Below are positions 1 to 64,000 of a stretch of 64,000 nt of DNA, piece by piece; within the stretch, counting starts at the first letter, position 1; every line of letters starts with the position of its first letter. Both the position numbers and the translations under genes were made by a program. The DNA is from a virus, in IMG/VR virus record IMGVR_UViG_3300021957_000009, positions 1-64,000 of that record; one strand, given 5' to 3'. The notes beneath the pieces are model-generated. The model ran no database searches. It worked only from the letters and a program-made list of their open reading frames with translations, and was not told where the DNA came from.

Positions 1-3000
1 TCCCATCGATCAGTTGCATAGTTATATACAATACTGTGAGCACCAGTTACGTTACTAGCAACACCACTTGGACTTGTGATTGGACCAACTTCTAAACCAA
101 AACCACCCGTTGATGGTTCTGATGATAGGCTATTACCAGCAAGAACTAATGTATCTTCAACAGTTAAAGTCTCAGTGTTTAGAACTGTTTGTGTACCTTC
201 AACTTGTAAGTTTCCACCAACATACAAATTCTTACCAATAGATGCACCACCCGCAACAATTAATGCTCCGTCTGTTGCACTGTTTTCTGCTGATTGGGTA
301 GTATTTGTTATTGTAGTAATACCATCAATAGTTACTGTTGAATTAAGATCTGTATGACCATCGACTCTACCAGTTCCTTTAGCAACAAAGTTACCACTAG
401 AAGCAGTAACATTAAACTTAGTTGCTCCTACTTCAAAGTTTCCATCAACATCTAACGTACCATCAATTTGAGTATTACCAGAAGTTGCTGTTACATTAAA
501 CTTATTATTACCAACTCTTAAGTTGCCATCAACACCTAGTGTTGAATCTAATTCAGTAGCTCCGGTAACACCTAATGTTGAAGCTAAAGTTGTAGCTCCA
601 GTAACACCTAATGTACCACCAACGCTTGTATTACCAGAAGCTGAAAGACTAGATACCGAAGTATGTAGACTTACGCCAAGTGTTCCGTACACTGTAGTAT
701 TACCGTTAGAAGCAGTCACAGTAAACTTACTTTCATCTCCAGCGCCAACTCTAAAGTTACCATCAATTCCAGTAGCGCCATCAACTTCAAGAGTTCCATC
801 AATTTGCGTATTACCAGAAGATGCTGTCACATTAAACTTGTCTGCGCCAACTCTAAAGTTTCCATCAACACCTAGTGTTGAATCTAATTCAGTAGCTCCA
901 GTAACATTTAATGTTGAAGATAAAGTTGTAGCTCCTGTTACTCCAAGCGTACCTCCGACAGAAGTATTTCCTGTTACTCCAAGTGTACCACCTACAGAAG
1001 TATTTCCAGTAGAAGCAGCTACGGTAAAGTGGCTACCGCCTGATACTCCAACTCTAAAGTTACCATCAACTCCAGCAGTACCATCTACTTCTAAATTATT
1101 GTCTACTGTTAAGTTATTAGCAAAAGTTGCATTTTGACCTGATGCTGTTAAGAATAAAGCACCTAAATGTCCAGCTTTTAATTGAAAATCTGTTCCGCTC
1201 TTTGTAAATCTAGCATATTCAACACCGTCTTTTTTCAACACAGTGTGATTTGTTCCATTGTCGAATACAATGTTGCCCGATGAATTTATCAGGAACGAAT
1301 TTGATGTGATAGTGAAAGGATTAGCACCGGCAGAAATTTCTCTTGTTGAAGCATCAAATATAGCTTCAATTTCATTAAGAGCTCCGACAATTGTGCCAGC
1401 GTCTAAAGTTAAACCATCGACATCTCCGATATCACCTTGAATTTCTGTGATACCAGTTACAGCTGTTGTCGCAATATAGCCTGGTGCGTCATTAATTTCT
1501 GTAACGTCACCAAGTTCTGCTCTTAGTTCATTAATACCCGCTTTAAAATTAGTAGCCGATAGATCAGTAAACGAAACACCAGAAGTATATAACTCGGTGT
1601 GCAATTCGTTAATTGCATCTACGATAGAAGTCTTATCTGAAGTCAATAAACTTGATCTAGTTCTTTTAGTTCCACCTTCAGCATTAAACAAATCTTGTTC
1701 CAATTCGTTGATCGCTCCAACTAAATGAGTAGCAGTTGTGTTGAGACCTGTTACATTTCCTGTCACATAAATATCATCGTAAGTATTTTGAAGAGCAGTA
1801 GTAATATCAGTACCTACTAAACTAAAATCAGTATCTCCAATTTCAGCATCAATAACATTTATTGCACTGGTTAGAGTTGTTGAATTAGCAGTATCTACAG
1901 GACCTAAAGATCCAAATACCATATTACCGATTTCACCATGTAAAGATTGTAATGCTCCAGTGAGAGTATCAGGAGAACCTATATTATTAATAGAGGTGCT
2001 ACCAATAAAACCAGACATTGTGTTAATCGCAGTCGTATGATCTGTTACTGTATATGTAATATCTGTCGGCAAATTATCTACAATCGAAGATGAACCAAGT
2101 TCAGCATGTAATTTTTGTAATGCACCTGTTACAGTATCTGTTGTTCCGATATTAGCAATAGAAGTATCACCAATAAAGCTAGACATTGTATTTGTTGCAG
2201 TAGTATGATCAGTTACATTATACGTAAAATCACTAGGTAAATTATCTGCAAGAGACGATGAACCGATCTCAGTATGTAATTGATTTAGCGCAGTTTTAAT
2301 TGTATTATTAGTAGAAGAAATCGCGTTGATATTATCATTACCAATTTGATCTTCATGTTCTCTTACCGCCGCCGTTAGGTTCGAAGCAGATGTTCCTAAG
2401 TTACTAGAAGTAACATCACCTACTTCAGCATGTAATTGATTTAGCGCACCAGTAATTGTGTTATTAGAATCTCCAGCATCGACCGTGCTAATACTTTCGT
2501 TACCGATCTGATCTTCATGTTCTCTGATAGCAGTACTTACAGTTGAAGCAGCTGTACCCATTGCTCCAGCAGTAATTGTTCCAAGTTCAGCATCGTGTTC
2601 ATTAATTGCTAAAACTAAATCATTAGCAGCAGTTGTTAAACTCTCAACCGTACCAATGTCATCTTGTAATTCGTTAATTGCAGCAACAACATCTAATGAG
2701 AAAACTTTAATTTGATCAGATCCTGCAGCAGGTGTTGTTAATTCGATGTAAGATCCGTAAGTGTTATCTATTGCAGTAAGACTTCCGTGTGTAGTAATTG
2801 TATTACTAGAACCTAAAGCTCTTATAGATGAACCAGCACCAGATGTAATAAAGTTTCCGTTGTAAGTTTTTACTCTAATAACTCCACCAGAAACTGAGTG
2901 TAGAGTACCATACCAATCAGCATTTGCTTCAACGCCAGCTTGAGTTGATTCTGAGCTACCTTGATAAACAGTAACTCCTCTTGTAAAGTTTGTAAGTGTT

Positions 3001-3596
3001 GGAGATCCAGTATGAGTGATTGTTGCTTTGATATCAGCTACGTGGAAACCGTTTGCTGTCATAGTCTGACTTAGCTCTGTTCCGTTTTTGTACACTCTTA
3101 CAATACCAACTGGATTTGCTTCAATTACAATTCTAGCTATTTTTGCATGAGCTATTGTATCAGGTGAAGCAGCACCAACTTTTAAATCAGTAGAAGTACT
3201 AAAGTTTCCAGAAGAATCTCTAACTAAAATTTTATCGGTTGAAGCCGAAACGATAGTCGCTGAATAACTAGCAGATCCAGAAGTACCTTGATAAATAATA
3301 GCTCCAGCAATATAACTACTTGCTAAAGAAGAAACACTTTCAAGGATAATATATCCTCCAGTATTATCCAAGGTATGTACAGGACTTGTTTCAAATCGAG
3401 CCGTTTTAGCTGGGGTTGAAGTATCAGAACCGGCAAATAATGTATCACCAGCTCCAGCACTATAGACGTAAGTCTTATCTGCCATTAACGAATTAAGCTG
3501 TTCGTTATCACCTAGATGCAGTGAAATCTCGTTAGACTTTTGCCTAAGAGTTTCTAGTGTATCTGATTTATAAATTCTAGTTTCTTTGTTAGCCAT
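1..3596 (-). CDS. Long repetitive virion or tail-fibre protein, C-terminus beyond window
   Basis: The reading frame starts at an ATG at 3596 and stays open to the window edge, so about 1,198 residues are visible and the C-terminus is missing. The N-terminus is hydrophilic. The middle holds 56-residue repeats with LHAELGSSS and NLPTDITYTVTDHTTA signatures; the last third is a run of short beta-type repeats (GTLGVTGAT, NFRVGA, FNVTASSGN). This is the usual build of long fibres or fibre connectors in marine T4-like phages, so a structural role at the tail or baseplate periphery is inferred. The start overlaps the stop of the upstream 75-aa gene (TAATG), which suggests coupled translation. The exact fibre type cannot be named. 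Confidence 0.8.
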   Translation of the reverse strand, partial: MANKETRIYKSDTLETLRQKSNEISLHLGDNEQLNSLMADKTYVYSAGAGDTLFAGSDTSTPAKTARFETSPVHTLDNTGGYIILESVSSLASSYIAGAIIYQGTSGSASYSATIVSASTDKILVRDSSGNFSTSTDLKVGAASPDTIAHAKIARIVIEANPVGIVRVYKNGTELSQTMTANGFHVADIKATITHTGSPTLTNFTRGVTVYQGSSESTQAGVEANADWYGTLHSVSGGVIRVKTYNGNFITSGAGSSIRALGSSNTITTHGSLTAIDNTYGSYIELTTPAAGSDQIKVFSLDVVAAINELQDDIGTVESLTTAANDLVLAINEHDAELGTITAGAMGTAASTVSTAIREHEDQIGNESISTVDAGDSNNTITGALNQLHAEVGDVTSSNLGTSASNLTAAVREHEDQIGNDNINAISSTNNTIKTALNQLHTEIGSSSLADNLPSDFTYNVTDHTTATNTMSSFIGDTSIANIGTTDTVTGALQKLHAELGSSSIVDNLPTDITYTVTDHTTAINTMSGFIGSTSINNIGSPDTLTGALQSLHGEIGNMVFGSLGPVDTANSTTLTSAINVIDAEIGDTDFSLVGTDITTALQNTYDDIYVTGNVTGLNTTATHLVGAINELEQDLFNAEGGTKRTRSSLLTSDKTSIVDAINELHTELYTSGVSFTDLSATNFKAGINELRAELGDVTEINDAPGYIATTAVTGITEIQGDIGDVDGLTLDAGTIVGALNEIEAIFDASTREISAGANPFTITSNSFLINSSGNIVFDNGTNHTVLKKDGVEYARFTKSGTDFQLKAGHLGALFLTASGQNATFANNLTVDNNLEVDGTAGVDGNFRVGVSGGSHFTVAASTGNTSVGGTLGVTGNTSVGGTLGVTGATTLSSTLNVTGATELDSTLGVDGNFRVGADKFNVTASSGNTQIDGTLEVDGATGIDGNFRVGAGDESKFTVTASNGNTTVYGTLGVSLHTSVSSLSASGNTSVGGTLGVTGATTLASTLGVTGATELDSTLGVDGNLRVGNNKFNVTATSGNTQIDGTLDVDGNFEVGATKFNVTASSGNFVAKGTGRVDGHTDLNSTVTIDGITTITNTTQSAENSATDGALIVAGGASIGKNLYVGGNLQVEGTQTVLNTETLTVEDTLVLAGNSLSSEPSTGGFGLEVGPITSPSGVASNVTGAHSIVYNYATDRW
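520..1110. repeat. Short tandem beta repeats inside the fibre gene
   Basis: Several imperfect copies of 30-45 bp units encode GATxLxSTLGVTGAT-type and NFRVGAxKFNVTASSGN-type peptides. They follow the codon frame and belong to the protein, so they are not an independent DNA element. Near-identical units could allow recombination and length variation of the fibre. Confidence 0.75.
1964..2300. repeat. Two 168-bp tandem units in the fibre gene
   Basis: Two adjacent units in register (for example agacattg at 2013 and again at 2181) encode 56-residue repeats with the signature NLPxDxTYxVTDHTTA. More diverged relatives continue on both sides. The period is an exact multiple of three. Confidence 0.7.
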
Positions 3597-3823
3597 TATT
3601 TTCCACCAATTAGTTTCTGTAACATTTTCTTAATCTCAGCAACGTCATCTTTAAGGTTATCTATATCAAGACTTTGCTGTTCATCAAGTTTTCGTTTTTG
3701 TTCTGTTGCTTTAATCTGAGCTCGCCTCATGAGGTAAGCATCTGTATTAGTATTTATAATAGCTTGATTGGCCATATCCCTAATAAGGTCAGGATTATTT
3801 TCAACTTTTTTCTTCTTAGCCAT
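3596..3823 (-). CDS. Small coiled-coil protein between structural genes
   Basis: This 75-residue protein is strongly charged. It has a lysine-rich N-terminus (MAKKKK) and a C-terminal heptad-like helix (residues about 45-72, LDIDNLKDDVAEIKKMLQKL) that should form a coiled coil. It sits between two large virion proteins and shares a TAATG overlap with the fibre gene, so it is probably co-expressed late. It could be a fibre chaperone or a minor structural part. I recognise no family. Confidence 0.6.
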   Translation of the reverse strand: MAKKKKVENNPDLIRDMANQAIINTNTDAYLMRRAQIKATEQKRKLDEQQSLDIDNLKDDVAEIKKMLQKLIGGK

Positions 3824-3838
3824 TTATATTATTCTCCA

Positions 3839-6800
3839 TTATGTCGCAGCTATCGCTCTAAAGTCTTTTATCGTTGGAGGTGTAGATGAGTTCTGAGATC
3901 TCAAAATTATTTTAAAGGCCATTGAACCAAAACTTCCAGTCGGATCAATACTATATTTAGCCTCGCTATAAACACCACCGTTATCAGTCGGTAAATCATC
4001 AGCGGGTGAAGCTTGAATCCAGTTTAATGAATTAAAGTCAACATCTGAACCAGCTGCTAAGGTTTTATAATATAAATCTATATTACCACCAGCTGGAATA
4101 TTAGCAGCAAAATAAACATCAATAACATCTGCTTCTTCAGCCAAATCAATTTTCTTAGTTATATATTTACAAAGCTCCGAACCACCGTAAGCATTTGTTT
4201 CAGCAGTAGTTCCATTATCACCGACTCTGTTTTGTACTAGAGTTGCGGATAATGTATCAGCGTCTAGTACAGGAGTTAAGTGAGTACTGTTACTCGTAAG
4301 TACACATTTAATTTTAAACGATTTACCAGCACCAGTAATCAAAGATTCATTTACTGAAGAAACTACAGTTTGTGGAACATTGAAAAATTGATTCATGTTC
4401 GGCAAAATTTCTATTGGCGTAGTTGGCATACTGTGAGCAACTTCGCTACCATTAATCGATTTTCCTGAACAAGGAGTTAAATAAAATCTTATATCAGTTC
4501 CTGGTACAATCATAGTCGCAGCAGTTAAATTGCATAAATCATAATGGTAATTTTCAGTAGCGGTTATTGTAGATCCACCACCTGAACCAGAAGCATTAGC
4601 GTTCGTGCTGCCGGCAGAAATTGTGTAAGTGTCATGAGTGACATTACCAATAGTATGAGTGCCATTAATATCATTTGCATTAATGTTATTAAATGTGACT
4701 GCTCCAGAAATAATAACTTTAGATGATCCGCCATGCAATCCGTGATTCTTATGTCTTACTGTGATACTAGTAGAACCACTAGTTGATTCTAAACAATCTG
4801 CTTTTAATTTTTTAACTGGTACAACGTCATTCACTAAATATAATTCTTTCTGAGATGAACCAAACTCAGCTCTGTTTAAAGTAAACTTAAGATCTTTACT
4901 TTGATCTGGAGTCCAAGTTGAAGCGTTTTGAGAAGTAAAGAATGAACCGCCGTGTGGTTGCTTATTAATTCTGTAATTAGTATTTGTTACATCAAAGCCA
5001 CCCATTTCAGCGACCCAAGCTTCATACTCATCACATTGTGATTGTATCACAATTGAATATTCTTGGTCTTGCATAAGGTAAACAGGATAGTCAAAAGTAA
5101 ATCGTGTCGCATTACTTGCTGTAGCCGATACGCTAACGTCTGCAGAAAACTTATCAACTTCAGTTCCTGGAATAGTAATCTGTGTGGGTGTGCCATTCTC
5201 ATTAGCTACGATGCTTACAGATACAGGTATATCAGTATCATCTCCACTCTTAATTGTAAATTTAGATTTAAAGAATAGATCAATAGAAGTTACAAATAGA
5301 CCGCCAGATTTTTCAATCAATATTGATTGAGCCAATGGATCTGCCCAAGTAGTAGTTTCATTTCTAAATGTTTCACTGATTACTCTAGAGTCACTTAATC
5401 TAGATGTTTCTAATCTAGGAACTTTAGTACTTACAATAGTTCTTTCAGTCGATTCAATTAGACCTTGTGCATGGAATAGAGTTTCCGCAGAAGTATCTTC
5501 AGCAACTCTATCGCCAGTAGAAGAATCCGACAATCTAAATTCTTTTACACCAGTTTTAAATTTAGTGCTATTATTTCTAGGTATAATAAATGTGCCAGTA
5601 ACCTTACCTTGATTATCTGTAGTTAATACTCCAGAACTTCCCTCTGGATGTGATGTTGCGCCCGCGTAATTAAGAACAGTACTTGTATCAGACCATTCTT
5701 GATAAGCTTCTTCTCTACAAAATGCAGTAACGTTAACGTCATTAAAGAAAGCGTATACTTTAGTGTTAGGCTTCATTCTAGAAGCTTTAAAGTAAATTTT
5801 CCTTGATCTCATAAATGGAACAAAGTTAACTTCAACAATTCTACTTCCAGTTTCTCGTGTTACAGTGTCAAAGGCAACATCAGTTCTTAATCCTGTTCTT
5901 GCTTGATTAGAAGTTACTGTAGTAGTTGCTATTGATGTTGTACCAACACGTCCTCCACGTCCACCGCCGAATCTAAATCCACCGTCTGTAAAGTTCCACC
6001 AATTACCACGTCTGCTTCTTGTCTCTACCTCTGTTTCTACTTGTCTTCCGGTCCAGTTTGTTTGCCACTCGTTCCATACGGTGCCAAGTATTCCTTCTTC
6101 TTCAGCTCTAGCAACAAACTGTTCATATTGTCCATTGTCATCTATTACAACATCGGGTCTAACATCAGTTTCTTTCCATTCATCAGAAGCCGGAGATAGA
6201 TGTACTCTACCGTCCCATGTAAACACATTATATGGGTTTACGTTAATAGCAACTGAAGCGTAAGGCTGTGTTGTATGCGCGACTTCAGTAAAGTTGAGTA
6301 TCCAATTAGAACCTCTTTTCTGGGCTATAGCAGACCCGCTTTGTGCTGGATCAGTAATTAAATTTATATTTTTACTAGGACATTCTGGCCTTAGTAATCC
6401 ATTTTGCTTATCGATTGATTCACTGCATTCTTTATGTGTAGAATCAATTACTGAGTGATCTTTAAATGAATCTACAATGATACCATTTTTAAATCTTGGA
6501 GTAGTACCATCAACCATATGAACATCTGCTGCTGATTGTTCTAGTAAAGATAAAGAAGTGTAATATTCTAGATTCTTGATTCTCTTATCTAGCTTACCAA
6601 TATCTTTCATTGTGTATCTTTTATTATCTTGAATTACTGGAATAATATCATTTAAAGTAAATACATAAGGCTTAAGTTTTAATTGATATAATGTCAAAGC
6701 ATCTTTCTTATCTGCTGGCGGTTGAGGGTATTCTGATGGAACACCTTTAATAACTTCGAATCCTCCATCTCTTTTAATTACGAGTTTATCGATCCTTGGA

Positions 6801-9034
6801 AGATAATAACTAATATCAGCAGTTAGTGCATGACCAACTTTTGGTGCACCTGATAAGCTTGATCCGGTAGAACTAAAACTTGTGCCTGCATCATTTTTTC
6901 TTGGTCTAAAGTCTATGCAATCTCTTAAGTCTAGATTTCCTGTAGCTCCAGCGAATGATTGAATATTTTTGTAATCAGCACTAGGATACGAATCAACGCA
7001 GAAATAATCTCCTGCACCATGAACGTAATACTTCAACGTTACTACCATATTGCCATTCACTACAGCTGCTGTACCACCATTCTTTACAATTTTAGCTACG
7101 TCATAAAAATTATCACGTTGACCGTCATCTAATGTAAAGTCGTTTGTAATATTAGTTCCTGCAGAATCTACAATAGAAACTATCTCAATAACATCAGCTA
7201 ATCCTAAATTGTAAGATGCAGTATTGCCGTTAGTAACATTAATTGTTACTGTATCAGTTGTATTTGTTTTGGATTTTGGTGCTATTGTCTTTTTAATAGT
7301 AGCAATTATACTACATGCAATATTATTACCAATACCAATCCCATTAGTAAACTCTACTGACGTTGTACCATTTCCTGTTCCATCGACTTTGTGTGCACTT
7401 AAATTTGTTTTTACATCTTGTCCAGCTGGTGCTATAATAACATCTGTATCATCTGTAAACAATCCAGTAGAAGTAGAAAATGTTAATGTTCCAGTACTAC
7501 TAGTACTTGCTGAAAAAATTCTTTTTATTTTATATGTAGTATCTCCAAACGCATTACCTAGAGGATTAGTTCCAGATAATGATTTAATTGCTGACTGTGG
7601 CAATTTAAATACCGCAGTGTTAGTACCAACATTAAATCGTGTTCCTGCGTCAGAAAGAGTAGCAACAAAACTATTAGCTCCAGAAACGTTATCAACATCG
7701 CTAAATGTTTTTCCAGCTGTTGTAATAGCAATATCAAATAAATATAATCTTATATGGTCGGTTTTGAATTCCATACCACGAACTCTTGCAGTACCAATCG
7801 AAGCCCCAGAATCTTTAAGAGTAATGGTTGAAAAGCCTTCTAAATCAGGAACTCCTCTAAATCCGGTAGTACTACACTTAATATAGTTACCAAAGTTTAT
7901 TTGAGTGTTAGCTTCATTCTGAAATCCTGCCGCATCGTCGCCTCTTGGCTTATCAATGTTTACGTATGTTGTTCCAACTTTTTGGTTCCTATAACCTTGA
8001 ACATATGCGGTGGAAGGTTCGATGCCTAATGCGATTTTATCATCATCACCTCCGTCACCTGCCAGATACTTACCAAAGTTTGTGGTTGTATCTAAGTGTT
8101 CTAAAATCTCTAGCTCAAAAGGCTTAACAACGTAATCACCAGATTCGTCATGTGTTCTTTGTGCAAGTCTTAATGATAAACCAGTATCTTCGGTTTTATC
8201 AGTTTTATCTACGTTAACTTCTCCGTTATCAACGGTGATTAAAGAAATATAGTTATTAACGGTTCTTGATGCAATTGCAATTGGTTGCTTAATTAGTGTC
8301 GTAGTAATTTGATATCTATTAGCACCAGGAGCCGAAGTGTTTGGTACGCCTTGAGCATTATCTACTAATGAACCATCATCTCCAGAAGAGATTACATTTT
8401 CATTGACCTGTAATCCAATAATATAAGAAGGATTATTACTATATTTGTCAAGTATAAGAGTTGATGCTGGAACATATGTAAAACAACCAGATATAAAATA
8501 AACACCTTCTGAAATAGATACAGTAGAACCTTTACCTACAGCCGGATCTGACTCAGAAGTCGTTGTCCTAACTTGTCCTGCTTTAGACGTTGAAGCATTA
8601 GAAGCAAAATTATCTCCTGCAGCAAACACGCCAACAGTACCATTAGTACTATCGGATTTTATATATTTAATATATAATGTATCCGGATTTGCAGCGTCAA
8701 CGGCCGATACTGCTTGTAGCACAGTAGCTTTAACTCCGTTAGTTCCAGTGATAACAGTGTTTTCAAATAAGTTTAAATCAGATGTTGATTGTAGCTTTAT
8801 AAAATCATATTCTACATTAAGAGATACTTCTCCATTTACAACTCGTGAACCATCTTTAAATGCATATTGTCCATGTCGATCTATTTGAGCCTGCAATGAA
8901 GTTTGTAATTGAGTAAGCTCTCTTGCTTGTACTGCGTAACCTGGACGAAATAAAATTCTATGATAATTTTTACTTTCATCAAAGTCATCGTAATACGGAG
9001 ACTCGGAATATTTTTTAATTGAGGTTGTAGTCAT
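3839..9034 (-). CDS. Large virion structural protein with DUF4815-type N-terminus
   Basis: This is a very large protein of 1,731 residues. Its first 70 residues (YYDDFDESKNYHRILFRPG, then VQARELTQLQTSLQ) match the DUF4815 start found in structural proteins of marine T4-like phages. The rest is Ser/Thr/Gly/Asn-rich beta-type sequence with a Gly/Arg-rich stretch (FGGGRGGRVG) in the middle. It lies downstream of the gp8-like gene, where T4 has gp9-gp12, so a baseplate-periphery or fibre-attachment role is likely. A late promoter TATAAATA lies 26 bases before the ATG. No catalytic motif is evident. Confidence 0.8.
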   Translation of the reverse strand: MTTTSIKKYSESPYYDDFDESKNYHRILFRPGYAVQARELTQLQTSLQAQIDRHGQYAFKDGSRVVNGEVSLNVEYDFIKLQSTSDLNLFENTVITGTNGVKATVLQAVSAVDAANPDTLYIKYIKSDSTNGTVGVFAAGDNFASNASTSKAGQVRTTTSESDPAVGKGSTVSISEGVYFISGCFTYVPASTLILDKYSNNPSYIIGLQVNENVISSGDDGSLVDNAQGVPNTSAPGANRYQITTTLIKQPIAIASRTVNNYISLITVDNGEVNVDKTDKTEDTGLSLRLAQRTHDESGDYVVKPFELEILEHLDTTTNFGKYLAGDGGDDDKIALGIEPSTAYVQGYRNQKVGTTYVNIDKPRGDDAAGFQNEANTQINFGNYIKCSTTGFRGVPDLEGFSTITLKDSGASIGTARVRGMEFKTDHIRLYLFDIAITTAGKTFSDVDNVSGANSFVATLSDAGTRFNVGTNTAVFKLPQSAIKSLSGTNPLGNAFGDTTYKIKRIFSASTSSTGTLTFSTSTGLFTDDTDVIIAPAGQDVKTNLSAHKVDGTGNGTTSVEFTNGIGIGNNIACSIIATIKKTIAPKSKTNTTDTVTINVTNGNTASYNLGLADVIEIVSIVDSAGTNITNDFTLDDGQRDNFYDVAKIVKNGGTAAVVNGNMVVTLKYYVHGAGDYFCVDSYPSADYKNIQSFAGATGNLDLRDCIDFRPRKNDAGTSFSSTGSSLSGAPKVGHALTADISYYLPRIDKLVIKRDGGFEVIKGVPSEYPQPPADKKDALTLYQLKLKPYVFTLNDIIPVIQDNKRYTMKDIGKLDKRIKNLEYYTSLSLLEQSAADVHMVDGTTPRFKNGIIVDSFKDHSVIDSTHKECSESIDKQNGLLRPECPSKNINLITDPAQSGSAIAQKRGSNWILNFTEVAHTTQPYASVAINVNPYNVFTWDGRVHLSPASDEWKETDVRPDVVIDDNGQYEQFVARAEEEGILGTVWNEWQTNWTGRQVETEVETRSRRGNWWNFTDGGFRFGGGRGGRVGTTSIATTTVTSNQARTGLRTDVAFDTVTRETGSRIVEVNFVPFMRSRKIYFKASRMKPNTKVYAFFNDVNVTAFCREEAYQEWSDTSTVLNYAGATSHPEGSSGVLTTDNQGKVTGTFIIPRNNSTKFKTGVKEFRLSDSSTGDRVAEDTSAETLFHAQGLIESTERTIVSTKVPRLETSRLSDSRVISETFRNETTTWADPLAQSILIEKSGGLFVTSIDLFFKSKFTIKSGDDTDIPVSVSIVANENGTPTQITIPGTEVDKFSADVSVSATASNATRFTFDYPVYLMQDQEYSIVIQSQCDEYEAWVAEMGGFDVTNTNYRINKQPHGGSFFTSQNASTWTPDQSKDLKFTLNRAEFGSSQKELYLVNDVVPVKKLKADCLESTSGSTSITVRHKNHGLHGGSSKVIISGAVTFNNINANDINGTHTIGNVTHDTYTISAGSTNANASGSGGGSTITATENYHYDLCNLTAATMIVPGTDIRFYLTPCSGKSINGSEVAHSMPTTPIEILPNMNQFFNVPQTVVSSVNESLITGAGKSFKIKCVLTSNSTHLTPVLDADTLSATLVQNRVGDNGTTAETNAYGGSELCKYITKKIDLAEEADVIDVYFAANIPAGGNIDLYYKTLAAGSDVDFNSLNWIQASPADDLPTDNGGVYSEAKYSIDPTGSFGSMAFKIILRSQNSSTPPTIKDFRAIAAT

Positions 9035-9059
9035 AAGTTCTCTCTTTTATATTTACTAA

Positions 9060-9067
9060 TATTTATA
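9060..9067 (-). promoter_or_regulatory. T4-type late promoter for the DUF4815 gene
   Basis: On the minus strand this reads exactly TATAAATA, the T4 late -10 motif recognised by the phage sigma gp55. It lies directly after the stop of the gp8-like gene and 26 bases before the next ATG. Confidence 0.65.
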
Positions 9068-10465
9068 TTAGAATTCTATAATAATTTTAATGTCTTCGAT
9101 CTGTGAAGAGATCCTATCAATTGGATTTCTGTTTTCAAGAAAGACGATGTCTCCAGAATGCTTATTAATATCTGCTGCAGTGTGGAATGTATTAGCCGCA
9201 GATGTTGGAGTTCCAGTTGCACCTGAAGTAGCACCAGTAACCGTTCCAGCCGTATGCAAGAAGTTTCCATATCCAGTTTTATTATTTTGGTTATAGTAAT
9301 AAACACCCGCACTAGTAATTTCGGTAATGAAAGCTTCTACTCTATTAGCACCAGTTCCTTGAGTGATAAGTTCGTCAACCTGGAATGTACCAGTTGTTGA
9401 AGCAAAGCTGATACCAGGAGTTGCTTTACGAGTTGCGCTTGTTGAAACCGCACCGCCTGATGTGTTTGTTGGATTTTTAATTAGGGTGATTTGTCTAAAA
9501 TCATTTCCTACTGTAAGGTCTTCTTCAGATCCACCGGTTCCATCCAACAAAGTGTTAACAGCGATAAAGAAAGCTCCTAGCTCTTTTACAGGATCTGTAC
9601 CGTGTCCACCTTGTGGAGAAATAACTGCACGTGCAGTAGCATCTGAACCACCGCCTCCAGAAATTAAAATATGAGCTGTTGAATAATCTCTACCTTTATC
9701 TGTAAGAGTTATACTTGTTACAGCCGTACCAGTTCTCGCTGCAGTAGCAGCAGCTGTAGTTCCAGCACCAGTAATAATAACCGTTGGATTGGAAGTATAG
9801 CCAGAACCACCAGCTGTTACTTCTATTCTTTCAATACCCGCAACTTTACTTGCATTAGTTGAAGCTTTTTGGTTTAAATACTGGGCATAGTCACCTTCTG
9901 ATAAAGCAGTTTCAGCTGCATCGTCATCGGAATATAAAGAAAGATCAATAGTTTTTACAGGCATGTAAGCTGTTGTAAGGAATTTTTCTGCATCGGCGAC
10001 GGCTACCGTATACATATATTTCCAAATGTAATTATCTGATTCACCTTGAGGGTCTGTTAATGTTTGTGCTGGTTCTTGAGTAGATGCGTTACCTGGAGCA
10101 TATATACATTTGTAAACTTTAAACTCAGAAGTAATAACATAAAACTTTTTATCAAAGATATCTGCATCATCAGAATCCCAGGCGACATAACTATTACCGG
10201 TTGTCCAAGTGTGTCTTGGTACAACGTGCGATACATCAGAAGCATTCAATAGCTTCATCGCGAATAAGTTTTCCCGAGCTTCTACCAACGAATCAATGGT
10301 ATCATACGGAGTAAATGGTGCTGCATCGGTCGTGTCAGATGTTGAGTTAGACCATACGTCGGTTTTACCAATACCAACAAATACACTTGTACCTGATGCC
10401 GCTATGTCTTCTTTGAAATTTTCTGCATTCAAAGTTCTGAATTTAGAAGTTACTATTGCCGTCAT
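9068..10465 (-). CDS. 8: gp8-like baseplate wedge protein
   Basis: This 465-residue protein opens with a segment (VFVGIGKTDVWSN) followed by ENLFAMKLLNASDVSHVVPR and later YIWKYMYTV, all familiar from gp8-like baseplate wedge proteins of marine T4-like phages. Residues about 210-290 hold inserted GGSGYTSNPTVIITGAG-type beta repeats that also occur in the gp7-like neighbour. The C-terminal part returns to wedge-like sequence (ENRNPIDR). Position between the gp7-like and DUF4815 genes supports the call. T4 gp8 is shorter (334 residues); the inserted repeats explain part of the difference. Assignment rests on position plus partial resemblance. Confidence 0.6.
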   Translation of the reverse strand: MTAIVTSKFRTLNAENFKEDIAASGTSVFVGIGKTDVWSNSTSDTTDAAPFTPYDTIDSLVEARENLFAMKLLNASDVSHVVPRHTWTTGNSYVAWDSDDADIFDKKFYVITSEFKVYKCIYAPGNASTQEPAQTLTDPQGESDNYIWKYMYTVAVADAEKFLTTAYMPVKTIDLSLYSDDDAAETALSEGDYAQYLNQKASTNASKVAGIERIEVTAGGSGYTSNPTVIITGAGTTAAATAARTGTAVTSITLTDKGRDYSTAHILISGGGGSDATARAVISPQGGHGTDPVKELGAFFIAVNTLLDGTGGSEEDLTVGNDFRQITLIKNPTNTSGGAVSTSATRKATPGISFASTTGTFQVDELITQGTGANRVEAFITEITSAGVYYYNQNNKTGYGNFLHTAGTVTGATSGATGTPTSAANTFHTAADINKHSGDIVFLENRNPIDRISSQIEDIKIIIEF

Positions 10466-10477
10466 TTTTATTTCCTA

Positions 10478-12895
10478 TTAATTGTTATGAATAAAAGAAT
10501 TCACGTTATATTTATTTATATCACTTATAGAAGTACTTTGCAATTCTACATCGCCTAATACTTCTAAAGTTTCGTTAAAATCGTACAACATACCAGACTC
10601 TAATATATTTGTTTTCTGATTGTAGTAGTTGTTTTCTATTTTAGTTCTATATCCAGCTGGAATAACATTTACATTATAACCACCCATTGCTTTATCACTT
10701 GCTGGAGTTGATTGCGTAATTGTCCAATTTTGACCAGACGTAAGAACACCTATCTTTAAAGGAGAACCATTATATAAAGTTCTTCCTCTTACTGAAGGAT
10801 TAGTCTGAACGGGATTTGTAACTTTATTAAACTCTGGATCTACGTCAGTATGATTAAGCTCTATTTGTTTCTTGAGCTGAACCTCTTTAACTCTATTCTC
10901 GTTTTTAGCTTTAGAACCAAGATATATAAATGGCTCAAAGATATAACCAAATCCAGGATTTGTAATAACAGTTGATGCAACTTCACTAGGAACTAATTGA
11001 GCAACAGCTGTTGCGTTACCAGCAATAGATATTGTTGGAACTTCTGTATAACCACTTCCAGGATTTATTATTGTAATAAAAGATACTAGGCCATTTTCTA
11101 TACGAGCTCTCGCAGTAGCTCCACTTCCGCCACCGCCAGTTATTGAAACATTAGGTTCACTACTATAACCAGAACCGCCTGATTGCATTTCTATTTTGTC
11201 CACCCCGGTAGGCTTCAATATATATTTAGCAGTTGCTGTAACGTTTGTAGATGCTAAGTTTCCATCTGCATCTAAAGATGTAGGATCTGTAAACGTTATT
11301 GTTGGTGGAGTTGAATATGTTCTAGTTGTATTAGGTGTGACCACTAAATTTGCAAGCTTAGATATATTTGGATTAGCTGCGGTGTTTGCAAACGCCGATG
11401 AGTAACCTCCGCCAGCATTAGTTATTGACGCTGATATTACTTTACCTTGACTGTCTAATGTGGTTGTAATAGAAGCTTGTGTAATTGATTGGCCTGTAAT
11501 ATTAACACCATTCACGACAACAGTAGGAGCTGTAGAATATCCAAAACCACCTTCAACTATTTCAACTGATGTAATCTTACCGTAAGTTCCACTAGAAGAA
11601 TTTTGATCAACCGTAAGTGCCAATCTTGCAGATGAATGAATATTAGCAGCCGTAAATGGCAAGAAGCTTGAAGCAAAAAGTTTTACTAGTAAAGGAATAT
11701 CCTCAATACCGATAACACCTGGTTGTAAATCTGGCATTGAAGATAATGTAAACCTATTAGTTCTTCCATATCCAGTAAAGCTTTCGCCGGTTGGTAAATT
11801 GTGATTAGGTCCGCCAATATGGTAGAGGTCACGAGCTATTTTCTGATCGTCACCAAGCTCATCACGTGTACCAAATAATTGTATTAGAATTTCGGCAAAG
11901 TATTTAAACCCGGCCGGATGTACTAGACGCTCATAGAAAAAATTCCATGAACTTAAATTTTGACCAGTACGAATAAGATACGAAAACTTTTGATATCTTA
12001 AACTATCTTGAATTTTAATTGTGTCAGATAAGAAACCTTTTTTATCTAAGTATATACCACCTTTAGGAAGACTAGCATTAACTTCCCAATTACCTGATGA
12101 CGGTATAAGTGTTTCATCCCATGGATACTCGACTTCAACTTCATCGTCAAATAGTAATCTAAAAAATACTTCGATTGAATCTGCAGATCCACGAATTTTA
12201 TAATAGTCTACAATAGCTTTATATAGGTTTCTTTTATTTACTTGAATTGATCGCGGAACAACAGCTGCAATTTCTTTTTGAATTAGTTCTAAGTATACTG
12301 CAGCTGTGCTATCAATATCCATTGACTCTTCAATTGTATTAAGAGCGTAGGATGCACCAGGGCCGGCCCAATATTTTACTGGGGTAATAAGAGTTGCTGT
12401 TTTAGTATTTTCGTTATTTTGAAAACCTGTTACTGTAAATGTCTTACCGATATCTGAAGTAGAATCGGCAAGAGATCCTGGAAGGTTATTACCATTAGTA
12501 ATAGAAACATTTAATTCACCTAGATTAAGAGCAGTAATATTACCGCTACTATCTCTTACAGTTAATGTAGAGTTTGCTCCGTCATCATCTGTAAAGAAAT
12601 GATCATTCTCATTTCGTGGATCGTTTACTCTGAAGACTGCTCTATTATCTAATATGACATCTTCGTATGTTTCTGTTTCTTGATATATAAACTCTTGTAA
12701 GTTCATATATTTGTAATAAGCATCTAATAATACTTGTACACCACCAGAATTTTCTAAAATCTCTGAAGGTATTAGCTCTTGAGTTCTTAAAGTTTCTTTC
12801 GTCTTTGTATTCGACGAAGCAATAGATTCTACATATCCAGGAGAGGATATGTTAGAACTAAAAAGAGTATTATTAGATTTATGAGTTCCAGCCAT
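10478..12895 (-). CDS. 7: gp7-like baseplate wedge protein with inserted beta repeats
   Basis: This 805-residue protein follows gp6, where T4-like phages encode the gp7 wedge initiator. The N-terminal half has features of that group (LLDAYYKYMNLQEF; YYKIRGSADSIEVFFRLLF). The second half holds at least four copies of a GGxGYSSxPxVxIxGGG motif followed by an alternating Ala/Arg strand, the same module seen in the gp8-like protein. Such modules may decorate the wedge or bind surface sugars; that is inference. The protein is shorter than T4 gp7 (1,032 residues). The gene is separated from gp6 by one base. Confidence 0.6.
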   Translation of the reverse strand: MAGTHKSNNTLFSSNISSPGYVESIASSNTKTKETLRTQELIPSEILENSGGVQVLLDAYYKYMNLQEFIYQETETYEDVILDNRAVFRVNDPRNENDHFFTDDDGANSTLTVRDSSGNITALNLGELNVSITNGNNLPGSLADSTSDIGKTFTVTGFQNNENTKTATLITPVKYWAGPGASYALNTIEESMDIDSTAAVYLELIQKEIAAVVPRSIQVNKRNLYKAIVDYYKIRGSADSIEVFFRLLFDDEVEVEYPWDETLIPSSGNWEVNASLPKGGIYLDKKGFLSDTIKIQDSLRYQKFSYLIRTGQNLSSWNFFYERLVHPAGFKYFAEILIQLFGTRDELGDDQKIARDLYHIGGPNHNLPTGESFTGYGRTNRFTLSSMPDLQPGVIGIEDIPLLVKLFASSFLPFTAANIHSSARLALTVDQNSSSGTYGKITSVEIVEGGFGYSTAPTVVVNGVNITGQSITQASITTTLDSQGKVISASITNAGGGYSSAFANTAANPNISKLANLVVTPNTTRTYSTPPTITFTDPTSLDADGNLASTNVTATAKYILKPTGVDKIEMQSGGSGYSSEPNVSITGGGGSGATARARIENGLVSFITIINPGSGYTEVPTISIAGNATAVAQLVPSEVASTVITNPGFGYIFEPFIYLGSKAKNENRVKEVQLKKQIELNHTDVDPEFNKVTNPVQTNPSVRGRTLYNGSPLKIGVLTSGQNWTITQSTPASDKAMGGYNVNVIPAGYRTKIENNYYNQKTNILESGMLYDFNETLEVLGDVELQSTSISDINKYNVNSFIHNN
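10513..10520 (-). promoter_or_regulatory. Possible late promoter for the gp8-like gene
   Basis: The minus strand reads TATAAATA within the last codons of the gp7-like gene, about 48 bases before the gp8-like ATG. Spacing fits a T4-type late promoter; location inside a coding region lowers certainty. Confidence 0.5.
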
Positions 12896-12896
12896 C

Positions 12897-14762
12897 TTAT
12901 CTTAGCCTTGAGGTCGTTGTATAATTAATTGTTCCTGATGAACCTGATACTGATATTGTATCTATGCTCGGAGTAATAATAACTCTTAATGGATCAATTG
13001 CAATTAACTGATCTCTTTTAGGAGCTAGGTCCAAAGAATTAGGTACAACTGTGATTCTAATAGTTGTATCCGAATCACTATCAGGAGTAAATTTATTTAA
13101 TGTGATTGTACCTTTTAACGGATCAACAATTCCGCAATCATTAAGCACTGTAATATTTTGAGAATTTACTGTCTTATATGCAATCACTTGTCTATTAGTA
13201 GAACCGTCAATTGGTATATCACCAAAATATAATTCTTCATTATTGTACTTAAACTTAGTTGAACTGATAACGTGCTTCTCAGCAGAACCAGTATCGTAAA
13301 ATGGAGAAGTAAAATTTAAAGAAAAGTTATTATCTAATTGACTGCCGTTTAAGTTTGGTGTAATAGTCATAAACATATATGGTCTTACACTACTGTTTTG
13401 AATAGAGGGATCTGCATTATCAATTGCTTTTAATAATTGCGAATGTCTAAACACACCGTCAAATTTATTTAGTTCGTTAAAGTTATAATCTGAAATTGTA
13501 TCTCTTACAACAGCTTGCAACTCTACTGAACTTCTGTCTGTTAGGTTGGGATTATATTTAAAGAAGCAATCGATTTCCAAATACGTATAATTAGGATCTA
13601 CAATCACTGGAGTAATCGATACAACACTCTTACCTTTTAGAATAGTATTCATGATTTCATTCTTTTCAGCCGCAGTTAATATTTCATTTACGATTGGCTT
13701 AATAGAAATATATACAGCACCATAATCTGGTGGATCGTTATCTTCACCACCCCAGGTAGAAATGGAATTAATGTTTGTAAATTCTTTCTTAATGATTGCT
13801 CTATAATCATCTGATGTTACTGCTCTATTCTGAGAAGTAAAAGTAAGTGGAGCATTAAAACGAATCGATTCGTTTGTTTCTTTTTCAACACCGCCTGCAG
13901 CTTTTGATAAAGTTGAAATACTAATATTACTATAACCGCCAATATTATCTACCTTCGTAAATACATTAGCACCATTCGAATCGCCTGCATTTGTAAAGAT
14001 ATAATCTAGAGTTACGATATTATTATTAATTGGTTTCTTACCAGTTACTCCATCACCAAAGTATATCTCATAAAACTCATTTGAATTTTCTTGTATATAA
14101 TATACACGACTAGAAGAATCAACATTCAATAGAGATTCAAACTGTGTATAGTTATCGTATGAAGTACTTAATTCATTTGCCTGAATAAGAACTCTAAGTG
14201 TAGATGTATCAGCATCGTCGTCGGACAGCTGGAACTTTTGATTTTCAATATCGTTATCTACTCTATATAAGAGTTTCTTTCTTGTACCTTCAACAATAGT
14301 AACATTATCAAACACAAATGTTGAACTAGGTGATAGTAAAGCAGTTTGTTCGTTTAGTACCACATATCTGTAATTTCTTCCATCAACATTAGTGGTCAGT
14401 TTAGCACCTCGAGGAAGAGTTAATGTAGATGGTATATTAGACGAGTTTTCTCCTGAGACATCAACTGTAATATTGACAATGGCTCTCGGCGCTAAAACTG
14501 AACGGGGTATGTAACCTAATAACTTTGCACGTGATACAATGTTACCACGTATTTGTGCCGAATCAAGGAATGCTTCATTCAGAGCAAAGTGAGCAGCCAT
14601 CGCATTATAATGCGTATTGTATGCTAACACATCAAGCAGCGAAGATAAACCTGAACCTTCGAAGTCATGACTACTAAACTCTGTCTGAGTCTTTAGATAG
14701 TTTTTTAAATTACTTTTGATTTGATCAAAATCAAGTTCGGTTACATTTAAATTCGTTGCCAT
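12897..14762 (-). CDS. 6: Baseplate wedge protein gp6 (baseplate J-like)
   Basis: This 621-residue protein has the N-terminus typical of gp6 in marine T4-like phages: a short helix, then GSGLSSLLDVLAYNTHYNA and LNEAFLDSAQIRGN, a region shared with baseplate J proteins. gp6 forms the intertwined wedge ring that anchors gp25 and gp53 around the hub. T4 gp6 is 660 residues, so this is near full length. It starts six bases downstream of the gp25 stop. Confidence 0.85.
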   Translation of the reverse strand: MATNLNVTELDFDQIKSNLKNYLKTQTEFSSHDFEGSGLSSLLDVLAYNTHYNAMAAHFALNEAFLDSAQIRGNIVSRAKLLGYIPRSVLAPRAIVNITVDVSGENSSNIPSTLTLPRGAKLTTNVDGRNYRYVVLNEQTALLSPSSTFVFDNVTIVEGTRKKLLYRVDNDIENQKFQLSDDDADTSTLRVLIQANELSTSYDNYTQFESLLNVDSSSRVYYIQENSNEFYEIYFGDGVTGKKPINNNIVTLDYIFTNAGDSNGANVFTKVDNIGGYSNISISTLSKAAGGVEKETNESIRFNAPLTFTSQNRAVTSDDYRAIIKKEFTNINSISTWGGEDNDPPDYGAVYISIKPIVNEILTAAEKNEIMNTILKGKSVVSITPVIVDPNYTYLEIDCFFKYNPNLTDRSSVELQAVVRDTISDYNFNELNKFDGVFRHSQLLKAIDNADPSIQNSSVRPYMFMTITPNLNGSQLDNNFSLNFTSPFYDTGSAEKHVISSTKFKYNNEELYFGDIPIDGSTNRQVIAYKTVNSQNITVLNDCGIVDPLKGTITLNKFTPDSDSDTTIRITVVPNSLDLAPKRDQLIAIDPLRVIITPSIDTISVSGSSGTINYTTTSRLR

Positions 14763-14768
14763 ATTATT

Positions 14769-15218
14769 TTACCTTAAACGCCTTAATACGATTTCTACAT
14801 CTTCTTGAGTATCGTATTCTTTTATTCTAAATTTTACAAGTATTCTATAAGAGTTTGCATCTGGTTCATCTACAATATTTACGAACACCACCTCAACTCT
14901 TTGTTCTCCTGCCTTTATACACCTTACAATATTCTTACGTAATGTTTGTTTTGTGATCTCATCTGCTGGTTCAAAGAGTAATGCTCTTAGATTTGCACCA
15001 ACTCCCAGGTTAAATGGCTTCTCATAAAAGTTAGTAAGAAGCAAATTACGTACTGCATATTTAATTGCTACATCATCCTTCAAAGGAATAATATCCTGTC
15101 GAATTGGATGAAGCGCAAGATTTAAATCTAGGTCAGTCCACTGTCGGCTACGAGCAGACCGTGACGCCTTTCTGACATCCCCTATAACTGATTTATCTGA
15201 TAATATTTGTGTAGACAT
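14769..15218 (-). CDS. 25: Baseplate wedge protein gp25
   Basis: This 149-residue protein has the gp25/TssE layout: an N-terminal stretch ending in WTDLDLNLALHP, then AVRNLLLTNFYEKPFNLGVG and a loop LLFEPAD at about residues 76-82 that replaces the family EPR motif region. The protein nucleates sheath attachment to the wedge. Length agrees with T4 gp25 (132). A TATAAATA late promoter sits only five bases before the ATG, so transcripts from it would have almost no leader. Confidence 0.85.
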   Translation of the reverse strand: MSTQILSDKSVIGDVRKASRSARSRQWTDLDLNLALHPIRQDIIPLKDDVAIKYAVRNLLLTNFYEKPFNLGVGANLRALLFEPADEITKQTLRKNIVRCIKAGEQRVEVVFVNIVDEPDANSYRILVKFRIKEYDTQEDVEIVLRRLR

Positions 15219-15223
15219 ACTAG

Positions 15224-15231
15224 TATTTATA
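15224..15231 (-). promoter_or_regulatory. T4-type late promoter five bases before the gp25 ATG
   Basis: The minus strand reads TATAAATA, then CTAGT, then the gp25 ATG. It coincides with the junction between a GC-richer segment (15.24-20 kb) and the AT-rich wedge genes. Transcription would begin at or just before the start codon. Confidence 0.6.
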
Positions 15232-15235
15232 CCTC

Positions 15236-15973
15236 TTATCCGATTGTTTTGTTGCCATCTTCATCATATGTGACAGCTGTAGATCCGCCATATGGTACAG
15301 AAGTCATGGTTGTTGCCGGACTTGGAGACGATGCACCACCAGTTCCAGGAACTTCTTCGTGTTTATGTGTTGCCAGTGTCGGTGCATTACCTGCATCAGT
15401 TGATACATCACCAACAGAGTGTGTCGTACTCGAAACATTCAATGTACCGGTGATCGAAGTGTTACCGACGATATTCACAGTCTGGTTAGAGGACGACATA
15501 TTAATAGTACCATCGGCTTCCATTCTCAGGAAGCTCCCGGACGTATGCTTGATATGGACACGTTCGGCACCCGGTGTATTGTCGACCTCTATGAGATGGC
15601 CGGCTTCGGTTTTGTGTACCTTATTGGTAGGAGGGTTGAGTTGCGCTTCTACCGGTATGTCAATCGTCCCATCAGTCGTGGATGCGATCGACCCCAGTAT
15701 AATGGCATCCTGCGCACTTGGACCGTCACGGAAGAATCCCACGACCCAGGAGCCAACCATCAGCTCATGGTTCGAGCCGAACCCTTTAAAGGAAGAGGAG
15801 GTATTTGGCATCATGACCGTCGACCAGTTCAGATGCTTCTTATCAATCGTCTCATCATAGAAACCATATGGCATCACCTTCACTCTATTGGATAAGAGAG
15901 GATCGTCGATATCAACAACGGATCCAATGAACCAGGTAAACTGACTACCTATGAATTGATCTAAGTTTTTCAT
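15236..15973 (-). CDS. 5: gp5-like baseplate hub/spike protein without lysozyme domain
   Basis: The protein (245 residues from the ATG at 15973, preceded by GGAGG) starts with an OB-fold-like segment (WFIGSVVDIDDP, VMPYGFYD, LMVGSWVVGFFRDG) typical of gp5/VgrG spikes. A short repetitive beta part follows (TSGSFLRMEADGTINMSS, TGTLNVSSTTHSVGD), then a His-containing tail (LATHKHEEVPGTGG). The central lysozyme domain of T4 gp5 is absent, so local cell-wall digestion must come from elsewhere. It lies between gp27-like and gp25 genes. Base composition is clearly GC-richer than in gp25. Confidence 0.75.
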   Translation of the reverse strand: MKNLDQFIGSQFTWFIGSVVDIDDPLLSNRVKVMPYGFYDETIDKKHLNWSTVMMPNTSSSFKGFGSNHELMVGSWVVGFFRDGPSAQDAIILGSIASTTDGTIDIPVEAQLNPPTNKVHKTEAGHLIEVDNTPGAERVHIKHTSGSFLRMEADGTINMSSSNQTVNIVGNTSITGTLNVSSTTHSVGDVSTDAGNAPTLATHKHEEVPGTGGASSPSPATTMTSVPYGGSTAVTYDEDGNKTIG

Positions 15974-16043
15974 CGCGGCCTCCACACCAGATTTTTACCC
16001 GGGAAAATTTTTTGAGAGCATATGTTTGAAAACAAATCCACGA

Positions 16044-17348
16044 TCACGCCCCCTCTATGTTATCTAATGACTCTATATAGGAGTCTTTCTTCAGTAATAC
16101 CTGCATGATATACTCATCTTCAAATCTATGATCAATAGAGGTAACAACATATTTACCTGATAGGTACTTGTCTTTACCACGCTTTTCTTTTGTACTCTCT
16201 ACAGACTTTATTACATTACAAGTAATTACCATACCCACACACAGTTTAAAGTCTCCGTATATATCAATGGTCAATACCGTACCATCCATATTCTCTATGT
16301 ATGCATTTGCCGAAAGGATATCACTATCACTTGGTGCATGGTAGTTAGACCCACCGCTGGCAGCTGAAGTGTTCAAACTCACATAAAAGTTAGTCGATTC
16401 GCGGTGGCTCTCAATGGCCCTATCATCGAACACTAGGTTACTGGGTAGCACGCCATTCTTATTCAACATAAGGTCCTTACCATACTCATACGTAGTCTTC
16501 TTATATGTCTTCTGCGCAATGTCAAGAGTGTGTAGTGTAGAAGAATAAGCTCCCGCTGCTGCATCTATATACTTCGACATGTTTAAATCGGTAGATATCT
16601 TTAATATCTTATTCTTTAATTGTTTATTATATTCATCTCCACCTGGTGTAGAACTAACAGAAGGCGAATGCACGAATTCATTATAGTTATCCTTATTGAT
16701 TATATTCTCATAGGAATCAAAGTGAATACCCTGGCCGAGTGTCTCATAGAAGAAGAAAGGACTTCCGTTGTCATAAGATCTCCTTGTTAACCAGTTAATA
16801 AGATACATTGGTCTCATCCGTGGGTATACGCCAGTGATTGTTTGTTTAGTTTCTGTATTGATTGATAGTTCTTTTGGGTCAATCTTTAGTTCGTCTGTAC
16901 ATATATTCTTGATCAACTGTCCAGGTACATTGTTAAAAGGTTTAGATATGGTCTTCAGTTGTGACATATACGCATGCTCAGAGATACATTTGAACACATA
17001 TGTCTGTGTGCCTGGCTTTAGTTTAGCAAACGAAGATACCTCTGCGATCCTAAACGTATGACTGTACTTGTCTGTTTCCCCTCCAGCTAGTCTTCTTGTG
17101 ATCAGTAGGTCCAGTACCTCTCCACTCACGACTTTTAGTTTTTCGAGCACATTTGCAGCATCCAGTATATTGATACTACATTGCAATGATCCTGCATAGA
17201 GACTCTCTCTTATACTGATTTGCCCTACCAGGTCTGTTATATTGCGCGCTTCACCCTTACTGGGTGTGAGTATTACCTCTGCCAGGTTATATGATGATGG
17301 TACTAATGCATCAGAGCCATTGGCCAGCTTACTATTGACTCTACTCAT
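16044..17348 (-). CDS. 27: gp27-like baseplate hub protein
   Basis: This 434-residue protein begins with sequence typical of a hub tube-domain protein (YNLAEVILTPSKGEARNITDLVGQ, then IRESLYAGSLQCSINILDA) and has the mixed alpha/beta character expected for gp27, which joins spike gp5 to the tail tube. T4 gp27 is 391 residues. Its place directly upstream of gp5 and overlapping gp53 (8 bases) supports the call. No enzymatic motif is seen. Confidence 0.65.
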   Translation of the reverse strand: MSRVNSKLANGSDALVPSSYNLAEVILTPSKGEARNITDLVGQISIRESLYAGSLQCSINILDAANVLEKLKVVSGEVLDLLITRRLAGGETDKYSHTFRIAEVSSFAKLKPGTQTYVFKCISEHAYMSQLKTISKPFNNVPGQLIKNICTDELKIDPKELSINTETKQTITGVYPRMRPMYLINWLTRRSYDNGSPFFFYETLGQGIHFDSYENIINKDNYNEFVHSPSVSSTPGGDEYNKQLKNKILKISTDLNMSKYIDAAAGAYSSTLHTLDIAQKTYKKTTYEYGKDLMLNKNGVLPSNLVFDDRAIESHRESTNFYVSLNTSAASGGSNYHAPSDSDILSANAYIENMDGTVLTIDIYGDFKLCVGMVITCNVIKSVESTKEKRGKDKYLSGKYVVTSIDHRFEDEYIMQVLLKKDSYIESLDNIEGA

Positions 17349-18204
17349 CGTTGATTATTGCCTCATACTTGTCTGCGAACTGTGTTATATACTTAGGATC
17401 TATTACTCTTATCTGTGATCTTGCCTCATTTACTTCGAATAAGAATGATCTGTTTGTTTGAAACTCTAGCTCGGATGGTGGTGTGCCTCCAGGTATGAAT
17501 ACATTGTTACTCTCTACCCTTCTGTCACTATACTTGAAGCCATTTGCCCAATTATATAGTGCTTCTTCCTCTACATTGTCTGGAATCATACGGAAATATG
17601 AATGTGGGGCGTCCAGATACTGATATACATCATACGTATCTACACTATCTTCTGATTTGTTGCCTGTTAATTTTTCTACGGTACCATTAGAGGATGACCC
17701 AACGAAGGTTCCTACTACATCTTGCAAGACTAATTGATTCATATCCGCATTCTTCTTGACCAACGTGCCGGTTGCCCCGCTCGTACTACCTGTCAGTGTC
17801 TCTCCTAACTGGAATCTACCCGATAGGCTATTAGGATAGTCGAATGTCACACCTGCATCAGGTGAATCTTTTACACTTGGGTTGGTTGTGATGACCACTC
17901 CGGCGAACTCCTCATCCATATGGGCATGTAGCTTCTCTTGGCTCATAGGCCAGGCAGCAAGACCATCATGTAGGAAGTCATTAATGATGAAGAAGGTCCA
18001 GTAATACTGTGTTGTGCCATATAGGCGTTGCGATACGATGTCTGGTCTCTCGCCATTCTTGACACCATAGAAGGAATATGCATTCAGATCATCAAGAAAT
18101 GCATCTAATGGACGTGCTGCCCTATAGATATTGACCACCTTTTGCAAGATACCATTACGATCGAAGTCGTAATCAAGCTTTGGAAACTGTCTGAAGTAAC
18201 TCAT
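17341..18204 (-). CDS. 53: gp53-like baseplate wedge protein
   Basis: The first 100 residues match the gp53 pattern: FPKLDYDF, then a helical part (AFLDDLNAYSFYGVKNG), then ERPDIVSQRLYGTTQYYWTF and IINDFLHDGLAAWPMSQEKL. The same order (low-complexity start, ERPE-type motif, YG-T-xYYW, WP-S) is seen in T4 gp53, which completes the wedge. The middle of this 287-residue protein (about 115-165) carries an inserted GQFQLGETLTGSTSGATG-type beta segment absent from the shorter T4 protein (196 residues). Confidence 0.75.
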   Translation of the reverse strand: MSYFRQFPKLDYDFDRNGILQKVVNIYRAARPLDAFLDDLNAYSFYGVKNGERPDIVSQRLYGTTQYYWTFFIINDFLHDGLAAWPMSQEKLHAHMDEEFAGVVITTNPSVKDSPDAGVTFDYPNSLSGRFQLGETLTGSTSGATGTLVKKNADMNQLVLQDVVGTFVGSSSNGTVEKLTGNKSEDSVDTYDVYQYLDAPHSYFRMIPDNVEEEALYNWANGFKYSDRRVESNNVFIPGGTPPSELEFQTNRSFLFEVNEARSQIRVIDPKYITQFADKYEAIINDE

Positions 18205-18205
18205 A

Positions 18206-19096
18206 TTATTGTCCTCCTGCTAGCTCGACACTTTTATCGACTGCAGTATTAGATAGATCGGCAGTATATGCGGCTGCTTCTCCAGGGGTATCTGCAGTTG
18301 CACCAACCACGTGGCCTGCATCGTCGTAACCATCCTTATATACAAGATCTTCGCCATATAGGTCATCTCTTGTGATTGCCCTTACCTCTTGGAAGGTCAT
18401 TGATATGTCTATTTCTGTTGGTGCTGCACCTAATACACCATCATTTTCATGGAATGCATTGCCTGTTGCGTTATAGTTTGCGGCCATTGTAGTGAGATAT
18501 GTGTCTATAATACGTGGCATATACTTATTTGGCCTGCCTCCTGACATGAATTCAATACGAAATGTAGGTGGATACTCTAATGAACCGGTTCCTCTCTCCT
18601 TTGGATACATGTATTTGCGAAATGCATTCTCTATCTTATGGGCAATCACTGACTCTTCTTTTGATGTTGGTACTAGCTTAAATGCAAATTCGAATGATCT
18701 TACATTGACTCCTTCGAAGGTTGTGGCAGTATATGGATTGACTACAAGGCCTGATTTGAGCTCGAATGCAGTTGCAAGACCGCCGGATACACCGCCCCCT
18801 GCCTTGAATTTGCTTGTGAGCTTTGCGACCAGGTCAGATCCAGTCTTTGATTTTGTACCGCCCGTGCCTGCTCTACCGCCGATTCTCTTATCCTGTGCAA
18901 TAGAACCAATTGCACCAAGCTCTGAACTACCATAATTCATGTTATCGCTTGTGGCCATACCGATTGGTATGAACAGATGAATGTCAGTAAACTCGCCGAC
19001 AGTGCCTCTGGCCATGGAAAATGACACATGTGGAAAGCCTTCTTGTGATACTTTTGACCTCAGAGTCTCTGGGAATGTTAATATTGTGTGTGACAT
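18206..19096 (-). CDS. 48: gp48-like baseplate tail-tube cap
   Basis: This 296-residue protein has a tail-tube-like core with the string NPYTATTFEGVNVRSFEFAF, then KLVPTSKEES and FRKYMYPKE, familiar from gp48 proteins of marine T4-like phages. A Gly-rich linker lies around residues 70-105. gp48 caps the hub and seeds tube polymerisation together with gp54. It is the first gene of the minus-strand baseplate operon and is read from its own TATAAATA. Confidence 0.6.
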   Translation of the reverse strand: MSHTILTFPETLRSKVSQEGFPHVSFSMARGTVGEFTDIHLFIPIGMATSDNMNYGSSELGAIGSIAQDKRIGGRAGTGGTKSKTGSDLVAKLTSKFKAGGGVSGGLATAFELKSGLVVNPYTATTFEGVNVRSFEFAFKLVPTSKEESVIAHKIENAFRKYMYPKERGTGSLEYPPTFRIEFMSGGRPNKYMPRIIDTYLTTMAANYNATGNAFHENDGVLGAAPTEIDISMTFQEVRAITRDDLYGEDLVYKDGYDDAGHVVGATADTPGEAAAYTADLSNTAVDKSVELAGGQ

Positions 19097-19110
19097 ATGC
19101 CTTTTACCTT

Positions 19111-19118
19111 TATAAATA
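19111..19118 (+). promoter_or_regulatory. Late promoter for the plus-strand gp4-gp29 operon
   Basis: TATAAATA on the plus strand ends 32 bases before the gp4 ATG at 19151. It faces a second TATAAATA on the opposite strand at 19144-19151. Confidence 0.65.
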
Positions 19119-19143
19119 GTAATACATTTAATAACTATAGATC

Positions 19144-19151
19144 TATTTATA
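19144..19151 (-). promoter_or_regulatory. Late promoter for the minus-strand baseplate operon
   Basis: The minus strand reads TATAAATA, 48 bases before the ATG of the gp48-like gene. It lies to the right of the plus-strand promoter, so the two transcripts would overlap at their 5' ends in antisense. Confidence 0.6.
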
Positions 19152-19594
19152 TGGCTTACAAGGGCAAATACACAGTAAAGAACAAAAAGAAATACGTTGG
19201 TGATCCTACCAAGGTAACATATCGGTCATTATGGGAGCGCAATGCATTCCGTTGGGCAGAGTCTAATCCGCAGGTACGTGCATGGAACAGTGAAGAGGTT
19301 GTTGTACCATATAAGTGCAAGACCGATAATAAGCTGCATCGTTATTTCGTTGATATGCTTATTGAAATGACCAATGGTGAGATTATCCTTGTTGAAATCA
19401 AGCCTAAGAAGCAGACAGTACCTCCCAAGGCTGCACGTAAGACCAAGAAGCATTTGAATGAGGTAACCACATACATCAAGAATACATCTAAATGGAATGC
19501 TGCACAGCAGTATGCCAAGCATAAGGGTTGGAAGTTTCAAATATGGACTGAAGATACTTTACGCAATTTAGGTATCAAAGTGTTGAAAGGATAG
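19151..19594 (+). CDS. 4: Head completion protein gp4 (PD-(D/E)XK nuclease-like)
   Basis: The protein (147 residues from the ATG at 19151) matches T4 gp4 along its length: MAYKGKYTVKNKKKYVGD, YRSLWERNAFRWAE, EEVVVPYKCKTDNKLHRYF and the catalytic-type strand VDMLIEMTNGEIILVEIKPK (Asp and ExK of a PD-(D/E)XK fold). gp4 closes filled heads before tail joining. An upstream in-frame start at 19097 would add 18 residues but includes the promoter region, so 19151 is preferred. It opens the plus-strand operon. Confidence 0.85.
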   Translation: MAYKGKYTVKNKKKYVGDPTKVTYRSLWERNAFRWAESNPQVRAWNSEEVVVPYKCKTDNKLHRYFVDMLIEMTNGEIILVEIKPKKQTVPPKAARKTKKHLNEVTTYIKNTSKWNAAQQYAKHKGWKFQIWTEDTLRNLGIKVLKG

Positions 19595-19602
19595 TATAAA
19601 TA
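19595..19602 (+). promoter_or_regulatory. Possible late promoter five bases before an ATG
   Basis: TATAAATA begins immediately after the gp4 stop and ends five bases before the next ATG at 19608, the same spacing as at gp25. If used, the mRNA would be nearly leaderless. Confidence 0.5.
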
Positions 19603-19607
19603 GTATC

Positions 19608-20198
19608 ATGGCAAGTTTATTCGACACATTACAAGCACAAGCATTCAGGGCTGGAGTCGCTCCTCGTACGAAGGACGCTCAGCAATGGTTTCAACGTAAC
19701 GTTAAGAAGTTGGGTGATGTAAATCGCCGAAGCCTTCTTAAAGATGACGCATTGGATGTAACCACTAAGCCGAAAGCAGGCGACATGCTTATGTATTTCT
19801 ATGATCCAAAGCATAAGGCAACACTACCATACTATGATAGATTCCCGCTTACAATCATGGTAGAACCTGCAGCAGGTGGATTCTATGGATTGAATCTACA
19901 TTACTTATCACCAGCGGTACGTGCAAGATTCCTTGATGAGCTAATGAAATTAGGCCCAAAGAACATGAATGACACTACACGTCTACAAAGAATGAGATAC
20001 AAAACACTCAAGGGTGTTACTAAATATAAAGAATTTAAGCCGTGTTTCAAGCATTACCTTATGAATCACGTAGAATCTAGGATGGTAAGAGTGCCTATGA
20101 CTGAATGGTCTATTGCAATCTTCTTACCAACAGAACAATTTAAGAACGTTAAAGCACAATCAGTGTGGAGATACTCAAGGAAACAATACGCATCATGA
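19608..20198 (+). CDS. Conserved T4-like morphogenesis protein, possible gp2 (DNA end protector)
   Basis: This 196-residue protein contains a block that I recognise from marine T4-like phages (MLMYFYDPKHKATLPYYDRF, then PLTIMVEP and GGFYGLNLHYLSP). In T4 the gene next to gp4 is gp2, which caps DNA ends in the head, and some relatives of this protein may be labelled so; the assignment here rests on position only. It ends in an ATGA overlap with the gp54-like gene. Confidence 0.6.
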   Translation: MASLFDTLQAQAFRAGVAPRTKDAQQWFQRNVKKLGDVNRRSLLKDDALDVTTKPKAGDMLMYFYDPKHKATLPYYDRFPLTIMVEPAAGGFYGLNLHYLSPAVRARFLDELMKLGPKNMNDTTRLQRMRYKTLKGVTKYKEFKPCFKHYLMNHVESRMVRVPMTEWSIAIFLPTEQFKNVKAQSVWRYSRKQYAS

Positions 20199-20857
20199 AC
20201 AGCATAGACAACCTTAAGGCAACAATTGCAAAGAAAGGTGGAGTTGCAATGCAAAACCGCTTTCAAGTATTCTTTACACCGCCTACTGCAAATAGTGTTA
20301 AGTCATTATTGAACTCAGATCCTAAAGTATTAGTAGGTGACATTGCAAAGAACGCTATATCAGGCGGTAGTATTAGGAATATGATACCTGATCCACGTGA
20401 TATATCAATACTATGTGAGGCGGTCAACCTGCCTGGTAGACAGATCACTACAATTGAATACACTGCTGAAAAGCAATCGATTAAGATACCTTATGGTGCT
20501 ATAAACGAAGATGTTACTATGTCTTTCATACTCACTAATGATTACTTCATGAAGAAACTATTTGATTCGTGGCAATCAGGTGTATTTGATATGGAAAGAT
20601 ATAGAGCAGGATATAAAAAAGATTTTACGACTGATATAATTATACAACAATTAAATCAGCAAAATATTCCGGTCTACGGTGTTAAGTTGGAGAATGCATT
20701 TCCAGTTACCGTAAGCTCGATAAATATGGATAATAACAGTGAAAACACTATCCAGAAACTGAATGTGACTTTGAGTTACGAAAACTTTGTGACCGAGGAC
20801 ATAGTAGATACGATTAAATCGACTGCTGGTGTCGTTGGTGCAACACTTGGTATTTAA
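20195..20857 (+). CDS. 54: gp54-like tail-tube initiator
   Basis: Starting at the ATG at 20195 (ATGA overlap with the previous stop), the protein has 220 residues and a tail-tube-like fold pattern: NRFQVFFTPP near the N-terminus, LCEAVNLPGRQITTIEY in the middle and VKLENAFPVTVSSINMD near the C-terminus, as in gp19/gp54-type proteins. Because it lies with baseplate genes and not beside a sheath gene, gp54 (initiator) is preferred over gp19 (tube). T4 gp54 is longer (320). Confidence 0.6.
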   Translation: MNSIDNLKATIAKKGGVAMQNRFQVFFTPPTANSVKSLLNSDPKVLVGDIAKNAISGGSIRNMIPDPRDISILCEAVNLPGRQITTIEYTAEKQSIKIPYGAINEDVTMSFILTNDYFMKKLFDSWQSGVFDMERYRAGYKKDFTTDIIIQQLNQQNIPVYGVKLENAFPVTVSSINMDNNSENTIQKLNVTLSYENFVTEDIVDTIKSTAGVVGATLGI

Positions 20858-20874
20858 TATAATAGGAGAATATA

Positions 20875-21582
20875 ATGGCTTTACCACAGCTAAATAATGC
20901 AAGATATGAGGTAACAATACCTTCAACAGGTCAAACGGTAACGTATAGACCATATCTAGTGAAAGAAGAAAAGATTTTAATGATGGCGATGGAGTCTAAT
21001 GATAGTAAAATGATCATGAAAGCTACAGGCGATGTTATTAAAGCATGTGTATATGAAGATATAGACGTAGATAAATTGGCGATGTTTGATGTTGAAACGT
21101 TGTTTTTAACACTAAGATCTAAATCAGTAGGCGAAAGCATTGATTTAAACATTAAATGTGATAAATGCGATTCAAGAAATGATGTACAAATAAGCTTTGA
21201 TGATATAAAACAACCAGTCGTTAATGATGAAAAACGTGTAATAATGGTAACTGACGATGTTGGAATCACCTTAAGATATCCATCATTTAAAGATGTTAGT
21301 TTAATTAAACCTGGCGATGATGAGTCAATTGAAGGTGCTATGAATTTAGTAGTGCAATGTATAGATAATATCTTTGATGACGATGGTGTATATGATGCAA
21401 AGAATGAAACAAAGAAAAGCTTAACTGATTTTGTAGAGTCTTTAAATAACGAACAGTTCATTAGGCTATCAGACTTCTTTCAGAGTTCTCCGTCATTATC
21501 ATACGATATGGAATTTAATTGTGTATCATGTAAAGAGCCGAATGTGCAGGAGCTTAGAGGTCTTCAAAGTTTTTTTACGTAG
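20875..21582 (+). CDS. 26: gp26-like baseplate hub assembly protein with four-Cys site
   Basis: This 235-residue protein fits the T4 gp26 baseplate family. It has two CxxC pairs (C95/C98 and C216/C219) that could bind zinc, and an acidic C-terminal half. A clear AGGAG precedes the ATG. The last codons run over the heptamer T TTT TTT at 21570-21576, two codons before the stop, and a -1 frame is open from there to 21767. This suggests that gp26 is also made as a longer fusion, as lambda G/GT is. Such proteins act as chaperones for the tape measure, which lies one gene downstream. Confidence 0.75.
   Translation: MALPQLNNARYEVTIPSTGQTVTYRPYLVKEEKILMMAMESNDSKMIMKATGDVIKACVYEDIDVDKLAMFDVETLFLTLRSKSVGESIDLNIKCDKCDSRNDVQISFDDIKQPVVNDEKRVIMVTDDVGITLRYPSFKDVSLIKPGDDESIEGAMNLVVQCIDNIFDDDGVYDAKNETKKSLTDFVESLNNEQFIRLSDFFQSSPSLSYDMEFNCVSCKEPNVQELRGLQSFFT
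21570..21576 (+). promoter_or_regulatory. Slippery heptamer for a probable -1 ribosomal frameshift
   Basis: In the gp26 frame the sequence is AGT TTT TTT ACG TAG, so the heptamer T TTT TTT fits the X XXY YYZ rule exactly. Both P- and A-site tRNAs re-pair after a one-base slip. The zero-frame stop follows after one codon. No convincing downstream pseudoknot was seen by eye. Confidence 0.6.
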
Positions 21583-21767
21583 GCCTCTCTCATGATAGCT
21601 TAGTTAATCACTATAAGACTAACTTTGCGATGATACAGCACCATAACTGGAGCTTAACAGAATTAGATCAGATGATGCCTTGGGAACGTGAGATATATGT
21701 TACTCTATTAGGCGAATGGATTAAAGAAGAAAATGAACGAATTAAGAAGGATCAAAGGAGACAATAA
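21576..21767 (+). CDS. -1 frameshift extension of gp26 (T-like domain)
   Basis: After slippage at 21576 the -1 frame encodes 63 residues starting YVGLSHDSLVNHYKTNFAM and ending in a charged helix (GEWIKEENERIKKDQ). The fusion would have 297 residues. The segment NWSLTELDQMMPWEREIY looks like the C-terminal part of tail assembly chaperone extensions. An internal ATG at 21621 could give a separate 48-residue protein, but protein-like sequence precedes it without a start codon or Shine-Dalgarno, which favours the fusion. The stop overlaps the next ATG (TAATG at 21765-21769). Confidence 0.6.
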   Translation, partial: YVGLSHDSLVNHYKTNFAMIQHHNWSLTELDQMMPWEREIYVTLLGEWIKEENERIKKDQRRQ

Positions 21768-22087
21768 TGTCTGAAGAAATTAAAAAGCTAGATCATCCCG
21801 CTGATACCAACGGTGATGGCAAAGTATCTGACGAAGAACATGATATGTATCTTGATGCAAAGCGTAAAGAGCTTGAAGATGCAGATGCAATGCGCGATGC
21901 TCAAAGAAATATGACATGGTTTGCATTGTTTGGATTAATACTATACCCATTTGCGGTAGTTGTAGCATCGCTTGTAGGGCTTGATGAAGCGGCCAAGACT
22001 TTAGGGTCCATGGCACCTACATATTTTGTTGCAGTTGCTGGTATTGTTGCAGCGTTCTTTGGCACTCAGGCAATGGGTAAAAAATAA
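21767..22087 (+). CDS. EF-hand membrane protein
   Basis: This 106-residue protein has a perfect 12-residue EF-hand loop at 13-24 (DTNGDGKVSDEE; Asp, Asn, Asp, Gly and final Glu all present), then a charged helix and two hydrophobic segments (about 50-68 and 82-100), so it should sit in a membrane with the calcium loop in front. It lies between the gp26 frameshift extension and the tape measure and is co-translated with the former. Possible roles are a virion-associated membrane protein that acts during DNA entry, or a holin-like protein. Function unknown. Confidence 0.7.
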   Translation: MSEEIKKLDHPADTNGDGKVSDEEHDMYLDAKRKELEDADAMRDAQRNMTWFALFGLILYPFAVVVASLVGLDEAAKTLGSMAPTYFVAVAGIVAAFFGTQAMGKK

Positions 22088-22096
22088 GGATAAGAC

Positions 22097-23884
22097 ATGG
22101 CAGAAGATAGCGGATTGACCCCAAATAGTTCTAATACACAAGAAAGAACACTCCTTGATGTTGTAAACGAGTTAAAAGAGCTTAACCAAGCTACGCAAGT
22201 CGCTCAAGACTCTGCAACATATACACAAGATCTAAGAGATTATGTCACAAGTCAAGGTGACAACCTATCTTCACGTCAATTAATGGCCATTAATGATCTC
22301 ATCTCTGCTATTAGTGATGGTGAATTAGATCAAATGGAAGCTGATAAAGAACGTATCAGAAGAAACGAAGATCGTAATGATCTATTAGAAAAGATTGCTA
22401 ATTCTACAAGTCTTAGTCTGGCTCAGTTGCAAGAAGAGTTTGGCGGTAAAGACCGTGGGTTTATTATGGGAGCTATTATTAATACGGCGATACGTGGTCT
22501 TCTCATTGGATTCTTTGCATCAGCATTCTTAGAACCATTTAAACTTATAGGGAAAGGTTTATCAGCAATTGGTACTAAAATTGGAAAGTTATTAGGTTTT
22601 ACGGGGTTCTTTAAAGGTTTAAAAGTAAGTATTCAAACTAATGTTACTAATGGATTTAAAGCATTTATGAATATATTTAAGTCAAAGGGAAATAAACCTC
22701 CTGGATTCTTAGCTAAAACTGCAATGGAACTCAAGAAAGTTTTAGTCGATACATTTAAAATTCTAACCACTGTAATTGGTAATGTTACTAAAGTGGGTGG
22801 AGCAGTTGCAGGTTTTCTTTCTGGAAGGTTTAAAGCATTAGAATCTTTGACTAAACTTAAGTTTAATTTTCCAGTAACCTCTAAATTAATGTCAGGTATT
22901 TCGAAAGGTCTTAATGCGTTTTTTAAACCATTAAATGGACTTAGGAAGTTGTTTAGTGGTCAAGCAAATGTTGTTGTTAAATCTATTGATCGCGCTGGTA
23001 AAGCTTTAGGATCTTCAAGTAAAGTTGTTGGTAGTTTAGGAACTTCAATAGTAAAATTCTTCGGTGCTTTAAAGCCAATAAAAACAGTATTTGGATTCTT
23101 ATCTAAACTTGGTAACGCGTTTAAAGGTGTAGGTAGAGTTCTTGGTAGATTCTTTGGAGTATTTAACTTTATATTTGGATTCTTTAAAGGATTTAAAAAA
23201 TATGAAGATGGGAGTTTTTTAACTAAAGTTTTTGCAGGTATTATGGGTGGCTTTAAACAAATGTTACTCATGGGTCCAGTATTTCTTCTTGATGGAATTA
23301 AATGGGTGTTAACTAAAATAACAGGAGCTCTTGGATTCGAAGGCCTTACTGATTTTTTAGAGAGTTTCTCATTCGCCGAGATTGTAGGTGGAGCATTTGA
23401 TTTTGTCACTGATACTATTATAAACTTCTTTGCACTTATAAGAGATACTATTGCTGATATAGGTATTGGTGGAATTGTAAAGAATATTGGTATTAATCTA
23501 TTAAAAGTATTTAAAAAGATTGCAATGTTTCCATCAGCCGTTGCTGCTGGTGGATTCGCTGCTCTTTCTGCTGCATTACCGGGTGGCGAAACACCAATGG
23601 AAGGATTTAAAAGAGGATTTAATGCAGTCTTTACAGCTGGAGATGCTGCTTTAGATAATCTTAAAGTAAAAGCTGATGGTATGACAGCATCTGGCGAAGA
23701 AATCAAATCAAAATCAGAAGAGAATGCAGCGGGACAAGCATCGCTCTCCTCAAAAGTTGCTGACGCAGGTGGTAACCTTGTCGATGCATCTAAAAATGCT
23801 GTTACTAACGTTGGTGAGACTATTATTAACACAGTAATGCCTCAAGACCGTACATCAGCTACGGTCGAAGGTCCATACGCATAA
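22097..23884 (+). CDS. 29: gp29-like tail tape-measure protein
   Basis: This 595-residue protein has nearly the size of T4 gp29 (590). The N-terminal 125 residues are acidic and helical. Residues about 130-480 are Gly/Lys/Phe-rich with several hydrophobic stretches (FIMGAIINTAIRGLLIGFF; IIKFFGVFNFIFGFF-like segments), and the C-terminus is Ala-rich. This is the common composition of tape-measure proteins, which set tail length and leave the tail during DNA entry. Its place after a frameshifted chaperone gene supports the call. It is the last gene of the plus-strand operon and ends three bases before a strong hairpin. Confidence 0.75.
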   Translation: MAEDSGLTPNSSNTQERTLLDVVNELKELNQATQVAQDSATYTQDLRDYVTSQGDNLSSRQLMAINDLISAISDGELDQMEADKERIRRNEDRNDLLEKIANSTSLSLAQLQEEFGGKDRGFIMGAIINTAIRGLLIGFFASAFLEPFKLIGKGLSAIGTKIGKLLGFTGFFKGLKVSIQTNVTNGFKAFMNIFKSKGNKPPGFLAKTAMELKKVLVDTFKILTTVIGNVTKVGGAVAGFLSGRFKALESLTKLKFNFPVTSKLMSGISKGLNAFFKPLNGLRKLFSGQANVVVKSIDRAGKALGSSSKVVGSLGTSIVKFFGALKPIKTVFGFLSKLGNAFKGVGRVLGRFFGVFNFIFGFFKGFKKYEDGSFLTKVFAGIMGGFKQMLLMGPVFLLDGIKWVLTKITGALGFEGLTDFLESFSFAEIVGGAFDFVTDTIINFFALIRDTIADIGIGGIVKNIGINLLKVFKKIAMFPSAVAAGGFAALSAALPGGETPMEGFKRGFNAVFTAGDAALDNLKVKADGMTASGEEIKSKSEENAAGQASLSSKVADAGGNLVDASKNAVTNVGETIINTVMPQDRTSATVEGPYA

Positions 23885-23908
23885 AAAAAGGGACCCGAAG
23901 GTCCCTTT
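23883..23908 (-). terminator. UUCG-loop intrinsic terminator of gp32, possibly bidirectional
   Basis: On the minus strand a nine-base stem (AAAGGGACC with GGTCCCTTT) closes a TTCG tetraloop and is followed by a run of T, a textbook intrinsic terminator for the gp32 transcript. On the plus strand the same hairpin directly follows gp29 but lacks a T run, so it may act in both directions with different strength. Confidence 0.85.
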
Positions 23909-24014
23909 GAGTGCCACACACTTTATCAGATATGCTCCAGACTGAACTGGGGTGGCCTTGTAAGCGGTATGGTATCAAAGCTTCCCGCTAAGCCCATACT
24001 CTTATTATTACATA

Positions 24015-24920
24015 TTAGCCCTGTTGAGCTAGCTTATCGAAGTAAGACAATGTGTCTTCTTCACCCTCATCGCTAGTGTCAAACGGAGCACTATCAGCCG
24101 CAGGCATTGATACAGCTTCTACTACAGGAGCAGATTGCATCATTGGAGCGGTATCGAGTGACGCATGTCCTGCATCAACACCTAGTACTTTATTCAACTT
24201 AGCTTTGAGTTCGTCGTACGACTTATAGTTTTTAGGATCAGTGAAGTCTGCTAGAGAATATAGCTTATTGTATACCTCTTCTAGTTGACCTTCATCACCG
24301 TTATACAGTGCCGCTGCTGTAGCAAACTCTGACTTATCATAGTTTACCCAACCTTCAACCTTTCGAATCTTAAGTTTAAAGTCAGCACCTTCCCAAAAAT
24401 CATAAGGATTTACTGGTTGTTCATCTGCAAATTGTGGTTGCATTACATCCATGATTTTATCAAAGATCTTTTTACCAAATTTGTAAAGGAATACCTTTCC
24501 TTCGTTTTGTGGGTTAGCAGGGTCAGATACGACCAAGATGTTTGACGCATAGTGCAAACGTCTCTTTCTATCCCTTGCTGTTGCTTTATCCTCATCACGA
24601 CCAGAGTTCCATAACACAGAGTTCATCTCTGATACTGGATCATCTTGACCGATAGTAGTTAAGCTATTTTCGATATACCATAGACCAGTAGGACCTTTAA
24701 AACCATGATCCCAATACCTTACCCAAGGAAGATCTTCACCTTCTTTAGCTGGTAGGAATCTGATTACGGCATAACCGTTTCCTGCTTTATCTCTGGTTGG
24801 TTTCCAAAACCTATCATCGTCATATGACTTTGTTTCGGCTTTAGTAGACACAGCTTCCGCTGCTTGTACGAGTTTGTCGATTGACGAGCCTCGTGAGCTC
24901 TTTAGATTTGCAAATGACAT
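24015..24920 (-). CDS. 32: Single-stranded DNA-binding protein gp32
   Basis: This 301-residue protein follows the gp32 plan: a short N-terminal interaction segment, an OB-fold core (RFWKPTRDKAGNGYAVIRFL, LYKFGKKIFDKIMDVMQP, DFKLKIRKVEGWVNYDKSEF) and an acidic tail (DTSDEGEEDTLSYFD) for contacts with replication proteins. There is no cysteine in the protein, so the T4 zinc site is missing; the matching region reads DPVSEMNSVLWNSG. It has its own early promoter with a leader of about 80 bases and a strong terminator, fitting abundant expression. Confidence 0.9.
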   Translation of the reverse strand: MSFANLKSSRGSSIDKLVQAAEAVSTKAETKSYDDDRFWKPTRDKAGNGYAVIRFLPAKEGEDLPWVRYWDHGFKGPTGLWYIENSLTTIGQDDPVSEMNSVLWNSGRDEDKATARDRKRRLHYASNILVVSDPANPQNEGKVFLYKFGKKIFDKIMDVMQPQFADEQPVNPYDFWEGADFKLKIRKVEGWVNYDKSEFATAAALYNGDEGQLEEVYNKLYSLADFTDPKNYKSYDELKAKLNKVLGVDAGHASLDTAPMMQSAPVVEAVSMPAADSAPFDTSDEGEEDTLSYFDKLAQQG

Positions 24921-25005
24921 ATATTTTCTCCGTATTGCATTGTATTAAGACGTAATTGTCTTTTCTATTTTTATTGCTGAAATATCCACTTCATACATAA
25001 TGTAT

Positions 25006-25034
25006 ATTATAACACATTTGTGTTACTTTGTAAA
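25006..25034 (-). promoter_or_regulatory. Early promoter of gp32
   Basis: On the minus strand TTTACA (25034-25029) and TATAAT (25011-25006) are separated by 17 bases. It belongs to the sigma70-like family described at 28493 and elsewhere. Confidence 0.7.
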
Positions 25035-25613
25035 CCCTTTTGTCAATAAACTTAAACATTTATCTCGATTAAAGTTTACAAATGGTTCATATTTCTCGAT
25101 CAATCTACGAGTATCAGGCCATACAATGGTATCCGATATGTTCTTAGACTCACGATCAATGAACTTAAATATGGCGTTAAGAATAACAACAGTCTCTAAA
25201 CTAATCTCTTCTTGCAGCCATAACTTTACCACAAGAGGATGTGCATTGTCACCTGTCTTAAACAAGTAATCAAATGACACATTCTCTTCTGTTAATCTAT
25301 TTATATCAATAGAAAACACACGATGAATACTTTCTTGAATTCGTTTGTGCTCTCTATAGTTTTGTTCTCCCTCTTCATCCATCATATCACCAATGTAACT
25401 TTTACCAGCTTTAAAGTTGGCGACATAATAGTCCTTTAGTTCTCCATTGTGCTTACGTCCAAGCTTTGCAAAAAAGTACTTATCCTTGCGTTTAAAGAAA
25501 GAGTTAGGTGTTACGTTAGACTTAAAATTATATTTAACTGCATCATAGCTAGACTCAAAGTGTAGCTTTAATGCATTATATAGCTTGTAAGATTCAAATG
25601 GATCTGTACTCAT
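25023..25613 (-). CDS. 59: gp59 helicase loader
   Basis: This 196-residue protein resembles T4 gp59, which loads the gp41 helicase onto gp32-coated DNA. Matching segments are SSYDAVKYNFKS, FFKRKDKYFFAKLGRK and YIGDMMDEEGEQNYREHKR. T4 gp59 has 217 residues. The gene overlaps gp33 by four bases and lies next to gp32, its partner, as in T4. Confidence 0.85.
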   Translation of the reverse strand: MSTDPFESYKLYNALKLHFESSYDAVKYNFKSNVTPNSFFKRKDKYFFAKLGRKHNGELKDYYVANFKAGKSYIGDMMDEEGEQNYREHKRIQESIHRVFSIDINRLTEENVSFDYLFKTGDNAHPLVVKLWLQEEISLETVVILNAIFKFIDRESKNISDTIVWPDTRRLIEKYEPFVNFNRDKCLSLLTKGFTK

Positions 25614-25849
25614 ATTGGTAGCTTATTACCCTTTTTGCCTCTGATTAAATTAAGTCTCATTGCTTCTGCTTCCATCTTATCTTTAAGAGAATCTGTTAGT
25701 AACTTTTTTAAGTTAGTATAATCCATACCTCTCTTTTCTATAATAAATGTAGCTGCGTCTATATAAGACATATTTCCCTTTGCCACTAATTGTTCTACGG
25801 CCGTGGAGAACCGTTTCCTTGTCATAATTTTTTGTTCTAAATCAATCAT
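25610..25849 (-). CDS. 33: gp33-like late transcription co-activator
   Basis: This 79-residue protein matches the core of T4 gp33: KGNMSYIDAATFIIEKRGMD resembles the gp33 segment with MSYLEATTAF, and the C-terminal helix (LKDKMEAEAMRLNLIRG) also fits. gp33 bridges RNA polymerase and the sliding clamp at late promoters, in line with the TATAAATA sites in this window. It is shorter than T4 gp33 (112). Gene order gp32-gp59-gp33 is that of T4-like phages. Confidence 0.75.
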   Translation of the reverse strand: MIDLEQKIMTRKRFSTAVEQLVAKGNMSYIDAATFIIEKRGMDYTNLKKLLTDSLKDKMEAEAMRLNLIRGKKGNKLPI

Positions 25850-26997
25850 AATACCCTAAGTAGTATGCAATCGGCATTAATTCTACCATTAGGAACACTT
25901 ACTTTCGTCGTTAGCGTATCCCACACTTGTTTGTCGATTTGCTTTATTGTTTTACTTAAGATCAATGGCAGTATATCGTCTGGCTTTCTTAAAGTAGTTG
26001 TCCTACTTTTATCGCACACATTCTTTATGGTAGTACCACTTACCTCAAACCCTTTAGTTGAATTTGAGTTATACTGAGTTAGCTTTCTAGTCTTAGTATT
26101 ATAAACAAATAGAACTTCTTTACCAGGAATCATAACAGGATTAATTGACATTAATTTAGCATCGATATCTTCAACCTTATACTTAATATTCTTAACCTGT
26201 ACATCAGAAGCTTTAGGCTTCTTTATCCTTGGAATTCTTGCTGCTTTATTAGCAACCTTTAATTTATCTAAATCTTCGAAGATGGTCTCCATAGTGGTTA
26301 TCATCTTATTTTGATTAGTTCTTTTAATATGAGAGAATGCTTCTACAGCTTGATCACACGTTTTGTCGTATGCATCTTTAACTGGTTGATACTCTTGTTC
26401 AACCATTGACTTAAACATATTAAGTGCTGAACCTTTTAAACCATATTGCTTAAATAGCTTATAGGCATCAAAGTTTACTTTAAAGTTTCCTTCTAACCAT
26501 CCATCAACAACTGCATCCCAATCATCCATAATAGTCTCAAGGATTTTTGCCTTTTGTCTTTGTTGTATTGTAACAACAGGTTTTGCAGCAGCTTTATCTT
26601 CGATCTCTTCAACGGTAACTAACGCTAATTCGTATAGCTCTTTGAATTTTTCTTCTGCTCCTGCTAACTCTTCTTCATTATATTCATAACCTCTATAATG
26701 AATCTTAGTTAACTTACCTAAGTAACCAAACTCATAGTCTTTTAACTTTTTAAAAGCTTTTATCTGATCTTTAGTGTATCCAAATTTTTCTTCTGCAAAC
26801 TGCAATATTGTAGGTACATAGTCTTTGGTCTTATAAAAATAATTATACCAGTGTGCTGCCTTCTGCCATTTAGTAAGACGACCTTCTACGCCTTCGGCAG
26901 TTTCACCTGGTTGAAAGATTGGCTCAGGTCCCATATACTTATCGTCAATGGTTACCCTGTTCTTTCTCATATTAGTTCTTACTTTATTTTCCGCCAT
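25846..26997 (-). CDS. Conserved protein upstream of gp33, function unknown
   Basis: This 383-residue, Lys-rich, mostly helical protein begins with a basic segment, then KWQKAAHWYNYFYKTKDYVP. It overlaps gp33 by four bases and is the first gene after an early promoter, so it is made with gp33 and gp59. I see no catalytic motif. It has the look of a conserved marine T4-like protein linked to replication or transcription, but no family can be named. Confidence 0.65.
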   Translation of the reverse strand: MAENKVRTNMRKNRVTIDDKYMGPEPIFQPGETAEGVEGRLTKWQKAAHWYNYFYKTKDYVPTILQFAEEKFGYTKDQIKAFKKLKDYEFGYLGKLTKIHYRGYEYNEEELAGAEEKFKELYELALVTVEEIEDKAAAKPVVTIQQRQKAKILETIMDDWDAVVDGWLEGNFKVNFDAYKLFKQYGLKGSALNMFKSMVEQEYQPVKDAYDKTCDQAVEAFSHIKRTNQNKMITTMETIFEDLDKLKVANKAARIPRIKKPKASDVQVKNIKYKVEDIDAKLMSINPVMIPGKEVLFVYNTKTRKLTQYNSNSTKGFEVSGTTIKNVCDKSRTTTLRKPDDILPLILSKTIKQIDKQVWDTLTTKVSVPNGRINADCILLRVL

Positions 26998-27026
26998 AGT
27001 TTGCTCCTTTCATAATATTAGAATAC

Positions 27027-27055
27027 ATTATAACACAGTCTTGCGCAAATGTACA
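27027..27055 (-). promoter_or_regulatory. Early promoter, TGTACA-17-TATAAT
   Basis: On the minus strand TGTACA (27055-27050) and TATAAT (27032-27027) are 17 bases apart, 30 bases before the ATG at 26997. A long inverted repeat lies immediately upstream. Confidence 0.7.
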
Positions 27056-27057
27056 TA

Positions 27058-27110
27058 GGCAGGACACACTTTTTTCAAATGATAAGGAGTAGATTAAAGT
27101 GTGCCCTGCC
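27058..27110 (-). terminator. Long inverted repeat between early genes, possible terminator
   Basis: Arms of 15 bases (27058-27072 and 27096-27110) pair with one mismatch around a 23-base loop. It lies just after the stop of the 75-aa gene and just before the next promoter, as a terminator would. No U-run follows on the minus strand, so a processing or stability hairpin is also possible. Confidence 0.5.
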
Positions 27111-27116
27111 ATAAAC

Positions 27117-27344
27117 TTATACCCTCTCGTAATTCTTGATGCCGCTAACATAATTCTCTGCAGCATTTTCTGCATACATTTCGTTATGAGCTTTATACCA
27201 TTCAATACCTAATGACTCTCCATCGATATACATACGTATACCGTAGTATGGATGATCTCCAAATGATCTTAATACTTCAGCTTTACGATTCTTAAATTCG
27301 CTAGAACCACTGTACTCACTGAGTAGCATATACTTACTTGACAT
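27117..27344 (-). CDS. Small early protein, unknown
   Basis: This is a 75-residue mixed-charge protein, rich in Tyr and Glu (HPYYGIRMYIDGESLGIEWY). It overlaps the upstream membrane-protein gene by 11 bases and is the last gene before the inverted repeat. No family recognised. It lies in a run of small early genes that in T4-like phages often act on the host. Confidence 0.55.
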   Translation of the reverse strand: MSSKYMLLSEYSGSSEFKNRKAEVLRSFGDHPYYGIRMYIDGESLGIEWYKAHNEMYAENAAENYVSGIKNYERV

Positions 27345-27546
27345 CGCCGTTTCCCCACATTTCTTTTAGTTTTACGTATGTTAATACGCGGATTTGTTCA
27401 CGATCTAGATCCGGATGTTTTTCTCGCAACTCTTTACGAACTTTATGTTTTACTTCGGAATCACGTATCATGAGATACGCACCTCCACATGTAAACGCGA
27501 AGAATACTAATCCGACTAGTGTGAATATTGTTGATAAAATTTCCAT
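27334..27546 (-). CDS. Small single-span membrane protein
   Basis: Of 70 residues, 4-26 form one hydrophobic span (STIFTLVGLVFFAFTCGGAY), followed by a charged cytoplasmic tail. It lies in the early block between two soluble small proteins. Function unknown. Confidence 0.55.
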   Translation of the reverse strand: MEILSTIFTLVGLVFFAFTCGGAYLMIRDSEVKHKVRKELREKHPDLDREQIRVLTYVKLKEMWGNGDVK

Positions 27547-27547
27547 A

Positions 27548-27853
27548 TTATTTTCCTATATGTTCCACGTCTTTTCGTGGAATAACTTGATATGCACCTT
27601 TATTATATGCTGGTGCGACTGTGAAATTCTTGGATTCTTCTGCTTTCCAAGAGGTGTCTTCAGGAGTCTCGTACCGAGAACTTCCTGTATAAGATGGATA
27701 TTTGTTGTTAAACTCTTCCATCCTTATTTCTGCAAAAGACTTTTCCGTCTTAAGCGGTTTGAATTCTTGTTTGACCTTACGCTTTGGCGCAAGTGCTTTT
27801 GTTTTTCTTTTACGACCGTGTTGATCGTACCTTATTGAGCCTATGTAGTTCAT
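27548..27853 (-). CDS. Small basic early protein, unknown
   Basis: This 101-residue protein is Lys/Arg-rich in its first half (DQHGRKRKTKALAPKRKVKQ) and polar in the second. It overlaps the upstream gene by four bases. The composition suggests nucleic-acid binding, but no motif is seen. Confidence 0.55.
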   Translation of the reverse strand: MNYIGSIRYDQHGRKRKTKALAPKRKVKQEFKPLKTEKSFAEIRMEEFNNKYPSYTGSSRYETPEDTSWKAEESKNFTVAPAYNKGAYQVIPRKDVEHIGK

Positions 27854-28068
27854 ATGGTATTAGGAGCCTCAAGTAATAACTGACTAAGTGTTTTTTCTTC
27901 TGATACAATCACAAATGTGCCATCACGAAATTCACGCGTAACTAATCCAGAGTTATATGCTTTTTCTATATATCCCTTTTGTCCTAGAATATACTCAATT
28001 TGACCTGCCCATGACTCTACAGCCATTTTCCGCCTTTGATATTCTACCGCATCAGTGTATTGTGTCAT
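27850..28068 (-). CDS. Small early protein, unknown
   Basis: This 72-residue protein probably has a helical start (YQRRKMAVESWAGQIEYILG) and a short beta part (EFRDGTFVIVSEEK). It overlaps the neighbours on both sides. No family recognised. Confidence 0.5.
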   Translation of the reverse strand: MTQYTDAVEYQRRKMAVESWAGQIEYILGQKGYIEKAYNSGLVTREFRDGTFVIVSEEKTLSQLLLEAPNTI

Positions 28069-28210
28069 ATGAACTCCTTCCTAATTCCGCTATTCTTATT
28101 AGCTCTCTTAACTTTTGATCCCATAGTTTCTTAAACTCAGGATTTTGCGCTCTATCACGAGCTTCTCTGAGAGCTATAACTCTTGCTATTGTTCTACTAG
28201 TCCCAGTCAT
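28052..28210 (-). CDS. Tiny early protein (52 residues)
   Basis: The open frame fills the space between two other small genes, starting at the ATG at 28210 inside the end of the upstream gene and ending 17 bases inside the next. The product is Arg/Glu-rich and helical (REARDRAQNPEFKKLWDQK). Tight overlaps and protein-like composition support it. Function unknown. Confidence 0.5.
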   Translation of the reverse strand: MTGTSRTIARVIALREARDRAQNPEFKKLWDQKLRELIRIAELGRSSYDTIH

Positions 28211-28466
28211 TCTTCATTTCATTGTATACATCCATATACGAAGATCCTGCAATATAGTCTTGGGTCTCCTTATCAGTGTAATACATGTTTTCTTCTTTAA
28301 AGCATTCCAGCGAACCTGGAGATTGACGTGCTGCTTTCTTCATTGAAGTAGTCAGCCTTGGAGCTTTATACTTTGGTTTAGAGTAAACTTTGTTTACTGC
28401 TGTTTTAAATTCTTTTGCTACGCGAGCCTTTTCTGCGGCCGCTTTAATCATTGCTAGTCTATCCAT
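28197..28466 (-). CDS. Small early protein, first gene of its transcript
   Basis: This 89-residue protein has a Lys/Ala-rich helical N-terminus (AAAEKARVAKEFKTAVNKVY) and an acidic C-terminus. It is the first gene behind the promoter at 28493-28521. Function unknown. Confidence 0.55.
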   Translation of the reverse strand: MDRLAMIKAAAEKARVAKEFKTAVNKVYSKPKYKAPRLTTSMKKAARQSPGSLECFKEENMYYTDKETQDYIAGSSYMDVYNEMKNDWD

Positions 28467-28492
28467 AATCTATTCCTTTTAAATATTAGTAT

Positions 28493-28521
28493 ATTATATC
28501 ACAGTGTACAGTGAATGTACA
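28493..28521 (-). promoter_or_regulatory. Early promoter, TGTACA-17-TATAAT
   Basis: On the minus strand TGTACA (28521-28516) and TATAAT (28498-28493) are separated by 17 bases, with an A/T-rich stretch upstream of the -35. The ATG at 28466 follows after about 20 bases of leader. Confidence 0.75.
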
Positions 28522-28529
28522 CAGTTATT

Positions 28530-28748
28530 TTAATTAATTTCTTCTACAGTAATCCTGTATTTTTTGCCATTGATGTCTGAACATTCAATAGTCTTTTTTG
28601 TTGTTTGCATCCAACCTTCTTTATGAAGGTCCATCTTGACTCGATCAACACTATCAATCAAACCATTAGAGTTATCAGAATCTACCTGAAGTCCAGGTTT
28701 AATAATAGTGTGTGCAATGTAGTCACAATATGCCATAGTAAAAGCCAT
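28530..28748 (-). CDS. Small early protein, unknown
   Basis: This is a 72-residue protein (TMAYCDYIAHTIIKPGLQVD, then a beta part KKYRITVEEIN). It overlaps the upstream stop by one base (TAATG), so it is coupled to the acidic 104-aa protein. No family recognised. Confidence 0.5.
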   Translation of the reverse strand: MAFTMAYCDYIAHTIIKPGLQVDSDNSNGLIDSVDRVKMDLHKEGWMQTTKKTIECSDINGKKYRITVEEIN

Positions 28749-29062
28749 TACGCCAAGTCCTCGTCTTCGTACTCGTTAGCATCAAAGTCCGCTGGATGGT
28801 CGAAACTTTCATCCATGACATAACCCATGGATTCCTCCATATCTGCCTGTTCGGCAGCATTTTGTGGTGGGAACAGACTAGCCCAATCTGCCGGCGTATA
28901 GCCGGAGATTAAGAACTCCCTCTGATCCACGGTCGCTTCAGGCATTGCATCCTGAATAAGAGCACCGCCTGCTTGCCACAGAGCAAATTGCTCTGGAGTA
29001 GCATTGACGCTCATGATGTTTTTTACACCAGTCATCGGACTTGTTTTTTCACATAAAATCAT
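28748..29062 (-). CDS. Acidic conserved T4-like small protein
   Basis: The 104-residue protein carries a block typical of a conserved marine T4-like family (MSVNATPEQFALWQ, then GGALIQDAMPEATVDQREFL, then SGYTPADW). The C-terminus is strongly acidic (DANEYEDEDLA). An alternative start at 29014 would begin at MSVNATPEQ, but GGGTGA before 29062 favours the longer form. Function unknown. Confidence 0.6.
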   Translation of the reverse strand: MILCEKTSPMTGVKNIMSVNATPEQFALWQAGGALIQDAMPEATVDQREFLISGYTPADWASLFPPQNAAEQADMEESMGYVMDESFDHPADFDANEYEDEDLA

Positions 29063-29063
29063 A

Positions 29064-29285
29064 TTATTTCACCCATACTTTGTTATACTTTGACGGAAGA
29101 TTCTCACATGAGAACTCGTCGTTCTTTGCGTAATTTACTACGCCAACACACTCATTGGTAGTGTTAGACCAATATACGTCTGGAAGATCCAGAGCGGTTT
29201 CTAAGGCGCTTACGCTAAACCCTAGTACCATACCAGCTGCTGAACCTAGTACAACAGCTTTAATTTTGTCTTTATTAGTCAACAT
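29064..29285 (-). CDS. Small exported or membrane-anchored protein
   Basis: This 73-residue protein has an N-terminal hydrophobic segment (AVVLGSAAGMVLGFSVSA) followed by a Cys-containing domain with VYWSNTTNECVGVVNY and FSCENLPSKYNKVWVK, a pattern I associate with conserved small proteins of marine T4-like phages. The two cysteines could form a periplasmic disulfide. Function unknown. Confidence 0.6.
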   Translation of the reverse strand: MLTNKDKIKAVVLGSAAGMVLGFSVSALETALDLPDVYWSNTTNECVGVVNYAKNDEFSCENLPSKYNKVWVK

Positions 29286-29286
29286 A

Positions 29287-29559
29287 TTACGCTACCTCCA
29301 ACATTCCAAGAGGACAGTTCCAAAGTTTACCGTCAATTCTCACAACAGCTTTTGTTCTGTTAATCTTAGTGACTTCACCAAATTCAACACCGTTTTTACT
29401 GTTGAGCTTTACTTGAACACCAACAAAAAGCGAAGACTTAACACCTTGAGCTTTAATCGCTCTTAGTTGTTTTTGCTTAATTTTAATCAGTTCGATAACC
29501 TCATTCATTTCATCAGTAGAGTTGATTGAGTTGATTGCGTTTAGTATAGATTTTTTCAT
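29287..29559 (-). CDS. Small early protein with KOW/SH3-like C-terminus
   Basis: This 90-residue protein has a helical N-terminal half (STDEMNEVIELIKIKQKQLR) and a C-terminal beta part (VQVKLNSKNGVEFGEVTKIN) that resembles a small SH3/KOW-like barrel. It is the first gene behind the promoter at 29595-29623. The fold is inferred from pattern only. Confidence 0.55.
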   Translation of the reverse strand: MKKSILNAINSINSTDEMNEVIELIKIKQKQLRAIKAQGVKSSLFVGVQVKLNSKNGVEFGEVTKINRTKAVVRIDGKLWNCPLGMLEVA

Positions 29560-29594
29560 AATTTAGATTCCTTATCAATTTTGTTTATGGGTAT

Positions 29595-29623
29595 ATTATA
29601 CCATGCTTTTTAGGGTTTGTACA
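29595..29623 (-). promoter_or_regulatory. Early promoter, TGTACA-17-TATAAT
   Basis: On the minus strand AAAAAAGTG precedes TGTACA (29623-29618), then 17 bases, then TATAAT (29600-29595). The A-tract is shared with other promoters of this family. Confidence 0.75.
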
Positions 29624-29664
29624 CACTTTTTTAATAAATAGTATATAGTTTCTATACGTATTTG

Positions 29665-30081
29665 TTATATAAAACACTTTTTATATAACTCTTCTTCACG
29701 TTTGTATGCCTCACGTTCCCATGGAGCATTTTCATATTTGTAGTTACGTGGCTTTTTACCCTTCCACGAATGGTTATATCCATTCAGTTCACCACGCAAA
29801 TATTGCTTGGCATGTACCATTTCATGAGCTAGTGTTTGCATCATAGATTCGTATGAAAGCTTTTCACCGTCGGATTTGCGTGCTATAGACATATCAACAT
29901 AACCCTCTTTTGGATCGCCCCAACATAACCCTTGGCTATCGTTATCGAGAGTAGTTTTAAAGTTAATGAAGATACACTTTGAATACATGCGGTTGATACC
30001 AAGCTCTTTGCAAAGAGCATGTGCGTATTCGTAGACTTTCTTTTTGTCTTTGATTTGACCTTTGATTCTAATCTGTGGCAT
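29665..30081 (-). CDS. SprT-like zinc metalloprotease
   Basis: This 138-residue protein carries the zincin motif LAHEMVHAKQYL (HExxH at about residues 92-96), then a downstream WEREAY segment that could give the third ligand. It resembles SprT-like domains, which in cells cut proteins crosslinked to DNA. It lies alone behind its own early promoter. Role in the phage unknown; action on host proteins or DNA-protein crosslinks is possible. Confidence 0.75.
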   Translation of the reverse strand: MPQIRIKGQIKDKKKVYEYAHALCKELGINRMYSKCIFINFKTTLDNDSQGLCWGDPKEGYVDMSIARKSDGEKLSYESMMQTLAHEMVHAKQYLRGELNGYNHSWKGKKPRNYKYENAPWEREAYKREEELYKKCFI

Positions 30082-30107
30082 GACTGACTCCGCGTTAATA
30101 TGTGTAT

Positions 30108-30136
30108 ATTATACCCCAGTTTCTAGTAGATGTACA
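30108..30136 (-). promoter_or_regulatory. Early promoter, TGTACA-17-TATAAT
   Basis: On the minus strand TGTACA (30136-30131), 17 bases, TATAAT (30113-30108), 27 bases before the ATG of the SprT-like gene. It lies just downstream of the cyclase gene, so it restarts transcription after the curli-like operon. Confidence 0.75.
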
Positions 30137-30176
30137 CAACTATTTTAGCTATTTTTAGATCATTTTGTTATATAGA

Positions 30177-32021
30177 CTATAACTTTGGTGAATAAATGGT
30201 TATAAGCTCTTCTTTGCCCTTTACCTTGATTTTACCTATTTCCTTGCACTTATACTCATTCGGAAGCTGTTCTTGAGTATATGATGATATGATTGTCTTA
30301 TAGTCTACATACTCATGTCGTGCGGCAGTTGCCTCGAGACGGGCTGCAAGATTGACTGCATCTCCAATGACTGAGTAATCGAATCTGGATTCAGAGCCCA
30401 TGTTACCAACAATGCAATCCCCGGTGTTAACGCCAGTACCGACATTAATATCAGGAAGGCCTCTTGATTTATATACCTCTTTAAGTTCATTGGTTTTAGC
30501 CTCTATTTCTATTGATGATTTGACTGCCATTTCAGCATGGTTATCACAAGGCAATGGTGCATTCCAGAATGCCATGATACAGTCGCCCATGTATTTGTCT
30601 ATGGTTCCACCGTTGTTTAATATGATTTTAGTCATAGCATCTAAGAATTCATTAACCAATTCTACTAATCCTTCTGGATCGTCATTGTTTTTATAGTGCT
30701 CTGATATTGGAGTAAACCCACATATATCCATAAACAAGAAAGACATCTCTTTACGATCTCCTCCTAACCTTAACAACTCAGGATTCTTTTGTAGTAGATA
30801 CACCTGCTTCGGATCTAAGTAAGTTTCAAATTGCTTTTTGATCTGCTGTCTTAACATGAATTGCTTATAGAAATTACTGAAGCTTGATGAAGCAAATGTC
30901 ATTATATATAATATCATTGAGTAAGTCATATCAAGGAGAATCTGAGATTCGTACCAGAAGTAGAAAGAAGCGCCAACTGAAGATGCAACAGTCGCAAAGA
31001 AGATTATCATCGACCAAACAATTGGAAGGTGGTATACAGCTAAGACGATTACCAGAGCACCAATTGACATTACCAGGATTTCAAGAAGGTCTGTCCACAC
31101 AGGACGAGAGATGGAAACTTCATCCATTATTGACTGAATGGCAGCAGCCTGAATCTGATGAGCAGGCATTAATCCAGCTGGAGTTGGAATTTGTGAAGCC
31201 AGACCCTTTGCAGTCAGACCAATAAAGACAGCTTGACCACCAAGATTTGGTAACTCACTGCCGTATTCTATCTCTGTAAATTTATAGTTAGGATTAATCC
31301 AAAAAGAACCATTCGCATCTGAAGGTATTCTAAAAGGTCGTATTATAACTTCTTCCACACCTACTTCATTTACTTTTATTGTATAAGATAATCTATCCTG
31401 CATAACTCTTATTGTTTCTAATGCGAACGAAGGATATAATTCATCATTGATTTGTGACACAAGAGGAATTCTTCTTACTAATCCATCAACCTCTGGCATA
31501 GCATTAATTAAACCATGACCCCATGCTTCTTTTTCTAACTGAGGTATATTGGTAACAAGGCCATCATATTTGATTAACCAGTCTAATGGATCTCCGGAAC
31601 CAAATGTGACAGTACCAACATAAGGTGCAGTTTTACTTCTACCATCTGGATCTGCATCTTGAGCAAGTATAACACCATTAGAGTTTATCCACGAAGCAAA
31701 TACTTCATCACCAGCAAACCTATCAGCTTCCGGAAACATAATAGTAAATCCTATCATTCCGGCATTTGCTTCTCGTAAGTCTGATAACATTTGAGCATAT
31801 TGATGCCTTGGAAACGGGTATTGCCCATACTTGGCTAATGCTTCTTCACCGATATTTAATAGTACTACTCCGTTACCAAAATCAGTCTCTGGAATAGTTC
31901 TTATATAACTGTCAAAAGTGTTAAGTCTTAATTGTTCTACTGGAGTTGGATCTGACACTCTTATACCGATAAGCAAAGAGGCTAATATGATTGTGGTCCA
32001 TATTGATGTTAAGTATTTCAT
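30177..32021 (-). CDS. Membrane CHASE2-class III adenylate/guanylate cyclase
   Basis: This 614-residue protein is a full sensor cyclase. An N-terminal span (about 5-23) leads to an extracytoplasmic CHASE2 domain (about 25-305; FDSYIRTIPE, GNGVVLLNIGEEAL, PFPRHQYAQMLSDLREANAG). Three spans follow (about 308-395), then a class III cyclase domain (426-614). The metal-binding Asp432 (FMDICGFT) and Asp480 (DKYMGD), base-selecting Lys476, and transition-state Asn557/Arg561 (GDAVNLAARLE) are all present, so it should be active, probably on ATP. It is the last gene of the curli-like operon. CHASE2 cyclases commonly neighbour FecR proteins in bacteria, so joint transfer from a host is likely. A phage-encoded one is unusual. 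Confidence 0.9.
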   Translation of the reverse strand: MKYLTSIWTTIILASLLIGIRVSDPTPVEQLRLNTFDSYIRTIPETDFGNGVVLLNIGEEALAKYGQYPFPRHQYAQMLSDLREANAGMIGFTIMFPEADRFAGDEVFASWINSNGVILAQDADPDGRSKTAPYVGTVTFGSGDPLDWLIKYDGLVTNIPQLEKEAWGHGLINAMPEVDGLVRRIPLVSQINDELYPSFALETIRVMQDRLSYTIKVNEVGVEEVIIRPFRIPSDANGSFWINPNYKFTEIEYGSELPNLGGQAVFIGLTAKGLASQIPTPAGLMPAHQIQAAAIQSIMDEVSISRPVWTDLLEILVMSIGALVIVLAVYHLPIVWSMIIFFATVASSVGASFYFWYESQILLDMTYSMILYIMTFASSSFSNFYKQFMLRQQIKKQFETYLDPKQVYLLQKNPELLRLGGDRKEMSFLFMDICGFTPISEHYKNNDDPEGLVELVNEFLDAMTKIILNNGGTIDKYMGDCIMAFWNAPLPCDNHAEMAVKSSIEIEAKTNELKEVYKSRGLPDINVGTGVNTGDCIVGNMGSESRFDYSVIGDAVNLAARLEATAARHEYVDYKTIISSYTQEQLPNEYKCKEIGKIKVKGKEELITIYSPKL

Positions 32022-32093
32022 ACGTATATATCTATATATATTCCTCGACCACCATTAGGAGATCCGTACTTATAAAGAATATACCGAGCTCGG

Positions 32094-32864
32094 TTATTCT
32101 TGCAGTACTGATACATTACATCCACCAAAAGTCATACAATCAATGCTTAGATTATATGTTTGGTTCATAGTACTCATTTGTTTTAAAATTAAATCTGTTC
32201 CGTATAAACCATCAAGTGTTACGTTTGCGTTGTGTGTTGCACCGTTACCTTTTTGACGAATAAACACATCGTTCTCGTCATTATATATTGCTAAATCTGT
32301 GTTCTTACTACCGTTGCTTTGTTGCTTTATTTGAACTTTATTATTATCGCCTGCTAAGTGCAAATCAAAGTCATGGCCATCCGATGCACCAGTTTGGTTT
32401 GTTTGTTGAACTGCTAATTGATTGTAGTCACCGTACATAGTAATATCTATTTCGTGGCCACCACTCTCATAGTCATCCACCCACCAAGTTAAATCAGTAT
32501 CAGAATCAAGTGTAGTCCATGCAGCACCTTGAGCAAGTTTCATCTGATTACCTGTACCACTCAATTCATCAAAGGTGATTTCATTGGGAAGTCCACCTGT
32601 TGTTGTATTAATCTGCACTAAATACATATCTAGGCTTGATACTGTAATATATGAATTAGCGTCTAACATCTTAATATTATTATTAAAACCATATTGGTCA
32701 ACACCTAATTGAAGGTTATCGCCAGATTGTTCTAATGATATTACGTTATCATCAGCATTTGCAAATAGTGGTGCTATAAGTAGCGACAATACAATAATAG
32801 GCCAAAATAAAACACTTACCCATATTAAAGCTTTCATTGAATATTCTTCTAATTTATCTAACAT
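32094..32864 (-). CDS. Secreted curlin-repeat protein B
   Basis: The 256-residue protein has a long signal segment (MKALIWVSVLFWPIIVLSLL, cut near LFANA) preceded by nine residues. The mature part opens with two curlin-type repeats (ISLEQSGDNLQLGVDQYG), matching the start of the other curlin protein here, and later has GDYNQLAVQQTNQ, GDNNKVQIKQQSNG and NDVFIRQKGNGATHN, all of the N-x-V-x-I-x-Q-x-G-x-x-N type. Two Cys lie near the C-terminus (CMTFGGC). It may act as major subunit or as CsgB-like nucleator; which one cannot be told. AGGTGA precedes the ATG at 32864, two bases after the FecR stop. Confidence 0.75.
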   Translation of the reverse strand: MLDKLEEYSMKALIWVSVLFWPIIVLSLLIAPLFANADDNVISLEQSGDNLQLGVDQYGFNNNIKMLDANSYITVSSLDMYLVQINTTTGGLPNEITFDELSGTGNQMKLAQGAAWTTLDSDTDLTWWVDDYESGGHEIDITMYGDYNQLAVQQTNQTGASDGHDFDLHLAGDNNKVQIKQQSNGSKNTDLAIYNDENDVFIRQKGNGATHNANVTLDGLYGTDLILKQMSTMNQTYNLSIDCMTFGGCNVSVLQE

Positions 32865-32865
32865 A

Positions 32866-33975
32866 TTAATTCACCTGATTTATATAGATGAGGATATCTT
32901 CACCCTCATTTCCTGTAATTATTCCATCCCATGTCGGTGTAATTGTATCTACTGTAAAGTTGCCGCCTGCTCCAAATTTAAGTCTAATTACGCCATTAAT
33001 GTTTCTATATAGTACTAAAGATCCGTCTTGTAAAAACACATTAAACTGTGATTCGTCGTTAAACCCTCTTGTCGCACCTTTGATATCAAATTCACCTAAT
33101 GTATCAAATAGATCTGAACTATCTATAATGTCTAATACATCAACTAAAAATTCTACATCTAATTCATCAATATCTAATTCATTGAATTCGTCAAGAGTAT
33201 CTTCTTCTAATTCGTCTTCTTCTAACTCAGTAAACTCTAAAAAATCTACATCTAATAGGCCTTGATCTTCATTCGTGTCGTCAGCCATTTCTTCTTTTAT
33301 CCTCTCCTTTACTTCTTCAGGAGGTGATACAATAAACATGTTGTCAATTAATGATGGTGTAATACCGTTAACTTTAATTGATTGTGTTGGTGATGAATCT
33401 AATGAAGATACCATTGTTGCGGCATAGGCTTCGTTTAATGTAACTACTCCACCTTCATTAGAAACTACTATCTCACCAGATGGATCACCATTCTCATCTG
33501 GTAGTAATATGATTAGGCTTCTACCTAATTCATCTACTGTTGTTGTAAAATCAGTTCCCCGTACGGCAATTGAGGCCGTAGGAGTCTTGATATCAATATT
33601 GGCTTTATTTACTAATCCTAATCTTCCGGATGCAAATCTAGCTGTACCCATTGTAAACTTCATACTCATCTTCGAGAGTGAAGGATCAGGGTCATAATAT
33701 ATTTCGTCTATTAGTACTTCAGAATGTTCTTTTAAAGATAGTTGAGCTTTATCTAAAAACTCAATAAGCATTCTTCCGTTACCAGTTTTTGCTTCATCGT
33801 TTAGTTCTATAGGTATCTGCTTAGATACTTTTATCTCTTCATTGTTACGCACAATCTGGCTTACGCCAGTCGACTCTACTATGTCACCAATGGAATCAGC
33901 ATAGGCGATTCCAGTGATGAATAGTAAGCTAAGAATCCCCAGCTGCGTCTTTTTGATTAATTTGTACAGTAGCAT
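32866..33975 (-). CDS. Exported FecR-domain protein
   Basis: The 369-residue protein has a signal peptide (KKTQLGILSLLFITGIAYAD), then a FecR domain (about 30-190) with the family motif IDIKTPTASIAVRGTDFTTT, then a very acidic linker (about 245-285, ELEEDELEEDTLDEFNELD) and a C-terminal domain with FQDG-like strands. Classical FecR relays signals to an ECF sigma factor; no sigma factor or TonB receptor gene is near. This stand-alone secreted type is often beside CHASE2 cyclases, as here, and may be the periplasmic partner sensed by that cyclase. The gene starts inside the curlin A gene (47-base overlap). Confidence 0.85.
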   Translation of the reverse strand: MLLYKLIKKTQLGILSLLFITGIAYADSIGDIVESTGVSQIVRNNEEIKVSKQIPIELNDEAKTGNGRMLIEFLDKAQLSLKEHSEVLIDEIYYDPDPSLSKMSMKFTMGTARFASGRLGLVNKANIDIKTPTASIAVRGTDFTTTVDELGRSLIILLPDENGDPSGEIVVSNEGGVVTLNEAYAATMVSSLDSSPTQSIKVNGITPSLIDNMFIVSPPEEVKERIKEEMADDTNEDQGLLDVDFLEFTELEEDELEEDTLDEFNELDIDELDVEFLVDVLDIIDSSDLFDTLGEFDIKGATRGFNDESQFNVFLQDGSLVLYRNINGVIRLKFGAGGNFTVDTITPTWDGIITGNEGEDILIYINQVN

Positions 33976-34669
33976 TGTCTGATGTAATATCTAAATTGAT
34001 GATAGCATTAGGAGTTGCACAAGGTGAACCTCCTACACAAGTACCTGAAATCTGATTAATATCAATGTCACCACTATCTCCATTCCACTCTACAGTCAAT
34101 GATTGAGAACCATCGTTTTGTAATGTGTTGAAGTTATTGCTGTCACCAGTAATATCAAAGTTCCAAGTTACATCATCAGATTCAAAATCTAAATCAAATA
34201 TATTTGAACCACCTAACAGAATTAAATCTGCATCTAATCTTTCTGCACTTGCACCAACTTTACCTTGATCTATATCAAATGTATTACTGTCTCCAGTAAT
34301 AGCGAAATCGTAGTTAGAATCGTCTGAACTTCCAGTGTATCCAATGTTCCAATCAACTTCGTTTGAATCACCTGTTAACGTAAAAGTTAAATCAGAGTTA
34401 TTCATGTCAATTGGTCCATATATCAAGTTTTGATTTCCTATCATATCGATATCGAATGTTAAACCTGAACCTACAATAGTCATATCAGAACCGGAACTAG
34501 TAAAATCTTCTAAACCGATTTTGTTACCATATCCAACCTGATCAATATACAACGTTAATGTATCACCGCTTTGTTCTATCATAATTTCGTTATCGTCAGT
34601 TGCTTGCGCGAAAATAGAATTTGCTGTAAATAGAAATAGCACTGCTGCTATACTAGTTAATTTCTTCAT
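33929..34669 (-). CDS. Secreted curlin-repeat protein A
   Basis: Starting at the ATG at 34669 (preceded by AGAGGA), the product has 246 residues: a signal peptide (MKKLTSIAAVLFLFTANSIF, cut near AQA) and an Asp/Asn/Gly/Ser-rich body with repeats of curlin type. The first pair (IMIEQSGDTLTLYIDQVG) closely matches the first pair in protein B; later copies include GDSNTFDIDQG, GDSNNFNTLQND and DNATVQINQKD, mostly at about 20-25 residue spacing. This fits a beta-solenoid amyloid subunit exported through CsgG. An in-frame TTG at 34714 would add 15 residues and spoil the signal. One Cys pair lies near residue 210 (CVGGSPC). Confidence 0.75.
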   Translation of the reverse strand: MKKLTSIAAVLFLFTANSIFAQATDDNEIMIEQSGDTLTLYIDQVGYGNKIGLEDFTSSGSDMTIVGSGLTFDIDMIGNQNLIYGPIDMNNSDLTFTLTGDSNEVDWNIGYTGSSDDSNYDFAITGDSNTFDIDQGKVGASAERLDADLILLGGSNIFDLDFESDDVTWNFDITGDSNNFNTLQNDGSQSLTVEWNGDSGDIDINQISGTCVGGSPCATPNAIINLDITSDNATVQINQKDAAGDS

Positions 34670-35618
34670 TTTTCGTTTCCTCTTTGTTTGCATGCCTTTC
34701 GTTTTTCCCATCAACTTGATGAGGATGCCTATGGCCTGCGGTTAAATCCCAGAACTTACGGTCGTGGCCCTGGTAGATTAATTCCAGTACAGCAGCTTCA
34801 ATAGCTGACCGTACTGCATACGTCACTGACTCATTATTTCCCACTCCGTCCTCATACTCGATAAGTTGCGTGCCTTGTTCATAGAACCTAAACACATCAC
34901 CCGACGAGCCGTAAGAAAGTACCGATTTCTTAGCTTGGACGTTTAACAAAACTTCACCTGTCAATACAGACACTGCTCTCACAGATACTGTAACAACATC
35001 TTTACGATACATCCTACTAAAACCTATGCCAAGAGTTCTTGCGCCTCGGCCTCCAGTTTCCATATTCGTATCATAACCTATAATACCACCCTCAATAATC
35101 ATTCCTGCAAATAAGAGTGGGCCAACACCATTTGGTTCTACACCATTAGCTTTAGCGACATCTTGACGAGTAGATCTTACTATTTGTCTTTCTCGTACAA
35201 GATTGTCTATTCCTTGCCTTTCTACTACTCTAAACCAGGTTCCTCCACCTGCTGTTTTGAGAGCATCTATTAACATTTCAGTACCGCCTTGGGTAACTGC
35301 AGTAGAAAACGATGCTATATTATCTACTGATTTTCTTTGACCTGTTAAATCTTTAAATCCATACACTGCAACTACTGGTTGAACCTTTGCTGCCGGCAAA
35401 TTGAGAAGATCCACAAACGCTGGAAGCTTTACAGCTTCTGGGGCATCAACACATATATACTTTCTGGCCATTGCCTTTTGTATACCCATTTGCGCATGCC
35501 TATTAAAACCTTCATCATATTTGCCATCAAGATCATTGCAATCCTGAGGGTTATTACTCCACTGTGGAACAGATGCGCATCCACTAAGTAGTAGTAATAC
35601 TAATATGTACTTACCCAC
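34653..35618 (-). CDS. csgG: CsgG-like curli secretion pore lipoprotein
   Basis: The protein (321 residues from GTG 35618, with AGGA eight bases upstream) has a lipobox LLLLSGC (Cys14) and matches E. coli CsgG through the whole core: VVAVYGFKDLTGQRK, ASFSTAVTQGGTEMLIDALK, WFRVVERQGIDNLVRERQI, IIEGGIIGYDTNMETGGRGA, VRAVSVLTGEVLLNVQAKK and SAIEAAVLELIYQGHDRKFW. CsgG forms a nonameric outer-membrane channel. In the constriction loop the Phe56 equivalent is kept, but Tyr51 and Asn55 are not and the loop is one residue longer, so the pore may differ. A 45-residue insertion lies after the lipobox. It overlaps csgF by 8 bases and curlin A by 17. Confidence 0.92.
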   Translation of the reverse strand: MGKYILVLLLLSGCASVPQWSNNPQDCNDLDGKYDEGFNRHAQMGIQKAMARKYICVDAPEAVKLPAFVDLLNLPAAKVQPVVAVYGFKDLTGQRKSVDNIASFSTAVTQGGTEMLIDALKTAGGGTWFRVVERQGIDNLVRERQIVRSTRQDVAKANGVEPNGVGPLLFAGMIIEGGIIGYDTNMETGGRGARTLGIGFSRMYRKDVVTVSVRAVSVLTGEVLLNVQAKKSVLSYGSSGDVFRFYEQGTQLIEYEDGVGNNESVTYAVRSAIEAAVLELIYQGHDRKFWDLTAGHRHPHQVDGKNERHANKEETKNEEIN

Positions 35619-36123
35619 CGTCTGAATCCTGGCCAAAGTTGCCAGTTCCTACTGGTATCTCAATAACTGTAGTTGTTCCATCGGAATCTACAATTGTCAT
35701 TTTAATAAACTCTGAACCATCTTCGTTTGTCATAACTTCATATGTTACTACATTACCTTCTAAAGTAAATGAGCCATATCGAACAGATCCATCATTACTA
35801 AACATAGATTCGACAAGTTGTTTAGACATTTGAGCATATATTCTACTCTCTAAATTACGTATAAACTTAGCCATAGTTGTATTTGCTTCTTCTCTTTCCG
35901 CTGCTTTTCTTGCTGCCTCTAAAGCATCTACTATAGCTTTTTTCCTTGTATGTTCTATATTATCAACTGTTAAATAATGTGCTCCAGTTCCAACTCCACT
36001 AAATGATGGATTTTTAAAGCCAAATTTTATTTCATCTGCTTGTACTACAAGGCTTTGTAAAGCCAATACAAACATTCCAGTTAACAATACATCTTCAATT
36101 TTTATCTTCATTTTTACTCTCAT
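35611..36123 (-). CDS. csgF: CsgF-like curli assembly factor
   Basis: This 170-residue exported protein (signal IEDVLLTGMFVLALQSLVVQ, cut near ADE) begins its mature part with IKFGFKNPSFSGVG, matching the CsgF N-terminus (FQFRNPNFGG) that plugs into the CsgG channel. It continues with RNLESRIYAQMSKQLVESMF and the beta part SFTLEGNVVTYEVMT and TTTVIEIPVG, as in CsgF. In bacteria CsgF couples secretion to nucleation at the surface. It has an extra charged helix (about 60-85) compared with E. coli. Start at 36123 or 36111 is possible. It overlaps the upstream membrane-protein gene by 29 bases. Confidence 0.88.
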   Translation of the reverse strand: MRVKMKIKIEDVLLTGMFVLALQSLVVQADEIKFGFKNPSFSGVGTGAHYLTVDNIEHTRKKAIVDALEAARKAAEREEANTTMAKFIRNLESRIYAQMSKQLVESMFSNDGSVRYGSFTLEGNVVTYEVMTNEDGSEFIKMTIVDSDGTTTVIEIPVGTGNFGQDSDGG

Positions 36124-36373
36124 TTATCTTCTTCTGCCTTTCTCTATATTCTAAAACGACCTTTACCTTTTCTTGTAGTCGTATCATATCCTGATCAAGC
36201 ATTCTAATTTGATCAATAAGTCTTATAAGGCCCATGTGCATTTCTTCAAGCTTTGGATCTAGTTCTTCATTAATGAACTTCCATATAAAAAACACGAAAT
36301 AAGCCATTCCTACAATGGCTACAGTCGTAAATCCGTACTGCTCGATTAAAACCGCTGGATTTAAGGCGTCCAT
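36095..36373 (-). CDS. Small membrane/coiled-coil protein, holin-like
   Basis: The 92-residue protein has one span (about 14-32, TTVAIVGMAYFVFFIWKFI) and a long charged coiled-coil tail (LEEMHMGLIRLIDQIRMLDQ onward). This plan fits small holin-like or XhlA/BhlA-type proteins. It lies between the endolysin region and csgF and overlaps csgF, so the lysis-type genes and the curli-like genes appear to be one transcript. A role as scaffold for the CsgG/F machine cannot be excluded. Confidence 0.6.
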   Translation of the reverse strand: MDALNPAVLIEQYGFTTVAIVGMAYFVFFIWKFINEELDPKLEEMHMGLIRLIDQIRMLDQDMIRLQEKVKVVLEYRERQKKINESKNEDKN

Positions 36374-36374
36374 A

Positions 36375-36671
36375 TTAATCCCTTCGGACGTCTATTTTAC
36401 CGTCTTCCACAAAGTTTTCTGATCGAGCAATTCTATCGATAGGTGGAGTTAACTCTAAAGCACTAGATACTAACATATCGATCTTTATTATTTCGTTATT
36501 CATTGTTCGGGCTCTATTTTCTAGGCCCTTTGTGAATATATTAAGGGTGTCTATTTGGTCTAAAACTCCTGATAGCATTTGCTTTATAATCGTAAATATA
36601 AAGAACCCAGACGCTAAAGCGCCTGCAATGGGTAATCCTACATCACTGATTAAACCAAATATATCTGGCAT
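36375..36671 (-). CDS. Second small membrane/coiled-coil protein
   Basis: This 98-residue protein has one span (about 9-33, DVGLPIAGALASGFFIFTII) and then an amphipathic helix (LDQIDTLNIFTKGLENRART). It resembles its downstream neighbour in plan, not in sequence. The pair could form a holin/antiholin set with the lysozyme two genes upstream. It shares a TAATG overlap with the upstream gene. Confidence 0.6.
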   Translation of the reverse strand: MPDIFGLISDVGLPIAGALASGFFIFTIIKQMLSGVLDQIDTLNIFTKGLENRARTMNNEIIKIDMLVSSALELTPPIDRIARSENFVEDGKIDVRRD

Positions 36672-36916
36672 TAGCTACTTTTAGCGATACTGACAGCTTT
36701 AAGACCGGCACCACCTTCCAAGGTATCTGCTGGCATCTTAGAAACCAATTCAATTGCTTTACTTGGAATTGTCATAGTTCCTAAAACCACTGCACCCAAT
36801 TTTTGAGTCATGACAACATCCGCAGCAGTACTATTATATACTCTTACTAATGTCGCTTTACCCATATCGGTAGCTGATGTTAAGTCGCCCTGACTTCCTA
36901 ACAATTTAATTTTCAT
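36671..36916 (-). CDS. Small beta-rich protein, possibly structural
   Basis: This 81-residue protein (MKIKLLGSQGDLTSATDMGK, then VRVYNSTAADVVMT and TIPSKAIELVSKMPADTL) has the pattern of a small beta sandwich. A good Shine-Dalgarno (AGGAG) precedes it. I recall similar short proteins in marine T4-like phages near fibre genes; function unknown. Confidence 0.55.
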   Translation of the reverse strand: MKIKLLGSQGDLTSATDMGKATLVRVYNSTAADVVMTQKLGAVVLGTMTIPSKAIELVSKMPADTLEGGAGLKAVSIAKSS

Positions 36917-36928
36917 CTTTTTCTCCTG

Positions 36929-37120
36929 TTATGAACTAACTAAATTTAGCTCTTCTAAACTTTTATGCCAATCTGAGTATCTGAAAAGTCCCTGCTTTTC
37001 ATGACACCAAAACCAACCTTTACTTTTTTGTTCTTCTTGCGGTATACTAGATTCGACCTTTAAAGGGCCTCTAGTCTTCCCATAAGTCGTTCTGCTCTGT
37101 TCGTTACTTGCTTGTACCAT
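36929..37120 (-). CDS. Small protein overlapping the endolysin 3' end
   Basis: The 63-residue frame begins inside the lysozyme gene (61-base overlap) behind GGAGAG and fills the gap that follows. The second half looks protein-like (KGWFWCHEKQGLFRYSDWHK). Without it the gap of 143 bases would be unusually long for this genome. Function unknown; it may be spurious. Confidence 0.45.
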   Translation of the reverse strand: MVQASNEQSRTTYGKTRGPLKVESSIPQEEQKSKGWFWCHEKQGLFRYSDWHKSLEELNLVSS

Positions 37121-37530
37121 CTTGAATCTCTCCCCTCAACAGCCGCAACCGGCCAATCACCACACTGCAGCGCTGCATTGTGCTTTTTAAATTTACTTAA
37201 GCGCGTAAGTCCCATGTTGAACATCATGTTCGCAATGACTTGTTTCACTTCTTGTGGATATCCATCCCATGCATCGTGTAATTTTTTACAATCTTCGATT
37301 ACTGTTTCTACATCCTTGGCAAAGCATGATATAACTCTATCCTCTGAGACATCAGTACCGACCGGAAGCCCAAATTCTGGGTCTCCTTCGATAACCAGGT
37401 GTCCAATACCAAATGTAGCATAACCGAGGTGATCATGATAAATTTCATTAACTTGTCCCTCGTCTATAATTAATTGTTCTCTTAATTGATCTACATCAAT
37501 CACCGTTTTTTCTTCTTTGTCCCAAAACAT
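37060..37530 (-). CDS. e: T4-type lysozyme (endolysin)
   Basis: This 156-residue protein matches T4 lysozyme: LIIDEGQVNEIYHDHLGYAT keeps the catalytic Glu/Asp/Thr triad spacing (Glu-x8-Asp-x5-Thr), followed by FGIGHLV, and the C-terminal half has QVIANMMFNMGLTRLSKFKK. It cuts cell-wall glycan from within at the end of infection. It has no signal peptide, so it needs a holin, for which the two membrane proteins downstream are candidates. AGAGGA precedes the ATG. Confidence 0.9.
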   Translation of the reverse strand: MFWDKEEKTVIDVDQLREQLIIDEGQVNEIYHDHLGYATFGIGHLVIEGDPEFGLPVGTDVSEDRVISCFAKDVETVIEDCKKLHDAWDGYPQEVKQVIANMMFNMGLTRLSKFKKHNAALQCGDWPVAAVEGRDSRWYKQVTNRAERLMGRLEAL

Positions 37531-37660
37531 TTTCTTTCCTCTTAAATTTATTATTTATCTCAAATAATAATTGTTCTTTTTTAACAACCTGCCAAAACTT
37601 CTTATCTACTTCTTTAAATAAATCAGTCTTATACTGTTGTTCTTGTGTATGCTTTAACAT
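37496..37660 (-). CDS. Tiny charged helical protein
   Basis: From the ATG at 37660 (GGA upstream) the product has 54 residues, nearly all charged and helical (YKTDLFKEVDKKFWQVVKKE). It overlaps the fibre-like gene upstream and the lysozyme start downstream by about 30 bases each. Plausible but unsupported by homology. Confidence 0.45.
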   Translation of the reverse strand: MLKHTQEQQYKTDLFKEVDKKFWQVVKKEQLLFEINNKFKRKENVLGQRRKNGD

Positions 37661-38492
37661 GAGTAATTTCCTTAGATGTAGTATTATATACACAGCCCCA
37701 AATAAATAACATTGGCTCTATCGTATCATCATCAGTATCATACGGGAAGGTATAAGAGTTTGCTGTACACCATTCTCGTACTATTGTTGCATCTGCTTGA
37801 AAATAAACATCAACATTTGCATCAACATTATTAGACTTATCATGTATTCTAGCAAAGAATGTGTAACTACATGCAGGTAATAAATCATGTATTTCTTGCC
37901 ATGCATTAATGTCTGTATTTTTCATTTCTTCATCTGAAATTACAAACTTTGCCAAAACTGTTTCAGTTACTGTATCAAATTTAAGGCCGTACCAATCTTT
38001 ATATTCGTTATAAGTTGCGTTGAATGTTGTTTTAATTGTGTCTGTTGGAACATCAAAGTTATAGAATGAGATACTAGGATTACTATCATAAGGTGGTCTT
38101 GCTGCCGTATATTCTGCAACTAGATTCTGATTATTATTATCATAAGAAGCTACTTCATCTGGCCATGTAGCTTCTAATTTAGTTACTATAGCTTGGCCTT
38201 GTGTTGTACCCACAGCATAATCTACTCTTACTGAACTTCCACCCATGTAAGTAGTGTCCATAATTTGAGAAGTATCAATAGTCTCTATCCTTTCTAACTG
38301 AGAGTTTACCGAGCCTATCATTTCGTGATAAGCTTTTAATGCTTTTTTTTCAGACCATGTTTCATCTACTTCGATTCCAGTATTATTTAGCTCTGATGGA
38401 GTTTCTACTAATGCTCCATTACTATCGGTAATTTTAGTAGTAAATCCACTTGGGCTTTCTAAATTTTCTGTGTGTGTATATGTTATAGTCAT
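37629..38492 (-). CDS. Probable structural or fibre-associated protein
   Basis: This is a 287-residue soluble protein, with a helical middle (SEKKALKAYHEMIGSVNSQL) and a beta-rich remainder (ISFYNFDVPTDTIKTTFNAT). It directly follows the Ser/Thr/Gly-rich fibre protein with no gap, so the two are likely made together. Fibre chaperone or attachment protein are both possible. No family recognised. Confidence 0.5.
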   Translation of the reverse strand: MTITYTHTENLESPSGFTTKITDSNGALVETPSELNNTGIEVDETWSEKKALKAYHEMIGSVNSQLERIETIDTSQIMDTTYMGGSSVRVDYAVGTTQGQAIVTKLEATWPDEVASYDNNNQNLVAEYTAARPPYDSNPSISFYNFDVPTDTIKTTFNATYNEYKDWYGLKFDTVTETVLAKFVISDEEMKNTDINAWQEIHDLLPACSYTFFARIHDKSNNVDANVDVYFQADATIVREWCTANSYTFPYDTDDDTIEPMLFIWGCVYNTTSKEITHVKAYTRTTV

Positions 38493-39782
38493 TTATTCTA
38501 TCTCTACAAAGGTTGAAGTTGAAGATGTACCAAAATAAGTTGCCAGTGAAAAAGCGTTTGAGTAAGTCCACTGTGCTAAACTCGAGCCGGAGCTGGTATA
38601 AAAAGTAAAAGATGTCCTAGCTAAAGTAAGATCCGGACTTCCACTGTTATTTGTTTGATTTAGCCAAAATTTTATATTAGTCCAACCACTGTTATTAAAT
38701 GTTCCAGTAGAGCTATCTGTTCGCGAAAAGGTGATGCCCATGGTTCCATTGAAATTACGCAAAATCGTAAGATCAACAGTATCACCGTCATATGTAAAAC
38801 TACTTCCGCTCCAGGATCCTTGAGATAGACCATCAACGTACCCGCTATACGCTGGCGAATATTGTGCAGGTGCACTGTAGTAGCTAGTCATTGTTCCGGA
38901 AGTTAGAGCTGTGACTATATCTACCTTTGTTTTACCTAAGAAGTCTGAAAACGCTATTTGTCCACTTGTTGGTATACCCGTTGTGTCATGTAAAGTACCT
39001 CCAGGTGTTCGATAGTAATCTGAAAGAGCAACATTAGAACTATCTGCTCCACCAAACTCTTCTGCAATTCCATTATTAACGGTTGTTGTAACATCAGGCC
39101 CCATAATTTCAAAACCTGATGTGCCAGAAGTATACATACTATCAATCCCGTTATTACTAGTTGTGCTATTATATTCCCATGCCCAAGCGGTGCAACCATT
39201 ACTACTAGAAGAATAGTGAGCGCTACTTCTAGTAAAAGTATAGGCAGTGCCACTACCAGTAAGTATAAGAGATTTAAATGTATTATCAGTATTAGGTACA
39301 CTAGTTCCATTTAATACAAATATTACCCAGTGTCTAGTGTTATTGGGTGAAGGTGAAGACCCAGGATTTCCAAAAATAATTGCTCTAATAGTTCTTGTAT
39401 TACTACTTGCGTCGGTATAGTACGTAGCGCCAATACTTCCAAATGTTGAGGTAGGTTCATAAATAAATGAAGGGATATTGCTCCTTACACCGTTGGCGCC
39501 GATTGGAAGTGAGTCTATCAATAGGCTGAGTATAGGAAGGGAAGTACCACTCATCCACCGTGTACTGACACTGGTACCGCTCTGATAGCCTCCTACTTGG
39601 CCTTGCCATTCCACCTTATTACCAAAAGTATCGCCGCCGGGTAATTCGTATTGGCACGTAACATTAGTATAAGTGTCCTGTCCACGAGTTAAAGCATCGC
39701 TTTCTAATGAATTAGCCGCAGTAGTAGAACTATTAGTTCCAGCGTCTTGTAGTGCTAGAGCTCCGGATGCTAGTAGTGTCAT
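38493..39782 (-). CDS. Ser/Thr/Gly-rich tail-fibre-like protein
   Basis: The 429-residue protein is very rich in Ser, Thr, Gly and Asn, and has the phrase PTSGQIAFSDFLGK, which is common in phage fibre and receptor-binding proteins as a collar between domains. The C-terminal 130 residues (SGSSFTYDGDTVDLTILRNF) form a beta-type domain and may be the tip. It overlaps the upstream 87-aa gene (ATGA) and is read from the late promoter at 40071. Confidence 0.65.
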   Translation of the reverse strand: MTLLASGALALQDAGTNSSTTAANSLESDALTRGQDTYTNVTCQYELPGGDTFGNKVEWQGQVGGYQSGTSVSTRWMSGTSLPILSLLIDSLPIGANGVRSNIPSFIYEPTSTFGSIGATYYTDASSNTRTIRAIIFGNPGSSPSPNNTRHWVIFVLNGTSVPNTDNTFKSLILTGSGTAYTFTRSSAHYSSSSNGCTAWAWEYNSTTSNNGIDSMYTSGTSGFEIMGPDVTTTVNNGIAEEFGGADSSNVALSDYYRTPGGTLHDTTGIPTSGQIAFSDFLGKTKVDIVTALTSGTMTSYYSAPAQYSPAYSGYVDGLSQGSWSGSSFTYDGDTVDLTILRNFNGTMGITFSRTDSSTGTFNNSGWTNIKFWLNQTNNSGSPDLTLARTSFTFYTSSGSSLAQWTYSNAFSLATYFGTSSTSTFVEIE

Positions 39783-40042
39783 TTAATAATCTCCGTAATT
39801 AAATCTTCAAACTGTTCTATTTTAGCCACTCTGTTTGGCCATAGAATATATTCCTTTTCAGGATTCTTTTTTAAATTTGTTAAAAGGGGAAGTATAGAGT
39901 TATAAAGCTTGTTTAGCTTATCCTCTAATTCTTGCGCGGTTGCTGAAGCTGTTGATGCCTCAGTCTTTACTGATTGTACGGCTTCAAGCTCGTTTTCATC
40001 AACGGCTGTAAAACCAAAATCAAAATCTAATAAATCACTCAT
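39779..40042 (-). CDS. Conserved small T4-like protein
   Basis: This 87-residue acidic protein (MSDLLDFDFGFTAVDENELE, then a helix, then NLKKNPEKEYILWPNRVAKI) has a C-terminal segment that I recognise as conserved in marine T4-like phages, but the function is not known to me. It has AGGAG before the ATG and an exact TATAAATA late promoter 28 bases upstream, so it is a late protein and the first gene of this transcript. Confidence 0.65.
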   Translation of the reverse strand: MSDLLDFDFGFTAVDENELEAVQSVKTEASTASATAQELEDKLNKLYNSILPLLTNLKKNPEKEYILWPNRVAKIEQFEDLITEIIK

Positions 40043-40070
40043 ATAATTCTCCTGTACTGTTATTTATACA

Positions 40071-40078
40071 AGTTAGAA
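40071..40078 (-). promoter_or_regulatory. T4-type late promoter ahead of fibre, lysis and curli-like genes
   Basis: The minus strand reads exactly TATAAATA, 28 bases before the ATG at 40042. No other TATAAATA or early-type promoter was seen on the minus strand between here and 30.1 kb, so the fibre, lysozyme, CsgF/G, curlin, FecR and cyclase genes may all depend on it. Confidence 0.65.
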
Positions 40079-40096
40079 TGCTAAACTACTGATTTA

Positions 40097-40207
40097 TCAG
40101 TCAGAACATTGACGTTGCAGTTCTTTCAGTGTTTCTATGAGTTCTTCTATTGTACTAACATCCTGAGGATTCTCAGTGTCAATTTCTACGTTTATTGTTA
40201 TTTTCAT
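40097..40207 (-). CDS. Tiny conserved-type protein (36 residues)
   Basis: From the ATG at 40207, which overlaps the previous stop as ATGA, the product is 36 residues (MKITINVEIDTENPQDVSTI and a helix LIETLKELQRQC). The overlap decides the start; longer upstream in-frame codons run through the neighbouring gene. Function unknown. Confidence 0.5.
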   Translation of the reverse strand: MKITINVEIDTENPQDVSTIEELIETLKELQRQCSD

Positions 40208-40383
40208 AATCCAACTAAAGCCCAGCCATGATTGGCTATAGCGTTGAGTATAATAAACCAACATGTAGCCATATGAGTAAGCCACCAAACAGTCCTAATA
40301 CAAGCAACAATATTAGCTTGCTTATCTGTTTCTCCGACTTTTTCACCTAGACTCTTGGCCCATATTCTCCACCATTTATGCAT
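40204..40383 (-). CDS. Small membrane protein of a conserved T4-like family
   Basis: This 59-residue protein begins MHKWWRIWAKSLGEKVGETD, then IVACIRTVWWLTHMATCWFI and INAIANHGW-type C-terminus, with one hydrophobic span in the second half. I recognise the WxRxWAKxLGEK start from small proteins of marine T4-like phages. It overlaps both neighbours (8 and 4 bases). Function unknown. Confidence 0.6.
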   Translation of the reverse strand: MHKWWRIWAKSLGEKVGETDKQANIVACIRTVWWLTHMATCWFIILNAIANHGWALVGL

Positions 40384-40546
40384 TGCCGCGTCTTACTAAT
40401 TCGTTACGAATCTTTTGCTTCTTTTTATTTGGAGTATTATTGCTATCCATTGCAGATAATAGCTCATCTGTAGGAGTTGACTTCATATAAAAGTTTTGAA
40501 CAGATCCATTTCTGTTCTTAATTGTTTCTTTAAATTTTACAGGCAT
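40376..40546 (-). CDS. Small conserved T4-like protein (56 residues)
   Basis: This 56-residue basic protein (MPVKFKETIKNRNGSVQNFY and a C-terminus KKKQKIRNELVRRG) matches a short conserved type in marine T4-like phages whose last residues are nearly invariant. It adjoins the HAD hydrolase gene without a gap. Function unknown. Confidence 0.6.
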   Translation of the reverse strand: MPVKFKETIKNRNGSVQNFYMKSTPTDELLSAMDSNNTPNKKKQKIRNELVRRGNA

Positions 40547-41128
40547 TTAACTTTCTCCAGTAATGTGATTATATATATGCTTCCATTTCCAGTATCTTGG
40601 AATATCACCATCATAATATGCGTTATGTTCATGAGCAACTAGTATTGAATTAAGTCCAAGCTTCTCACCAACTTCTGCATTTTCAGGTTTATCTTCTACC
40701 CAAAAACATTCCGTGCCTTTATACTTGGCAAGGGCTTCGTCTTTATCAGCGCCACATGGTAGATACACAAACTCATCAAAAATCTCTTTACCGAATAGTA
40801 ATTCAAGGTTTTGGGTTCTTAATCTTTGCGCATACTTATCTTTGCTTAAAGATGTAATGCAGTGGAATCTATATCCATGCAACATGTTAAGTCTTTTGAT
40901 GTAATACACCGCATCTCTTAATGGAGGCAAAAACGCAATAGAAGCCGAATCATTAAATTCTGCTACTACATTTTTTCCAAAATCTCCAGCCAAATTAAAT
41001 CTTTTTGCTACATTATACTGTGTTGAATCTGATGTAGGATAACCTTTATGGTTCATCCATTGTGTGAATGAATATTCCCAATCACATAAAACACCATCAC
41101 AATCTACTAAAATTATGTTCTCTTTCAT
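40547..41128 (-). CDS. HAD-superfamily hydrolase, deoxynucleotidase-like
   Basis: From the ATG at 41128 (GAGAG upstream) the product has 193 residues. Motif I is VDCDGVLCDW at residues 8-17 (nucleophile Asp9, acid Asp11); a Ser/Thr motif II is likely CITSLSKDK, a Lys lies before FWVEDKPENAEVGEKLG, which supplies motif IV Asp. The layout fits 5'(3')-deoxyribonucleotidase-type HAD enzymes, which would feed nucleotide salvage during phage replication. It overlaps nothing and follows the 73-aa gene by eight bases. Confidence 0.7.
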   Translation of the reverse strand: MKENIILVDCDGVLCDWEYSFTQWMNHKGYPTSDSTQYNVAKRFNLAGDFGKNVVAEFNDSASIAFLPPLRDAVYYIKRLNMLHGYRFHCITSLSKDKYAQRLRTQNLELLFGKEIFDEFVYLPCGADKDEALAKYKGTECFWVEDKPENAEVGEKLGLNSILVAHEHNAYYDGDIPRYWKWKHIYNHITGES

Positions 41129-41136
41129 ATTCTCTC

Positions 41137-41358
41137 TCAATGAAACACTCTTTCCTTTCCGTCAATCACTAACTGGTCGACGTGAATATTACCTCTTAAG
41201 TCTATGAATCCTTGGCTAATAATCAACTCACAAAGTTGATCCCAAGCTCCATCGTCTTTAGAGACCGCTAAATCTACCATTTCTTTATTATATAATGGCA
41301 CTTCGACTAGTACATCCTCATTGACAACCAGTCTTCCTTTTATTACATTTTTACTCAT
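41137..41358 (-). CDS. Small early protein, unknown
   Basis: This is a 73-residue protein (GRLVVNEDVLVEVPLYNKEM, then a helix AWDQLCELIISQGFI, then a short beta end). It is the first gene behind the early promoter at 41387-41415, upstream of the HAD hydrolase. No family recognised. Confidence 0.5.
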   Translation of the reverse strand: MSKNVIKGRLVVNEDVLVEVPLYNKEMVDLAVSKDDGAWDQLCELIISQGFIDLRGNIHVDQLVIDGKERVFH

Positions 41359-41386
41359 TTATTTCCTTATCATTTAATATAGGTAT

Positions 41387-41415
41387 ATTATAACACACAA
41401 TAAATGATTTGTACA
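41387..41415 (-). promoter_or_regulatory. Early promoter, TGTACA-17-TATAAT
   Basis: On the minus strand AAAAAAGTG precedes TGTACA (41415-41410), then 17 bases, then TATAAT (41392-41387), with about 20 bases of leader before the ATG at 41358. Confidence 0.75.
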
Positions 41416-41429
41416 CACTTTTTTGCAAT

Positions 41430-41639
41430 TTATTTAAAATATTTTTCTAGCATGTTATACTTATCAACGTACTCAGCCATCATTCCAAGCTCTTTTTCAA
41501 GAGTTTCCATTTGATCTGAATGCTCTCCGACTGATACCTGATTACTCAAAATAATGTCAGCGTTCATTTGATGCTTTGCTGCTTGCGCTTGCATATATGC
41601 CATAGATGTTTTTACCATCTGATCTCTAAAATTTCTCAT
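41430..41639 (-). CDS. Small helical protein, unknown
   Basis: From the ATG at 41639 (GGGAG six bases upstream) the protein has 69 residues and is Met/Gln-rich and helical (MVKTSMAYMQAQAAKHQMNA). An in-frame TTG at 41651 would lie before the Shine-Dalgarno and is rejected. It follows the exonuclease gene. Function unknown. Confidence 0.55.
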   Translation of the reverse strand: MRNFRDQMVKTSMAYMQAQAAKHQMNADIILSNQVSVGEHSDQMETLEKELGMMAEYVDKYNMLEKYFK

Positions 41640-41640
41640 A

Positions 41641-42324
41641 TTATCTCCCAAATAATTTTCTACGTTTGTATTCTGCTATTGTATCCAATAGCTTTGTTGT
41701 CCAGTTATCGCGGTGCTCGATAAATACTTGAGCTCCTTGATCACCTGCGATTAAGGTTACCAGTTGTGTAATAGGCATACCTGTTCTTTCTTCCCACATA
41801 ATCGCATATGCAGTTTCTTGAGTAAAGTAACCTTCACAATACTCTTTCTTCTTAGGTTTTGCTGAGGTTTTATAATCGATGATGGATGGTTTACCATTCC
41901 ATACACCAACACAATCCACTCTTCCTGCTACACCTAAATGCTCAGAATAAAGAGCAGCTTCTTGAGCGTAAACCGTTGTAAGGTTCTTATCAAGAATATC
42001 TTTTACTTCCATAAAGTTTGACTTAACAACAAGATTAGCATCTTGAAAATAGTCTTCTTCATTATCAACGTATCTTTCTAAGACTTCATGAACCGCTGTT
42101 CCACGTGTTGAAGCTCGATGAGAAACTCTATTGGCTTCTTCGTCTCCGACACGTGCTCTCCATCTTTGTATAGCTTCTTCGCTTAAGATTGAAAGTACTG
42201 TTGTAATAGAAGGATACTTAACACCATTAGGGGCGGCATATTTTCTGCCAGTATCAGTAGTGTTTGCCACCATGTCATCGTAGCCAAGATTAATTGATTC
42301 ATGTTTAAAGTTTCCTATTTTCAT
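41641..42324 (-). CDS. PD-(D/E)XK exonuclease, MGME1/RecB-like
   Basis: The 227-residue protein has the pattern of the small RecB-type exonucleases found beside PhoH in marine T4-like phages: YPSITTVLSIL, then GTAVHEVLERYV (His of motif I region), then GVAGRVDCVGVWNGKPSIID with YKTS (Asp and ExK-like DYK catalytic core), then TQETAYAIMWEERTGMP. It likely degrades or trims DNA ends. It overlaps PhoH by 20 bases. Confidence 0.75.
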   Translation of the reverse strand: MKIGNFKHESINLGYDDMVANTTDTGRKYAAPNGVKYPSITTVLSILSEEAIQRWRARVGDEEANRVSHRASTRGTAVHEVLERYVDNEEDYFQDANLVVKSNFMEVKDILDKNLTTVYAQEAALYSEHLGVAGRVDCVGVWNGKPSIIDYKTSAKPKKKEYCEGYFTQETAYAIMWEERTGMPITQLVTLIAGDQGAQVFIEHRDNWTTKLLDTIAEYKRRKLFGR

Positions 42325-42988
42325 ATAATTCCTTTGTCATAATAAAGTCTCTTACAAATCCGCTTCGAACAATGTCTTCCCATTTAAATTCGATGTGATC
42401 AAAAGAGTTCATGTGTTGAATGATATTAATAAATTCTTTAATACCATCTTGATCACCCTTTCGAGTGAAGTCTGATTGATAATAATCACCAGACATAATA
42501 AATCTACAGTCTTCTCCAAGACGTGTAATTACAGAGCATAGTTCATGATAGTTACAGTTTTGTGACTCATCAACTATTACTATAGCATTTTTAATTGTAA
42601 TTCCTCTTATAAAAGAAGTAGTTAAAAACTCTATGGTCTTTCCTGAAGTTAGCTTTGTCCACGCTTCTTGATCTAAAAATAAATCGTTTACAATTGCTTT
42701 ATAAGGCGCAGTGTATGCATCTTCTTTTTCTTCCTGAGTTCCTGGTAAAAATCCCATGTCCCTTGTAGGAACAGCAGATCTTACAATGATTACTTTTTCA
42801 TAATCTTTATTAAGTACTGCTTCTAACGCAAGATAAAGCGATATAAACGTTTTACCAGTTCCGGCTGAACCATCTAAACATAAATGGTTACCTGAAGCAA
42901 AAGAATCAAAAGCTAATTTTTGATTTGCAGTCAATGGCTCTAGCTTTGTTAAATGCTCTAGCTTTAAACGTAAAGGTCTCTTATTCAT
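42305..42988 (-). CDS. phoH: PhoH-like ATPase
   Basis: This 227-residue protein shows the PhoH P-loop NTPase pattern: Walker A DGSAGTGKTFIS (about residues 38-49), IIVRSAVPTRDMGFLPGT, and Walker B AIVIVDESQNC, followed by GEDCRFIMSGDYYQSD. PhoH-like genes are common in marine phages; the role (RNA helicase or stress ATPase) is unsettled. It lies with an exonuclease gene as in related phages. Confidence 0.9.
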   Translation of the reverse strand: MNKRPLRLKLEHLTKLEPLTANQKLAFDSFASGNHLCLDGSAGTGKTFISLYLALEAVLNKDYEKVIIVRSAVPTRDMGFLPGTQEEKEDAYTAPYKAIVNDLFLDQEAWTKLTSGKTIEFLTTSFIRGITIKNAIVIVDESQNCNYHELCSVITRLGEDCRFIMSGDYYQSDFTRKGDQDGIKEFINIIQHMNSFDHIEFKWEDIVRSGFVRDFIMTKELYENRKL

Positions 42989-43227
42989 TTTGTATCAATG
43001 TTTCCTCTTAATGAAGGTGGTAACCCACTCTTAATTCTTTGCTGAACTTCTTTCCAACCATCGCCAGCCTTTCGGCCAACTGATCCAGACACTTCACCAA
43101 TGATCTTTGGTGCACCAACAACTTGTTGAATGTTTGGATCTTTGACATACTCTTGCATGTCAGCAATAGACATCATCTTAGTTTCTATGTTACCTGTTTC
43201 TAAATTTTTAAAATCATACAATGGCAT
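42985..43227 (-). CDS. FmdB-like small protein without zinc cysteines
   Basis: This 80-residue protein begins MPLYDFKNLETGNIETKMMS, which recalls FmdB-type regulators (MPLYEY plus zinc ribbon), but no cysteine is present, so the ribbon is lost. The end is Gly/Ser-rich. Overlaps both neighbours. Similar short proteins occur in marine T4-like phages. Confidence 0.6.
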   Translation of the reverse strand: MPLYDFKNLETGNIETKMMSIADMQEYVKDPNIQQVVGAPKIIGEVSGSVGRKAGDGWKEVQQRIKSGLPPSLRGNIDTK

Positions 43228-43783
43228 TAAACCACTCCGGTTGTTTACGTTTAGTCCAAAGCATTTTGAACCTATCTTGTTTTGTTTGATAGAAATTTTG
43301 ATAAGATTTTACTGCATCAGTACCACCTAATCCATGCACAATACATTCAGGATTTGAACTCATAGCTAACTTAAACGGAGTTCTCCCGCTTGTACGTACA
43401 ATATTATCTGGTAAATTTTTAAGTATCTTTCTTAGCTTAATATCTGTCGCATGTATCTTATCATATCTATAAGAATATTCGTCGCATAGTGCTATAAAAT
43501 GATTATAGTGCCATGTGTAATTACAACAACTTTCACGTGACCATACTGTAGATGGATGATTATAGTGACATGCCTTATATAAGATATCTTCTCTTTCATC
43601 ATCCAGCTTAAAATATTGTAACATAGAACCAGACTTTGAAGGTCTACGCTCCATAGTTCCATCAACCATACGATGCACCGTCGATAACATTTGTGCCGAC
43701 TCTACAATCATTTTGACCACGTGTTTATCACATTGCTCTTGTGCTGCAATTATTGGGTCTTCATTTAATACAAATATATTCAT
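43214..43783 (-). CDS. Conserved His/Cys-rich T4-like protein, unknown
   Basis: This 189-residue protein starts MNIFVLNEDPIIAAQEQCDK, then HVVKMIVESAQMLSTVHR, a segment that I recognise as conserved in marine T4-like phages. Conserved-looking His, Cys and Trp residues (CHYNHPSTVWSRESCCNYTW) hint at a metal site or enzyme. It is transcribed from its own early promoter at 43826-43854. No function known to me. Confidence 0.6.
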   Translation of the reverse strand: MNIFVLNEDPIIAAQEQCDKHVVKMIVESAQMLSTVHRMVDGTMERRPSKSGSMLQYFKLDDEREDILYKACHYNHPSTVWSRESCCNYTWHYNHFIALCDEYSYRYDKIHATDIKLRKILKNLPDNIVRTSGRTPFKLAMSSNPECIVHGLGGTDAVKSYQNFYQTKQDRFKMLWTKRKQPEWFNAIV

Positions 43784-43825
43784 AATGTAACTCGCTTGGT
43801 TTACTTTTTTCGCGTTTAGAGTATT

Positions 43826-43854
43826 ATTATACTACATATCTGACGAAAAGTAAA
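43826..43854 (-). promoter_or_regulatory. Early promoter, TTTACT-17-TATAAT
   Basis: On the minus strand TTTACT (43854-43849), 17 bases, TATAAT (43831-43826). The -35 is a variant of the family and abuts a terminator-like hairpin. Confidence 0.6.
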
Positions 43855-43885
43855 CCCCTTTTTGAAACTATTTTCGCCAAGGGGT
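43848..43885 (-). terminator. Terminator-like hairpin before the next promoter
   Basis: On the minus strand ACCCCTT (43885-43879) pairs with AAGGGGT (43860-43854) around an 18-base loop, followed by TTACTTTT. It lies just after the stop at 43892, so it probably ends the RNase H-side transcript and is followed at once by a new promoter. Confidence 0.55.
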
Positions 43886-43891
43886 CATTGC

Positions 43892-44062
43892 TTATTGTAA
43901 CTTGTTTATTGCCTCCATATCATTTAGGAAATGATTTAAATGCGCGATCTTTTTTTCCATCTTGTACGCTAGCACATCTTTTCCTTTTTTTATTAACTTC
44001 TTCTGATAGTATAGTGCCTCGTTTCTGTCTTTCTTTAGGCGTTCAATTTGAATATAACTCAT
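43892..44062 (-). CDS. Tiny charged helical protein
   Basis: From the ATG at 44062 (GGAG upstream) the product has 56 residues, nearly all Lys/Glu-rich helix (RLKKDRNEALYYQKKLIKKG). The longer in-frame form from 44101 has no Shine-Dalgarno. Function unknown; it is the last gene before the hairpin. Confidence 0.5.
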   Translation of the reverse strand: MSYIQIERLKKDRNEALYYQKKLIKKGKDVLAYKMEKKIAHLNHFLNDMEAINKLQ

Positions 44063-44127
44063 AAGCAATCTCCGGGTTAAGTGAATTGAAAAAACTATCA
44101 TGATATAGATTGTATCGTTAGGCTCTC

Positions 44128-44547
44128 CTATTTAGATATCAAGTTTGGAAATGCGGCTTTAACTAATGTCTTTGTAATGTACTTGTATTTTAAGTTTTTA
44201 TCTTTGGCATTACAGAAAAGAACTGCATCTTCCGGGTGAACAGATTCGAGCAAGTCGATGAAGACTGTCTCGCGTTTAAATTGGTTTAGGTTCGGCGAAG
44301 CGGCCTTTACGAAGTTTCTAAACTTAGGATATTCAAACCTGAGTTCTAGTAGAGTTCCTTTTACATCGGCCTTTTTGAAAGGTGGTTCACCTTCTGGTAA
44401 CGACAGTTCTATGGCATCATCTAAGCCAATACGTAGAATGTCTTTTAGAGCAGTACAATCGTGCTCCTGTAAATAAGCGATCCTTTTTTCTTTAGATCCT
44501 AGTTTGTTGGCAGCTGCCAATATTTCTGATATTAATGGTTTATCCAT
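44128..44547 (-). CDS. Conserved T4-like protein, DUF6433-like
   Basis: From the ATG at 44547 (GGAGG upstream) the product has 139 residues. The pattern KEKRIAYLQEHDCTALKDIL, then DAIELSLPEGEPPFK, then a helical half, is one I associate with the DUF6433 type in marine T4-like phages; the number should be confirmed. It overlaps the RNase H gene by eight bases. Function unknown, perhaps linked to replication. Confidence 0.6.
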   Translation of the reverse strand: MDKPLISEILAAANKLGSKEKRIAYLQEHDCTALKDILRIGLDDAIELSLPEGEPPFKKADVKGTLLELRFEYPKFRNFVKAASPNLNQFKRETVFIDLLESVHPEDAVLFCNAKDKNLKYKYITKTLVKAAFPNLISK

Positions 44548-45394
44548 TATAAAATTCCTCCACACTTTCAATCAATAGATTGCATCTTTTTTTAATTAAA
44601 TAGTTTAACACTTTCATTTTCATTGGGACTTTTTGTCCGTTAAAAGTATTTATAACCTCGCTCTGAATAGATTCTGGTATTTCGTTTAGATCTATCAATG
44701 TTTTATTTCGTTGATAGTTTCTATACTCTTCCTCTGTCATAACTTCTTTTAAGTTATCTGAATTTTCAGCCCAATGTTGTATTTTCTTTTTAGTCATTGG
44801 TGACTGTCTAATCTCATCGATGATAGCGTTATCAGGAGATAAGATGTTAGGAATACCATCACCTTTATCACCTTTACATATATGCTCAAAGCAATACGTC
44901 CTAGGATTAGGATCAGATACCATTTTCTTTTGAATTGGTGAAAACTGTTTAACGTTAGTGTATTTGTGGAGTTGAATAAAGTCCTTATCCGAAGAGATAA
45001 TCATAACTGGTTCGTGTTGACCAAATTCTTGAGTTTGCATTGCGAGTGTTCCAATAACATCATCGGCCTCACAACCTTCTAAATGAATAACCTTATATGG
45101 AAGGTTTTCTCTAATTTCTTCTCTAACCAAATTTAAAATCCTAAATATTTCAGGCCAATCTTGATCTGATTCAGATCTATTCTTTTTACGATGAGCTTTA
45201 TACAAAGGAAAATAATCTTTTCTCCATGTATTCATTCCATCGGCACAAATTACCATTTGTCCGTATTCATTACGATATTTTTTGTTGTACATACGAATAC
45301 TATTAAGGATCATATGTCGTATCATATTCTCATCATTAAGTTTCTGTACTATAATATTTGATAGCGCTATCTGGCTATAGTCAAGTAAAATCAT
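44540..45394 (-). CDS. rnh: T4-type RNase H (5'-3' flap exonuclease)
   Basis: This 284-residue protein belongs to the FEN-type nuclease fold of T4 Rnh: ILLDYSQIALSNI at the start (first Asp), QMVICADGMNTWRKDYFPLY with KAHRKKNR, then HLEGCEADDVIGTLA and PVMIISSDKDFIQLHKYTNV (acidic clusters), then GDKGDGIPNILSPDN (helix-hairpin-helix region). It removes RNA primers from Okazaki fragments. T4 Rnh is 305 residues. It is translated from an ATGA overlap with the 110-aa gene. Confidence 0.85.
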   Translation of the reverse strand: MILLDYSQIALSNIIVQKLNDENMIRHMILNSIRMYNKKYRNEYGQMVICADGMNTWRKDYFPLYKAHRKKNRSESDQDWPEIFRILNLVREEIRENLPYKVIHLEGCEADDVIGTLAMQTQEFGQHEPVMIISSDKDFIQLHKYTNVKQFSPIQKKMVSDPNPRTYCFEHICKGDKGDGIPNILSPDNAIIDEIRQSPMTKKKIQHWAENSDNLKEVMTEEEYRNYQRNKTLIDLNEIPESIQSEVINTFNGQKVPMKMKVLNYLIKKRCNLLIESVEEFYNG

Positions 45395-45723
45395 TCTTTC
45401 GCTTCCATTATTTGTTCATATATTACGTCAAAGTTGTCATGTAAAAAATGACTTGCTCCGCCGTATCTCATTAACATCGAAGATATCATATTTATGATTA
45501 CGAACATGTCCCTTGATTCAGGTAATGACGAATCTCTAAAATCGATATATTCGAATGAGCTACTATCGTTTAATAATAGCTCTTCAATCATTAACAGTAT
45601 AACCTGAGAAGTATCTTTACATTCTTCAGTGAACGCTTCGTATTCTTCTCTTTCATACTCAAGCTCGTCTTCGATCTGTTGTATTCTTTCCTTAATAGGA
45701 AATTGAATTATATTGTCTTTCAT
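45391..45723 (-). CDS. Small acidic protein, unknown
   Basis: This 110-residue acidic helical protein (IQQIEDELEYEREEYEAFTE) has a conserved-looking end (SSMLMRYGGASHFLHDNFDV). It is the first gene of the RNase H transcript; the -10 box lies only eight bases before its ATG, so the mRNA would be almost leaderless. No family recognised. Confidence 0.55.
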   Translation of the reverse strand: MKDNIIQFPIKERIQQIEDELEYEREEYEAFTEECKDTSQVILLMIEELLLNDSSSFEYIDFRDSSLPESRDMFVIINMISSMLMRYGGASHFLHDNFDVIYEQIMEAKE

Positions 45724-45731
45724 ATGTATAT

Positions 45732-45760
45732 ATTATAACACGCTTTTTAAGAAATGTACA
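45732..45760 (-). promoter_or_regulatory. Early promoter, TGTACA-17-TATAAT, nearly leaderless
   Basis: On the minus strand TGTACA (45760-45755), 17 bases, TATAAT (45737-45732). A start about seven bases further would be at 45725, two bases before the ATG. Confidence 0.7.
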
Positions 45761-45768
45761 CAGTTTTT

Positions 45769-46374
45769 TTAATAATTTCCTGAGGCTAATACGATCTTAC
45801 ATATATGATCTAACCTTTCAACGTGCTCAAATGCTCTCCATGGGGTTTCGTCAATTGCCACAACGCCGTGGCCCTTAATACCTATAACATCAAAAAAGCA
45901 GGTTCCATCTTCCTGTAAACCTAATCTTTTAAATGTTTCATCTGCCAATTCTTGGCTTATTGGTGGAACATCTGGAACATTCTCAGCAACTCTTGAGTAT
46001 CTACCAAGTTCCGGGAATAATAGTACCAGATTATTTAATTGAATTCCAGCATGCATAGCCGCTACGATATACGTTGGATGTGTGTGTAACACTACTCGAG
46101 TATCTGTTGGAATGTTTTTTTGTAAGCCCCAGTGCAAAGGCAATTCACCTGTAGCTTTTAGGCCGGATGCGATATCAGTGAAATACATCTCTTCACAATC
46201 ATCGACTTTTAATTTTTTAAACATGTCGTATTGAATGACAGGTTTTCTAATGCCCGAAGGCGTAACATAGAAGTGATCTCTATCAGCATGTCGTATAGAC
46301 ACGTTACCATCTCTTGTACTTATCATACCTTTATCGTATGAATGCTTCATCACTTCACATATTGTTTCTAACAT
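45769..46374 (-). CDS. Class II aldolase/adducin-family enzyme
   Basis: This 201-residue protein matches class II aldolases such as FucA and AraD: RDGNVSIRHADRDHFYVTPS at the start, then GELPLHWGLQK, then VLHTHPTYIVAAMHAG, and IKGHGVVAIDETPWRAFEHV. The four zinc/catalytic positions are all present (Glu77, His97, His99, His169). Substrate cannot be read from sequence; sugar-phosphate cleavage or epimerisation (for precursors or for surface sugars) are options. The gene sits among DNA metabolism genes and is an auxiliary metabolic gene. Confidence 0.85.
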   Translation of the reverse strand: MLETICEVMKHSYDKGMISTRDGNVSIRHADRDHFYVTPSGIRKPVIQYDMFKKLKVDDCEEMYFTDIASGLKATGELPLHWGLQKNIPTDTRVVLHTHPTYIVAAMHAGIQLNNLVLLFPELGRYSRVAENVPDVPPISQELADETFKRLGLQEDGTCFFDVIGIKGHGVVAIDETPWRAFEHVERLDHICKIVLASGNY

Positions 46375-46383
46375 AATATATCC

Positions 46384-46806
46384 TTATTTAATTTTTTTAA
46401 TTGCGTTACCACCAAGTCGTATTTGAATAATACCATTATAATAATCATCCGTCAACAACACTTCTCTATCGAATTGCTCTTTAGCTTCCATGTATGAGCA
46501 TTCGCCTTTTGTTTTGCAGAGGTGCAATATCTCTCTGTAAAACGTATCTGGACCCATCTTTTCAACATCTTCGTTTAGATGTTTATTTGATCCATAATAA
46601 CTTTTCCAATCAGACTCAACTAACGTTTTCTTTCGGCGTTTTCGAGTCTTCGTTATCGGCAATGTTTTTTGACTCCAAAAAAACTTCTTGCCTATGTATT
46701 TCCGACCCGTTGCTCGATTCGTTATCATGTATACAAAGCCATACACGTCTTTGTGATTGAACTCTTCGGGTTCCTGCCATTCTGTGCCTTGATAATGCCA
46801 CGTCAT
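46384..46806 (-). CDS. SegE-like GIY-YIG-type nuclease
   Basis: This 140-residue protein resembles T4 SegE-type proteins: DVYGFVYMITNRATGRKYIG with KKFFWS is a GIY-YIG-like start (VYM...KYIG), then a Lys/Arg-rich stretch (TKTRKRRKKTLVESDWKSYY) and GSNKHLNEDVEKMG, then YMEAKEQF with Glu. It could be a homing-type endonuclease or a domesticated, stationary version as found widely in marine T4-like phages. It is on the same transcript as the aldolase. Confidence 0.7.
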   Translation of the reverse strand: MTWHYQGTEWQEPEEFNHKDVYGFVYMITNRATGRKYIGKKFFWSQKTLPITKTRKRRKKTLVESDWKSYYGSNKHLNEDVEKMGPDTFYREILHLCKTKGECSYMEAKEQFDREVLLTDDYYNGIIQIRLGGNAIKKIK

Positions 46807-46810
46807 ATCC

Positions 46811-46951
46811 TTATTCGTTAAAATCTAGCTCATCTAGATCTTCGTCCTGTTTCTCACCACACATTGGACAAAATAAAACTATTTCGTCGTCTTCGTGGCC
46901 TATTATACTTTTATTATAACAATAATCACAATTGACGACTGTTCGTTTCAT
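46811..46951 (-). CDS. Tiny zinc-ribbon protein (46 residues)
   Basis: The frame fills the gap between the SegE-like and glutaredoxin genes. The product has CDYCYNKS and FCPMCGEK, two CxxC knuckles about 20 residues apart, then an acidic tail (QDEDLDELDFNE). It should bind one zinc ion. Similar mini zinc ribbons occur next to nrd genes in T4-like phages. Function unknown. Confidence 0.7.
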   Translation of the reverse strand: MKRTVVNCDYCYNKSIIGHEDDEIVLFCPMCGEKQDEDLDELDFNE

Positions 46952-46954
46952 ATT

Positions 46955-47176
46955 TTATCCTAGTAGTTGTTTTAAGTTATCGTACCCACCAATCTTTTCT
47001 TCATTTACTATAATCTGCGGAAACGTTCTTGCATTTGGAAATGTATCTAACATTTCGTTTCTACTAAAATCTATTCCGTAATGTTTATAGGTATATTCTA
47101 AACCTTTTAGTTCACATAAATTTTTAGCCATCACACAAAACGGGCATGGCTCTTTACCCCAAATTTCTATATTCAA
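46955..47176 (-). CDS. grx: Glutaredoxin
   Basis: This 73-residue protein has the CPFC active site at about residues 11-14 (IWGKEPCPFCVMAKNLCELK), then RTFPQIIVNEEKIGGYDNLK with the cis-Pro (TFPQ) and the GGYDxL motif of glutaredoxins. It should reduce the phage ribonucleotide reductase encoded just downstream in the genome order and on the same strand. It overlaps the next gene upstream by four bases. Confidence 0.88.
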   Translation of the reverse strand: MNIEIWGKEPCPFCVMAKNLCELKGLEYTYKHYGIDFSRNEMLDTFPNARTFPQIIVNEEKIGGYDNLKQLLG

Positions 47177-47367
47177 TTCACTACTCCATTAATTGTCCAA
47201 AATGATAATAACATAAAGCCAAATACAGCAACTTGAATTACTGCAGCCCAAAATATCTGTCTCATTGGATGTATTTCTGTTAATTTTTCTATCCACGATT
47301 CACTCGGTGATAGGTTTACTACTTGTAAAACTTTTTCCGGTTTTGTAAACCATGGTACATGTATCAT
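47173..47367 (-). CDS. Small membrane protein between nrdB and glutaredoxin
   Basis: This 64-residue protein has a soluble start (VPWFTKPEKVLQVVNLSPSE) and one hydrophobic span (about 38-60, IFWAAVIQVAVFGFMLLSFW). It overlaps nrdB (ATGA) and glutaredoxin. Function unknown. Confidence 0.6.
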   Translation of the reverse strand: MIHVPWFTKPEKVLQVVNLSPSESWIEKLTEIHPMRQIFWAAVIQVAVFGFMLLSFWTINGVVN

Positions 47368-48437
47368 AGACTTAAACCGGCTAATGCGTTACTATCTATA
47401 TCCTGCTTTACGCCACCGATTACATATGAACTAATTTCAGTTTCTTGTGGAGCAACTTGTACGTTACCTCCGCCAATCCATTTTTCAGTCCATGGTAATG
47501 GATTTGCCTGTGGAGTTACATAAGGGCAAGGTAATCCAATTGCTCTCATTCTTTTACAACCAATCCACTCGATATAATCACTTAATATCTTCTCATTTAG
47601 TCCAATCATTGAACCGTTCTGAAATAGATATTTAGCCCATTCTTTTTCTTGATTAATTACCTCTTCATATAAAGCAATTGATTCTGCTTCTAATTCTTTT
47701 GCAATCTTTTCAAAATCTTTATCTTCTTTCTTAAGAAGTTTTAGCATAGTAGTAGTTGATGCTAAGTGTACATTTTCGTCACGAGCAATCAATTTAATAA
47801 TCTTCGCATTACCTTCCATCTTTTTAAGTTCAGCAAATGCCCATGAACACGCAAATGATACATAGAATCTTACACCTTCTAATGCATTAGCACTCATCAT
47901 AGCCATCCAAATTGCTCGCTTATGATCCATTTTATTTGTCGGACCATGATTCGCATCAATCAAATCATCATAGTATTTACCAATAGACTTACCACAATCC
48001 ATAATATTCTTTTGTGATAATAAATCATCAAATACAAAAGATGGATCTGGATAGATATTACGAATAATATGTGTGTATGATCTACTGTGAATTGTTTCAG
48101 AGAATGACCAGGTTTCAATCCAGTTCTCTACTTCAGGTAGTGATACTATAGGTAGAAATGCTAAGTTAGGCGCACGTCCTTGCACACTATCAAGTAGAAT
48201 TTGTCTTTTTAAATTGCTCGTAAAAATGTGTTGTTCATTTTCTGTAAGAGCATTAAAATCCTTTTTGTCTTTTGATACATCAACTTCTTCAGGTCTCCAA
48301 AAGAAACCTAATTGTTTATCTGTGATTTTATCCATCTGTGGATATTTTACTTCATCATATCGCTGAATATCAACCGCTTCATCAAGAAACATATTTTTCA
48401 GTAAGTGCGATTTTTTATTCTTCTTCAATACAGCCAT
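47364..48437 (-). CDS. nrdB: Class Ia ribonucleotide reductase, beta subunit NrdB
   Basis: This 357-residue protein is a di-iron R2 subunit: FNALTENEQHIFTSNLKRQI, then ENWIETWSFSETIHSRSYTH (iron ligands Glu and His), and IARDENVHLASTTTMLKLL. The short C-terminus (SNALAGLSL) would dock to NrdA. With NrdA and glutaredoxin it makes deoxynucleotides for phage DNA. It begins 23 bases inside the 57-aa gene. Confidence 0.93.
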   Translation of the reverse strand: MAVLKKNKKSHLLKNMFLDEAVDIQRYDEVKYPQMDKITDKQLGFFWRPEEVDVSKDKKDFNALTENEQHIFTSNLKRQILLDSVQGRAPNLAFLPIVSLPEVENWIETWSFSETIHSRSYTHIIRNIYPDPSFVFDDLLSQKNIMDCGKSIGKYYDDLIDANHGPTNKMDHKRAIWMAMMSANALEGVRFYVSFACSWAFAELKKMEGNAKIIKLIARDENVHLASTTTMLKLLKKEDKDFEKIAKELEAESIALYEEVINQEKEWAKYLFQNGSMIGLNEKILSDYIEWIGCKRMRAIGLPCPYVTPQANPLPWTEKWIGGGNVQVAPQETEISSYVIGGVKQDIDSNALAGLSL

Positions 48438-48588
48438 TCATTTTTCCTTGTTTTCTAAATCGTTTATTATAACCTTTCTTAATACTCTTTGTAACACCAG
48501 GGCTCGTCAAGTACTTATACCACTTTCTTGCCGGAGTAAGAGCATCAAACTCGTCACCGCCTTTTAAAGGTATTCTTTTTTTCTTCAT
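48415..48588 (-). CDS. Small basic protein between nrdA and nrdB
   Basis: The 57-residue frame starts at the ATG at 48588 (ATGA overlap with nrdA) and ends 23 bases inside nrdB. The sequence MKKKRIPLKGGDEFDALTPA, then RKWYKYLTSPGVTKSIKKGY, is a type that I recognise as conserved at this place in T4-like marine phages. Highly basic; function unknown. Confidence 0.65.
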   Translation of the reverse strand: MKKKRIPLKGGDEFDALTPARKWYKYLTSPGVTKSIKKGYNKRFRKQGKMNGCIEEE

Positions 48589-50900
48589 ATCTTACATGAT
48601 TCACAATCATCTTCGTCCTCGTATTGTGAACTCTCTCCGTCATATGCGTGATGTGTTGTTTCGTCGACCATTTCTCCAGCACCATCAAAAGTGTTAAAGT
48701 AGTACAACTGCTTTAGACCGTATTTGTAAGACGTTACAAGATCAGTCAACATTACAGACATTGGTATCTTATTATCCTCATAGTGTTCTGGATTATAAGA
48801 AGTATTTACACTAATGCCTTGATCTATGTATTTTTGGAGAATAGCACAGATCTTAAGATAACCATCAGGAGATTTTTGATCCCACAATAAGTCATACTTA
48901 TTTTTTAAGTGATGATAGCCAGGAACAACCTGTGCCATCACACCATCTTTCGACTGTTTGTAACTAACTAATGCTCGAGGTGGTTCAATACCATTCGTGC
49001 TATTAGAAATTTGAGCGCTTGTTTCCGCTGGCATAAGTGCCATGAGTGTGGAATTTCGAGTACCTGTTTCTTTGAGTTTCTCACGAAGCTCGTTCCACGG
49101 TAGTCTTTCCGTATGCTCTATTAAATTATCTAGCTCTCGTTTATATGTATCAATTGGGAGAACTCCACCGGCATATTTTGTATCATTTTTTAAGTTTATT
49201 TCACCTTTTTCTACTGCTAATTTCTGTGAAGCTTCGATTAAGTAATATGACCATGCCTCTGCATATTCATCTACTGTTTCAAAGGCTCCTTCGTCATATT
49301 TAAGACCACGTTTGGCCAAAAAGTATGCTAGGTTAATAATACCAATACCCAGCGGTCTACGATTCATAGTCCCAACTTCAGCTGCGCGTACAGGGTAAGA
49401 CTGATAATCAAGCAACTCATCCAAAGCACGAACAGAAAGATCGCAATATTTTTTAAAGTCTTTGGGTTCATTGATTAATCCCCAATTGATTGCTGATAGT
49501 GTACATAGAGATATTTCACCTTCATCTGGATTGTCTGATAATGGACTTGTTGGTAGATCAATTTCACAACATAGATTGCTCATACGTATTGGAGCTTTTT
49601 TTGCAATAAAAGAACCGTGATCATTTGCATGATCTACATTCATAGTATATATTCGGCCTGTATCTTTTCGTTGTTGCATTAGAGTTGAGAATACTTCTGT
49701 TGCTGGTAAAGTCTTTTTACGAACAGAATATGCCCTTTCATATTTTTCATACAGTTCTCTAAATTTATCTTGATCGTCAAAGAACGACTCATATAACCCT
49801 GGAACATCATTAGGATCAAAGAAGGTTATATTACCACCAGTCAACAGTCTTTCATACATCAGCTTATTTAGCTGGAATGCATAGTCCATATGGCGAACAC
49901 GATTTTCTTCAATGCCTTTATTGTTTTTAAGTACTACTAGATCTTCAAATTCATAATGCCATATAGGTAGATATACTGTTGCTGCACCACCGCGGACACC
50001 ACCTTGTGAACAAGATTTTACCGCAGCTTGGAAATATTTTAAGAATGGTATTAATCCAGTATGTACAACTGAACCATCACCAACTCTTGCGCCCTCGCCA
50101 CGAATAGATCCAACTCCAATACCAATACCAGCTTTTTTACTAATATATTTTACGATGGAAGTTGCAGTAGCATTAATAGAATCGAGACTATCGCCAGATT
50201 CGATAAGCACACAACTTGAAAACTGACGGGTTGGAGTACGTACTCCTGCCATAATTGGTGTAGGTAACGAGATATAGAATAAAGAAATTGCATCATAATA
50301 GTCCTTCACGTATTTCATACGAGTTTCTGGTGGGTAATTAGAAAACAGCGTTGCAGATATCATCATGTACAATATCTGAGGAGTTTCGTAATGTTGCTTT
50401 GTTTTACGATCTTGTACTAAGTACTTACCTCTAAACTGTTCCATGCCAGCATAAGTGAAGGTATCATCACGATCGTGTTTAATATATGCATCTAGCTCGT
50501 CAATTTCATCGCGGTTATATAACTTCATGATATTGCCGTCATAAACTTCTCTATCGACATTATCGATAATAACACGAGCTAATGAATGCGGTTTAAAATC
50601 ACCATATACTTCTTTACGAAGCTTATATGAAACTAATCGAGCTGCTACAAATTGGTAATTAGGAGTGTGCTCAGAGATTAATTCTGCCGCTGATTTAATA
50701 AGAAGCTCATGTATATCATAAGCAGGTATTTTGTCGTACAGTTGTATATTCGCTTTAAGCTCGATCTCAGAGATTGATACTCCGGATATATCGGCTGTGG
50801 CCCATTCTAAAACTTTGTGTACTTTCTCTAAGTCAAAGTCTTGTGATGTTCCGTCGCGCTTGGTTACGTGCATCGTCATAAGTGGTTGTCCATCATTCAT
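48585..50900 (-). CDS. nrdA: Class Ia ribonucleotide reductase, alpha subunit NrdA
   Basis: This 771-residue protein has an N-terminal ATP-cone (about 8-95, VTKRDGTSQDFDLEKVHKVL), then the catalytic barrel: RQFSSCVLIESGDSLDSI (first redox Cys), SNLCCEIDLPTS (thiyl Cys and partners), TLMALMPAETSAQISNSTNG, and a C-terminal swinging tail DCESCKI with the CxxC pair reduced by glutaredoxin. It is the first gene behind the promoter at 50929-50957. Confidence 0.95.
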   Translation of the reverse strand: MNDGQPLMTMHVTKRDGTSQDFDLEKVHKVLEWATADISGVSISEIELKANIQLYDKIPAYDIHELLIKSAAELISEHTPNYQFVAARLVSYKLRKEVYGDFKPHSLARVIIDNVDREVYDGNIMKLYNRDEIDELDAYIKHDRDDTFTYAGMEQFRGKYLVQDRKTKQHYETPQILYMMISATLFSNYPPETRMKYVKDYYDAISLFYISLPTPIMAGVRTPTRQFSSCVLIESGDSLDSINATATSIVKYISKKAGIGIGVGSIRGEGARVGDGSVVHTGLIPFLKYFQAAVKSCSQGGVRGGAATVYLPIWHYEFEDLVVLKNNKGIEENRVRHMDYAFQLNKLMYERLLTGGNITFFDPNDVPGLYESFFDDQDKFRELYEKYERAYSVRKKTLPATEVFSTLMQQRKDTGRIYTMNVDHANDHGSFIAKKAPIRMSNLCCEIDLPTSPLSDNPDEGEISLCTLSAINWGLINEPKDFKKYCDLSVRALDELLDYQSYPVRAAEVGTMNRRPLGIGIINLAYFLAKRGLKYDEGAFETVDEYAEAWSYYLIEASQKLAVEKGEINLKNDTKYAGGVLPIDTYKRELDNLIEHTERLPWNELREKLKETGTRNSTLMALMPAETSAQISNSTNGIEPPRALVSYKQSKDGVMAQVVPGYHHLKNKYDLLWDQKSPDGYLKICAILQKYIDQGISVNTSYNPEHYEDNKIPMSVMLTDLVTSYKYGLKQLYYFNTFDGAGEMVDETTHHAYDGESSQYEDEDDCESCKI

Positions 50901-50928
50901 AGTCAGTTAATTAATTAATAATATATAT

Positions 50929-50957
50929 ATTATAACACAAAACCTAGGTTTTGTACA
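50929..50957 (-). promoter_or_regulatory. Early promoter of nrdA, TGTACA-17-TATAAT
   Basis: On the minus strand TGTACA (50957-50952), 17 bases, TATAAT (50934-50929), with A/T-rich sequence upstream of the -35 and about 22 bases of leader. Confidence 0.75.
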
Positions 50958-50960
50958 TGG

Positions 50961-51278
50961 TTATTTTTTCTTTTTTTCGAGTTTCTCGATTCGTGCGATG
51001 AGTTCTGGGTATACTTCGAACTCGTGTAGTTCCTTGCAAGGATGTGAACACTTTTCAACTTCATCTAATCTCTGCGCAGCAAGGGGATACTGCTTTCTAA
51101 ACTTAGCGTCTTTCTTAGCAAGTTCAAGGTCGTACTTTTCTGCAAAGTGTTGCATAAATCTGTCTACTTGTTTTTGAAACCAAATGCCGCCAGTTGTGCC
51201 CTGAAACCAGTTATAGAATGATGATCCTATAACTGAACTAAGAATAGATTTTAATGATAGTATGAGTAGAAAGTACAT
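50961..51278 (-). CDS. Small protein with hydrophobic N-terminus
   Basis: This 105-residue protein has a hydrophobic start (MYFLLILSLKSILSSVIGSS), then SFYNWFQGTTGGIWFQKQVD and a charged coil with two Cys (CSHPCKEL). The N-terminus may anchor it in the inner membrane. It overlaps the lipase stop (TAATG) and ends 61 bases before nrdA. Possibly a virion or lysis-linked membrane protein. No family recognised. Confidence 0.55.
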   Translation of the reverse strand: MYFLLILSLKSILSSVIGSSFYNWFQGTTGGIWFQKQVDRFMQHFAEKYDLELAKKDAKFRKQYPLAAQRLDEVEKCSHPCKELHEFEVYPELIARIEKLEKKKK

Positions 51279-52030
51279 TACTTTTCCTTAGCAAGCTTTT
51301 TAATAGCTTTAACGTAGTTAGGCATTCCATGATCTACAACTCCATCAAAGAATTTCCATCTTTTCCAAGAGTTAAGAATACCATAGAATGTATCAGTCCA
51401 AGTTGGCTTAAGTTGCTTATCACCAAATCTATTAAAGTAAATCATTTGACCGTGATGTCTAAATCCTAACCATGCAGGTGGGATTCTACATACGATATCG
51501 TTATTATTCATAAATCTATAATGATCTGCATTTATGTTTTTGATGAAGTGTTTACCACCGACTCTTGGTGAACCGAATGTAAATAACTCTTCTGGAGTAT
51601 AACGAGTTGTAGCAATAGTGGCCATAGCTGCACCTAAAGAATGTCCAGTAAAGTATACGTCTTTTCTTACTTTTAACTGGTCATTATGATCAAGTTCTTT
51701 TACAATGTCCATCCATACGTCATCGACTTCTTCTTGGAATCCACCGTGAACTTTACCACCGGCTTTTGCAGTGTTTTTAATCACCTTTAAATCTGCTAAT
51801 ACATCATTTAGCTTAGAAGGTTCTGTTCCTCTAAAAGCAAACCATAGATCATTTCTATCCTTTGCGATGAGTACTTCAGCACCATCTCTACTAATAATTT
51901 TACCTGACGCAAATCCTAATTTTTTACAGGCAGTGTCAGCCGGCTTAGGATTCATATAGGCAATTGCTGATAGCTTTGCTGCTACTTCTGCTCTTTCCCA
52001 TACCGTCATATCATCTTTCATTCTACTCAT
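51278..52030 (-). CDS. Class 3 lipase
   Basis: From the ATG at 52030 (GGAG upstream, 8-base overlap with the lipoprotein gene) the product has 250 residues with an alpha/beta-hydrolase core: WFAFRGTEPS (oxyanion region), nucleophile elbow TGHSLGAAMAT (Ser131), FTFGSPRVGG, Asp178 in NNNDIVCRIPP and His234 in GVVDHGMP. All three catalytic residues of class 3 lipases are present. It has no signal peptide. Placed beside spanin-like genes, it could attack membrane phospholipids during lysis; entry or a virion role are alternatives. Confidence 0.85.
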   Translation of the reverse strand: MSRMKDDMTVWERAEVAAKLSAIAYMNPKPADTACKKLGFASGKIISRDGAEVLIAKDRNDLWFAFRGTEPSKLNDVLADLKVIKNTAKAGGKVHGGFQEEVDDVWMDIVKELDHNDQLKVRKDVYFTGHSLGAAMATIATTRYTPEELFTFGSPRVGGKHFIKNINADHYRFMNNNDIVCRIPPAWLGFRHHGQMIYFNRFGDKQLKPTWTDTFYGILNSWKRWKFFDGVVDHGMPNYVKAIKKLAKEK

Positions 52031-52517
52031 TTTCTTTCTCCACTTTAATTTCCACTGCTCCGCCATCTTCATCATTTATTGTCACGTTCCTATAGTAAAC
52101 TATCACCTCACCGAGCTGATTAATATATCTTTTTATTTCTTGCGTATTATAAGACATTAGCTCATAATCAGCAACACTCATGGCAACAAAAACAATATCG
52201 CCTCCGTGTTTCTTTTTAATATCATCGATAAATCTATCGAGATATGTATACCCTTCAGGGTACAAATCTTCTCTACCTAATTTACAGTTTGATTTTTTAG
52301 TTTCAGGATCCTTAAGACAATTCTCAATTATTTTTGTATCTGAAACTACATACCATTTAGGTTCTTTTAAATCAATTGCTCTTGGCATCACAGGCTGAAC
52401 AATATCTATTTTTACTGGTTTTGTTATAATCTCAACTTCTCTTGGAGCCTGCTGTAATAGACTACAACCACTAATCGTTAAGAGAGCTAATACGCTGACT
52501 ATCTGCTTCAATCGCAT
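52023..52517 (-). CDS. Lipoprotein, o-spanin-like
   Basis: From the ATG at 52517 (GGAGG upstream) the product has 164 residues with a lipobox LTISGCS (Cys18) and a Pro-rich stretch (QAPREVEIITKPVKIDIVQP) as in Rz1-type outer-membrane lipoproteins. A folded C-terminal domain (DIVFVAMSVADYELMSYNTQ) follows, longer than in typical o-spanins. The gene starts inside the coiled-coil membrane gene, the arrangement of many Rz/Rz1 pairs. Confidence 0.65.
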   Translation of the reverse strand: MRLKQIVSVLALLTISGCSLLQQAPREVEIITKPVKIDIVQPVMPRAIDLKEPKWYVVSDTKIIENCLKDPETKKSNCKLGREDLYPEGYTYLDRFIDDIKKKHGGDIVFVAMSVADYELMSYNTQEIKRYINQLGEVIVYYRNVTINDEDGGAVEIKVEKENE

Positions 52518-52863
52518 CAAAGACCTCCTTCGTTTGAGCGTTTGCTCGGGTTTCTATCATACCAGGTTTTGCACTAGCAAGTTTAGCAATATTATGTCTT
52601 CTAAATATATCTAGATAATCTGCCATTTGTGTTTCGTATTGTTGATTTTGTACTTGTAAACCACTCAAGGCTTGAGTGGTTTGTGCTAGGTTATTTTGAA
52701 CTGCTTCAATAGTAGCTTTTTGTTCTTGATCTCTTAGATCTTGCGCTAAGATAACTTTAGTTTGTTCTTCGAGTTTGTTTTTCATAGGAACAACTGAGAA
52801 CTGATAATACATCATTCCGGATAAACCCATAGCAACAATAATTCCAATCAACAATTTACTCAT
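52471..52863 (-). CDS. Membrane coiled-coil protein, i-spanin-like
   Basis: The 130-residue protein has an N-terminal signal-anchor (about 3-20, KLLIGIIVAMGLSGMMYYQF) and a long periplasmic coiled coil (residues 30-85, LEEQTKVILAQDLRDQEQKA onward). This is the plan of Rz-type i-spanins, which link the inner to the outer membrane partner. It overlaps the lipoprotein gene by 47 bases. It lies 15 kb from the lysozyme gene. Confidence 0.65.
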   Translation of the reverse strand: MSKLLIGIIVAMGLSGMMYYQFSVVPMKNKLEEQTKVILAQDLRDQEQKATIEAVQNNLAQTTQALSGLQVQNQQYETQMADYLDIFRRHNIAKLASAKPGMIETRANAQTKEVFDAIEADSQRISSLND

Positions 52864-52864
52864 A

Positions 52865-53173
52865 CTACAATCTTTCTATATCTACACCAAGAACTTTTAA
52901 TACTACTTTACGTATTTTTTTATCATCTGTTCCCCAATGTTTACTGTATGAGTTAAACCTAATAGAATCTCTCCTAATATCTAAATCTTTACCATTAACA
53001 TCATATCCGGCCTGTTTAAATGCCTTTTCAACGTCATATCCGTGTGCGCCATTTCTAAGCTTAAGTTCCATACCACCGGATCTCCAGTACCTAAAGTCAT
53101 TTTTACTAAACTTATAAGCTTCGGTAATCTCTTCTTTAGACAGTTCTTCTTTTAATTGTTCAAACGTTTTCAT
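52865..53173 (-). CDS. Putative internal head protein with capsid-targeting-like leader
   Basis: This 102-residue protein starts MKTFEQLKEELSKEEITEAY, like the T4 internal-protein leader (MKTYQEFIAE). The body is basic with an FRYWRSGGMELKLRNGAHGY part and a C-terminal helix. Probably cut by the prohead protease at an L/I-x-E site and packed in the head; this is inference from the leader family shared by its neighbours. No enzyme motif. Confidence 0.6.
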   Translation of the reverse strand: MKTFEQLKEELSKEEITEAYKFSKNDFRYWRSGGMELKLRNGAHGYDVEKAFKQAGYDVNGKDLDIRRDSIRFNSYSKHWGTDDKKIRKVVLKVLGVDIERL

Positions 53174-53175
53174 AG

Positions 53176-53586
53176 TTATTCCTTTATCTTATACTTTTTA
53201 ATAAGTATTTCTTTAGCCTGATGCATCGCCATATTTGCAGCATCTGTATTCTTTATTGTATCAAAGATGATATCGCCGCCACCGTAATCAAAGAACCTTT
53301 CAACATCTCTTAGACTTTTAATTCTGTCTTTCTTAAAAGCTTTTTCAAGAGAAGGCATAACCTTTTTTACATCAGAGTTTACACTTTCTTTAACTTCTTT
53401 TTTAGCCTCAGCAGCTTTTCTTCTGTTTAAAATTCTTTCAACGAATCGTCTTCCGGCTTTAGTTCTACCATCATAGACTGTTTTGCTTTTCTTTTTCTTA
53501 TCGTGCACTGCATCAGATGGCATTGATACACCACCAGCTCCTACTGAATTAGCTGCGTCTTCCCATACATCTTTAAATGTTTTCAT
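53176..53586 (-). CDS. Putative internal head protein, basic
   Basis: This 136-residue protein has the leader MKTFKDVWEDAANSVGAGGV, then VSMPSDAVHDKKKK and YDGRTKAGRRFVERILNRRK, a combination that I recognise from marine T4-like phages. Strongly basic, so DNA binding inside the head is plausible. It overlaps the next gene upstream by four bases. Confidence 0.6.
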   Translation of the reverse strand: MKTFKDVWEDAANSVGAGGVSMPSDAVHDKKKKSKTVYDGRTKAGRRFVERILNRRKAAEAKKEVKESVNSDVKKVMPSLEKAFKKDRIKSLRDVERFFDYGGGDIIFDTIKNTDAANMAMHQAKEILIKKYKIKE

Positions 53587-54179
53587 CTTTTTATATCCGC
53601 ACTCGTTATGAGTATTTGTTGTTTAGTTAAAACATGTTCTACTTGATACACGTTTAAACCAAAAATAGAACCGCTAGGTTCTGTAAAATCTAGTACGCTT
53701 ACCATACTATTTATATGTGCAATCACTTCAGCCGTTTGTGGAGATGCAATATCTTGCACTAATTTATATTTCCCTGGAGCGAGTTTGTTATCTTTCTCAA
53801 ACCATGCCGCGCTTTCAGACAAATCAATGTTTTCATCAAAGTCACCAAATATATCATTCAGCATTGTTTGTAGCTCAACGTCTTGTAATCCTGTTTCTTC
53901 TTTAACTAAAAATAAAGCAGAAGCGTATGTTGCTAGCTTAGTGCCTAATGTTCCAGGCACTTTATTCAACAATCTTTTAATGTTAAACACTAATCTATGG
54001 AAAATAGTAAAGGCCGATTTTTCCTGAGGTGTTTTACGGTCAACTTTTTTCTTAAGTATCTTTCCGTTTCCGTCAATGATACCAAGCCTATAAGCTTCCA
54101 TATTTTCCCAAGGTGTTACTAATAGCTTTAGAAACCTAAAGGCATAGAATAAATCACCTGTTCTCGAGATTACTCCCAT
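53583..54179 (-). CDS. Conserved T4-like structural protein, unknown
   Basis: This 198-residue protein has a block typical of a conserved marine T4-like family: TGDLFYAFRFLKLLVTPWEN, then AYRLGIIDGNGKILKK, then EKSAFTIFHRLVFNIKRLL. No leader of the MKTF type. It lies within the putative head-protein block and overlaps both neighbours, so a structural role is likely. No function known to me. Confidence 0.6.
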   Translation of the reverse strand: MGVISRTGDLFYAFRFLKLLVTPWENMEAYRLGIIDGNGKILKKKVDRKTPQEKSAFTIFHRLVFNIKRLLNKVPGTLGTKLATYASALFLVKEETGLQDVELQTMLNDIFGDFDENIDLSESAAWFEKDNKLAPGKYKLVQDIASPQTAEVIAHINSMVSVLDFTEPSGSIFGLNVYQVEHVLTKQQILITSADIKR

Positions 54180-54550
54180 TAAATTTTCCTCAGTCTCTCT
54201 ATTACGTTTGTGTCTAAAGGTATTTCAACCTTATAATCTTCTGGCAAATAATTTAAGAAAACTAAAAATGTCTTTAGTTGAGAATAATGCTCGGGTTCTA
54301 TTTTAAACCACATCATTCTGTTAGCAGCTTTAATACCAAATACATTATACAAAACTATAATGTGGTTTAATATAAGCCTTTCTTGCAAATCGCCGTGTTG
54401 TTCATAACGTCTAAGTAATCTTTTAAGATACTTAAACCTTGTTAAATCTTCTTTGAACTCTTCGACCTCAATACATTCCGGGTTATTGTAATGTTGAGAT
54501 GCGAAGAGTTCAAAGTTCCTACTAGTCAAAGTGTCAAATATTTTCATCAT
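54179..54550 (-). CDS. Conserved T4-like helical protein
   Basis: This 123-residue protein (MMKIFDTLTSRNFELFASQH, then RFKYLKRLLRRYEQHGDLQE and LILNHIIVLYNVFGIKAANR) matches a family that I know from marine T4-like phages in the same neighbourhood, with an unassigned role. A start at 54547 is equally possible. Confidence 0.6.
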   Translation of the reverse strand: MMKIFDTLTSRNFELFASQHYNNPECIEVEEFKEDLTRFKYLKRLLRRYEQHGDLQERLILNHIIVLYNVFGIKAANRMMWFKIEPEHYSQLKTFLVFLNYLPEDYKVEIPLDTNVIERLRKI

Positions 54551-54571
54551 ATATTATCTATAAAAGATATT

Positions 54572-55744
54572 TTAGCTATATTCTTTCTGCAACTCTTTGA
54601 ATGTTTTACCTTCAAATCCCATAAAGTCTTGGAAATATTTAACTAGAGCTTTTTCATCACCGGTAAATATACCAGCATCTGAACCCATCATTCCGTCACC
54701 TTTACCTTTTTTAAATGAAACTTTAATCTTCATCTTTTTAGCAGCTTTGTCACCACCAACGTTTTTCATTTCATCTGAGTCAAAAGATGTTCTGATTTGA
54801 GCTTCTGCAATAGTTTCTTCTTTAACTGATTCATCTTTATCACTTTCGTTATCAGCTTCATAGTTCTTATCAACGTAATCAAAGAATTCTTTCTTTTTAT
54901 CGCCTTTAAGCTGAGCTGGAGAATCTACTCCAAATTTCTTAAGAGCAGACTTAAAGAATTTCTGATATCTTTCTTTATCTTCTTGCATCTTAGACTTAGC
55001 TTCGTTCATAGCGTGAGCTTCAGTTACTACTTCTTCAGTAACTTCTTCATTTGCCATTTGTAAAGCAGCTTTTACTTCTGGGTCGTCAGATAAACCTTTT
55101 TTCATCTTTTCGATTTTGTTAACAGCACCAGTCATATTACCACCCATCTTTAATGCAGTGTCGGTAGCTTTTTTCAATAAAGCTTTTGAAAACTTAGACT
55201 TAGCTTCCATTAATTCTGGAAAAAAGTCTTCAATATCTTCTGGATCCATATCGTAATCTTTTGATTGCAGATACGCCAAAATGTCTTTCTTTTGACCAGA
55301 AATATCGTATCCATCTCTTGTTTGCTTAAACTTAATTTTGAATTTTTTTGATGCCGCAGGAATTCCATCACCTGTATGATCAACATCAATTTTAGCTTTA
55401 CCTTTACCAGCTTTTAGTTTAGCTTCGTCAAGAGTAATGGTTACTTCTTCTTTAACCACAGAACCATCTTCTTTAGCGCCTGATTTTTTAACAGTATGCT
55501 TAGCTTTAAATTCTTTTTCGCCTTTTGCTTTTGGCTCAGCAACTTCGTCAACTTCAGGCTTTTCGTGTGTATAACCTTTATCAGCAAGTGCTTTATGTTC
55601 GGCTTCGTCTTTAGCTACTTCTTTTTTACCTGTTTCAGGATGGAACATATCGTGTGGATATTTTCCCTCTTCTTTTACTTTACCTTCAAGTACATCGCTA
55701 ACGGTTTCAGCAATGCTTAAAGTTGTGTTATCTTTAAGTTTCAT
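54572..55744 (-). CDS. Acid/Lys-rich multi-site head protein, polyprotein-like
   Basis: This 390-residue protein is low-complexity (Lys, Glu, Ala, Asp) with a recurring L/I/V-x-E-A pattern: DVLEGKV near 18-24, PELMEAKSK, EEVVTEAHAMNEAKSK and EETIAEAQIR. These resemble prohead protease sites and cut the chain into modules of about 60-150 residues, including one with RYQKFFKSALKKFGVDSPAQ and FFDYVDKNYEAD, a module seen in other marine T4-like phage proteins. It may be a head-core or internal protein processed during maturation. Function unknown. Confidence 0.6.
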   Translation of the reverse strand: MKLKDNTTLSIAETVSDVLEGKVKEEGKYPHDMFHPETGKKEVAKDEAEHKALADKGYTHEKPEVDEVAEPKAKGEKEFKAKHTVKKSGAKEDGSVVKEEVTITLDEAKLKAGKGKAKIDVDHTGDGIPAASKKFKIKFKQTRDGYDISGQKKDILAYLQSKDYDMDPEDIEDFFPELMEAKSKFSKALLKKATDTALKMGGNMTGAVNKIEKMKKGLSDDPEVKAALQMANEEVTEEVVTEAHAMNEAKSKMQEDKERYQKFFKSALKKFGVDSPAQLKGDKKKEFFDYVDKNYEADNESDKDESVKEETIAEAQIRTSFDSDEMKNVGGDKAAKKMKIKVSFKKGKGDGMMGSDAGIFTGDEKALVKYFQDFMGFEGKTFKELQKEYS

Positions 55745-55754
55745 ATTTTTTCTC

Positions 55755-56054
55755 CTAAGTTATGAAAAACATTCCTGTAATTGCTGTGGCTGCGCCTGCG
55801 ATTACTATCCAGAATAATTTATTTATTACGTTTACAGTTTGTGCATTCTCACGCACAAGTATTTCTAATCTATCAACTCTATTTATAAGAGTTAGTATCT
55901 GTTCTCCTTGTTGTTTACCGAATTCGGCCATTGTTGCAATTCTCTCTTCAGCTCTTGCTAATGAGATTATTACATCTGACATCCTATCGATTTTTTCTTC
56001 GATTCGATCAAGTCTTGCGGCTTGTTCTAATCTTTGCTCAGCTGCACTAGCCAT
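55755..56054 (-). CDS. XhlA-like coiled-coil tail-anchored protein
   Basis: From the ATG at 56054 the protein has 99 residues: a long coiled coil (QRLEQAARLDRIEEKIDRMS onward) and one C-terminal span (about 78-96, NKLFWIVIAGAATAITGMFF). This is the plan of XhlA-type proteins linked to phage lysis, and also of small virion membrane anchors. In-frame codons up to 56087 lie in the previous gene and are not used. Confidence 0.65.
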   Translation of the reverse strand: MASAAEQRLEQAARLDRIEEKIDRMSDVIISLARAEERIATMAEFGKQQGEQILTLINRVDRLEILVRENAQTVNVINKLFWIVIAGAATAITGMFFIT

Positions 56055-56319
56055 AGTTACATATCCTACATTTAAGCGGGGTTGCACCCTTGATTAATCT
56101 ATGATATTCTTCTTTCTTAATTCTGAACACCATACCTTTTTTGAGAAGCCACGGCAAACAATCCTGTAATTGAAACTGCCAGCCTTCGCCTTCTAAAATT
56201 TCTATTTCTCGGTCATCTTCATCACGATGCCATACGTATTCACGATCTTCTTTCGAAAGATCGAATTCTCTTATCGCACCGTCTTCCCAGTACGGTTTAC
56301 CAAAAGTAAGATCCACCAC
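56047..56319 (-). CDS. Small acidic protein, GTG start likely
   Basis: The protein-like part begins around VDLTFGKPYWEDGAIREFDL and continues with REYVWHRDEDDREIEILEGE and MVFRIKKEEYHRLIKG. The frame is open to 56478, but the upstream part is out-of-frame overlap with the previous gene, so a GTG at 56319 or 56316 is the likely start (90 residues). The same type of short protein occurs in T4-like phages. Function unknown. Confidence 0.5.
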   Translation of the reverse strand: MVDLTFGKPYWEDGAIREFDLSKEDREYVWHRDEDDREIEILEGEGWQFQLQDCLPWLLKKGMVFRIKKEEYHRLIKGATPLKCRICNYG

Positions 56320-56668
56320 CTTTAAGCCCCAAGTCTTTGGCGTATTTAGGCAATCTACATGCCCAATACCCCGGTTTAGTTTTATCAGTCTTAGTATCAC
56401 AATTATGACGTGATGCAAAATTCCTTGCTGCATCTCTATCATTAATTTTAGATGTAAGGCCACCCTTTTCGTCACCAAATTCGATCTTTTTCACATTACC
56501 CGTTTTAGGATTTTTTACATAAACCACATACTTCTTTTTACCGCTAGATCGTTTCGGTTTATTTAACTCTTGATCTTCATCAATTTCAATCATAGGTTGT
56601 TCTAAAGGTACATGTTGACCTTCGTATAAACCAAATCTTTCTTCAATGTGTTCTAAAAAACTATGCAT
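56297..56668 (-). CDS. Conserved phage domain protein, DUF5754-like, with head-targeting-like leader
   Basis: This 123-residue protein has a leader (MHSFLEHIEERFGLYEGQHV) with a possible cut at LYE-G, then a basic domain KKYVVYVKNPKTGNVKKIEF, then DAARNFASRHNCDTKTDKTK and YWACRLPKYAKDLGL. The domain is common in marine phages; I believe it is the one catalogued as DUF5754, which should be checked. Two Cys and one His could bind metal. Co-expressed with the peptidase-like gene. Confidence 0.6.
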   Translation of the reverse strand: MHSFLEHIEERFGLYEGQHVPLEQPMIEIDEDQELNKPKRSSGKKKYVVYVKNPKTGNVKKIEFGDEKGGLTSKINDRDAARNFASRHNCDTKTDKTKPGYWACRLPKYAKDLGLKGGGSYFW

Positions 56669-57120
56669 TATTTACCCTTAATAGTCCTTACAACTTTACT
56701 TAATATCATTTTAACAGCAGTGTAGTATGCAAATCCATGACCCCATACTATATGAAATGTGTGGTTCTTTTCAATTGCTGATTTACCGCCAAACTTCTTA
56801 GTCCAGTTATCTACGTATTCGCCTTTATATCTCAATACCGCGTGTGATACTTTCCACTTACTAGGACCTACTAAGCATATACCGGCTTGATGCGTCAATA
56901 ACATCCACCACATTTTAAGATGGCTTTCACCGCATAATCTATAGAGAATAGAAAGAGAATAGTCTTCACAATCGCCTACAAGCTTTCCTTCAGCGTCTTC
57001 TGAGTAAATAATTTTCCATGCATCAGCCATACCGTATTGTTCTTTATCGTATCGATATTTCCACTTACTGTTAAATGATGATACAATTTTATCCCTCGCT
57101 TTTACTTCTTCTCTATTCAT
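56668..57120 (-). CDS. Transglutaminase-like cysteine peptidase (BTLCP type)
   Basis: The 150-residue protein shows a BTLCP-like triad: GDCEDYSLSILYRL (Cys51), then KVSHAVLRYKGEYVDNW (His93, Asp104). In bacteria this family is linked to surface-protein processing and biofilm release. It has no MKTF leader or signal peptide and would act in the cytoplasm. It overlaps the next gene upstream by four bases. Catalytic activity is inferred. Confidence 0.65.
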   Translation of the reverse strand: MNREEVKARDKIVSSFNSKWKYRYDKEQYGMADAWKIIYSEDAEGKLVGDCEDYSLSILYRLCGESHLKMWWMLLTHQAGICLVGPSKWKVSHAVLRYKGEYVDNWTKKFGGKSAIEKNHTFHIVWGHGFAYYTAVKMILSKVVRTIKGK

Positions 57121-57608
57121 TTAACACCTCTTAATTTTTTTATACCTTTCTCTACCTCTTTATATGCTGAATCTAATTCTTTTTTTGCTTGAGCGATCTT
57201 GGCTTTGTTTAATGCTTTTTCATCAGCAGAAATTTCACCCAGTCTTTTACGTTCAGCTTCAATTCTTGATCTTGCGTCAAACAAATCTTCTTTAGACATT
57301 CTCAATTGAGTTAATCTATCTGCCTTTTTTATAGCTTTAGCTCTTTTACGATCTGCTACCGCTTGCTTAGAAAAATATTGTTGTAGTCCTTTACCACCTT
57401 TAACCGCACCTTTAGCACCAAGCTTAGCTACTATAGATCCATATTTAAATAGACCTTTTGTTGCTTTAATGCCTTGATCAACTACAAAATTAAGTGCTGA
57501 ATCTGCGGCACCTTCATTCATATCTAATTGCATATTAGCTTCATGCAATGGCATGTCACATATTTCTTCTAGTGTCTTGGCTTCTACGTGTTCAGCAAAT
57601 GTTCTCAT
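57117..57608 (-). CDS. Putative internal head protein, Lys/Ala-rich
   Basis: From the ATG at 57608 (AAGGA upstream) the product has 163 residues: leader MRTFAEHVEAKTLEEICDMP with an LEE site, then a Gly/Lys part (IVAKLGAKGAVKGGKGLQQY) and a long charged coiled coil to the end. Suggests DNA-associated packing in the head. It overlaps the kinase gene by four bases. Confidence 0.6.
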   Translation of the reverse strand: MRTFAEHVEAKTLEEICDMPLHEANMQLDMNEGAADSALNFVVDQGIKATKGLFKYGSIVAKLGAKGAVKGGKGLQQYFSKQAVADRKRAKAIKKADRLTQLRMSKEDLFDARSRIEAERKRLGEISADEKALNKAKIAQAKKELDSAYKEVEKGIKKLRGVK

Positions 57609-58279
57609 TTTTGTCCTTTTATCCATTTTACAGCAATGGAATTTTCTGGGGCTTTAGCAGCCCAGGTTTTTATATCTTTATACGCTTCTAATGTTGAGGC
57701 TTCTATATCAGAACCTTTAGAATTATCAATAACAATCATGCGGTTACGAAAAAGGCCTTGAAACTTACCTATATTCTTTTGTACATCTTTCCACATTTTT
57801 GTTACTAAACTATCTTCTAGAGAACGTGGTCTCATTCTGTTTCTTTCCAATGCTGTATCCAAATCAGTGTTAACAAATAACATATGTACAGCATAACCAA
57901 GTGTTCTTAACAGATCAACTTGCTTTTTAATTTTAGCATAATCTTTACCAGTACCATCAACAACAATGCCCATTCTACCTTCTAAAGCTCTAGTCATAAT
58001 TTTACCAGTTAGAACTTTCGCTTTCGCTCTTACTGCTTGGCCCTGTGCAGATGCAATGTCATCAGCATCAGTAGTTAATCCAGCCCTTTTTAATCCTTTT
58101 TCAAAAGCATCATCAGAGTTAATTAATCTAAATCCTAATGCTTGTAAGGCAGTTTTACCTACAACAAATGATTTACCAGAACCTGGTCCACCTGCTAGGA
58201 ATACTGCTTTAAAAATAGAAGGATCATTTACACCTTCCATAAGTTCTAAATGTTCTTTAAAATTATCCACCGAATTCAT
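57605..58279 (-). CDS. Zeta-toxin/PNK-like P-loop kinase with head-targeting-like leader
   Basis: This 224-residue protein has a leader (MNSVDNFKEHLELMEGVNDP, possible cut at LME-G), then a P-loop at residues 30-37 (GGPGSGKS), INSDDAFEKGLKRAG, VVDGTGKDYAKIKKQ and a lid ERNRMRPRSLEDS. The pattern fits zeta toxin or polynucleotide-kinase-like families. Target could be a nucleotide, RNA end or cell-wall precursor. If packed in the head, it would act at once after injection. Confidence 0.7.
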   Translation of the reverse strand: MNSVDNFKEHLELMEGVNDPSIFKAVFLAGGPGSGKSFVVGKTALQALGFRLINSDDAFEKGLKRAGLTTDADDIASAQGQAVRAKAKVLTGKIMTRALEGRMGIVVDGTGKDYAKIKKQVDLLRTLGYAVHMLFVNTDLDTALERNRMRPRSLEDSLVTKMWKDVQKNIGKFQGLFRNRMIVIDNSKGSDIEASTLEAYKDIKTWAAKAPENSIAVKWIKGQK

Positions 58280-58952
58280 GTCCTGCGACTCTCTTCATTT
58301 GCTTTTTAAATTCAGCAAAATCTGGTTTACTTTTGTAAAGTTTAATAGATATCTCATCTCTATCTTTACCCTTAATTCTCCACTTATAACCTTTATCTAA
58401 ATGTTCTGGCTTTGTGGTCTTTACTACTCTACGCTTAAATCCATCTTCCCAAGGCTCACTCTTACCTGTACCTTCTTCTAACTCTTCTTTCTTAGTTGTT
58501 AGTTTTTTACCTATAGACTTAATATCTAGAGATTTTAATTTTAATTTTTTACCACTACTCATTTTTAGTGCTTTAGCATAAATTTCTTTTGCTTTAGACT
58601 TATTCTTAACTGCTAAAACGCTTATCAATATAGTGCCTAGTGTTACAGTTCCTACAGCAACCGCTTTACTAAATATTAAAGTTGCAGTCTTGGCCGATAT
58701 CTCAACGCCTATCCATTTACCAACATCCATAATTAAACCAATACCGTATCTTTGTAGTTCAATTATTGCGTTTAAATCATATTTTTTTGCAATATTATAA
58801 ATTACGGTTCCTTTTATAAAACCCTTCATACTCAAAGGAGGTCCAGCTAGCTTTGCTATTTCCTTACCAATCTTTAAAGCGACAGGTAAAATAAAGTTAT
58901 AGGCCTCATCCAGATCCTGTTCATATAAAGAATGTTCCGCAAAAGTTTTCAT
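58263..58952 (-). CDS. Putative internal head protein with hydrophobic segments
   Basis: This 229-residue protein has the leader MKTFAEHSLYEQDLDEAYNF with LYE and LDE sites, then two or three hydrophobic stretches (ILPVALKIGKEIAKLAGPPL; KAVAVGTVTLGTILISVLAV), then a very basic C-terminal half (WEDGFKRRVVKTTKPEHLDK). It might insert in the host membrane after injection. Function unknown. Confidence 0.6.
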   Translation of the reverse strand: MKTFAEHSLYEQDLDEAYNFILPVALKIGKEIAKLAGPPLSMKGFIKGTVIYNIAKKYDLNAIIELQRYGIGLIMDVGKWIGVEISAKTATLIFSKAVAVGTVTLGTILISVLAVKNKSKAKEIYAKALKMSSGKKLKLKSLDIKSIGKKLTTKKEELEEGTGKSEPWEDGFKRRVVKTTKPEHLDKGYKWRIKGKDRDEISIKLYKSKPDFAEFKKQMKRVAGHEFGG

Positions 58953-59296
58953 TTCTTTAAGTCGTACCTAAATGATTTGCCTTTAGCTTGGCCGTCTTTA
59001 GTAACTTTAAACCTACCAATACGAGCTAGGTTATTTACGGTTTCAAGATTTCCCTTCTTCATTTGCTTTTCTAATTCAGGCTTTACTTTCTTCCATATAG
59101 TTTCTAATATATCTTTATCAGACATAACAAGCGGGGCTTCACTTAAGTTATCTTCATTCTGAAGCCTATAAGCTTTTTGCTTAACTCTAAAGGCCATCTT
59201 TTTCTTTAACTGATCTTGTGACAGTTTTTTCTTTTTGGCATTAGAAACGGTCTGCTTAGCAGATTTTTTTGCTTCTTGAATGTCTGAAAATTTCAT
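58949..59296 (-). CDS. Putative internal head protein, basic
   Basis: This 115-residue protein has a short leader (MKFSDIQEAKKSAKQTVSNA) with IQE-A, then a Lys-rich helix, then SDKDILETIWKKVKPELEKQ and a C-terminal GRFKVTKDGQAKGKSFRYDL. Overlaps upstream and downstream genes by four and a few bases. The leader matches the neighbouring set. Confidence 0.6.
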   Translation of the reverse strand: MKFSDIQEAKKSAKQTVSNAKKKKLSQDQLKKKMAFRVKQKAYRLQNEDNLSEAPLVMSDKDILETIWKKVKPELEKQMKKGNLETVNNLARIGRFKVTKDGQAKGKSFRYDLKK

Positions 59297-59297
59297 A

Positions 59298-59822
59298 TTA
59301 ATCCCTTGGTGTAGGCTTAGCTAATATAGATCTAGCTTTTGATTTATCGTTTTTAAGTAAAGTTGCTGCATCTTGTAAATATCCTTCGGTCTCTCCGTAC
59401 TTAAGTTTTCTCCAAGATTTACCATCTTCATGTGCAAGGTATTTGGCTATTCTTAATCCGTCAAAGGCACCACCGTCATTAGCAGTATATCTTCCTTCCC
59501 TGAGTTTACCACTAGCAAGGTCATCAAGGTTTTTATCTAACCAATTAATAAATTCGTCTTCTTCTTTTCCACGAATCTCACCAGCATCTACTGCCCAACG
59601 CTCTAGTTCACGCGTTGCTTTATTAGATAATTCTAATTGACCTGTTTTTACTGCCTTTTGAAGTTCTTTTTTATACTTACGAGCTATGTCTTGAATTTTC
59701 TTAGCTTCTTCAACTGTTTCTTCAGGTACACAGTTTGGAACGTCTTTTCCGCCCTTCTTTTTCGTACCTACTTGCTTATACCCTTTCCAACAAGCCTCTC
59801 TAACATCTTTAAATGTTTTCAT
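59298..59822 (-). CDS. Putative internal head protein with Cys-Gly-Lys knuckle
   Basis: This 174-residue protein has leader MKTFKDVREACWKGYKQVGT, then KKKGGKDVPNCVPEE. The CWKGYKQVG...NCVPE segment is a recurring block in proteins of marine T4-like phages. A helical middle and a GDGG-type C-terminal region (RYTANDGGAFDGLRIAKYLA) follow. Function unknown; overlap of four bases with the 84-aa gene. Confidence 0.6.
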   Translation of the reverse strand: MKTFKDVREACWKGYKQVGTKKKGGKDVPNCVPEETVEEAKKIQDIARKYKKELQKAVKTGQLELSNKATRELERWAVDAGEIRGKEEDEFINWLDKNLDDLASGKLREGRYTANDGGAFDGLRIAKYLAHEDGKSWRKLKYGETEGYLQDAATLLKNDKSKARSILAKPTPRD

Positions 59823-60073
59823 TTTACTCTTTTTCCCTTTTTCAAGACAGCCATTGCATCTCTCTTATCCATTGCCATACTATTTTTATCTACTAGCCAC
59901 GCTAAAAGATCTTTGACATTTCCTGACACTTTAATAGTAGCATTTTTTCTGTCCCATCGATCTAGGTAAACACCGACATCTTGGAAATCGCCTTGATATT
60001 CCCTAGGATCATCCATGTCCCAATTAACTTCTATCTGCTTATTTGCTTCTCTTATTTCTTGAAATGTTTTCAC
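59819..60073 (-). CDS. Small putative internal head protein
   Basis: This 84-residue protein has the leader MKTFQEIREANKQIEVNWDM with a possible cut IRE-A, leaving a compact beta/alpha product of about 75 residues (YQGDFQDVGVYLDRWDRKNA). This size is similar to T4 IPI. No family recognised. Confidence 0.6.
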   Translation of the reverse strand: MKTFQEIREANKQIEVNWDMDDPREYQGDFQDVGVYLDRWDRKNATIKVSGNVKDLLAWLVDKNSMAMDKRDAMAVLKKGKRVK

Positions 60074-60074
60074 T

Positions 60075-60488
60075 TTACTTTTTTTCCTTAGACATCATTG
60101 CTGCTATCTTCATCAAAGTTTCTTTATCCTTATCTGAAATTTTATCTAATTGTTTTTTCTTGGCAATAGCTTCTAACGACTTTGCCCATGAAGCTGAAGA
60201 TTCTTCAACAGACTCTTTCTTAACCGCCTTTGAACTATTTTTGTTAATGAAATCAGCTGATTTATTTTGAGCACCACGATCGCCACCTCTAGCATATCCA
60301 TCTAAATATGCTTGAGCATGAGCTTCGGCGTGCTTAGGTGATTTCCAGCCAACTGATCCAAGGTACATCACTTTACCAGTTTTTTTGTTTTTAACTTCAG
60401 CTCGATAACCGCCGAATTTAGACTTTTCTGACCCTACAACATATTCTGCTGGATCAAATCTCTCTCTTAATTCTGTAAATTTTTTCAT
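60075..60488 (-). CDS. Putative internal head protein, Lys-rich
   Basis: This 137-residue protein has leader-like start MKKFTELRERFDPAEYVVGS, then a small beta domain (YRAEVKNKKTGKVMYLGSVG) and WKSPKHAEAHAQAYLDGYAR, with a charged helical tail. It lies one base from the NTase/DUF5872 gene. Function unknown. Confidence 0.55.
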   Translation of the reverse strand: MKKFTELRERFDPAEYVVGSEKSKFGGYRAEVKNKKTGKVMYLGSVGWKSPKHAEAHAQAYLDGYARGGDRGAQNKSADFINKNSSKAVKKESVEESSASWAKSLEAIAKKKQLDKISDKDKETLMKIAAMMSKEKK

Positions 60489-60489
60489 T

Positions 60490-61671
60490 TTATCCCCTTA
60501 CTTTAGCAGCTAGGTCTTTATCAGCCCCGCCCCATGTTCCTTTTGATTTTGTTGCGAATGAATTAACTCGCGCTAATCCCCATTGAGTCGGATTTGTTCC
60601 TGGTCTATGGCTTGAACTCCAAGCCGCATATCCTCTATCAAATACCTTTTTTAATATACCATAAGGCATACCTGTTTTATCGGCCTTTTTCATAAGTGCC
60701 GCCTTTGCATCGGCTTCTTCTAATGATTGTGAGAAGCTTTTCATTTCACCAAACTTCTTTTTAAAATCTTTTGTGTGATCACTTTCTGGAGCATTTGGTC
60801 TTGGCTTATTGTGTGCTGCTTTTTCTTTTGCATTCATATCAGAATATTTCTTCTCTTCTAAATGCTCAACATCATCAAGCCAAACTCTTTTCTTCCAATC
60901 TCCAAACTCGACTACTAAAAAGTTAGTGCCGCATCTTTGTATAACACCAACTTGATTTGTTTCTTTAAGAACAACTTCGTCACCCTGTTTAAATAGATTG
61001 CCTTTAACAAACTTTTCTCTTTTCTCAGAGACCTTTTCTAATTCAATATGCTTACGTACTGATTCTTTTTTAAGACCCATGCCTTTACGTAATGCATAAT
61101 ATAATTTTTGTATACCATCTCCTGGTATTTCTAAAGAGTTATCAGCAAATCCTTGTAAATCACCAGATGCAACAAAGGCTCTTAGTTTAGATGCTGACAT
61201 ACCTGAAACACCTTCTGCATCAGGATCACGTTCTCCGGCCGAAATAACTTTGATTCCATCTTCGAAATTATAAAAACCATGACGAGCTTTTTGGCCATTA
61301 TACTTATTTAACAATGTCTCAAATTCTTTAACTCGATCACTACCAGCAACCATAGAAACTTTAGTATATCCTTGATCATACAATTTTACTGCAATATCAA
61401 TTACTGTTCTAACATCGGCATCTGCCATAATATTTCGAGCATGCTTAGGAAACATTTTACGCATAAACTTAATTTTTTCTTTAAACGTAAGAGGATTCTT
61501 TTTAGCATCTTGCGACTTAGACGCGTATATACGATATGAACCGCCTGAAACTTTTTTAAGTTTTTCAAAAAGCTTTTCATGGCCGGTAGTAGGAGGATTA
61601 AATCTACCAAAGACAAAGGTCATTTCACCCTTTGCTTCAGTCAGATAATCACTGAAACTTTTAAACTGCAT
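60490..61671 (-). CDS. Nucleotidylyltransferase fused to DUF5872, with an internal second leader
   Basis: This 393-residue protein has a leader (MQFKSFSDYLTEAKGEM, cut possible at LTE-A, residues 10-13), then a cytidylyltransferase-type domain: GRFNPPTTGH (22-31), MVAGSDRVKEF and SGMSASKLRAFVASGD. A linker and a small beta domain follow (GDEVVLKETNQVGVIQRCGT). Residue 310 starts a second leader-like MKSFSQSLEEADAKAALM, followed by a DUF5872-type domain (PYGILKKVFDRGYAAWSSSH, RPGT, GLARVNSF, ADKDLA). This looks like a fusion of two once separate leader-bearing genes. It overlaps the next gene by one base. Confidence 0.75.
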   Translation of the reverse strand: MQFKSFSDYLTEAKGEMTFVFGRFNPPTTGHEKLFEKLKKVSGGSYRIYASKSQDAKKNPLTFKEKIKFMRKMFPKHARNIMADADVRTVIDIAVKLYDQGYTKVSMVAGSDRVKEFETLLNKYNGQKARHGFYNFEDGIKVISAGERDPDAEGVSGMSASKLRAFVASGDLQGFADNSLEIPGDGIQKLYYALRKGMGLKKESVRKHIELEKVSEKREKFVKGNLFKQGDEVVLKETNQVGVIQRCGTNFLVVEFGDWKKRVWLDDVEHLEEKKYSDMNAKEKAAHNKPRPNAPESDHTKDFKKKFGEMKSFSQSLEEADAKAALMKKADKTGMPYGILKKVFDRGYAAWSSSHRPGTNPTQWGLARVNSFATKSKGTWGGADKDLAAKVRG

Positions 61672-62054
61672 TATTCACCGCCCTTGCTTTTCAATTTTGC
61701 TCTATCTTTCTTTTTAATTCCAGGAAGAAGCTTCTTGGCTATTTTTGCAATCGCGCCTTTTTTGTTGGCTAGTTTCTTTTCTATACCGGCACGTGCGGAA
61801 AATGATAGGTCACTTTTCTTTTTATTTTTGAGGAGTTTTTTAATGAGTAATTCTCTAGCAGCCTTATTTGCTCTAGATTTTAACTTTTCCGGGGATGCTA
61901 ACTTCTTGGCTGCTTTCTTTTTGCCAAGTGCGATTTTAGCTTTGTTTTTTCGAAATGCAGCTTTCATCTTCATACGATGTTGAAGTGACATGGCTTCTGA
62001 AAAGTCTACGCTTTCTTCAGATATGTCTGCATTGTGTTCTTTGAACGATTTCAT
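61671..62054 (-). CDS. Very basic putative internal head protein
   Basis: From the ATG at 62054 (GAGG six bases upstream) the product has 127 residues: leader MKSFKEHNADISEESVDFSE with ISE and FSEA sites, then almost pure Lys/Ala/Leu/Arg helix (AAFRKNKAKIALGKKKAAKK). It should bind DNA and resembles T4 internal proteins in charge. Its stop overlaps the NTase start. Upstream codons to 62072 lack a Shine-Dalgarno. Confidence 0.65.
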   Translation of the reverse strand: MKSFKEHNADISEESVDFSEAMSLQHRMKMKAAFRKNKAKIALGKKKAAKKLASPEKLKSRANKAARELLIKKLLKNKKKSDLSFSARAGIEKKLANKKGAIAKIAKKLLPGIKKKDRAKLKSKGGE

Positions 62055-62072
62055 CTTATCCTCGGTTCCCAT

Positions 62073-63314
62073 TTAGTTAGGATTATCCCAACCTTTAATT
62101 ATATCTTTGCTAAAGTTGTTAGTAGAAAATTCTAATCTATCAACAAGCTTAACAGCTCCACCTTCCATACGATCTATAGCAACAAAACCTTCGGGGTTGG
62201 TTACTTTAAATCCGGACTTAGTCTTTACAAACGTACTAATTTTATTTAGTTTGTTTAGTTTATTTATAATAATTAATTTGCTATCTGTTACTAAATTATG
62301 TAAATCGAACACATTTTGTAGGTTTTTTATATTAGATTTGTCAAAAAATGCGAGTAATTGATCTCTTTTAGCTATCTGAACATCTTTACCCTTTTGACTG
62401 CTTCTCTTGTCAATTTCTTTTTGATACCGTGCATTTACCCACATTACTAAACCTGTTGCATGTTTCTTAGTATCAGTAATGCGTTGTCCGTCCCTTACTT
62501 TACTATTGTTATAAACATTAATCATAAGATTTAGTTCTTTATTAGATTCTATTTCTTTAAGAGTTGAAGCTGATATTTTTCGAAATAGTTTACCAGCATC
62601 AGAAAGCTTTTTATTTAGTGCATCTGTTTCTGACTTGGTTAGTGTTGCGGTTCCTGATAGATCATCTAATGTTGCATCTTGCATCCATACATCTTTAGAA
62701 GATCTAAGCTTGGTGACAATTTCTCTACCAAACTCAGCTCTCATCGTTTCGAACGTTGCTCCTGAGTAGGTTGTATGCCAAACAATTCCGATCTTAGCTG
62801 ATCCAATCGTCTTAGCGAGAGCACTACCAGTAGGTACTGCGTAAGCGATAGTGTTAGGATGAAACACAATATGACTAACTCCATTTATATTCTCCTTTTT
62901 AAGGTCCGACTTATCAAACATAAAGTCGCCTTGTATAACACCTTTAATTCCTAAAGGCTTAAGATAATCATATGCCATTTTTAATTTTTTAGATAGATCT
63001 CCACTTGTATCAGCATCTATATCTGCGTGTGATTTATATACTTTTGGGTCGGCATTAAATATGCCTTTTTTTGCTACGAAGAATTGACCATCACGTGGAT
63101 CTTCTCCTGCAAATACGGCGGGGGCACCGTCCCACTTTACGGTTACGTCTACTGCAGCTTTCGTATTACCGGATAACATATCTCGCAACGACCTGAGTGC
63201 GATGATAGCTTGGCGCGCCCCCTTAACTCCGCCGTCAATGATAAGATCCTCGATATGAATCATATGAGTGTTCTTTCCTGCGGCTTCTGATAATTGATTT
63301 TTAAATGATTTCAT
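62073..63314 (-). CDS. Ligase-like nucleotidyltransferase (DUF6267-like) with head-targeting-like leader
   Basis: This 413-residue protein has leader MKSFKNQLSEAAGKNTHMIH with LSE-A (8-11). VTVKWDGAPAVF (Lys60, KWDG) is a covalent nucleotidyltransferase motif I as in DNA/RNA ligases; IKGVIQGDFMF (about 123-133) fits motif III, NPEGFVAIDRMEGGAVKLVD (Glu375, Lys389) fits motifs IV and V. I believe this family is catalogued as DUF6267. It may seal or adenylylate nucleic acid, perhaps as an injected protein. Overlap of four bases with the next gene upstream. Confidence 0.7.
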   Translation of the reverse strand: MKSFKNQLSEAAGKNTHMIHIEDLIIDGGVKGARQAIIALRSLRDMLSGNTKAAVDVTVKWDGAPAVFAGEDPRDGQFFVAKKGIFNADPKVYKSHADIDADTSGDLSKKLKMAYDYLKPLGIKGVIQGDFMFDKSDLKKENINGVSHIVFHPNTIAYAVPTGSALAKTIGSAKIGIVWHTTYSGATFETMRAEFGREIVTKLRSSKDVWMQDATLDDLSGTATLTKSETDALNKKLSDAGKLFRKISASTLKEIESNKELNLMINVYNNSKVRDGQRITDTKKHATGLVMWVNARYQKEIDKRSSQKGKDVQIAKRDQLLAFFDKSNIKNLQNVFDLHNLVTDSKLIIINKLNKLNKISTFVKTKSGFKVTNPEGFVAIDRMEGGAVKLVDRLEFSTNNFSKDIIKGWDNPN

Positions 63315-64000
63315 TTTAAGTACTCGTCGTAGTCTTCTGGATCGATACCAGCAAATGATACTGCACCACTTACTGCTCTTTTTTCACCTTCTTTTACACC
63401 GAAGGTTACAATAGTTTTTCCGGTGGGCCCTTTAATATTTAAAGTGACTCTTCCTTTTGGATTTTCTAATGTAATATTATCCATATCCAAGTCCGGATGT
63501 TTAGCTATAATTTGGCTTTTCTTTTCTGTTGTAATTGCCATTAACATTTTTGTTTCTTTATCGTTAAAACCCATAATGTTTAAAATGTTTGTAGAAAACT
63601 CTTTAGTTTTAGAATATGGTTTTAGTACTTCATACACAATAGCAGCAACTCTAGGATTTATCGGCTCTCGTGCAGCCTTTCTTTCTGTTTCAATTTGCTT
63701 TTGATCTAGTGCTTCTATTTGAGAGTCGGTCAAACCGCGCAAGCTTTTTAATCTGTTTGTGGCTTTTTCATCGCCTCGGAGGTGTTGCTTATGATCTTGT
63801 TTAATTTTATTAAGATCATTTGCTTTTTGGACTAGTTGGTTTAATTCAGAATCTCTTTTATAAACCGAATCAAATTCTTTAGCAGCTTTGTCACCAACCA
63901 GGTGATCGCACAATCCTCTCGCTGTTGTATTTGCTAAGCCAACTGATTTAGATGAATAGAGTTTTAGTGAATAACCATCAAGAATTTGTTTACCTTCTTT
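63311..64000 (-). CDS. Conserved phage protein, N-terminus beyond window
   Basis: The frame is open to the window edge; 229 residues are visible before the stop. It starts in view with KEGKQILDGYSLKLYSSKSV, then a charged helical middle and a C-terminal beta part (VTLNIKGPTGKTIVTFGVKE, VSFAGIDPEDYDEYL). A TTG at 63913 could be read as a start but the sequence before it is clearly protein-like, so the gene is longer. No family recognised. Confidence 0.65.
   Translation of the reverse strand, partial: KEGKQILDGYSLKLYSSKSVGLANTTARGLCDHLVGDKAAKEFDSVYKRDSELNQLVQKANDLNKIKQDHKQHLRGDEKATNRLKSLRGLTDSQIEALDQKQIETERKAAREPINPRVAAIVYEVLKPYSKTKEFSTNILNIMGFNDKETKMLMAITTEKKSQIIAKHPDLDMDNITLENPKGRVTLNIKGPTGKTIVTFGVKEGEKRAVSGAVSFAGIDPEDYDEYLK

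Follow-up and report, generated by a model that had tools for sequence, protein, structure and literature searches.

Xu, Hendrix and Duda reportedly described frameshifted tail assembly chaperones in 2004, the lambda G/GT pair and others among them. Lambda slips at G GGA AAG, the E. coli dnaX gene carries a -1 frameshift cassette, and chaperone genes usually come after the tube gene. For T4-like phages, tail assembly chaperones have reportedly been identified by bioinformatics (Vladimirov, Gautam and Davidson, 2022, Virology 566:9), work that two later articles cite for poly-T slippery sites (PMC12846349; PMC10885494). Cyanophage-type gp51 has been described as having only about 20% of the length of T4 gp51, with the first ~200 residues absent, a difference whose cause is not named in the passages considered (Sullivan, 2010, PMC3037559).

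An earlier note on the DNA considered here had proposed that a lambda-like -1 frameshift extends gp26, and had added that such a mechanism was not known to be established for T4-type gp26. That remark is outdated in part, as poly-T slippage and the chaperone identity have reportedly been described already (Vladimirov, 2022, as cited in PMC12846349 and PMC10885494). Our literature search found no paper showing the fusion protein experimentally in T4-like phages. The mechanism is known in kind from earlier bioinformatics, and the locus described here adds another case.

A slippery heptamer at the end of gene 26

The window, as we call the whole stretch of DNA that was analysed, comprises 64,000 nucleotides and comes from a 101-kb virus record of a marine T4-like phage; all features located below are on its plus strand. 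Gene 26 (20875-21582) encodes a probable short tail assembly chaperone of 235 amino acids, which matches PF12322 (E 3.3e-57) and phrog_150 (E 6e-64) and for which AlphaFold returned a model with a pLDDT of 88.8. The gene ends, in its own frame, with AGT TTT TTT ACG TAG, so that the heptamer T TTT TTT (21570-21576) is followed by a single sense codon and then by the stop codon TAG (21580-21582), which confirms the heptamer seen in the earlier note. There are 111 in-frame heptamers of the form X XXY YYZ in the window's open reading frames on both strands, and this is the only one from which the -1 frame continues for at least 30 codons beyond the stop of the host frame.

The -1 extension (21576-21767) is open from the slip to a TAA at 21765-21767, giving 63 residues and a predicted gp26-51 fusion of 297 amino acids. 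Its first ATG (21630-21632), from which the 'gp51' genes of relatives are often annotated, has no Shine-Dalgarno (SD) sequence upstream of it in the window; the open frame of 63 residues and the missing SD had both been claimed before, and both were recovered here. The description of the extension as chaperone-like can be made more precise: its match to phrog_634 (E 1.4e-28) names it as the C-terminal domain of gp51, the 'baseplate hub assembly catalyst'. The nearest cultured relatives of this sequence are in cyanophage P-RSM6 and pelagiphage Mosig, at about 58-60% identity.

Gene 26 may lie between a tube gene and a tape-measure gene. Directly upstream is a gene for a gp19-like tail tube protein (20165-20857; PF06841, E 3.2e-7). 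The probable tape-measure gene (22097-23884; 595 amino acids) is assigned by its position and is weak by sequence, with a BLASTP E of 0.002 to part of the HTVC008M 'putative tail tape measure' and an E of 0.18 to phrog_1272. The tape measure had been said to follow the -1 frame, and a probable one is indeed found downstream, but as the second gene along, since an open reading frame of 106 amino acids with predicted membrane segments and weak matches only (21767-22087) intervenes. This extra gene departs from the lambda order, and we count it, together with the weak tape-measure assignment, against the reading of the locus that we favor. The 106-residue protein has a weak EF-hand-like motif, and an open reading frame of similar size occupies the same place in pelagiphages HTVC008M and Melnitz.

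Conservation of the site and its putative recoding signals

Related loci were gathered by similarity to the extension rather than to the heptamer, together with annotated phage genomes. This yielded 191 loci in which gp26 is followed by a -1 gp51 frame, or 54 after dereplication at 80% nucleotide identity. Every one of the 191 has an in-phase heptamer (T TTT TTT in 95, T TTT TTC in 94 and T TTT TTG in 2), which in 179 stands exactly one codon ahead of the stop, while of the 133 other Phe-Phe pairs in these loci just 4 are slippery T TTT TTY. Within the last 18 bases of gp26, no run but the six T is invariant. The earlier note had named relatives that lack the heptamer or have separate gene starts as its refutation, and the outcome is favorable to it: the heptamer is in phase throughout these loci, and it is missing from the T4-type phages with a separate full-length gp51 gene.

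The junction between the two frames takes other forms in some phages. At several loci (L090:2822, L098:2998, L102:2705, L093:1998 and L103:1998) the heptamer occurs together with a TAATG or TGATG stop/start overlap, which could allow the gp51 domain to be produced in fused as well as in free form. In Ackermannviridae (L099:2760-2990, L100:2770-3000, L198:1370-1560 and L199:1380-1570) a gp26 homologue is followed by a -1 gp51-like extension, with a junction of ATT TTC ATY TAA that holds no X XXY YYZ; as the heptamer is absent and two of these junctions read TAATG and two TAATT, reinitiation or another mechanism is likely in this group. The extension of Vibrio phages K364 and D528 (L101:2690-2910 and L200:1240-1460) comes after CTT TTT GCG TAA TG or CTT TTC AAG TAA TG, again with no canonical heptamer. 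Public cyanophage records (S-WAM1, L083:1504-1695; L084, L085, L086 and similar) either omit gp51 or begin it at an internal Met ~50 nt past the gp26 stop, so that conserved residues are lost.

Upstream of the heptamer, at a distance of 9 nt, the window has an SD-like AGAGG (21556-21560) that is probably a frameshift stimulator. Motifs of this kind occur 5-16 nt upstream of the heptamer at 35 of the 54 representative loci, compared with 6.3% of control windows. The AGAGG of the window is partly fixed by its Arg-Gly/Glu-Gly codons; in the cyanophage group, the Glu codon within the motif is GAG in 84% of cases against a usage of 29%.

Downstream of the heptamer, the RNA of the relatives proved more stable than synonymous-codon randomizations, with a mean z of -2.22 at 60 nt (two control regions gave -0.48 and -0.50) and of -2.76 at 120 nt; in the majority of sister lineages, significant RNA structure accompanies the SD-like motif. 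The window's own downstream structure was not significant against the synonymous null, with z of -0.24 at 60 nt and about +0.6 to +0.8 at 120 nt. Many marine cyanophages have a hairpin of 8-12 bp that begins 4-8 nt past the heptamer, as judged from counts of the named structure and from the synonymous-null z-scores. Within it, the third base of an Ala codon covaries with the opposite arm (U-A in 29, G-C in 15 and A-U in 8), by way of the compensatory codon pairs GCT/GAG, GCG/GCG and GCA/GTG, and the amino acid encoded by the opposite arm shifts in step between Glu, Ala and Val. RNAalifold predicted no common structure for an alignment of 65 cyanophage sequences, probably because some of the aligned lineages have other stems, and an Rfam search of the region gave no match.

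In the pelagiphage relatives of the window the candidate structure is instead a long-range stem, in which CCTCTC(T/G)CATG pairs with CGTGGGAGAGG about 90 nt further on; support for this stem is moderate, as the encoded peptides alone would give about 7.7 of the 11 pairs. In the window's sub-clade the Arg codon CGT replaces AGG, and a possible stem of 7 bp remains, with TCTCATG (21588-21594) and CGTGAGA (21687-21693) as its candidate 5' and 3' arms. The sequence GTA GGC CTC (21579-21587), just 3' of the heptamer, is conserved at the nucleotide level and would form the 5' arm of the long-range stem in sister lineages. Across 53 unique relatives it keeps GGC, a rare codon of 13% usage, in 100% and CTC, likewise rare with 5% usage, in 89%; it is nearly frozen even though the window's own stem is weak. 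We also considered a stem between the upstream AGAGG and a downstream CCTCT that would enclose the heptamer; it was rejected, as sequence variants break the pairing and it could hardly form with a ribosome on the site.

The recoding structures downstream of the heptamer may be new. Somewhat more tentatively, at slightly less than even odds, we suggest that the full cassette of SD-like motif, T-run heptamer and lineage-specific stem inside the gp51 domain has been rewired repeatedly: into a short covarying hairpin in marine cyanophages, into a long-range stem between the GLSH and PWER codons in pelagiphage relatives, to near loss in the window's sub-clade, where only T7 and the SD-like motif are kept, and, in the T4 lineage, into a second full-length gene. 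If true, this would constitute a natural series that leads from a protein ratio made by the ribosome to a ratio made by two genes.

Full-length gp51 in T4 and a chaperone-like fold

T4-type phages serve as a natural control for the proposed fusion. T4 genes 26 and 51 are separate, lie on opposite strands and are divergently transcribed (T4 locus L087:3803-5229; also L096 and L097). T4 gp51, of 249 amino acids, matches PF12322 over its first 200 residues (E 4e-52), phrog_150 over residues 3-248 and phrog_634 at its end, and in a four-sequence alignment it is colinear with the fusion predicted from the window. Since it matches both the gp26 family and phrog_634, T4 gp51 is the genome-encoded form of the fusion. 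For this comparison we relied on family models (Pfam, PHROG) and on the alignment of four sequences, as hhalign, run with the gp26 profile on T4 gp51 as a single sequence, aligned just 34 columns, out of register.

The gp26 gene ends without a heptamer in T4 (GAG TTC TTT) and RB49 (AGT TTC CTT), and Aeromonas phage ZHF has none either. T4, RB49 and the Aeromonas phage each encode a separate full-length gp51 that consists of a gp26-like protein and the same extension. A full-length gp51 gene is therefore present where the heptamer is absent, and T4 seems to have replaced the slip by this second gene.

A profile search with gp26 found no match by sequence among solved structures, and we therefore turned to a comparison of folds. 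For the N-terminal domain of the gp26 model (residues 1-87, about 90 residues), the best PDB matches found with VIA-align were 3fgx (Z 8.2), 2ob9 (Z 7.5), 3klu (Z 7.2) and 5ir0 (Z 5.2), with unrelated entries at 3.5 and below; these Z scores are moderate and apply to the N-domain only. Among the top matches, 2ob9 is the HK97 tail assembly chaperone, and we take 3fgx and 3klu to have the tail assembly chaperone fold as well. Foldseek gave no match to the model at E<=0.001. The chaperone-like fold and the nearby tube and probable tape-measure genes fit a pair of the lambda G/GT type, in which gp26 would most likely be the short member and gp26-51 the long one. The likeness to lambda G/GT that had been drawn from the window is supported by homology and by the conserved frame, as well as by synonymous constraint, the fold and synteny.

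Proposed mechanism and its alternatives

From this comparative evidence we consider it highly probable, at about 0.92, that programmed -1 frameshifting makes a gp26-gp51 long chaperone. Most ribosomes would end gp26 at the TAG at 21580. A minority, with a tRNA-Phe on each of the two TTT codons in the P and A sites, would slip back by one base at T TTT TTT, presumably stimulated by the SD-like motif, and would translate 63 further codons to give the 297-residue fusion. gp26 would then be the short chaperone and gp26-51 the long one, the equivalents of lambda G and GT; the gp26 part might coat the tape-measure protein, and tube or hub subunits might be recruited by the gp51 part. In E. coli T TTT TTT shifted less than A AAA AAG (PMC5009743), and the efficiency of frameshifting in the window may therefore be low.

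The gp51 domain might instead be made as a separate short protein, by reinitiation or coupling at the ATG at 21630 or, in relatives, where the stop and start codons overlap. Public records do annotate short gp51 genes, many of which begin at such an internal ATG, and KVP40, EniLVp02, phiM9, RL2RES and S-CRM01 have a TAATG overlap. However, the stretch of -1 frame that separates the heptamer from the first Met codes for protein and is conserved across all loci, with variation of the coding type (entropy 1.08, 0.82 and 1.49 at codon positions 1, 2 and 3). Besides the window, most relatives also lack an SD sequence: 46 of the 54 loci have no ATG, GTG or TTG bearing an SD-like motif ahead of the conserved core, and an ATG with such a motif is present in only 6. 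A separate gp51 would also leave the universal heptamer unexplained, as the TAATG phages keep it too, and would not account for the fused architecture contained in T4 gp51. We consider this explanation very unlikely.

Frameshifting on the ribosome also has to be told apart from effects of the T run itself. Transcriptional slippage could add a U to part of the mRNA and so open the -1 frame, and the length of the run, seven T in the window and eight in HTVC008M and Melnitz, would suit it. Yet half of the loci have just T6 and then C, and one cyanophage group has TTC as its second Phe codon in 69 of 69 although TTC usage there is 21%, which speaks against transcriptional slippage and against a simple effect of the T run. 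A strict codon phase, an SD-like element and stems downstream, as described above, are typical of slippage on the ribosome, and transcriptional slippage seems to us more improbable still. As homopolymers are generally error-prone, one could finally suppose that the run has been assembled at the wrong length and gp26-51 is a single in-frame gene, or that the heptamer is there by chance and is not used. The same relation of frames in 191 loci, isolate genomes included and many with T6C rather than T7, makes such an error or coincidence scarcely credible.

Programmed frameshifting offers a reason for the short gp51 of cyanophages and their marine relatives, as the missing part would be gp26 itself, joined by the frameshift. 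By implication, the gp51 of many public records is truncated and started at the wrong place, or is absent, and two T4 baseplate proteins that are poorly understood gain support as a short/long chaperone pair. A protein pair that some phages make by frameshifting and T4 makes from two genes would present a testable case of recoding giving way to gene duplication.

Compared with lambda G/GT (summarized in PMC5009743), the locus likewise has a probable short chaperone gene that follows a gp19-like tube gene and precedes a probable tape measure, a predicted -1 slip at its 3' end that would add a downstream domain, and a chaperone-like fold in the short form; it differs in its T TTT TTT, in an extension that is a gp51 domain, and in the one extra gene ahead of the probable tape measure. 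Like the E. coli dnaX cassette (PMC5009743), it has an SD-like element about 10 nt upstream and a heptamer, with a stem several nt downstream in sister lineages, whereas the window's heptamer is T-based, no clear stem follows it, and the product would be extended, not shortened. The chaperone of Pakpunavirus and Vandenendeviridae, with its GTTTTT motif (PMC12846349), shares a conserved poly-T slip and a -1 extension that annotations routinely list as a hypothetical gene of its own; these are other phage families, and the likeness is drawn from slip motif and annotation. Further counterparts are gp26 and gp51 of the T4-like phages, to whose families the window's proteins belong, but where T4 has two genes on opposite strands, the window has one gene and a predicted frameshift.

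Follow-up and report, generated by a model that had tools for sequence, protein, structure and literature searches.

Why does a marine phage carry the gene for a membrane-bound nucleotide cyclase with a sensor domain of its own, and what might that sensor report? The question is raised by positions 30,177-32,021, minus strand, of the window, by which we mean the whole stretch of DNA analysed (64,000 nucleotides, positions 1 to 64,000 of the IMG/VR virus record IMGVR_UViG_3300021957_000009). The original prediction described an intact CHASE2-class III cyclase in a phage, a source of cAMP (or cGMP) that could reprogram host catabolite or surface regulation, possibly in step with curli-like export. 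On balance, we lean towards the reading that the gene encodes a working, membrane-anchored adenylyl cyclase under CHASE2 control, which would supply the signalling output of a viral cassette for curli export and be fed by the status of periplasmic FecR and curli.

A CHASE2 sensor joined to a class III cyclase

The open reading frame starts with ATG and encodes 614 amino acids: a single membrane span at the N-terminus leads into a CHASE2 domain, followed by three further spans and a class III cyclase domain. Pfam places CHASE2 at residues 16-324 (E 4e-40) and Guanylate_cyc at residues 424-608 (E 7e-20), both far past the cut-off. The AlphaFold2 model, built from 20 viral sequences (mean pLDDT 83), presents a helix at 7-23, a CHASE2 region at 52-300, helices at 309-331, 334-359 and 366-398, and a cyclase domain at 425-612; its residues 537-552 are of low confidence and the active-site geometry was therefore not taken from it. 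Pfam and the model helices agree on the layout of the CHASE2 receptor family, with the sensor held between the N-terminal span and the three later ones, and the catalytic half matches CyaB, CyaC and OaPAC both in PDB sequence hits and by Foldseek on the model. An intact CHASE2-class III cyclase, with its sensor domain and membrane spans complete, was thus correctly recognized, and so was its phage setting, since the 101,046-base record contains baseplate, gp32 and RNR genes. A search for RNA elements gave no Rfam match.

The catalytic residues first proposed (Asp432, Lys476, Asp480, Asn557 and Arg561) proved right in identity and in numbering: D432 lies within FMDICGFT, K476 and D480 within DKYMGD, and N557 and R561 within VNLAAR, while S550 is the second base-recognition residue. 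The protein therefore has the two metal-binding aspartates (D432, D480) and the transition-state Asn/Arg (N557, R561) of a class III adenylyl cyclase, together with an adenine-type pair (Lys plus Thr, Ser or Asp, not the guanylyl pair). Among 83 viral cyclases, the window sequence included, D432, K476, D480 and R561 are kept throughout and S550 and N557 in 82, the exception being the phage Melnitz. A K/S base-recognition pair in class III cyclases favours ATP over GTP, and the K476/S550 pair predicts an adenylyl rather than a guanylyl cyclase; judged from these residues, the proposed output narrows to cAMP and cGMP is disfavoured. We infer that the enzyme would be catalytically active. In the alignment of viral cyclases, 68 of the 190 positions of the cyclase domain are invariant, versus 21 of 286 in CHASE2, and pairwise dN/dS ranges from 0.03 to 0.17 for those computed pairs with unsaturated dS. 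The gene is under strong purifying selection, and relatives are encoded on at least 599 stretches of viral contigs.

The same catalytic domain is matched by the PADLOC PycC profiles (best 2e-24), which brings up a role in defence or counter-defence, the enzyme being Pycsar-like (producing cCMP or cUMP) or supplying a decoy nucleotide against host defence. These matches, however, span the general class III fold only, the purine-recognition pair K476/S550 is conserved, and neither the CHASE2 domain nor the consistent curli linkage described below fits such a role. No Pycsar effector was recognized (PADLOC profiles were run on two neighbours), the surrounding genes being those for curli, FecR and phage functions. 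On the K476/S550 pair and these neighbours, we regard a Pycsar identity as unlikely and give the whole defence explanation very little weight.

The curli-export cassette and its last gene

The genes upstream of the cyclase lie on the same strand, overlapping or closely spaced, and their order, CsgF-CsgG-curlin-FecR-curlin-cyclase, fits the viral (pelagiphage) T8SS module. The first of them encodes CsgF (35,611-36,123, minus strand; Pfam CsgF 7e-14) and the second the outer-membrane curli secretion channel CsgG (34,653-35,636, minus strand; Pfam CsgG 1e-51). A CsgA/B-like curlin-repeat protein follows (33,929-34,714, minus strand; Pfam Curlin_rpt E 0.001, slightly short of the curated cut-off), whose position is conserved, and then a FecR-domain protein (32,866-33,975, minus strand; Pfam FecR 4e-8) with an N-terminal signal sequence and a single hydrophobic segment at 12-30, predicted to be periplasmic. 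Next to the cyclase lies a second CsgA/B-like curlin-repeat protein with a signal or anchor N-terminus (32,094-32,864, minus strand; Curlin_rpt E 0.0016, again slightly short of the curated cut-off), which HTVC008M, Melnitz and most viral loci have in this place too.

Directly before csgF stand two small related frames on the minus strand, both of the function-unassigned family PHROG 18771 and with an apparent membrane segment: one of 92 amino acids that overlaps the csgF start (36,095-36,373; one such segment) and, upstream, one of 98 amino acids (36,375-36,671). They adjoin the cassette and are candidate members at most. A look-alike precedes csgF in another viral-type contig (L095). Podoviruses have short 'histidine kinase' genes at this place, according to PMC9599517; in the two proteins of the window, Pfam found no kinase domain. 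Occurrences of the putative late promoter TATAAATA were at chance number, with none within 25,306-40,060, and sigma-70-like sites were also near their chance number.

The linkage of these genes was followed in both directions. Wherever a viral cyclase locus extends 5.5 kb or more upstream (39 loci), CsgF, CsgG, curlin and FecR are all present, and 35 loci have exactly the window's order with two curlins. Conversely, the cyclase ends the cassette in 38/38 viral csgG loci that extend 6.5 kb or more downstream, drawn from close relatives of the window csgG; the two samples share some contigs. The suggested tie to curli-like export thus held in every sampled viral locus with enough flank, and the sampled cassettes invariably contain the cyclase, always as the last gene. 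Other cassettes, especially of podoviruses, can be without a cyclase (PMC9599517).

The viral cassette or its cyclase is also carried by MAGs assigned to Bacteroidota, Synechococcus, Rhodobacteraceae, Pirellulales and others (L084-L089, L091-L095). We rejected these as a bacterial source of the cassette: their gene content, low G+C and contig context look phage, as expected of contigs misbinned into MAGs, a reading that draws on a gene-by-gene view for part of the set.

Another role has been suggested for the pore. The Melnitz paper (PMC9004378) proposes that CsgGF acts in the timing of lysis; the cyclase could by extension serve chiefly to drain ATP or perturb the membrane in connection with that timing, and any cAMP would be incidental. 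Conservation of the sensor domain and of the base-recognition residues points instead to a regulated signal, and we hold this explanation to be improbable.

Several other genes of the window were recorded, all on the minus strand. Just downstream of the cyclase, 29,665-30,081 encodes a small protein, putatively a zinc metallopeptidase by weak, sub-threshold Peptidase_M91/SprT-like matches, a homologue of which lies near the cassette in L094. Further away are a class II aldolase/adducin-family protein (45,769-46,374; Pfam 6e-23), a ribonucleotide reductase large subunit (48,585-50,900) whose nearest relatives, at about 59%, are in 121Q and other E. coli jumbo phages and not in pelagiphages, and a phage-encoded class 3 lipase (51,278-52,075; Pfam 1e-21).

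FecR, the proposed signal and its reader

In bacteria, FecR adjoins CHASE2 proteins in Bradyrhizobium (L090 and L171, which resembles it), in Sphingorhabdus L117, whose CHASE2 protein resembles a histidine kinase, in L188 and at four of 30 sampled CHASE2 loci. Throughout 474 kb of other loci, the FecR profile matched only beside a cyclase or CHASE2 gene, and most of the sampled bacterial CHASE2 cyclases have no FecR gene close by. Judged from these counts, the pairing appears recurrent, not universal. In Burkholderia, an operon of FecR and a CHASE2-kinase controls biofilm (PMC5192318). Both FecR and a cyclase are missing from five sampled alphaproteobacterial curli loci over the 19 kb examined. 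Given the bacterial pairs and these curli loci, the viral cassette is most simply read as a union of two modules, one for curli export and one formed by a FecR/CHASE2-cyclase sensor. The Bacteroidota MAGs L102, L110, L111 and L113 present tandem arrays of adjacent class III cyclase-like genes, with eight or nine consecutive frames in L102.

The mechanism that we favour would then run as follows. CsgG and CsgF would form an outer-membrane pore through which both curlin-like proteins leave. From the periplasm FecR, perhaps together with the exported proteins themselves, would signal envelope or export status to the CHASE2 domain; the cyclase would in turn produce cAMP inside the infected cell, and this cAMP would act on a target there, probably other than a classical CRP in SAR11-type hosts. 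Contact between FecR and CHASE2 and the direction of the signal are what we infer in this scheme. Residue conservation, dN/dS, the modelled fold, the 39/39 and 38/38 linkage, the FecR/CHASE2 neighbours in bacteria and the Burkholderia and S. meliloti systems all count in its favour. Against it count the nature of the FecR-CHASE2 link, which is one of gene neighbourhood and is missing around most bacterial CHASE2 cyclases sampled, the diverged catalytic domain of Melnitz, and an output for which neither the phage nor almost any of the searched SAR11 genomes has a known reader.

This last point comes from a survey of 147 genomes from the family that includes the MED605 MAG (named Candidatus Pelagibacter); what we take to be the sequence of the SAR11-441R probe matches 86 of them. 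A cNMP-binding domain occurs in 9 of the 147 and is absent from 138, and two of the proteins concerned carry FNR-like cysteine motifs. As a control, OmpR-type regulators were found in 145/147, so the search for regulators works in these genomes. Class III cyclase matches numbered three, one on a phage contig (L091/L131), one of viral type (L132) and one below cut-off, leaving no clear host class III cyclase in the 147 genomes; the survey was directed at class III among adenylyl cyclases and at cNMP-binding domains among cAMP receptors. On the phage side, no cAMP receptor (PF00027) was found in this record, in HTVC008M or in three other large relatives.

These results bear directly on the idea that cAMP from the cyclase enters a cAMP-CRP circuit belonging to the host and so alters catabolite or surface gene expression in infection. 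PMC9599517 draws a comparable parallel with CsgD control in Gammaproteobacteria. CRP is present in many bacteria outside SAR11, the related Melnitz infects OM43, and no host can be assigned to the phage of the window: with about 40% identity to its counterparts in Mosig, Melnitz and HTVC008M alike, the baseplate wedge protein does not single one out. Against the idea stand the 9/147 genomes with the receptor domain and the lack of a clear host class III cyclase, set beside a control regulator in 145/147. Reprogramming of catabolite regulation needs a host cAMP receptor, which SAR11 mostly seems to lack in any known form, and this part of the original prediction is weakened, the domain being missing also from the phage and its four relatives. 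If the host is SAR11, CRP-based catabolite control is unlikely; in another bacterium, such control could well operate. Overall, we consider the host-circuit explanation unlikely, if less so than the defence and lysis ones. Somewhat better placed, and still tentative, is the proposal that the phage installs a full cAMP source in hosts without class III cyclases or classical receptors, where cAMP made on FecR/curli status would act via a novel receptor, phage- or host-encoded. For a SAR11 host, the usual catabolite-control explanation cannot be assumed and the data point to a novel cAMP reader. Because the cyclase is fixed in the sampled cassettes, knowing its trigger and its target would give a direct handle on the function of the cassette.

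Comparison with known systems

Curli genes in pelagimyophages were first described in PMC7029224, and in 2022 PMC9599517 identified curlins, FecR and an adenylate cyclase in the curli (T8SS) module of pelagiphages. The latter paper also gives trees in which viral curlins, FecR and adenylate cyclase are nearest to Alphaproteobacteria, presents metatranscriptomic evidence for viral curli genes and reports CsgE, CsgD and CsgC as absent from viral modules. A phage cyclase of this kind is thus not new: it is present in HTVC008M and Melnitz, where it is annotated, and in many pelagiphages, and the window cyclase, real, conserved and interesting as it is, belongs to an already published viral module. 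The main texts of PMC7029224, PMC9004378 and PMC9599517 make no mention of CHASE2, and the passages of PMC9599517 consulted discuss neither the catalytic residues nor the absence of a cAMP receptor in the host. Our additions are the identification of CHASE2 as the sensor, the recurrent FecR/CHASE2 pairing in bacteria and the receptor survey of the SAR11 family.

For function, the closest analogy is the NsrA/CHASE2 cyclase/Clr system of S. meliloti, in which a signal passed on by NsrA, an outer-membrane protein, makes CHASE2 cyclases raise cAMP, with Clr, a regulator of the CRP family, acting downstream (PMC13001267); on the phage side, no receiver was found. Among viruses, the HTVC008M cyclase (AGE60353.1) shares the gene order, within a T8SS/curli module with FecR and cyclase, and is 46.7% identical over the whole cyclase length, the window coming from a different phage contig with a wedge protein about 40% identical. 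The cyclase of the Methylophilales phage Melnitz (QZI94833.1; L083:9986-12052) shares cassette and position at an identity of only 35% and differs by its diverged catalytic domain, with N557 replaced by S and S550 by D, a sequence divergence suggesting that activity may not persist in all viral cyclases. Bacterial CHASE2 class III cyclases (S. meliloti CyaD1/CyaD2/CyaK type; Bradyrhizobium L090) have the same domain order. The L090 enzyme is 33% identical to that of the window and likewise follows a FecR-domain frame, but there FecR occupies the N-terminal end of a frame that stays open for about 3250 amino acids, and profiles found no curli genes at that locus. Finally, the Burkholderia BiofilmReg operon (a LysM-FecR protein with a CHASE2 histidine kinase) resembles the phage cassette in setting FecR beside a CHASE2 sensor and in its link to biofilm, and departs from it in its output, which is a histidine kinase in Burkholderia and a cyclase in the phage.

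Follow-up and report, generated by a model that had tools for sequence, protein, structure and literature searches.

A probable curli-type secretion cassette of eight genes in a marine T4-like phage, with a FecR-domain protein, a CHASE2 adenylate cyclase and two small membrane proteins

The window analysed here is a stretch of 64,000 nucleotides (positions 1 to 64,000) from a 101,046-base virus record, IMGVR_UViG_3300021957_000009. The record carries T4-type structural genes, namely those for baseplate wedge proteins and a Gp23 capsid protein (3.4e-147), in agreement with its original assignment to a T4-like phage. Judged by its gp6-like baseplate protein, ~40 % identical to theirs, the nearest cultured phages are the Pelagibacter phages Mosig and HTVC008M and the Methylophilales phage Melnitz. 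The minus strand of the window contains, between 32094 and 36123, the csgF, csgG, curlin A and curlin B open reading frames as first listed, and the presence of csgF, csgG and two secreted curlin-repeat proteins in one gene run was confirmed from the open reading frames, Pfam matches and homologues. The four named genes, their homology and the operon structure of the original prediction therefore stand, while a FecR-domain gene, a CHASE2 cyclase gene and a pair of membrane protein genes had been overlooked; the cassette has eight genes and is larger than first noted. Its features are as follows.

40061..40068, minus strand: T4 late-promoter-like TATAAATA, upstream of the run of genes leading into the cassette; suggestive
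36375..36671, minus strand: small membrane protein 1, first of a tandem pair; 98 aa, one transmembrane segment then a coiled coil; phrog_18771 2.6e-21; no Pfam kinase domain
36095..36373, minus strand: small membrane protein 2; 92 aa, one transmembrane segment then a coiled coil; phrog_18771 6.5e-25
35611..36123, minus strand: csgF, secreted curli assembly factor; PF10614 6.9e-14, above cut-off
34653..35636, minus strand: csgG, outer-membrane lipoprotein pore; PF03783 9.9e-52, above cut-off; lipobox LLSGC; TTG start as listed
33929..34714, minus strand: curlin-like subunit A; Sec signal; Curlin_rpt 0.001; start probably 34669
32866..33975, minus strand: secreted FecR-domain protein, between the curlins; PF04773 4.2e-8; ends in the curlin-type strand IYINQVN
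32094..32864, minus strand: curlin-like subunit B; Sec signal; Curlin_rpt 0.0016
30177..32021, minus strand: CHASE2 sensor and class III adenylate cyclase; CHASE2 4.4e-40, cyclase 7e-20 (Pfam)

After the cyclase gene, window positions 29665-30081 encode a 138 aa protein with an HExxH-like motif (LAHEMVHAKQ), homologues of which were found near the cassette in 21 loci.

The identities of CsgG and CsgF are unambiguous at the sequence level, both profile scores lying above the Pfam cut-off (9.9e-52 and 6.9e-14) rather than at background. Structures of E. coli CsgG align with residues 72-300 of the phage protein (3.5e-45), and CsgF aligns with the copies from HTVC008M, Melnitz and Caulobacteraceae. 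CsgE (PF10627) was not found by profile search in the 101 kb record, as had been noted from the window, nor in nine other records, the E. coli control being positive, and no protein of the cassette matches CsgC or CsgD in Pfam. The cassette thus resembles the E. coli curli system (csgBAC, csgDEFG) in its CsgG and CsgF homologues and curlin-repeat subunits, but differs from it in that no CsgE was found, no CsgC or CsgD was recognised, and a FecR-domain protein, a cyclase and a membrane pair are added. A 1,499-base unverified 'Salmonella phage' record from wastewater (OR851715.1) encodes a CsgG 41 % identical to that of the window and may represent bacterial DNA in a phage assembly.

Such gene sets are known from earlier work on phages that infect SAR11 and OM43 bacteria. 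The csgF and csgG genes were first reported in pelagimyophages in 2020, where neighbouring hypothetical proteins were suspected as subunits (PMC7029224), so the surmise that the two genes were already on record in marine T4-like phages was correct. The complete subunit set, which had been singled out as the thing to look for in marine phages, was published in 2022: according to PMC9599517, csgF, csgG, curlin, FecR, curlin and adenylate cyclase genes, preceded by one or two 'histidine kinases', occur in Podoviridae and Myoviridae pelagiphages, and cassettes of this phage type are common throughout the ocean. The cultured phages HTVC008M and Melnitz have the same gene order, and the search made here yielded 80 viral loci. 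The present locus is a new, diverged member of a known group, its CsgG being 44.5 % identical to that of HTVC008M. It has in common with the published pelagiphage cassette six genes, their order and one or two short genes ahead of them, but the upstream genes are shown here to be without a kinase domain and the FecR-domain protein to have a curlin-type tail, neither of which is stated in the parts of PMC9599517 and PMC7029224 available. New here are the non-kinase upstream pair, the curlin-type tail of FecR and a chromosomal operon in Caulobacteraceae.

Conservation was assessed in the 80 viral loci, fetched with CsgG, each gene being counted where the contig reaches far enough. The gene order is invariant in all 80; csgF and csgG are adjacent in 79 of them, and curlin A (70/70), FecR (57/57), the second curlin (51/51) and the cyclase (42/42) are always present. 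The membrane pair occurs in 76 of 77 loci, and the one locus without it (L069) is close to the end of its contig. In the window a lysozyme gene is found just upstream, and lysozyme is a neighbour in 23 of 61 loci; it was rejected as a part of the cassette, being absent from the vicinity in most. Two large viral records carrying the cassette, L208 (250,519 bases) and L193 (339,794 bases), have a shorter, diverged Gp23 (2.9e-81 and 2.3e-81, respectively) and fall outside the pelagiphage groups that the papers name. The phage-type cassette was also seen in records labelled Rhodobacteraceae, Synechococcus, Bacteroidota or Pelagibacter (L085-L090, L093-L096 and L102; eleven with the membrane pair), which are probably phage contigs binned into bacterial metagenome-assembled genomes (MAGs). 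CsgG was found in 2 of 197 Pelagibacter-group genomes, in both cases on contigs with the phage-type cassette.

The two subunits match the curlin repeat weakly in the window and clearly in their homologues. The window's own copies (A 0.001, B 0.0016) fall just under the Pfam cut-off for Curlin_rpt, which matches 14 of 17 aligned curlin A homologues (best 8.6e-6) and 10 of 17 aligned curlin B homologues (best 5.2e-8), and curlin-type motifs are more numerous than in shuffled versions of each protein (of 2000 shuffles, 0 or 1 had as many). A methionine at residue 16 of curlin A is common to its homologues, and the start is therefore likely to be 34669 rather than the TTG at 34714. The beta fold expected of the subunits was obtained for curlin A, whose predicted structure is a strand-turn-strand stack of modest confidence (pLDDT 61, pTM 0.56); good matches to its fold come only from phage proteins labelled 'Curlin associated' (BFVD), Foldseek giving no significant match in the PDB. 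Profile searches of PDB sequences from the curlin and FecR alignments were unproductive. The second curlin of HTVC008M (gp018; L082:10573-11898) carries an N-terminal insert, and a PA14 match (2.7e-6) in one member of the curlin B alignment, probably the same protein, would suggest an added binding domain.

The repeats are degenerate and acidic (curlin A has 41 D+E against 13 K+R), and for this reason the secreted proteins could be soluble or surface-bound beta-stack adhesins that form no amyloid and are placed on the cell surface by the CsgG route. The modest confidence of the curlin A model fits with that reading, which is nevertheless considered unlikely, as Curlin_rpt matches most of the homologues, the good fold matches are confined to phage curlin proteins, and CsgF, a curlin assembly factor, is always present.

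The published label 'iron-dependent regulator FecR' is not supported by these sequences. The FecR-domain protein begins with a signal sequence, and at its C terminus is a curlin-type strand, [VI]x[IV]xQ, which closes all 64 complete FecR proteins of the cassette loci, these being related loci and not 64 independent events, and the pattern having been chosen after the alignment was seen. The same ending occurs in none of 699 other open reading frames (at least 100 aa, same strand, same loci) and in 1 of 30 unrelated FecR-domain loci of Caulobacteraceae; these controls were open reading frames over the match, some of which may be wrong frames in GC-rich genomes, possibly including the single positive. 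The tail is found in the HTVC008M, Melnitz and Caulobacteraceae copies, and ordinary alphaproteobacterial curlins share the same C-terminal ending. The FecI sigma factor and TonB receptor partners do not lie beside the gene; next to it in every locus are the curlin genes and the cyclase gene. The presence of the tail in 64/64 proteins makes it more likely that the protein is associated with the fibre or the pore than that it is an iron regulator. An AlphaFold model of the protein was poor (pLDDT 41) and was left unused.

CHASE2 is an extracytoplasmic sensor domain. The cyclase to which it is joined keeps the class III metal and substrate motifs (FMDICGFT, IDKYMGD and VNLAARLE, aligned with CyaB) and is a predicted adenylate cyclase. 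Ten phage records yielded no phage-encoded cAMP receptor or cNMP-binding domain, and such domains are uncommon in the Pelagibacter group (11 of 197 genomes).

Two Caulobacteraceae MAG contigs (L091 and L092) contain a csgF-csgG-curlin-curlin-FecR-CHASE2 cyclase operon among bacterial genes. This operon has six of the cassette's eight genes and a FecR with the curlin-type tail, but FecR follows both curlins, the membrane pair is missing and the setting is chromosomal. Bacterial curli operons can, on this evidence, include FecR and the cyclase, and the membrane pair would seem to have been added in the phages. In five further csgF loci from Alphaproteobacteria no FecR or cyclase of the cassette kind was recognised, and most CHASE2 matches in Caulobacteraceae score low against the phage cyclase profile and are not near this type of FecR. 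In the CsgG tree the Caulobacteraceae sequences fall among the phage ones, with weak support for which way the transfer went. By an AU test (p 0.039) phage CsgG may not form a single clade, but no conclusion is drawn, because the group was named after the data were seen and the comparison includes a long branch. On one of the two contigs a PycTM gene (L091:12901-13494; PF18967, 8.8e-25) of the Pycsar effector family follows the CHASE2 cyclase gene after about 440 bases, and the sister contig has a TetR gene in its place.

The genes in the position of the published 'histidine kinases', to which they were matched by position and size, have no kinase domain: none of the 31 pair members scanned matched any kinase family, HisKA and HATPase domains included, so that this label too is unsupported by these sequences. 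The proteins of the pair are 92-98 aa long, with one transmembrane segment and a coiled coil. A search with the pair itself, from which the best 80 of at least 574 relatives were taken, led back to the cassette: csgF and csgG followed directly in 72 of 79 loci. In six of the other seven the contig stops soon after the pair, and the last (L234) has been rearranged, genes the size of csgF and csgG preceding those for curlin, FecR and cyclase on the same contig. Given the limit on relatives taken, there may be more distant ones without curli genes.

Weak similarity to the holin family phrog_4898 was detected in 11 of 15 homologues of protein 2 (best 1.1e-4) and in 8 of 16 other members scanned (best 0.011); a YvrJ match reached 0.045. 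This holin-like character keeps alive, at low probability, a model of lysis control in which the CsgG pore and the pair permeabilise or depolarise the envelope and so time lysis. A role of this kind was proposed in PMC9004378, whose authors argued for a 'gated secretin or pinholin' in Melnitz from the missing csgA and csgB, and the lysozyme gene upstream of the present cassette would suit it. The argument from missing curlins, however, conflicts with the Melnitz record itself, in which two curlin-repeat proteins are annotated; lysozyme is not adjacent in most loci; the curlins, FecR and cyclase would have no lysis role; and Mosig, which must also lyse its host, has neither CsgG nor the pair by tblastn.

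A comparably small probability is given to nutrient uptake, proposed in PMC7029224 and PMC9599517, by which the CsgG pore, lacking CsgE, would stay open and admit larger nutrients to the infected cell, the curlins being secondary. An ungated pore fits the absence of CsgE from the record, but not the constancy of the curlins: both of them and CsgF are kept in every locus that is long enough, and an open pore needs neither. CsgE was not found in the Caulobacteraceae operon either, and the CsgE gate is described as helpful and not essential in E. coli (PMC7029224). Egress of virions through CsgG, which the original prediction had entertained, was rejected, the pore being far too small for a virion (PMC7029224).

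The preferred interpretation, held with about even confidence, is that of a phage-borne type VIII (curli-type) secretion cassette, probably expressed late, which exports curlin-like subunits that assemble on the surface of the infected cell, with FecR and the cyclase as a sensor of assembly. CsgG and CsgF export and nucleate curlins. In the phage, CsgG and CsgF would form the outer-membrane pore, through which the two Sec-exported curlin-like proteins would pass to the cell surface and there build a beta-stack fibre or coat. FecR would likewise be exported across the inner membrane. Since its last strand is of the type that closes the curlins, FecR probably attaches to the CsgG/CsgF pore or to the fibre as it grows; its FecR domain may then relay the state of assembly, across the periplasm, to the CHASE2 domain of the cyclase, which would make cAMP. 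The two small membrane proteins would be inner-membrane partners and not kinases. The late timing is something we infer, as the count of the TATAAATA motif in the window is not above chance; the copy at 40061-40068 is the nearest exact one upstream on the same strand. Against the interpretation stand the acidic, degenerate repeats just below the Pfam cut-off in this phage, the modest (curlin A) or poor (FecR) confidence of the structure models, the lack of clumping in Melnitz cultures (PMC9004378), and the failure to find CsgE in the record or a cAMP receptor in ten phage records. A bolder and less probable proposal makes FecR a new curli part: docked on the fibre or pore, it would replace CsgE in the periplasm and, by way of the CHASE2 cyclase, turn fibre assembly into a cAMP signal inside the infected cell. 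The membrane pair would then be a dedicated inner-membrane component that had been misannotated.

If the secretion reading is right, the likeliest benefit to the phage would be the exclusion of other phages or the holding together of cells. With its parts list corrected, what was a vaguely defined cluster of auxiliary genes becomes a machine of eight parts that can be put to the test, for which cultured models exist in HTVC008M on HTCC1062 and Melnitz on H5P1.
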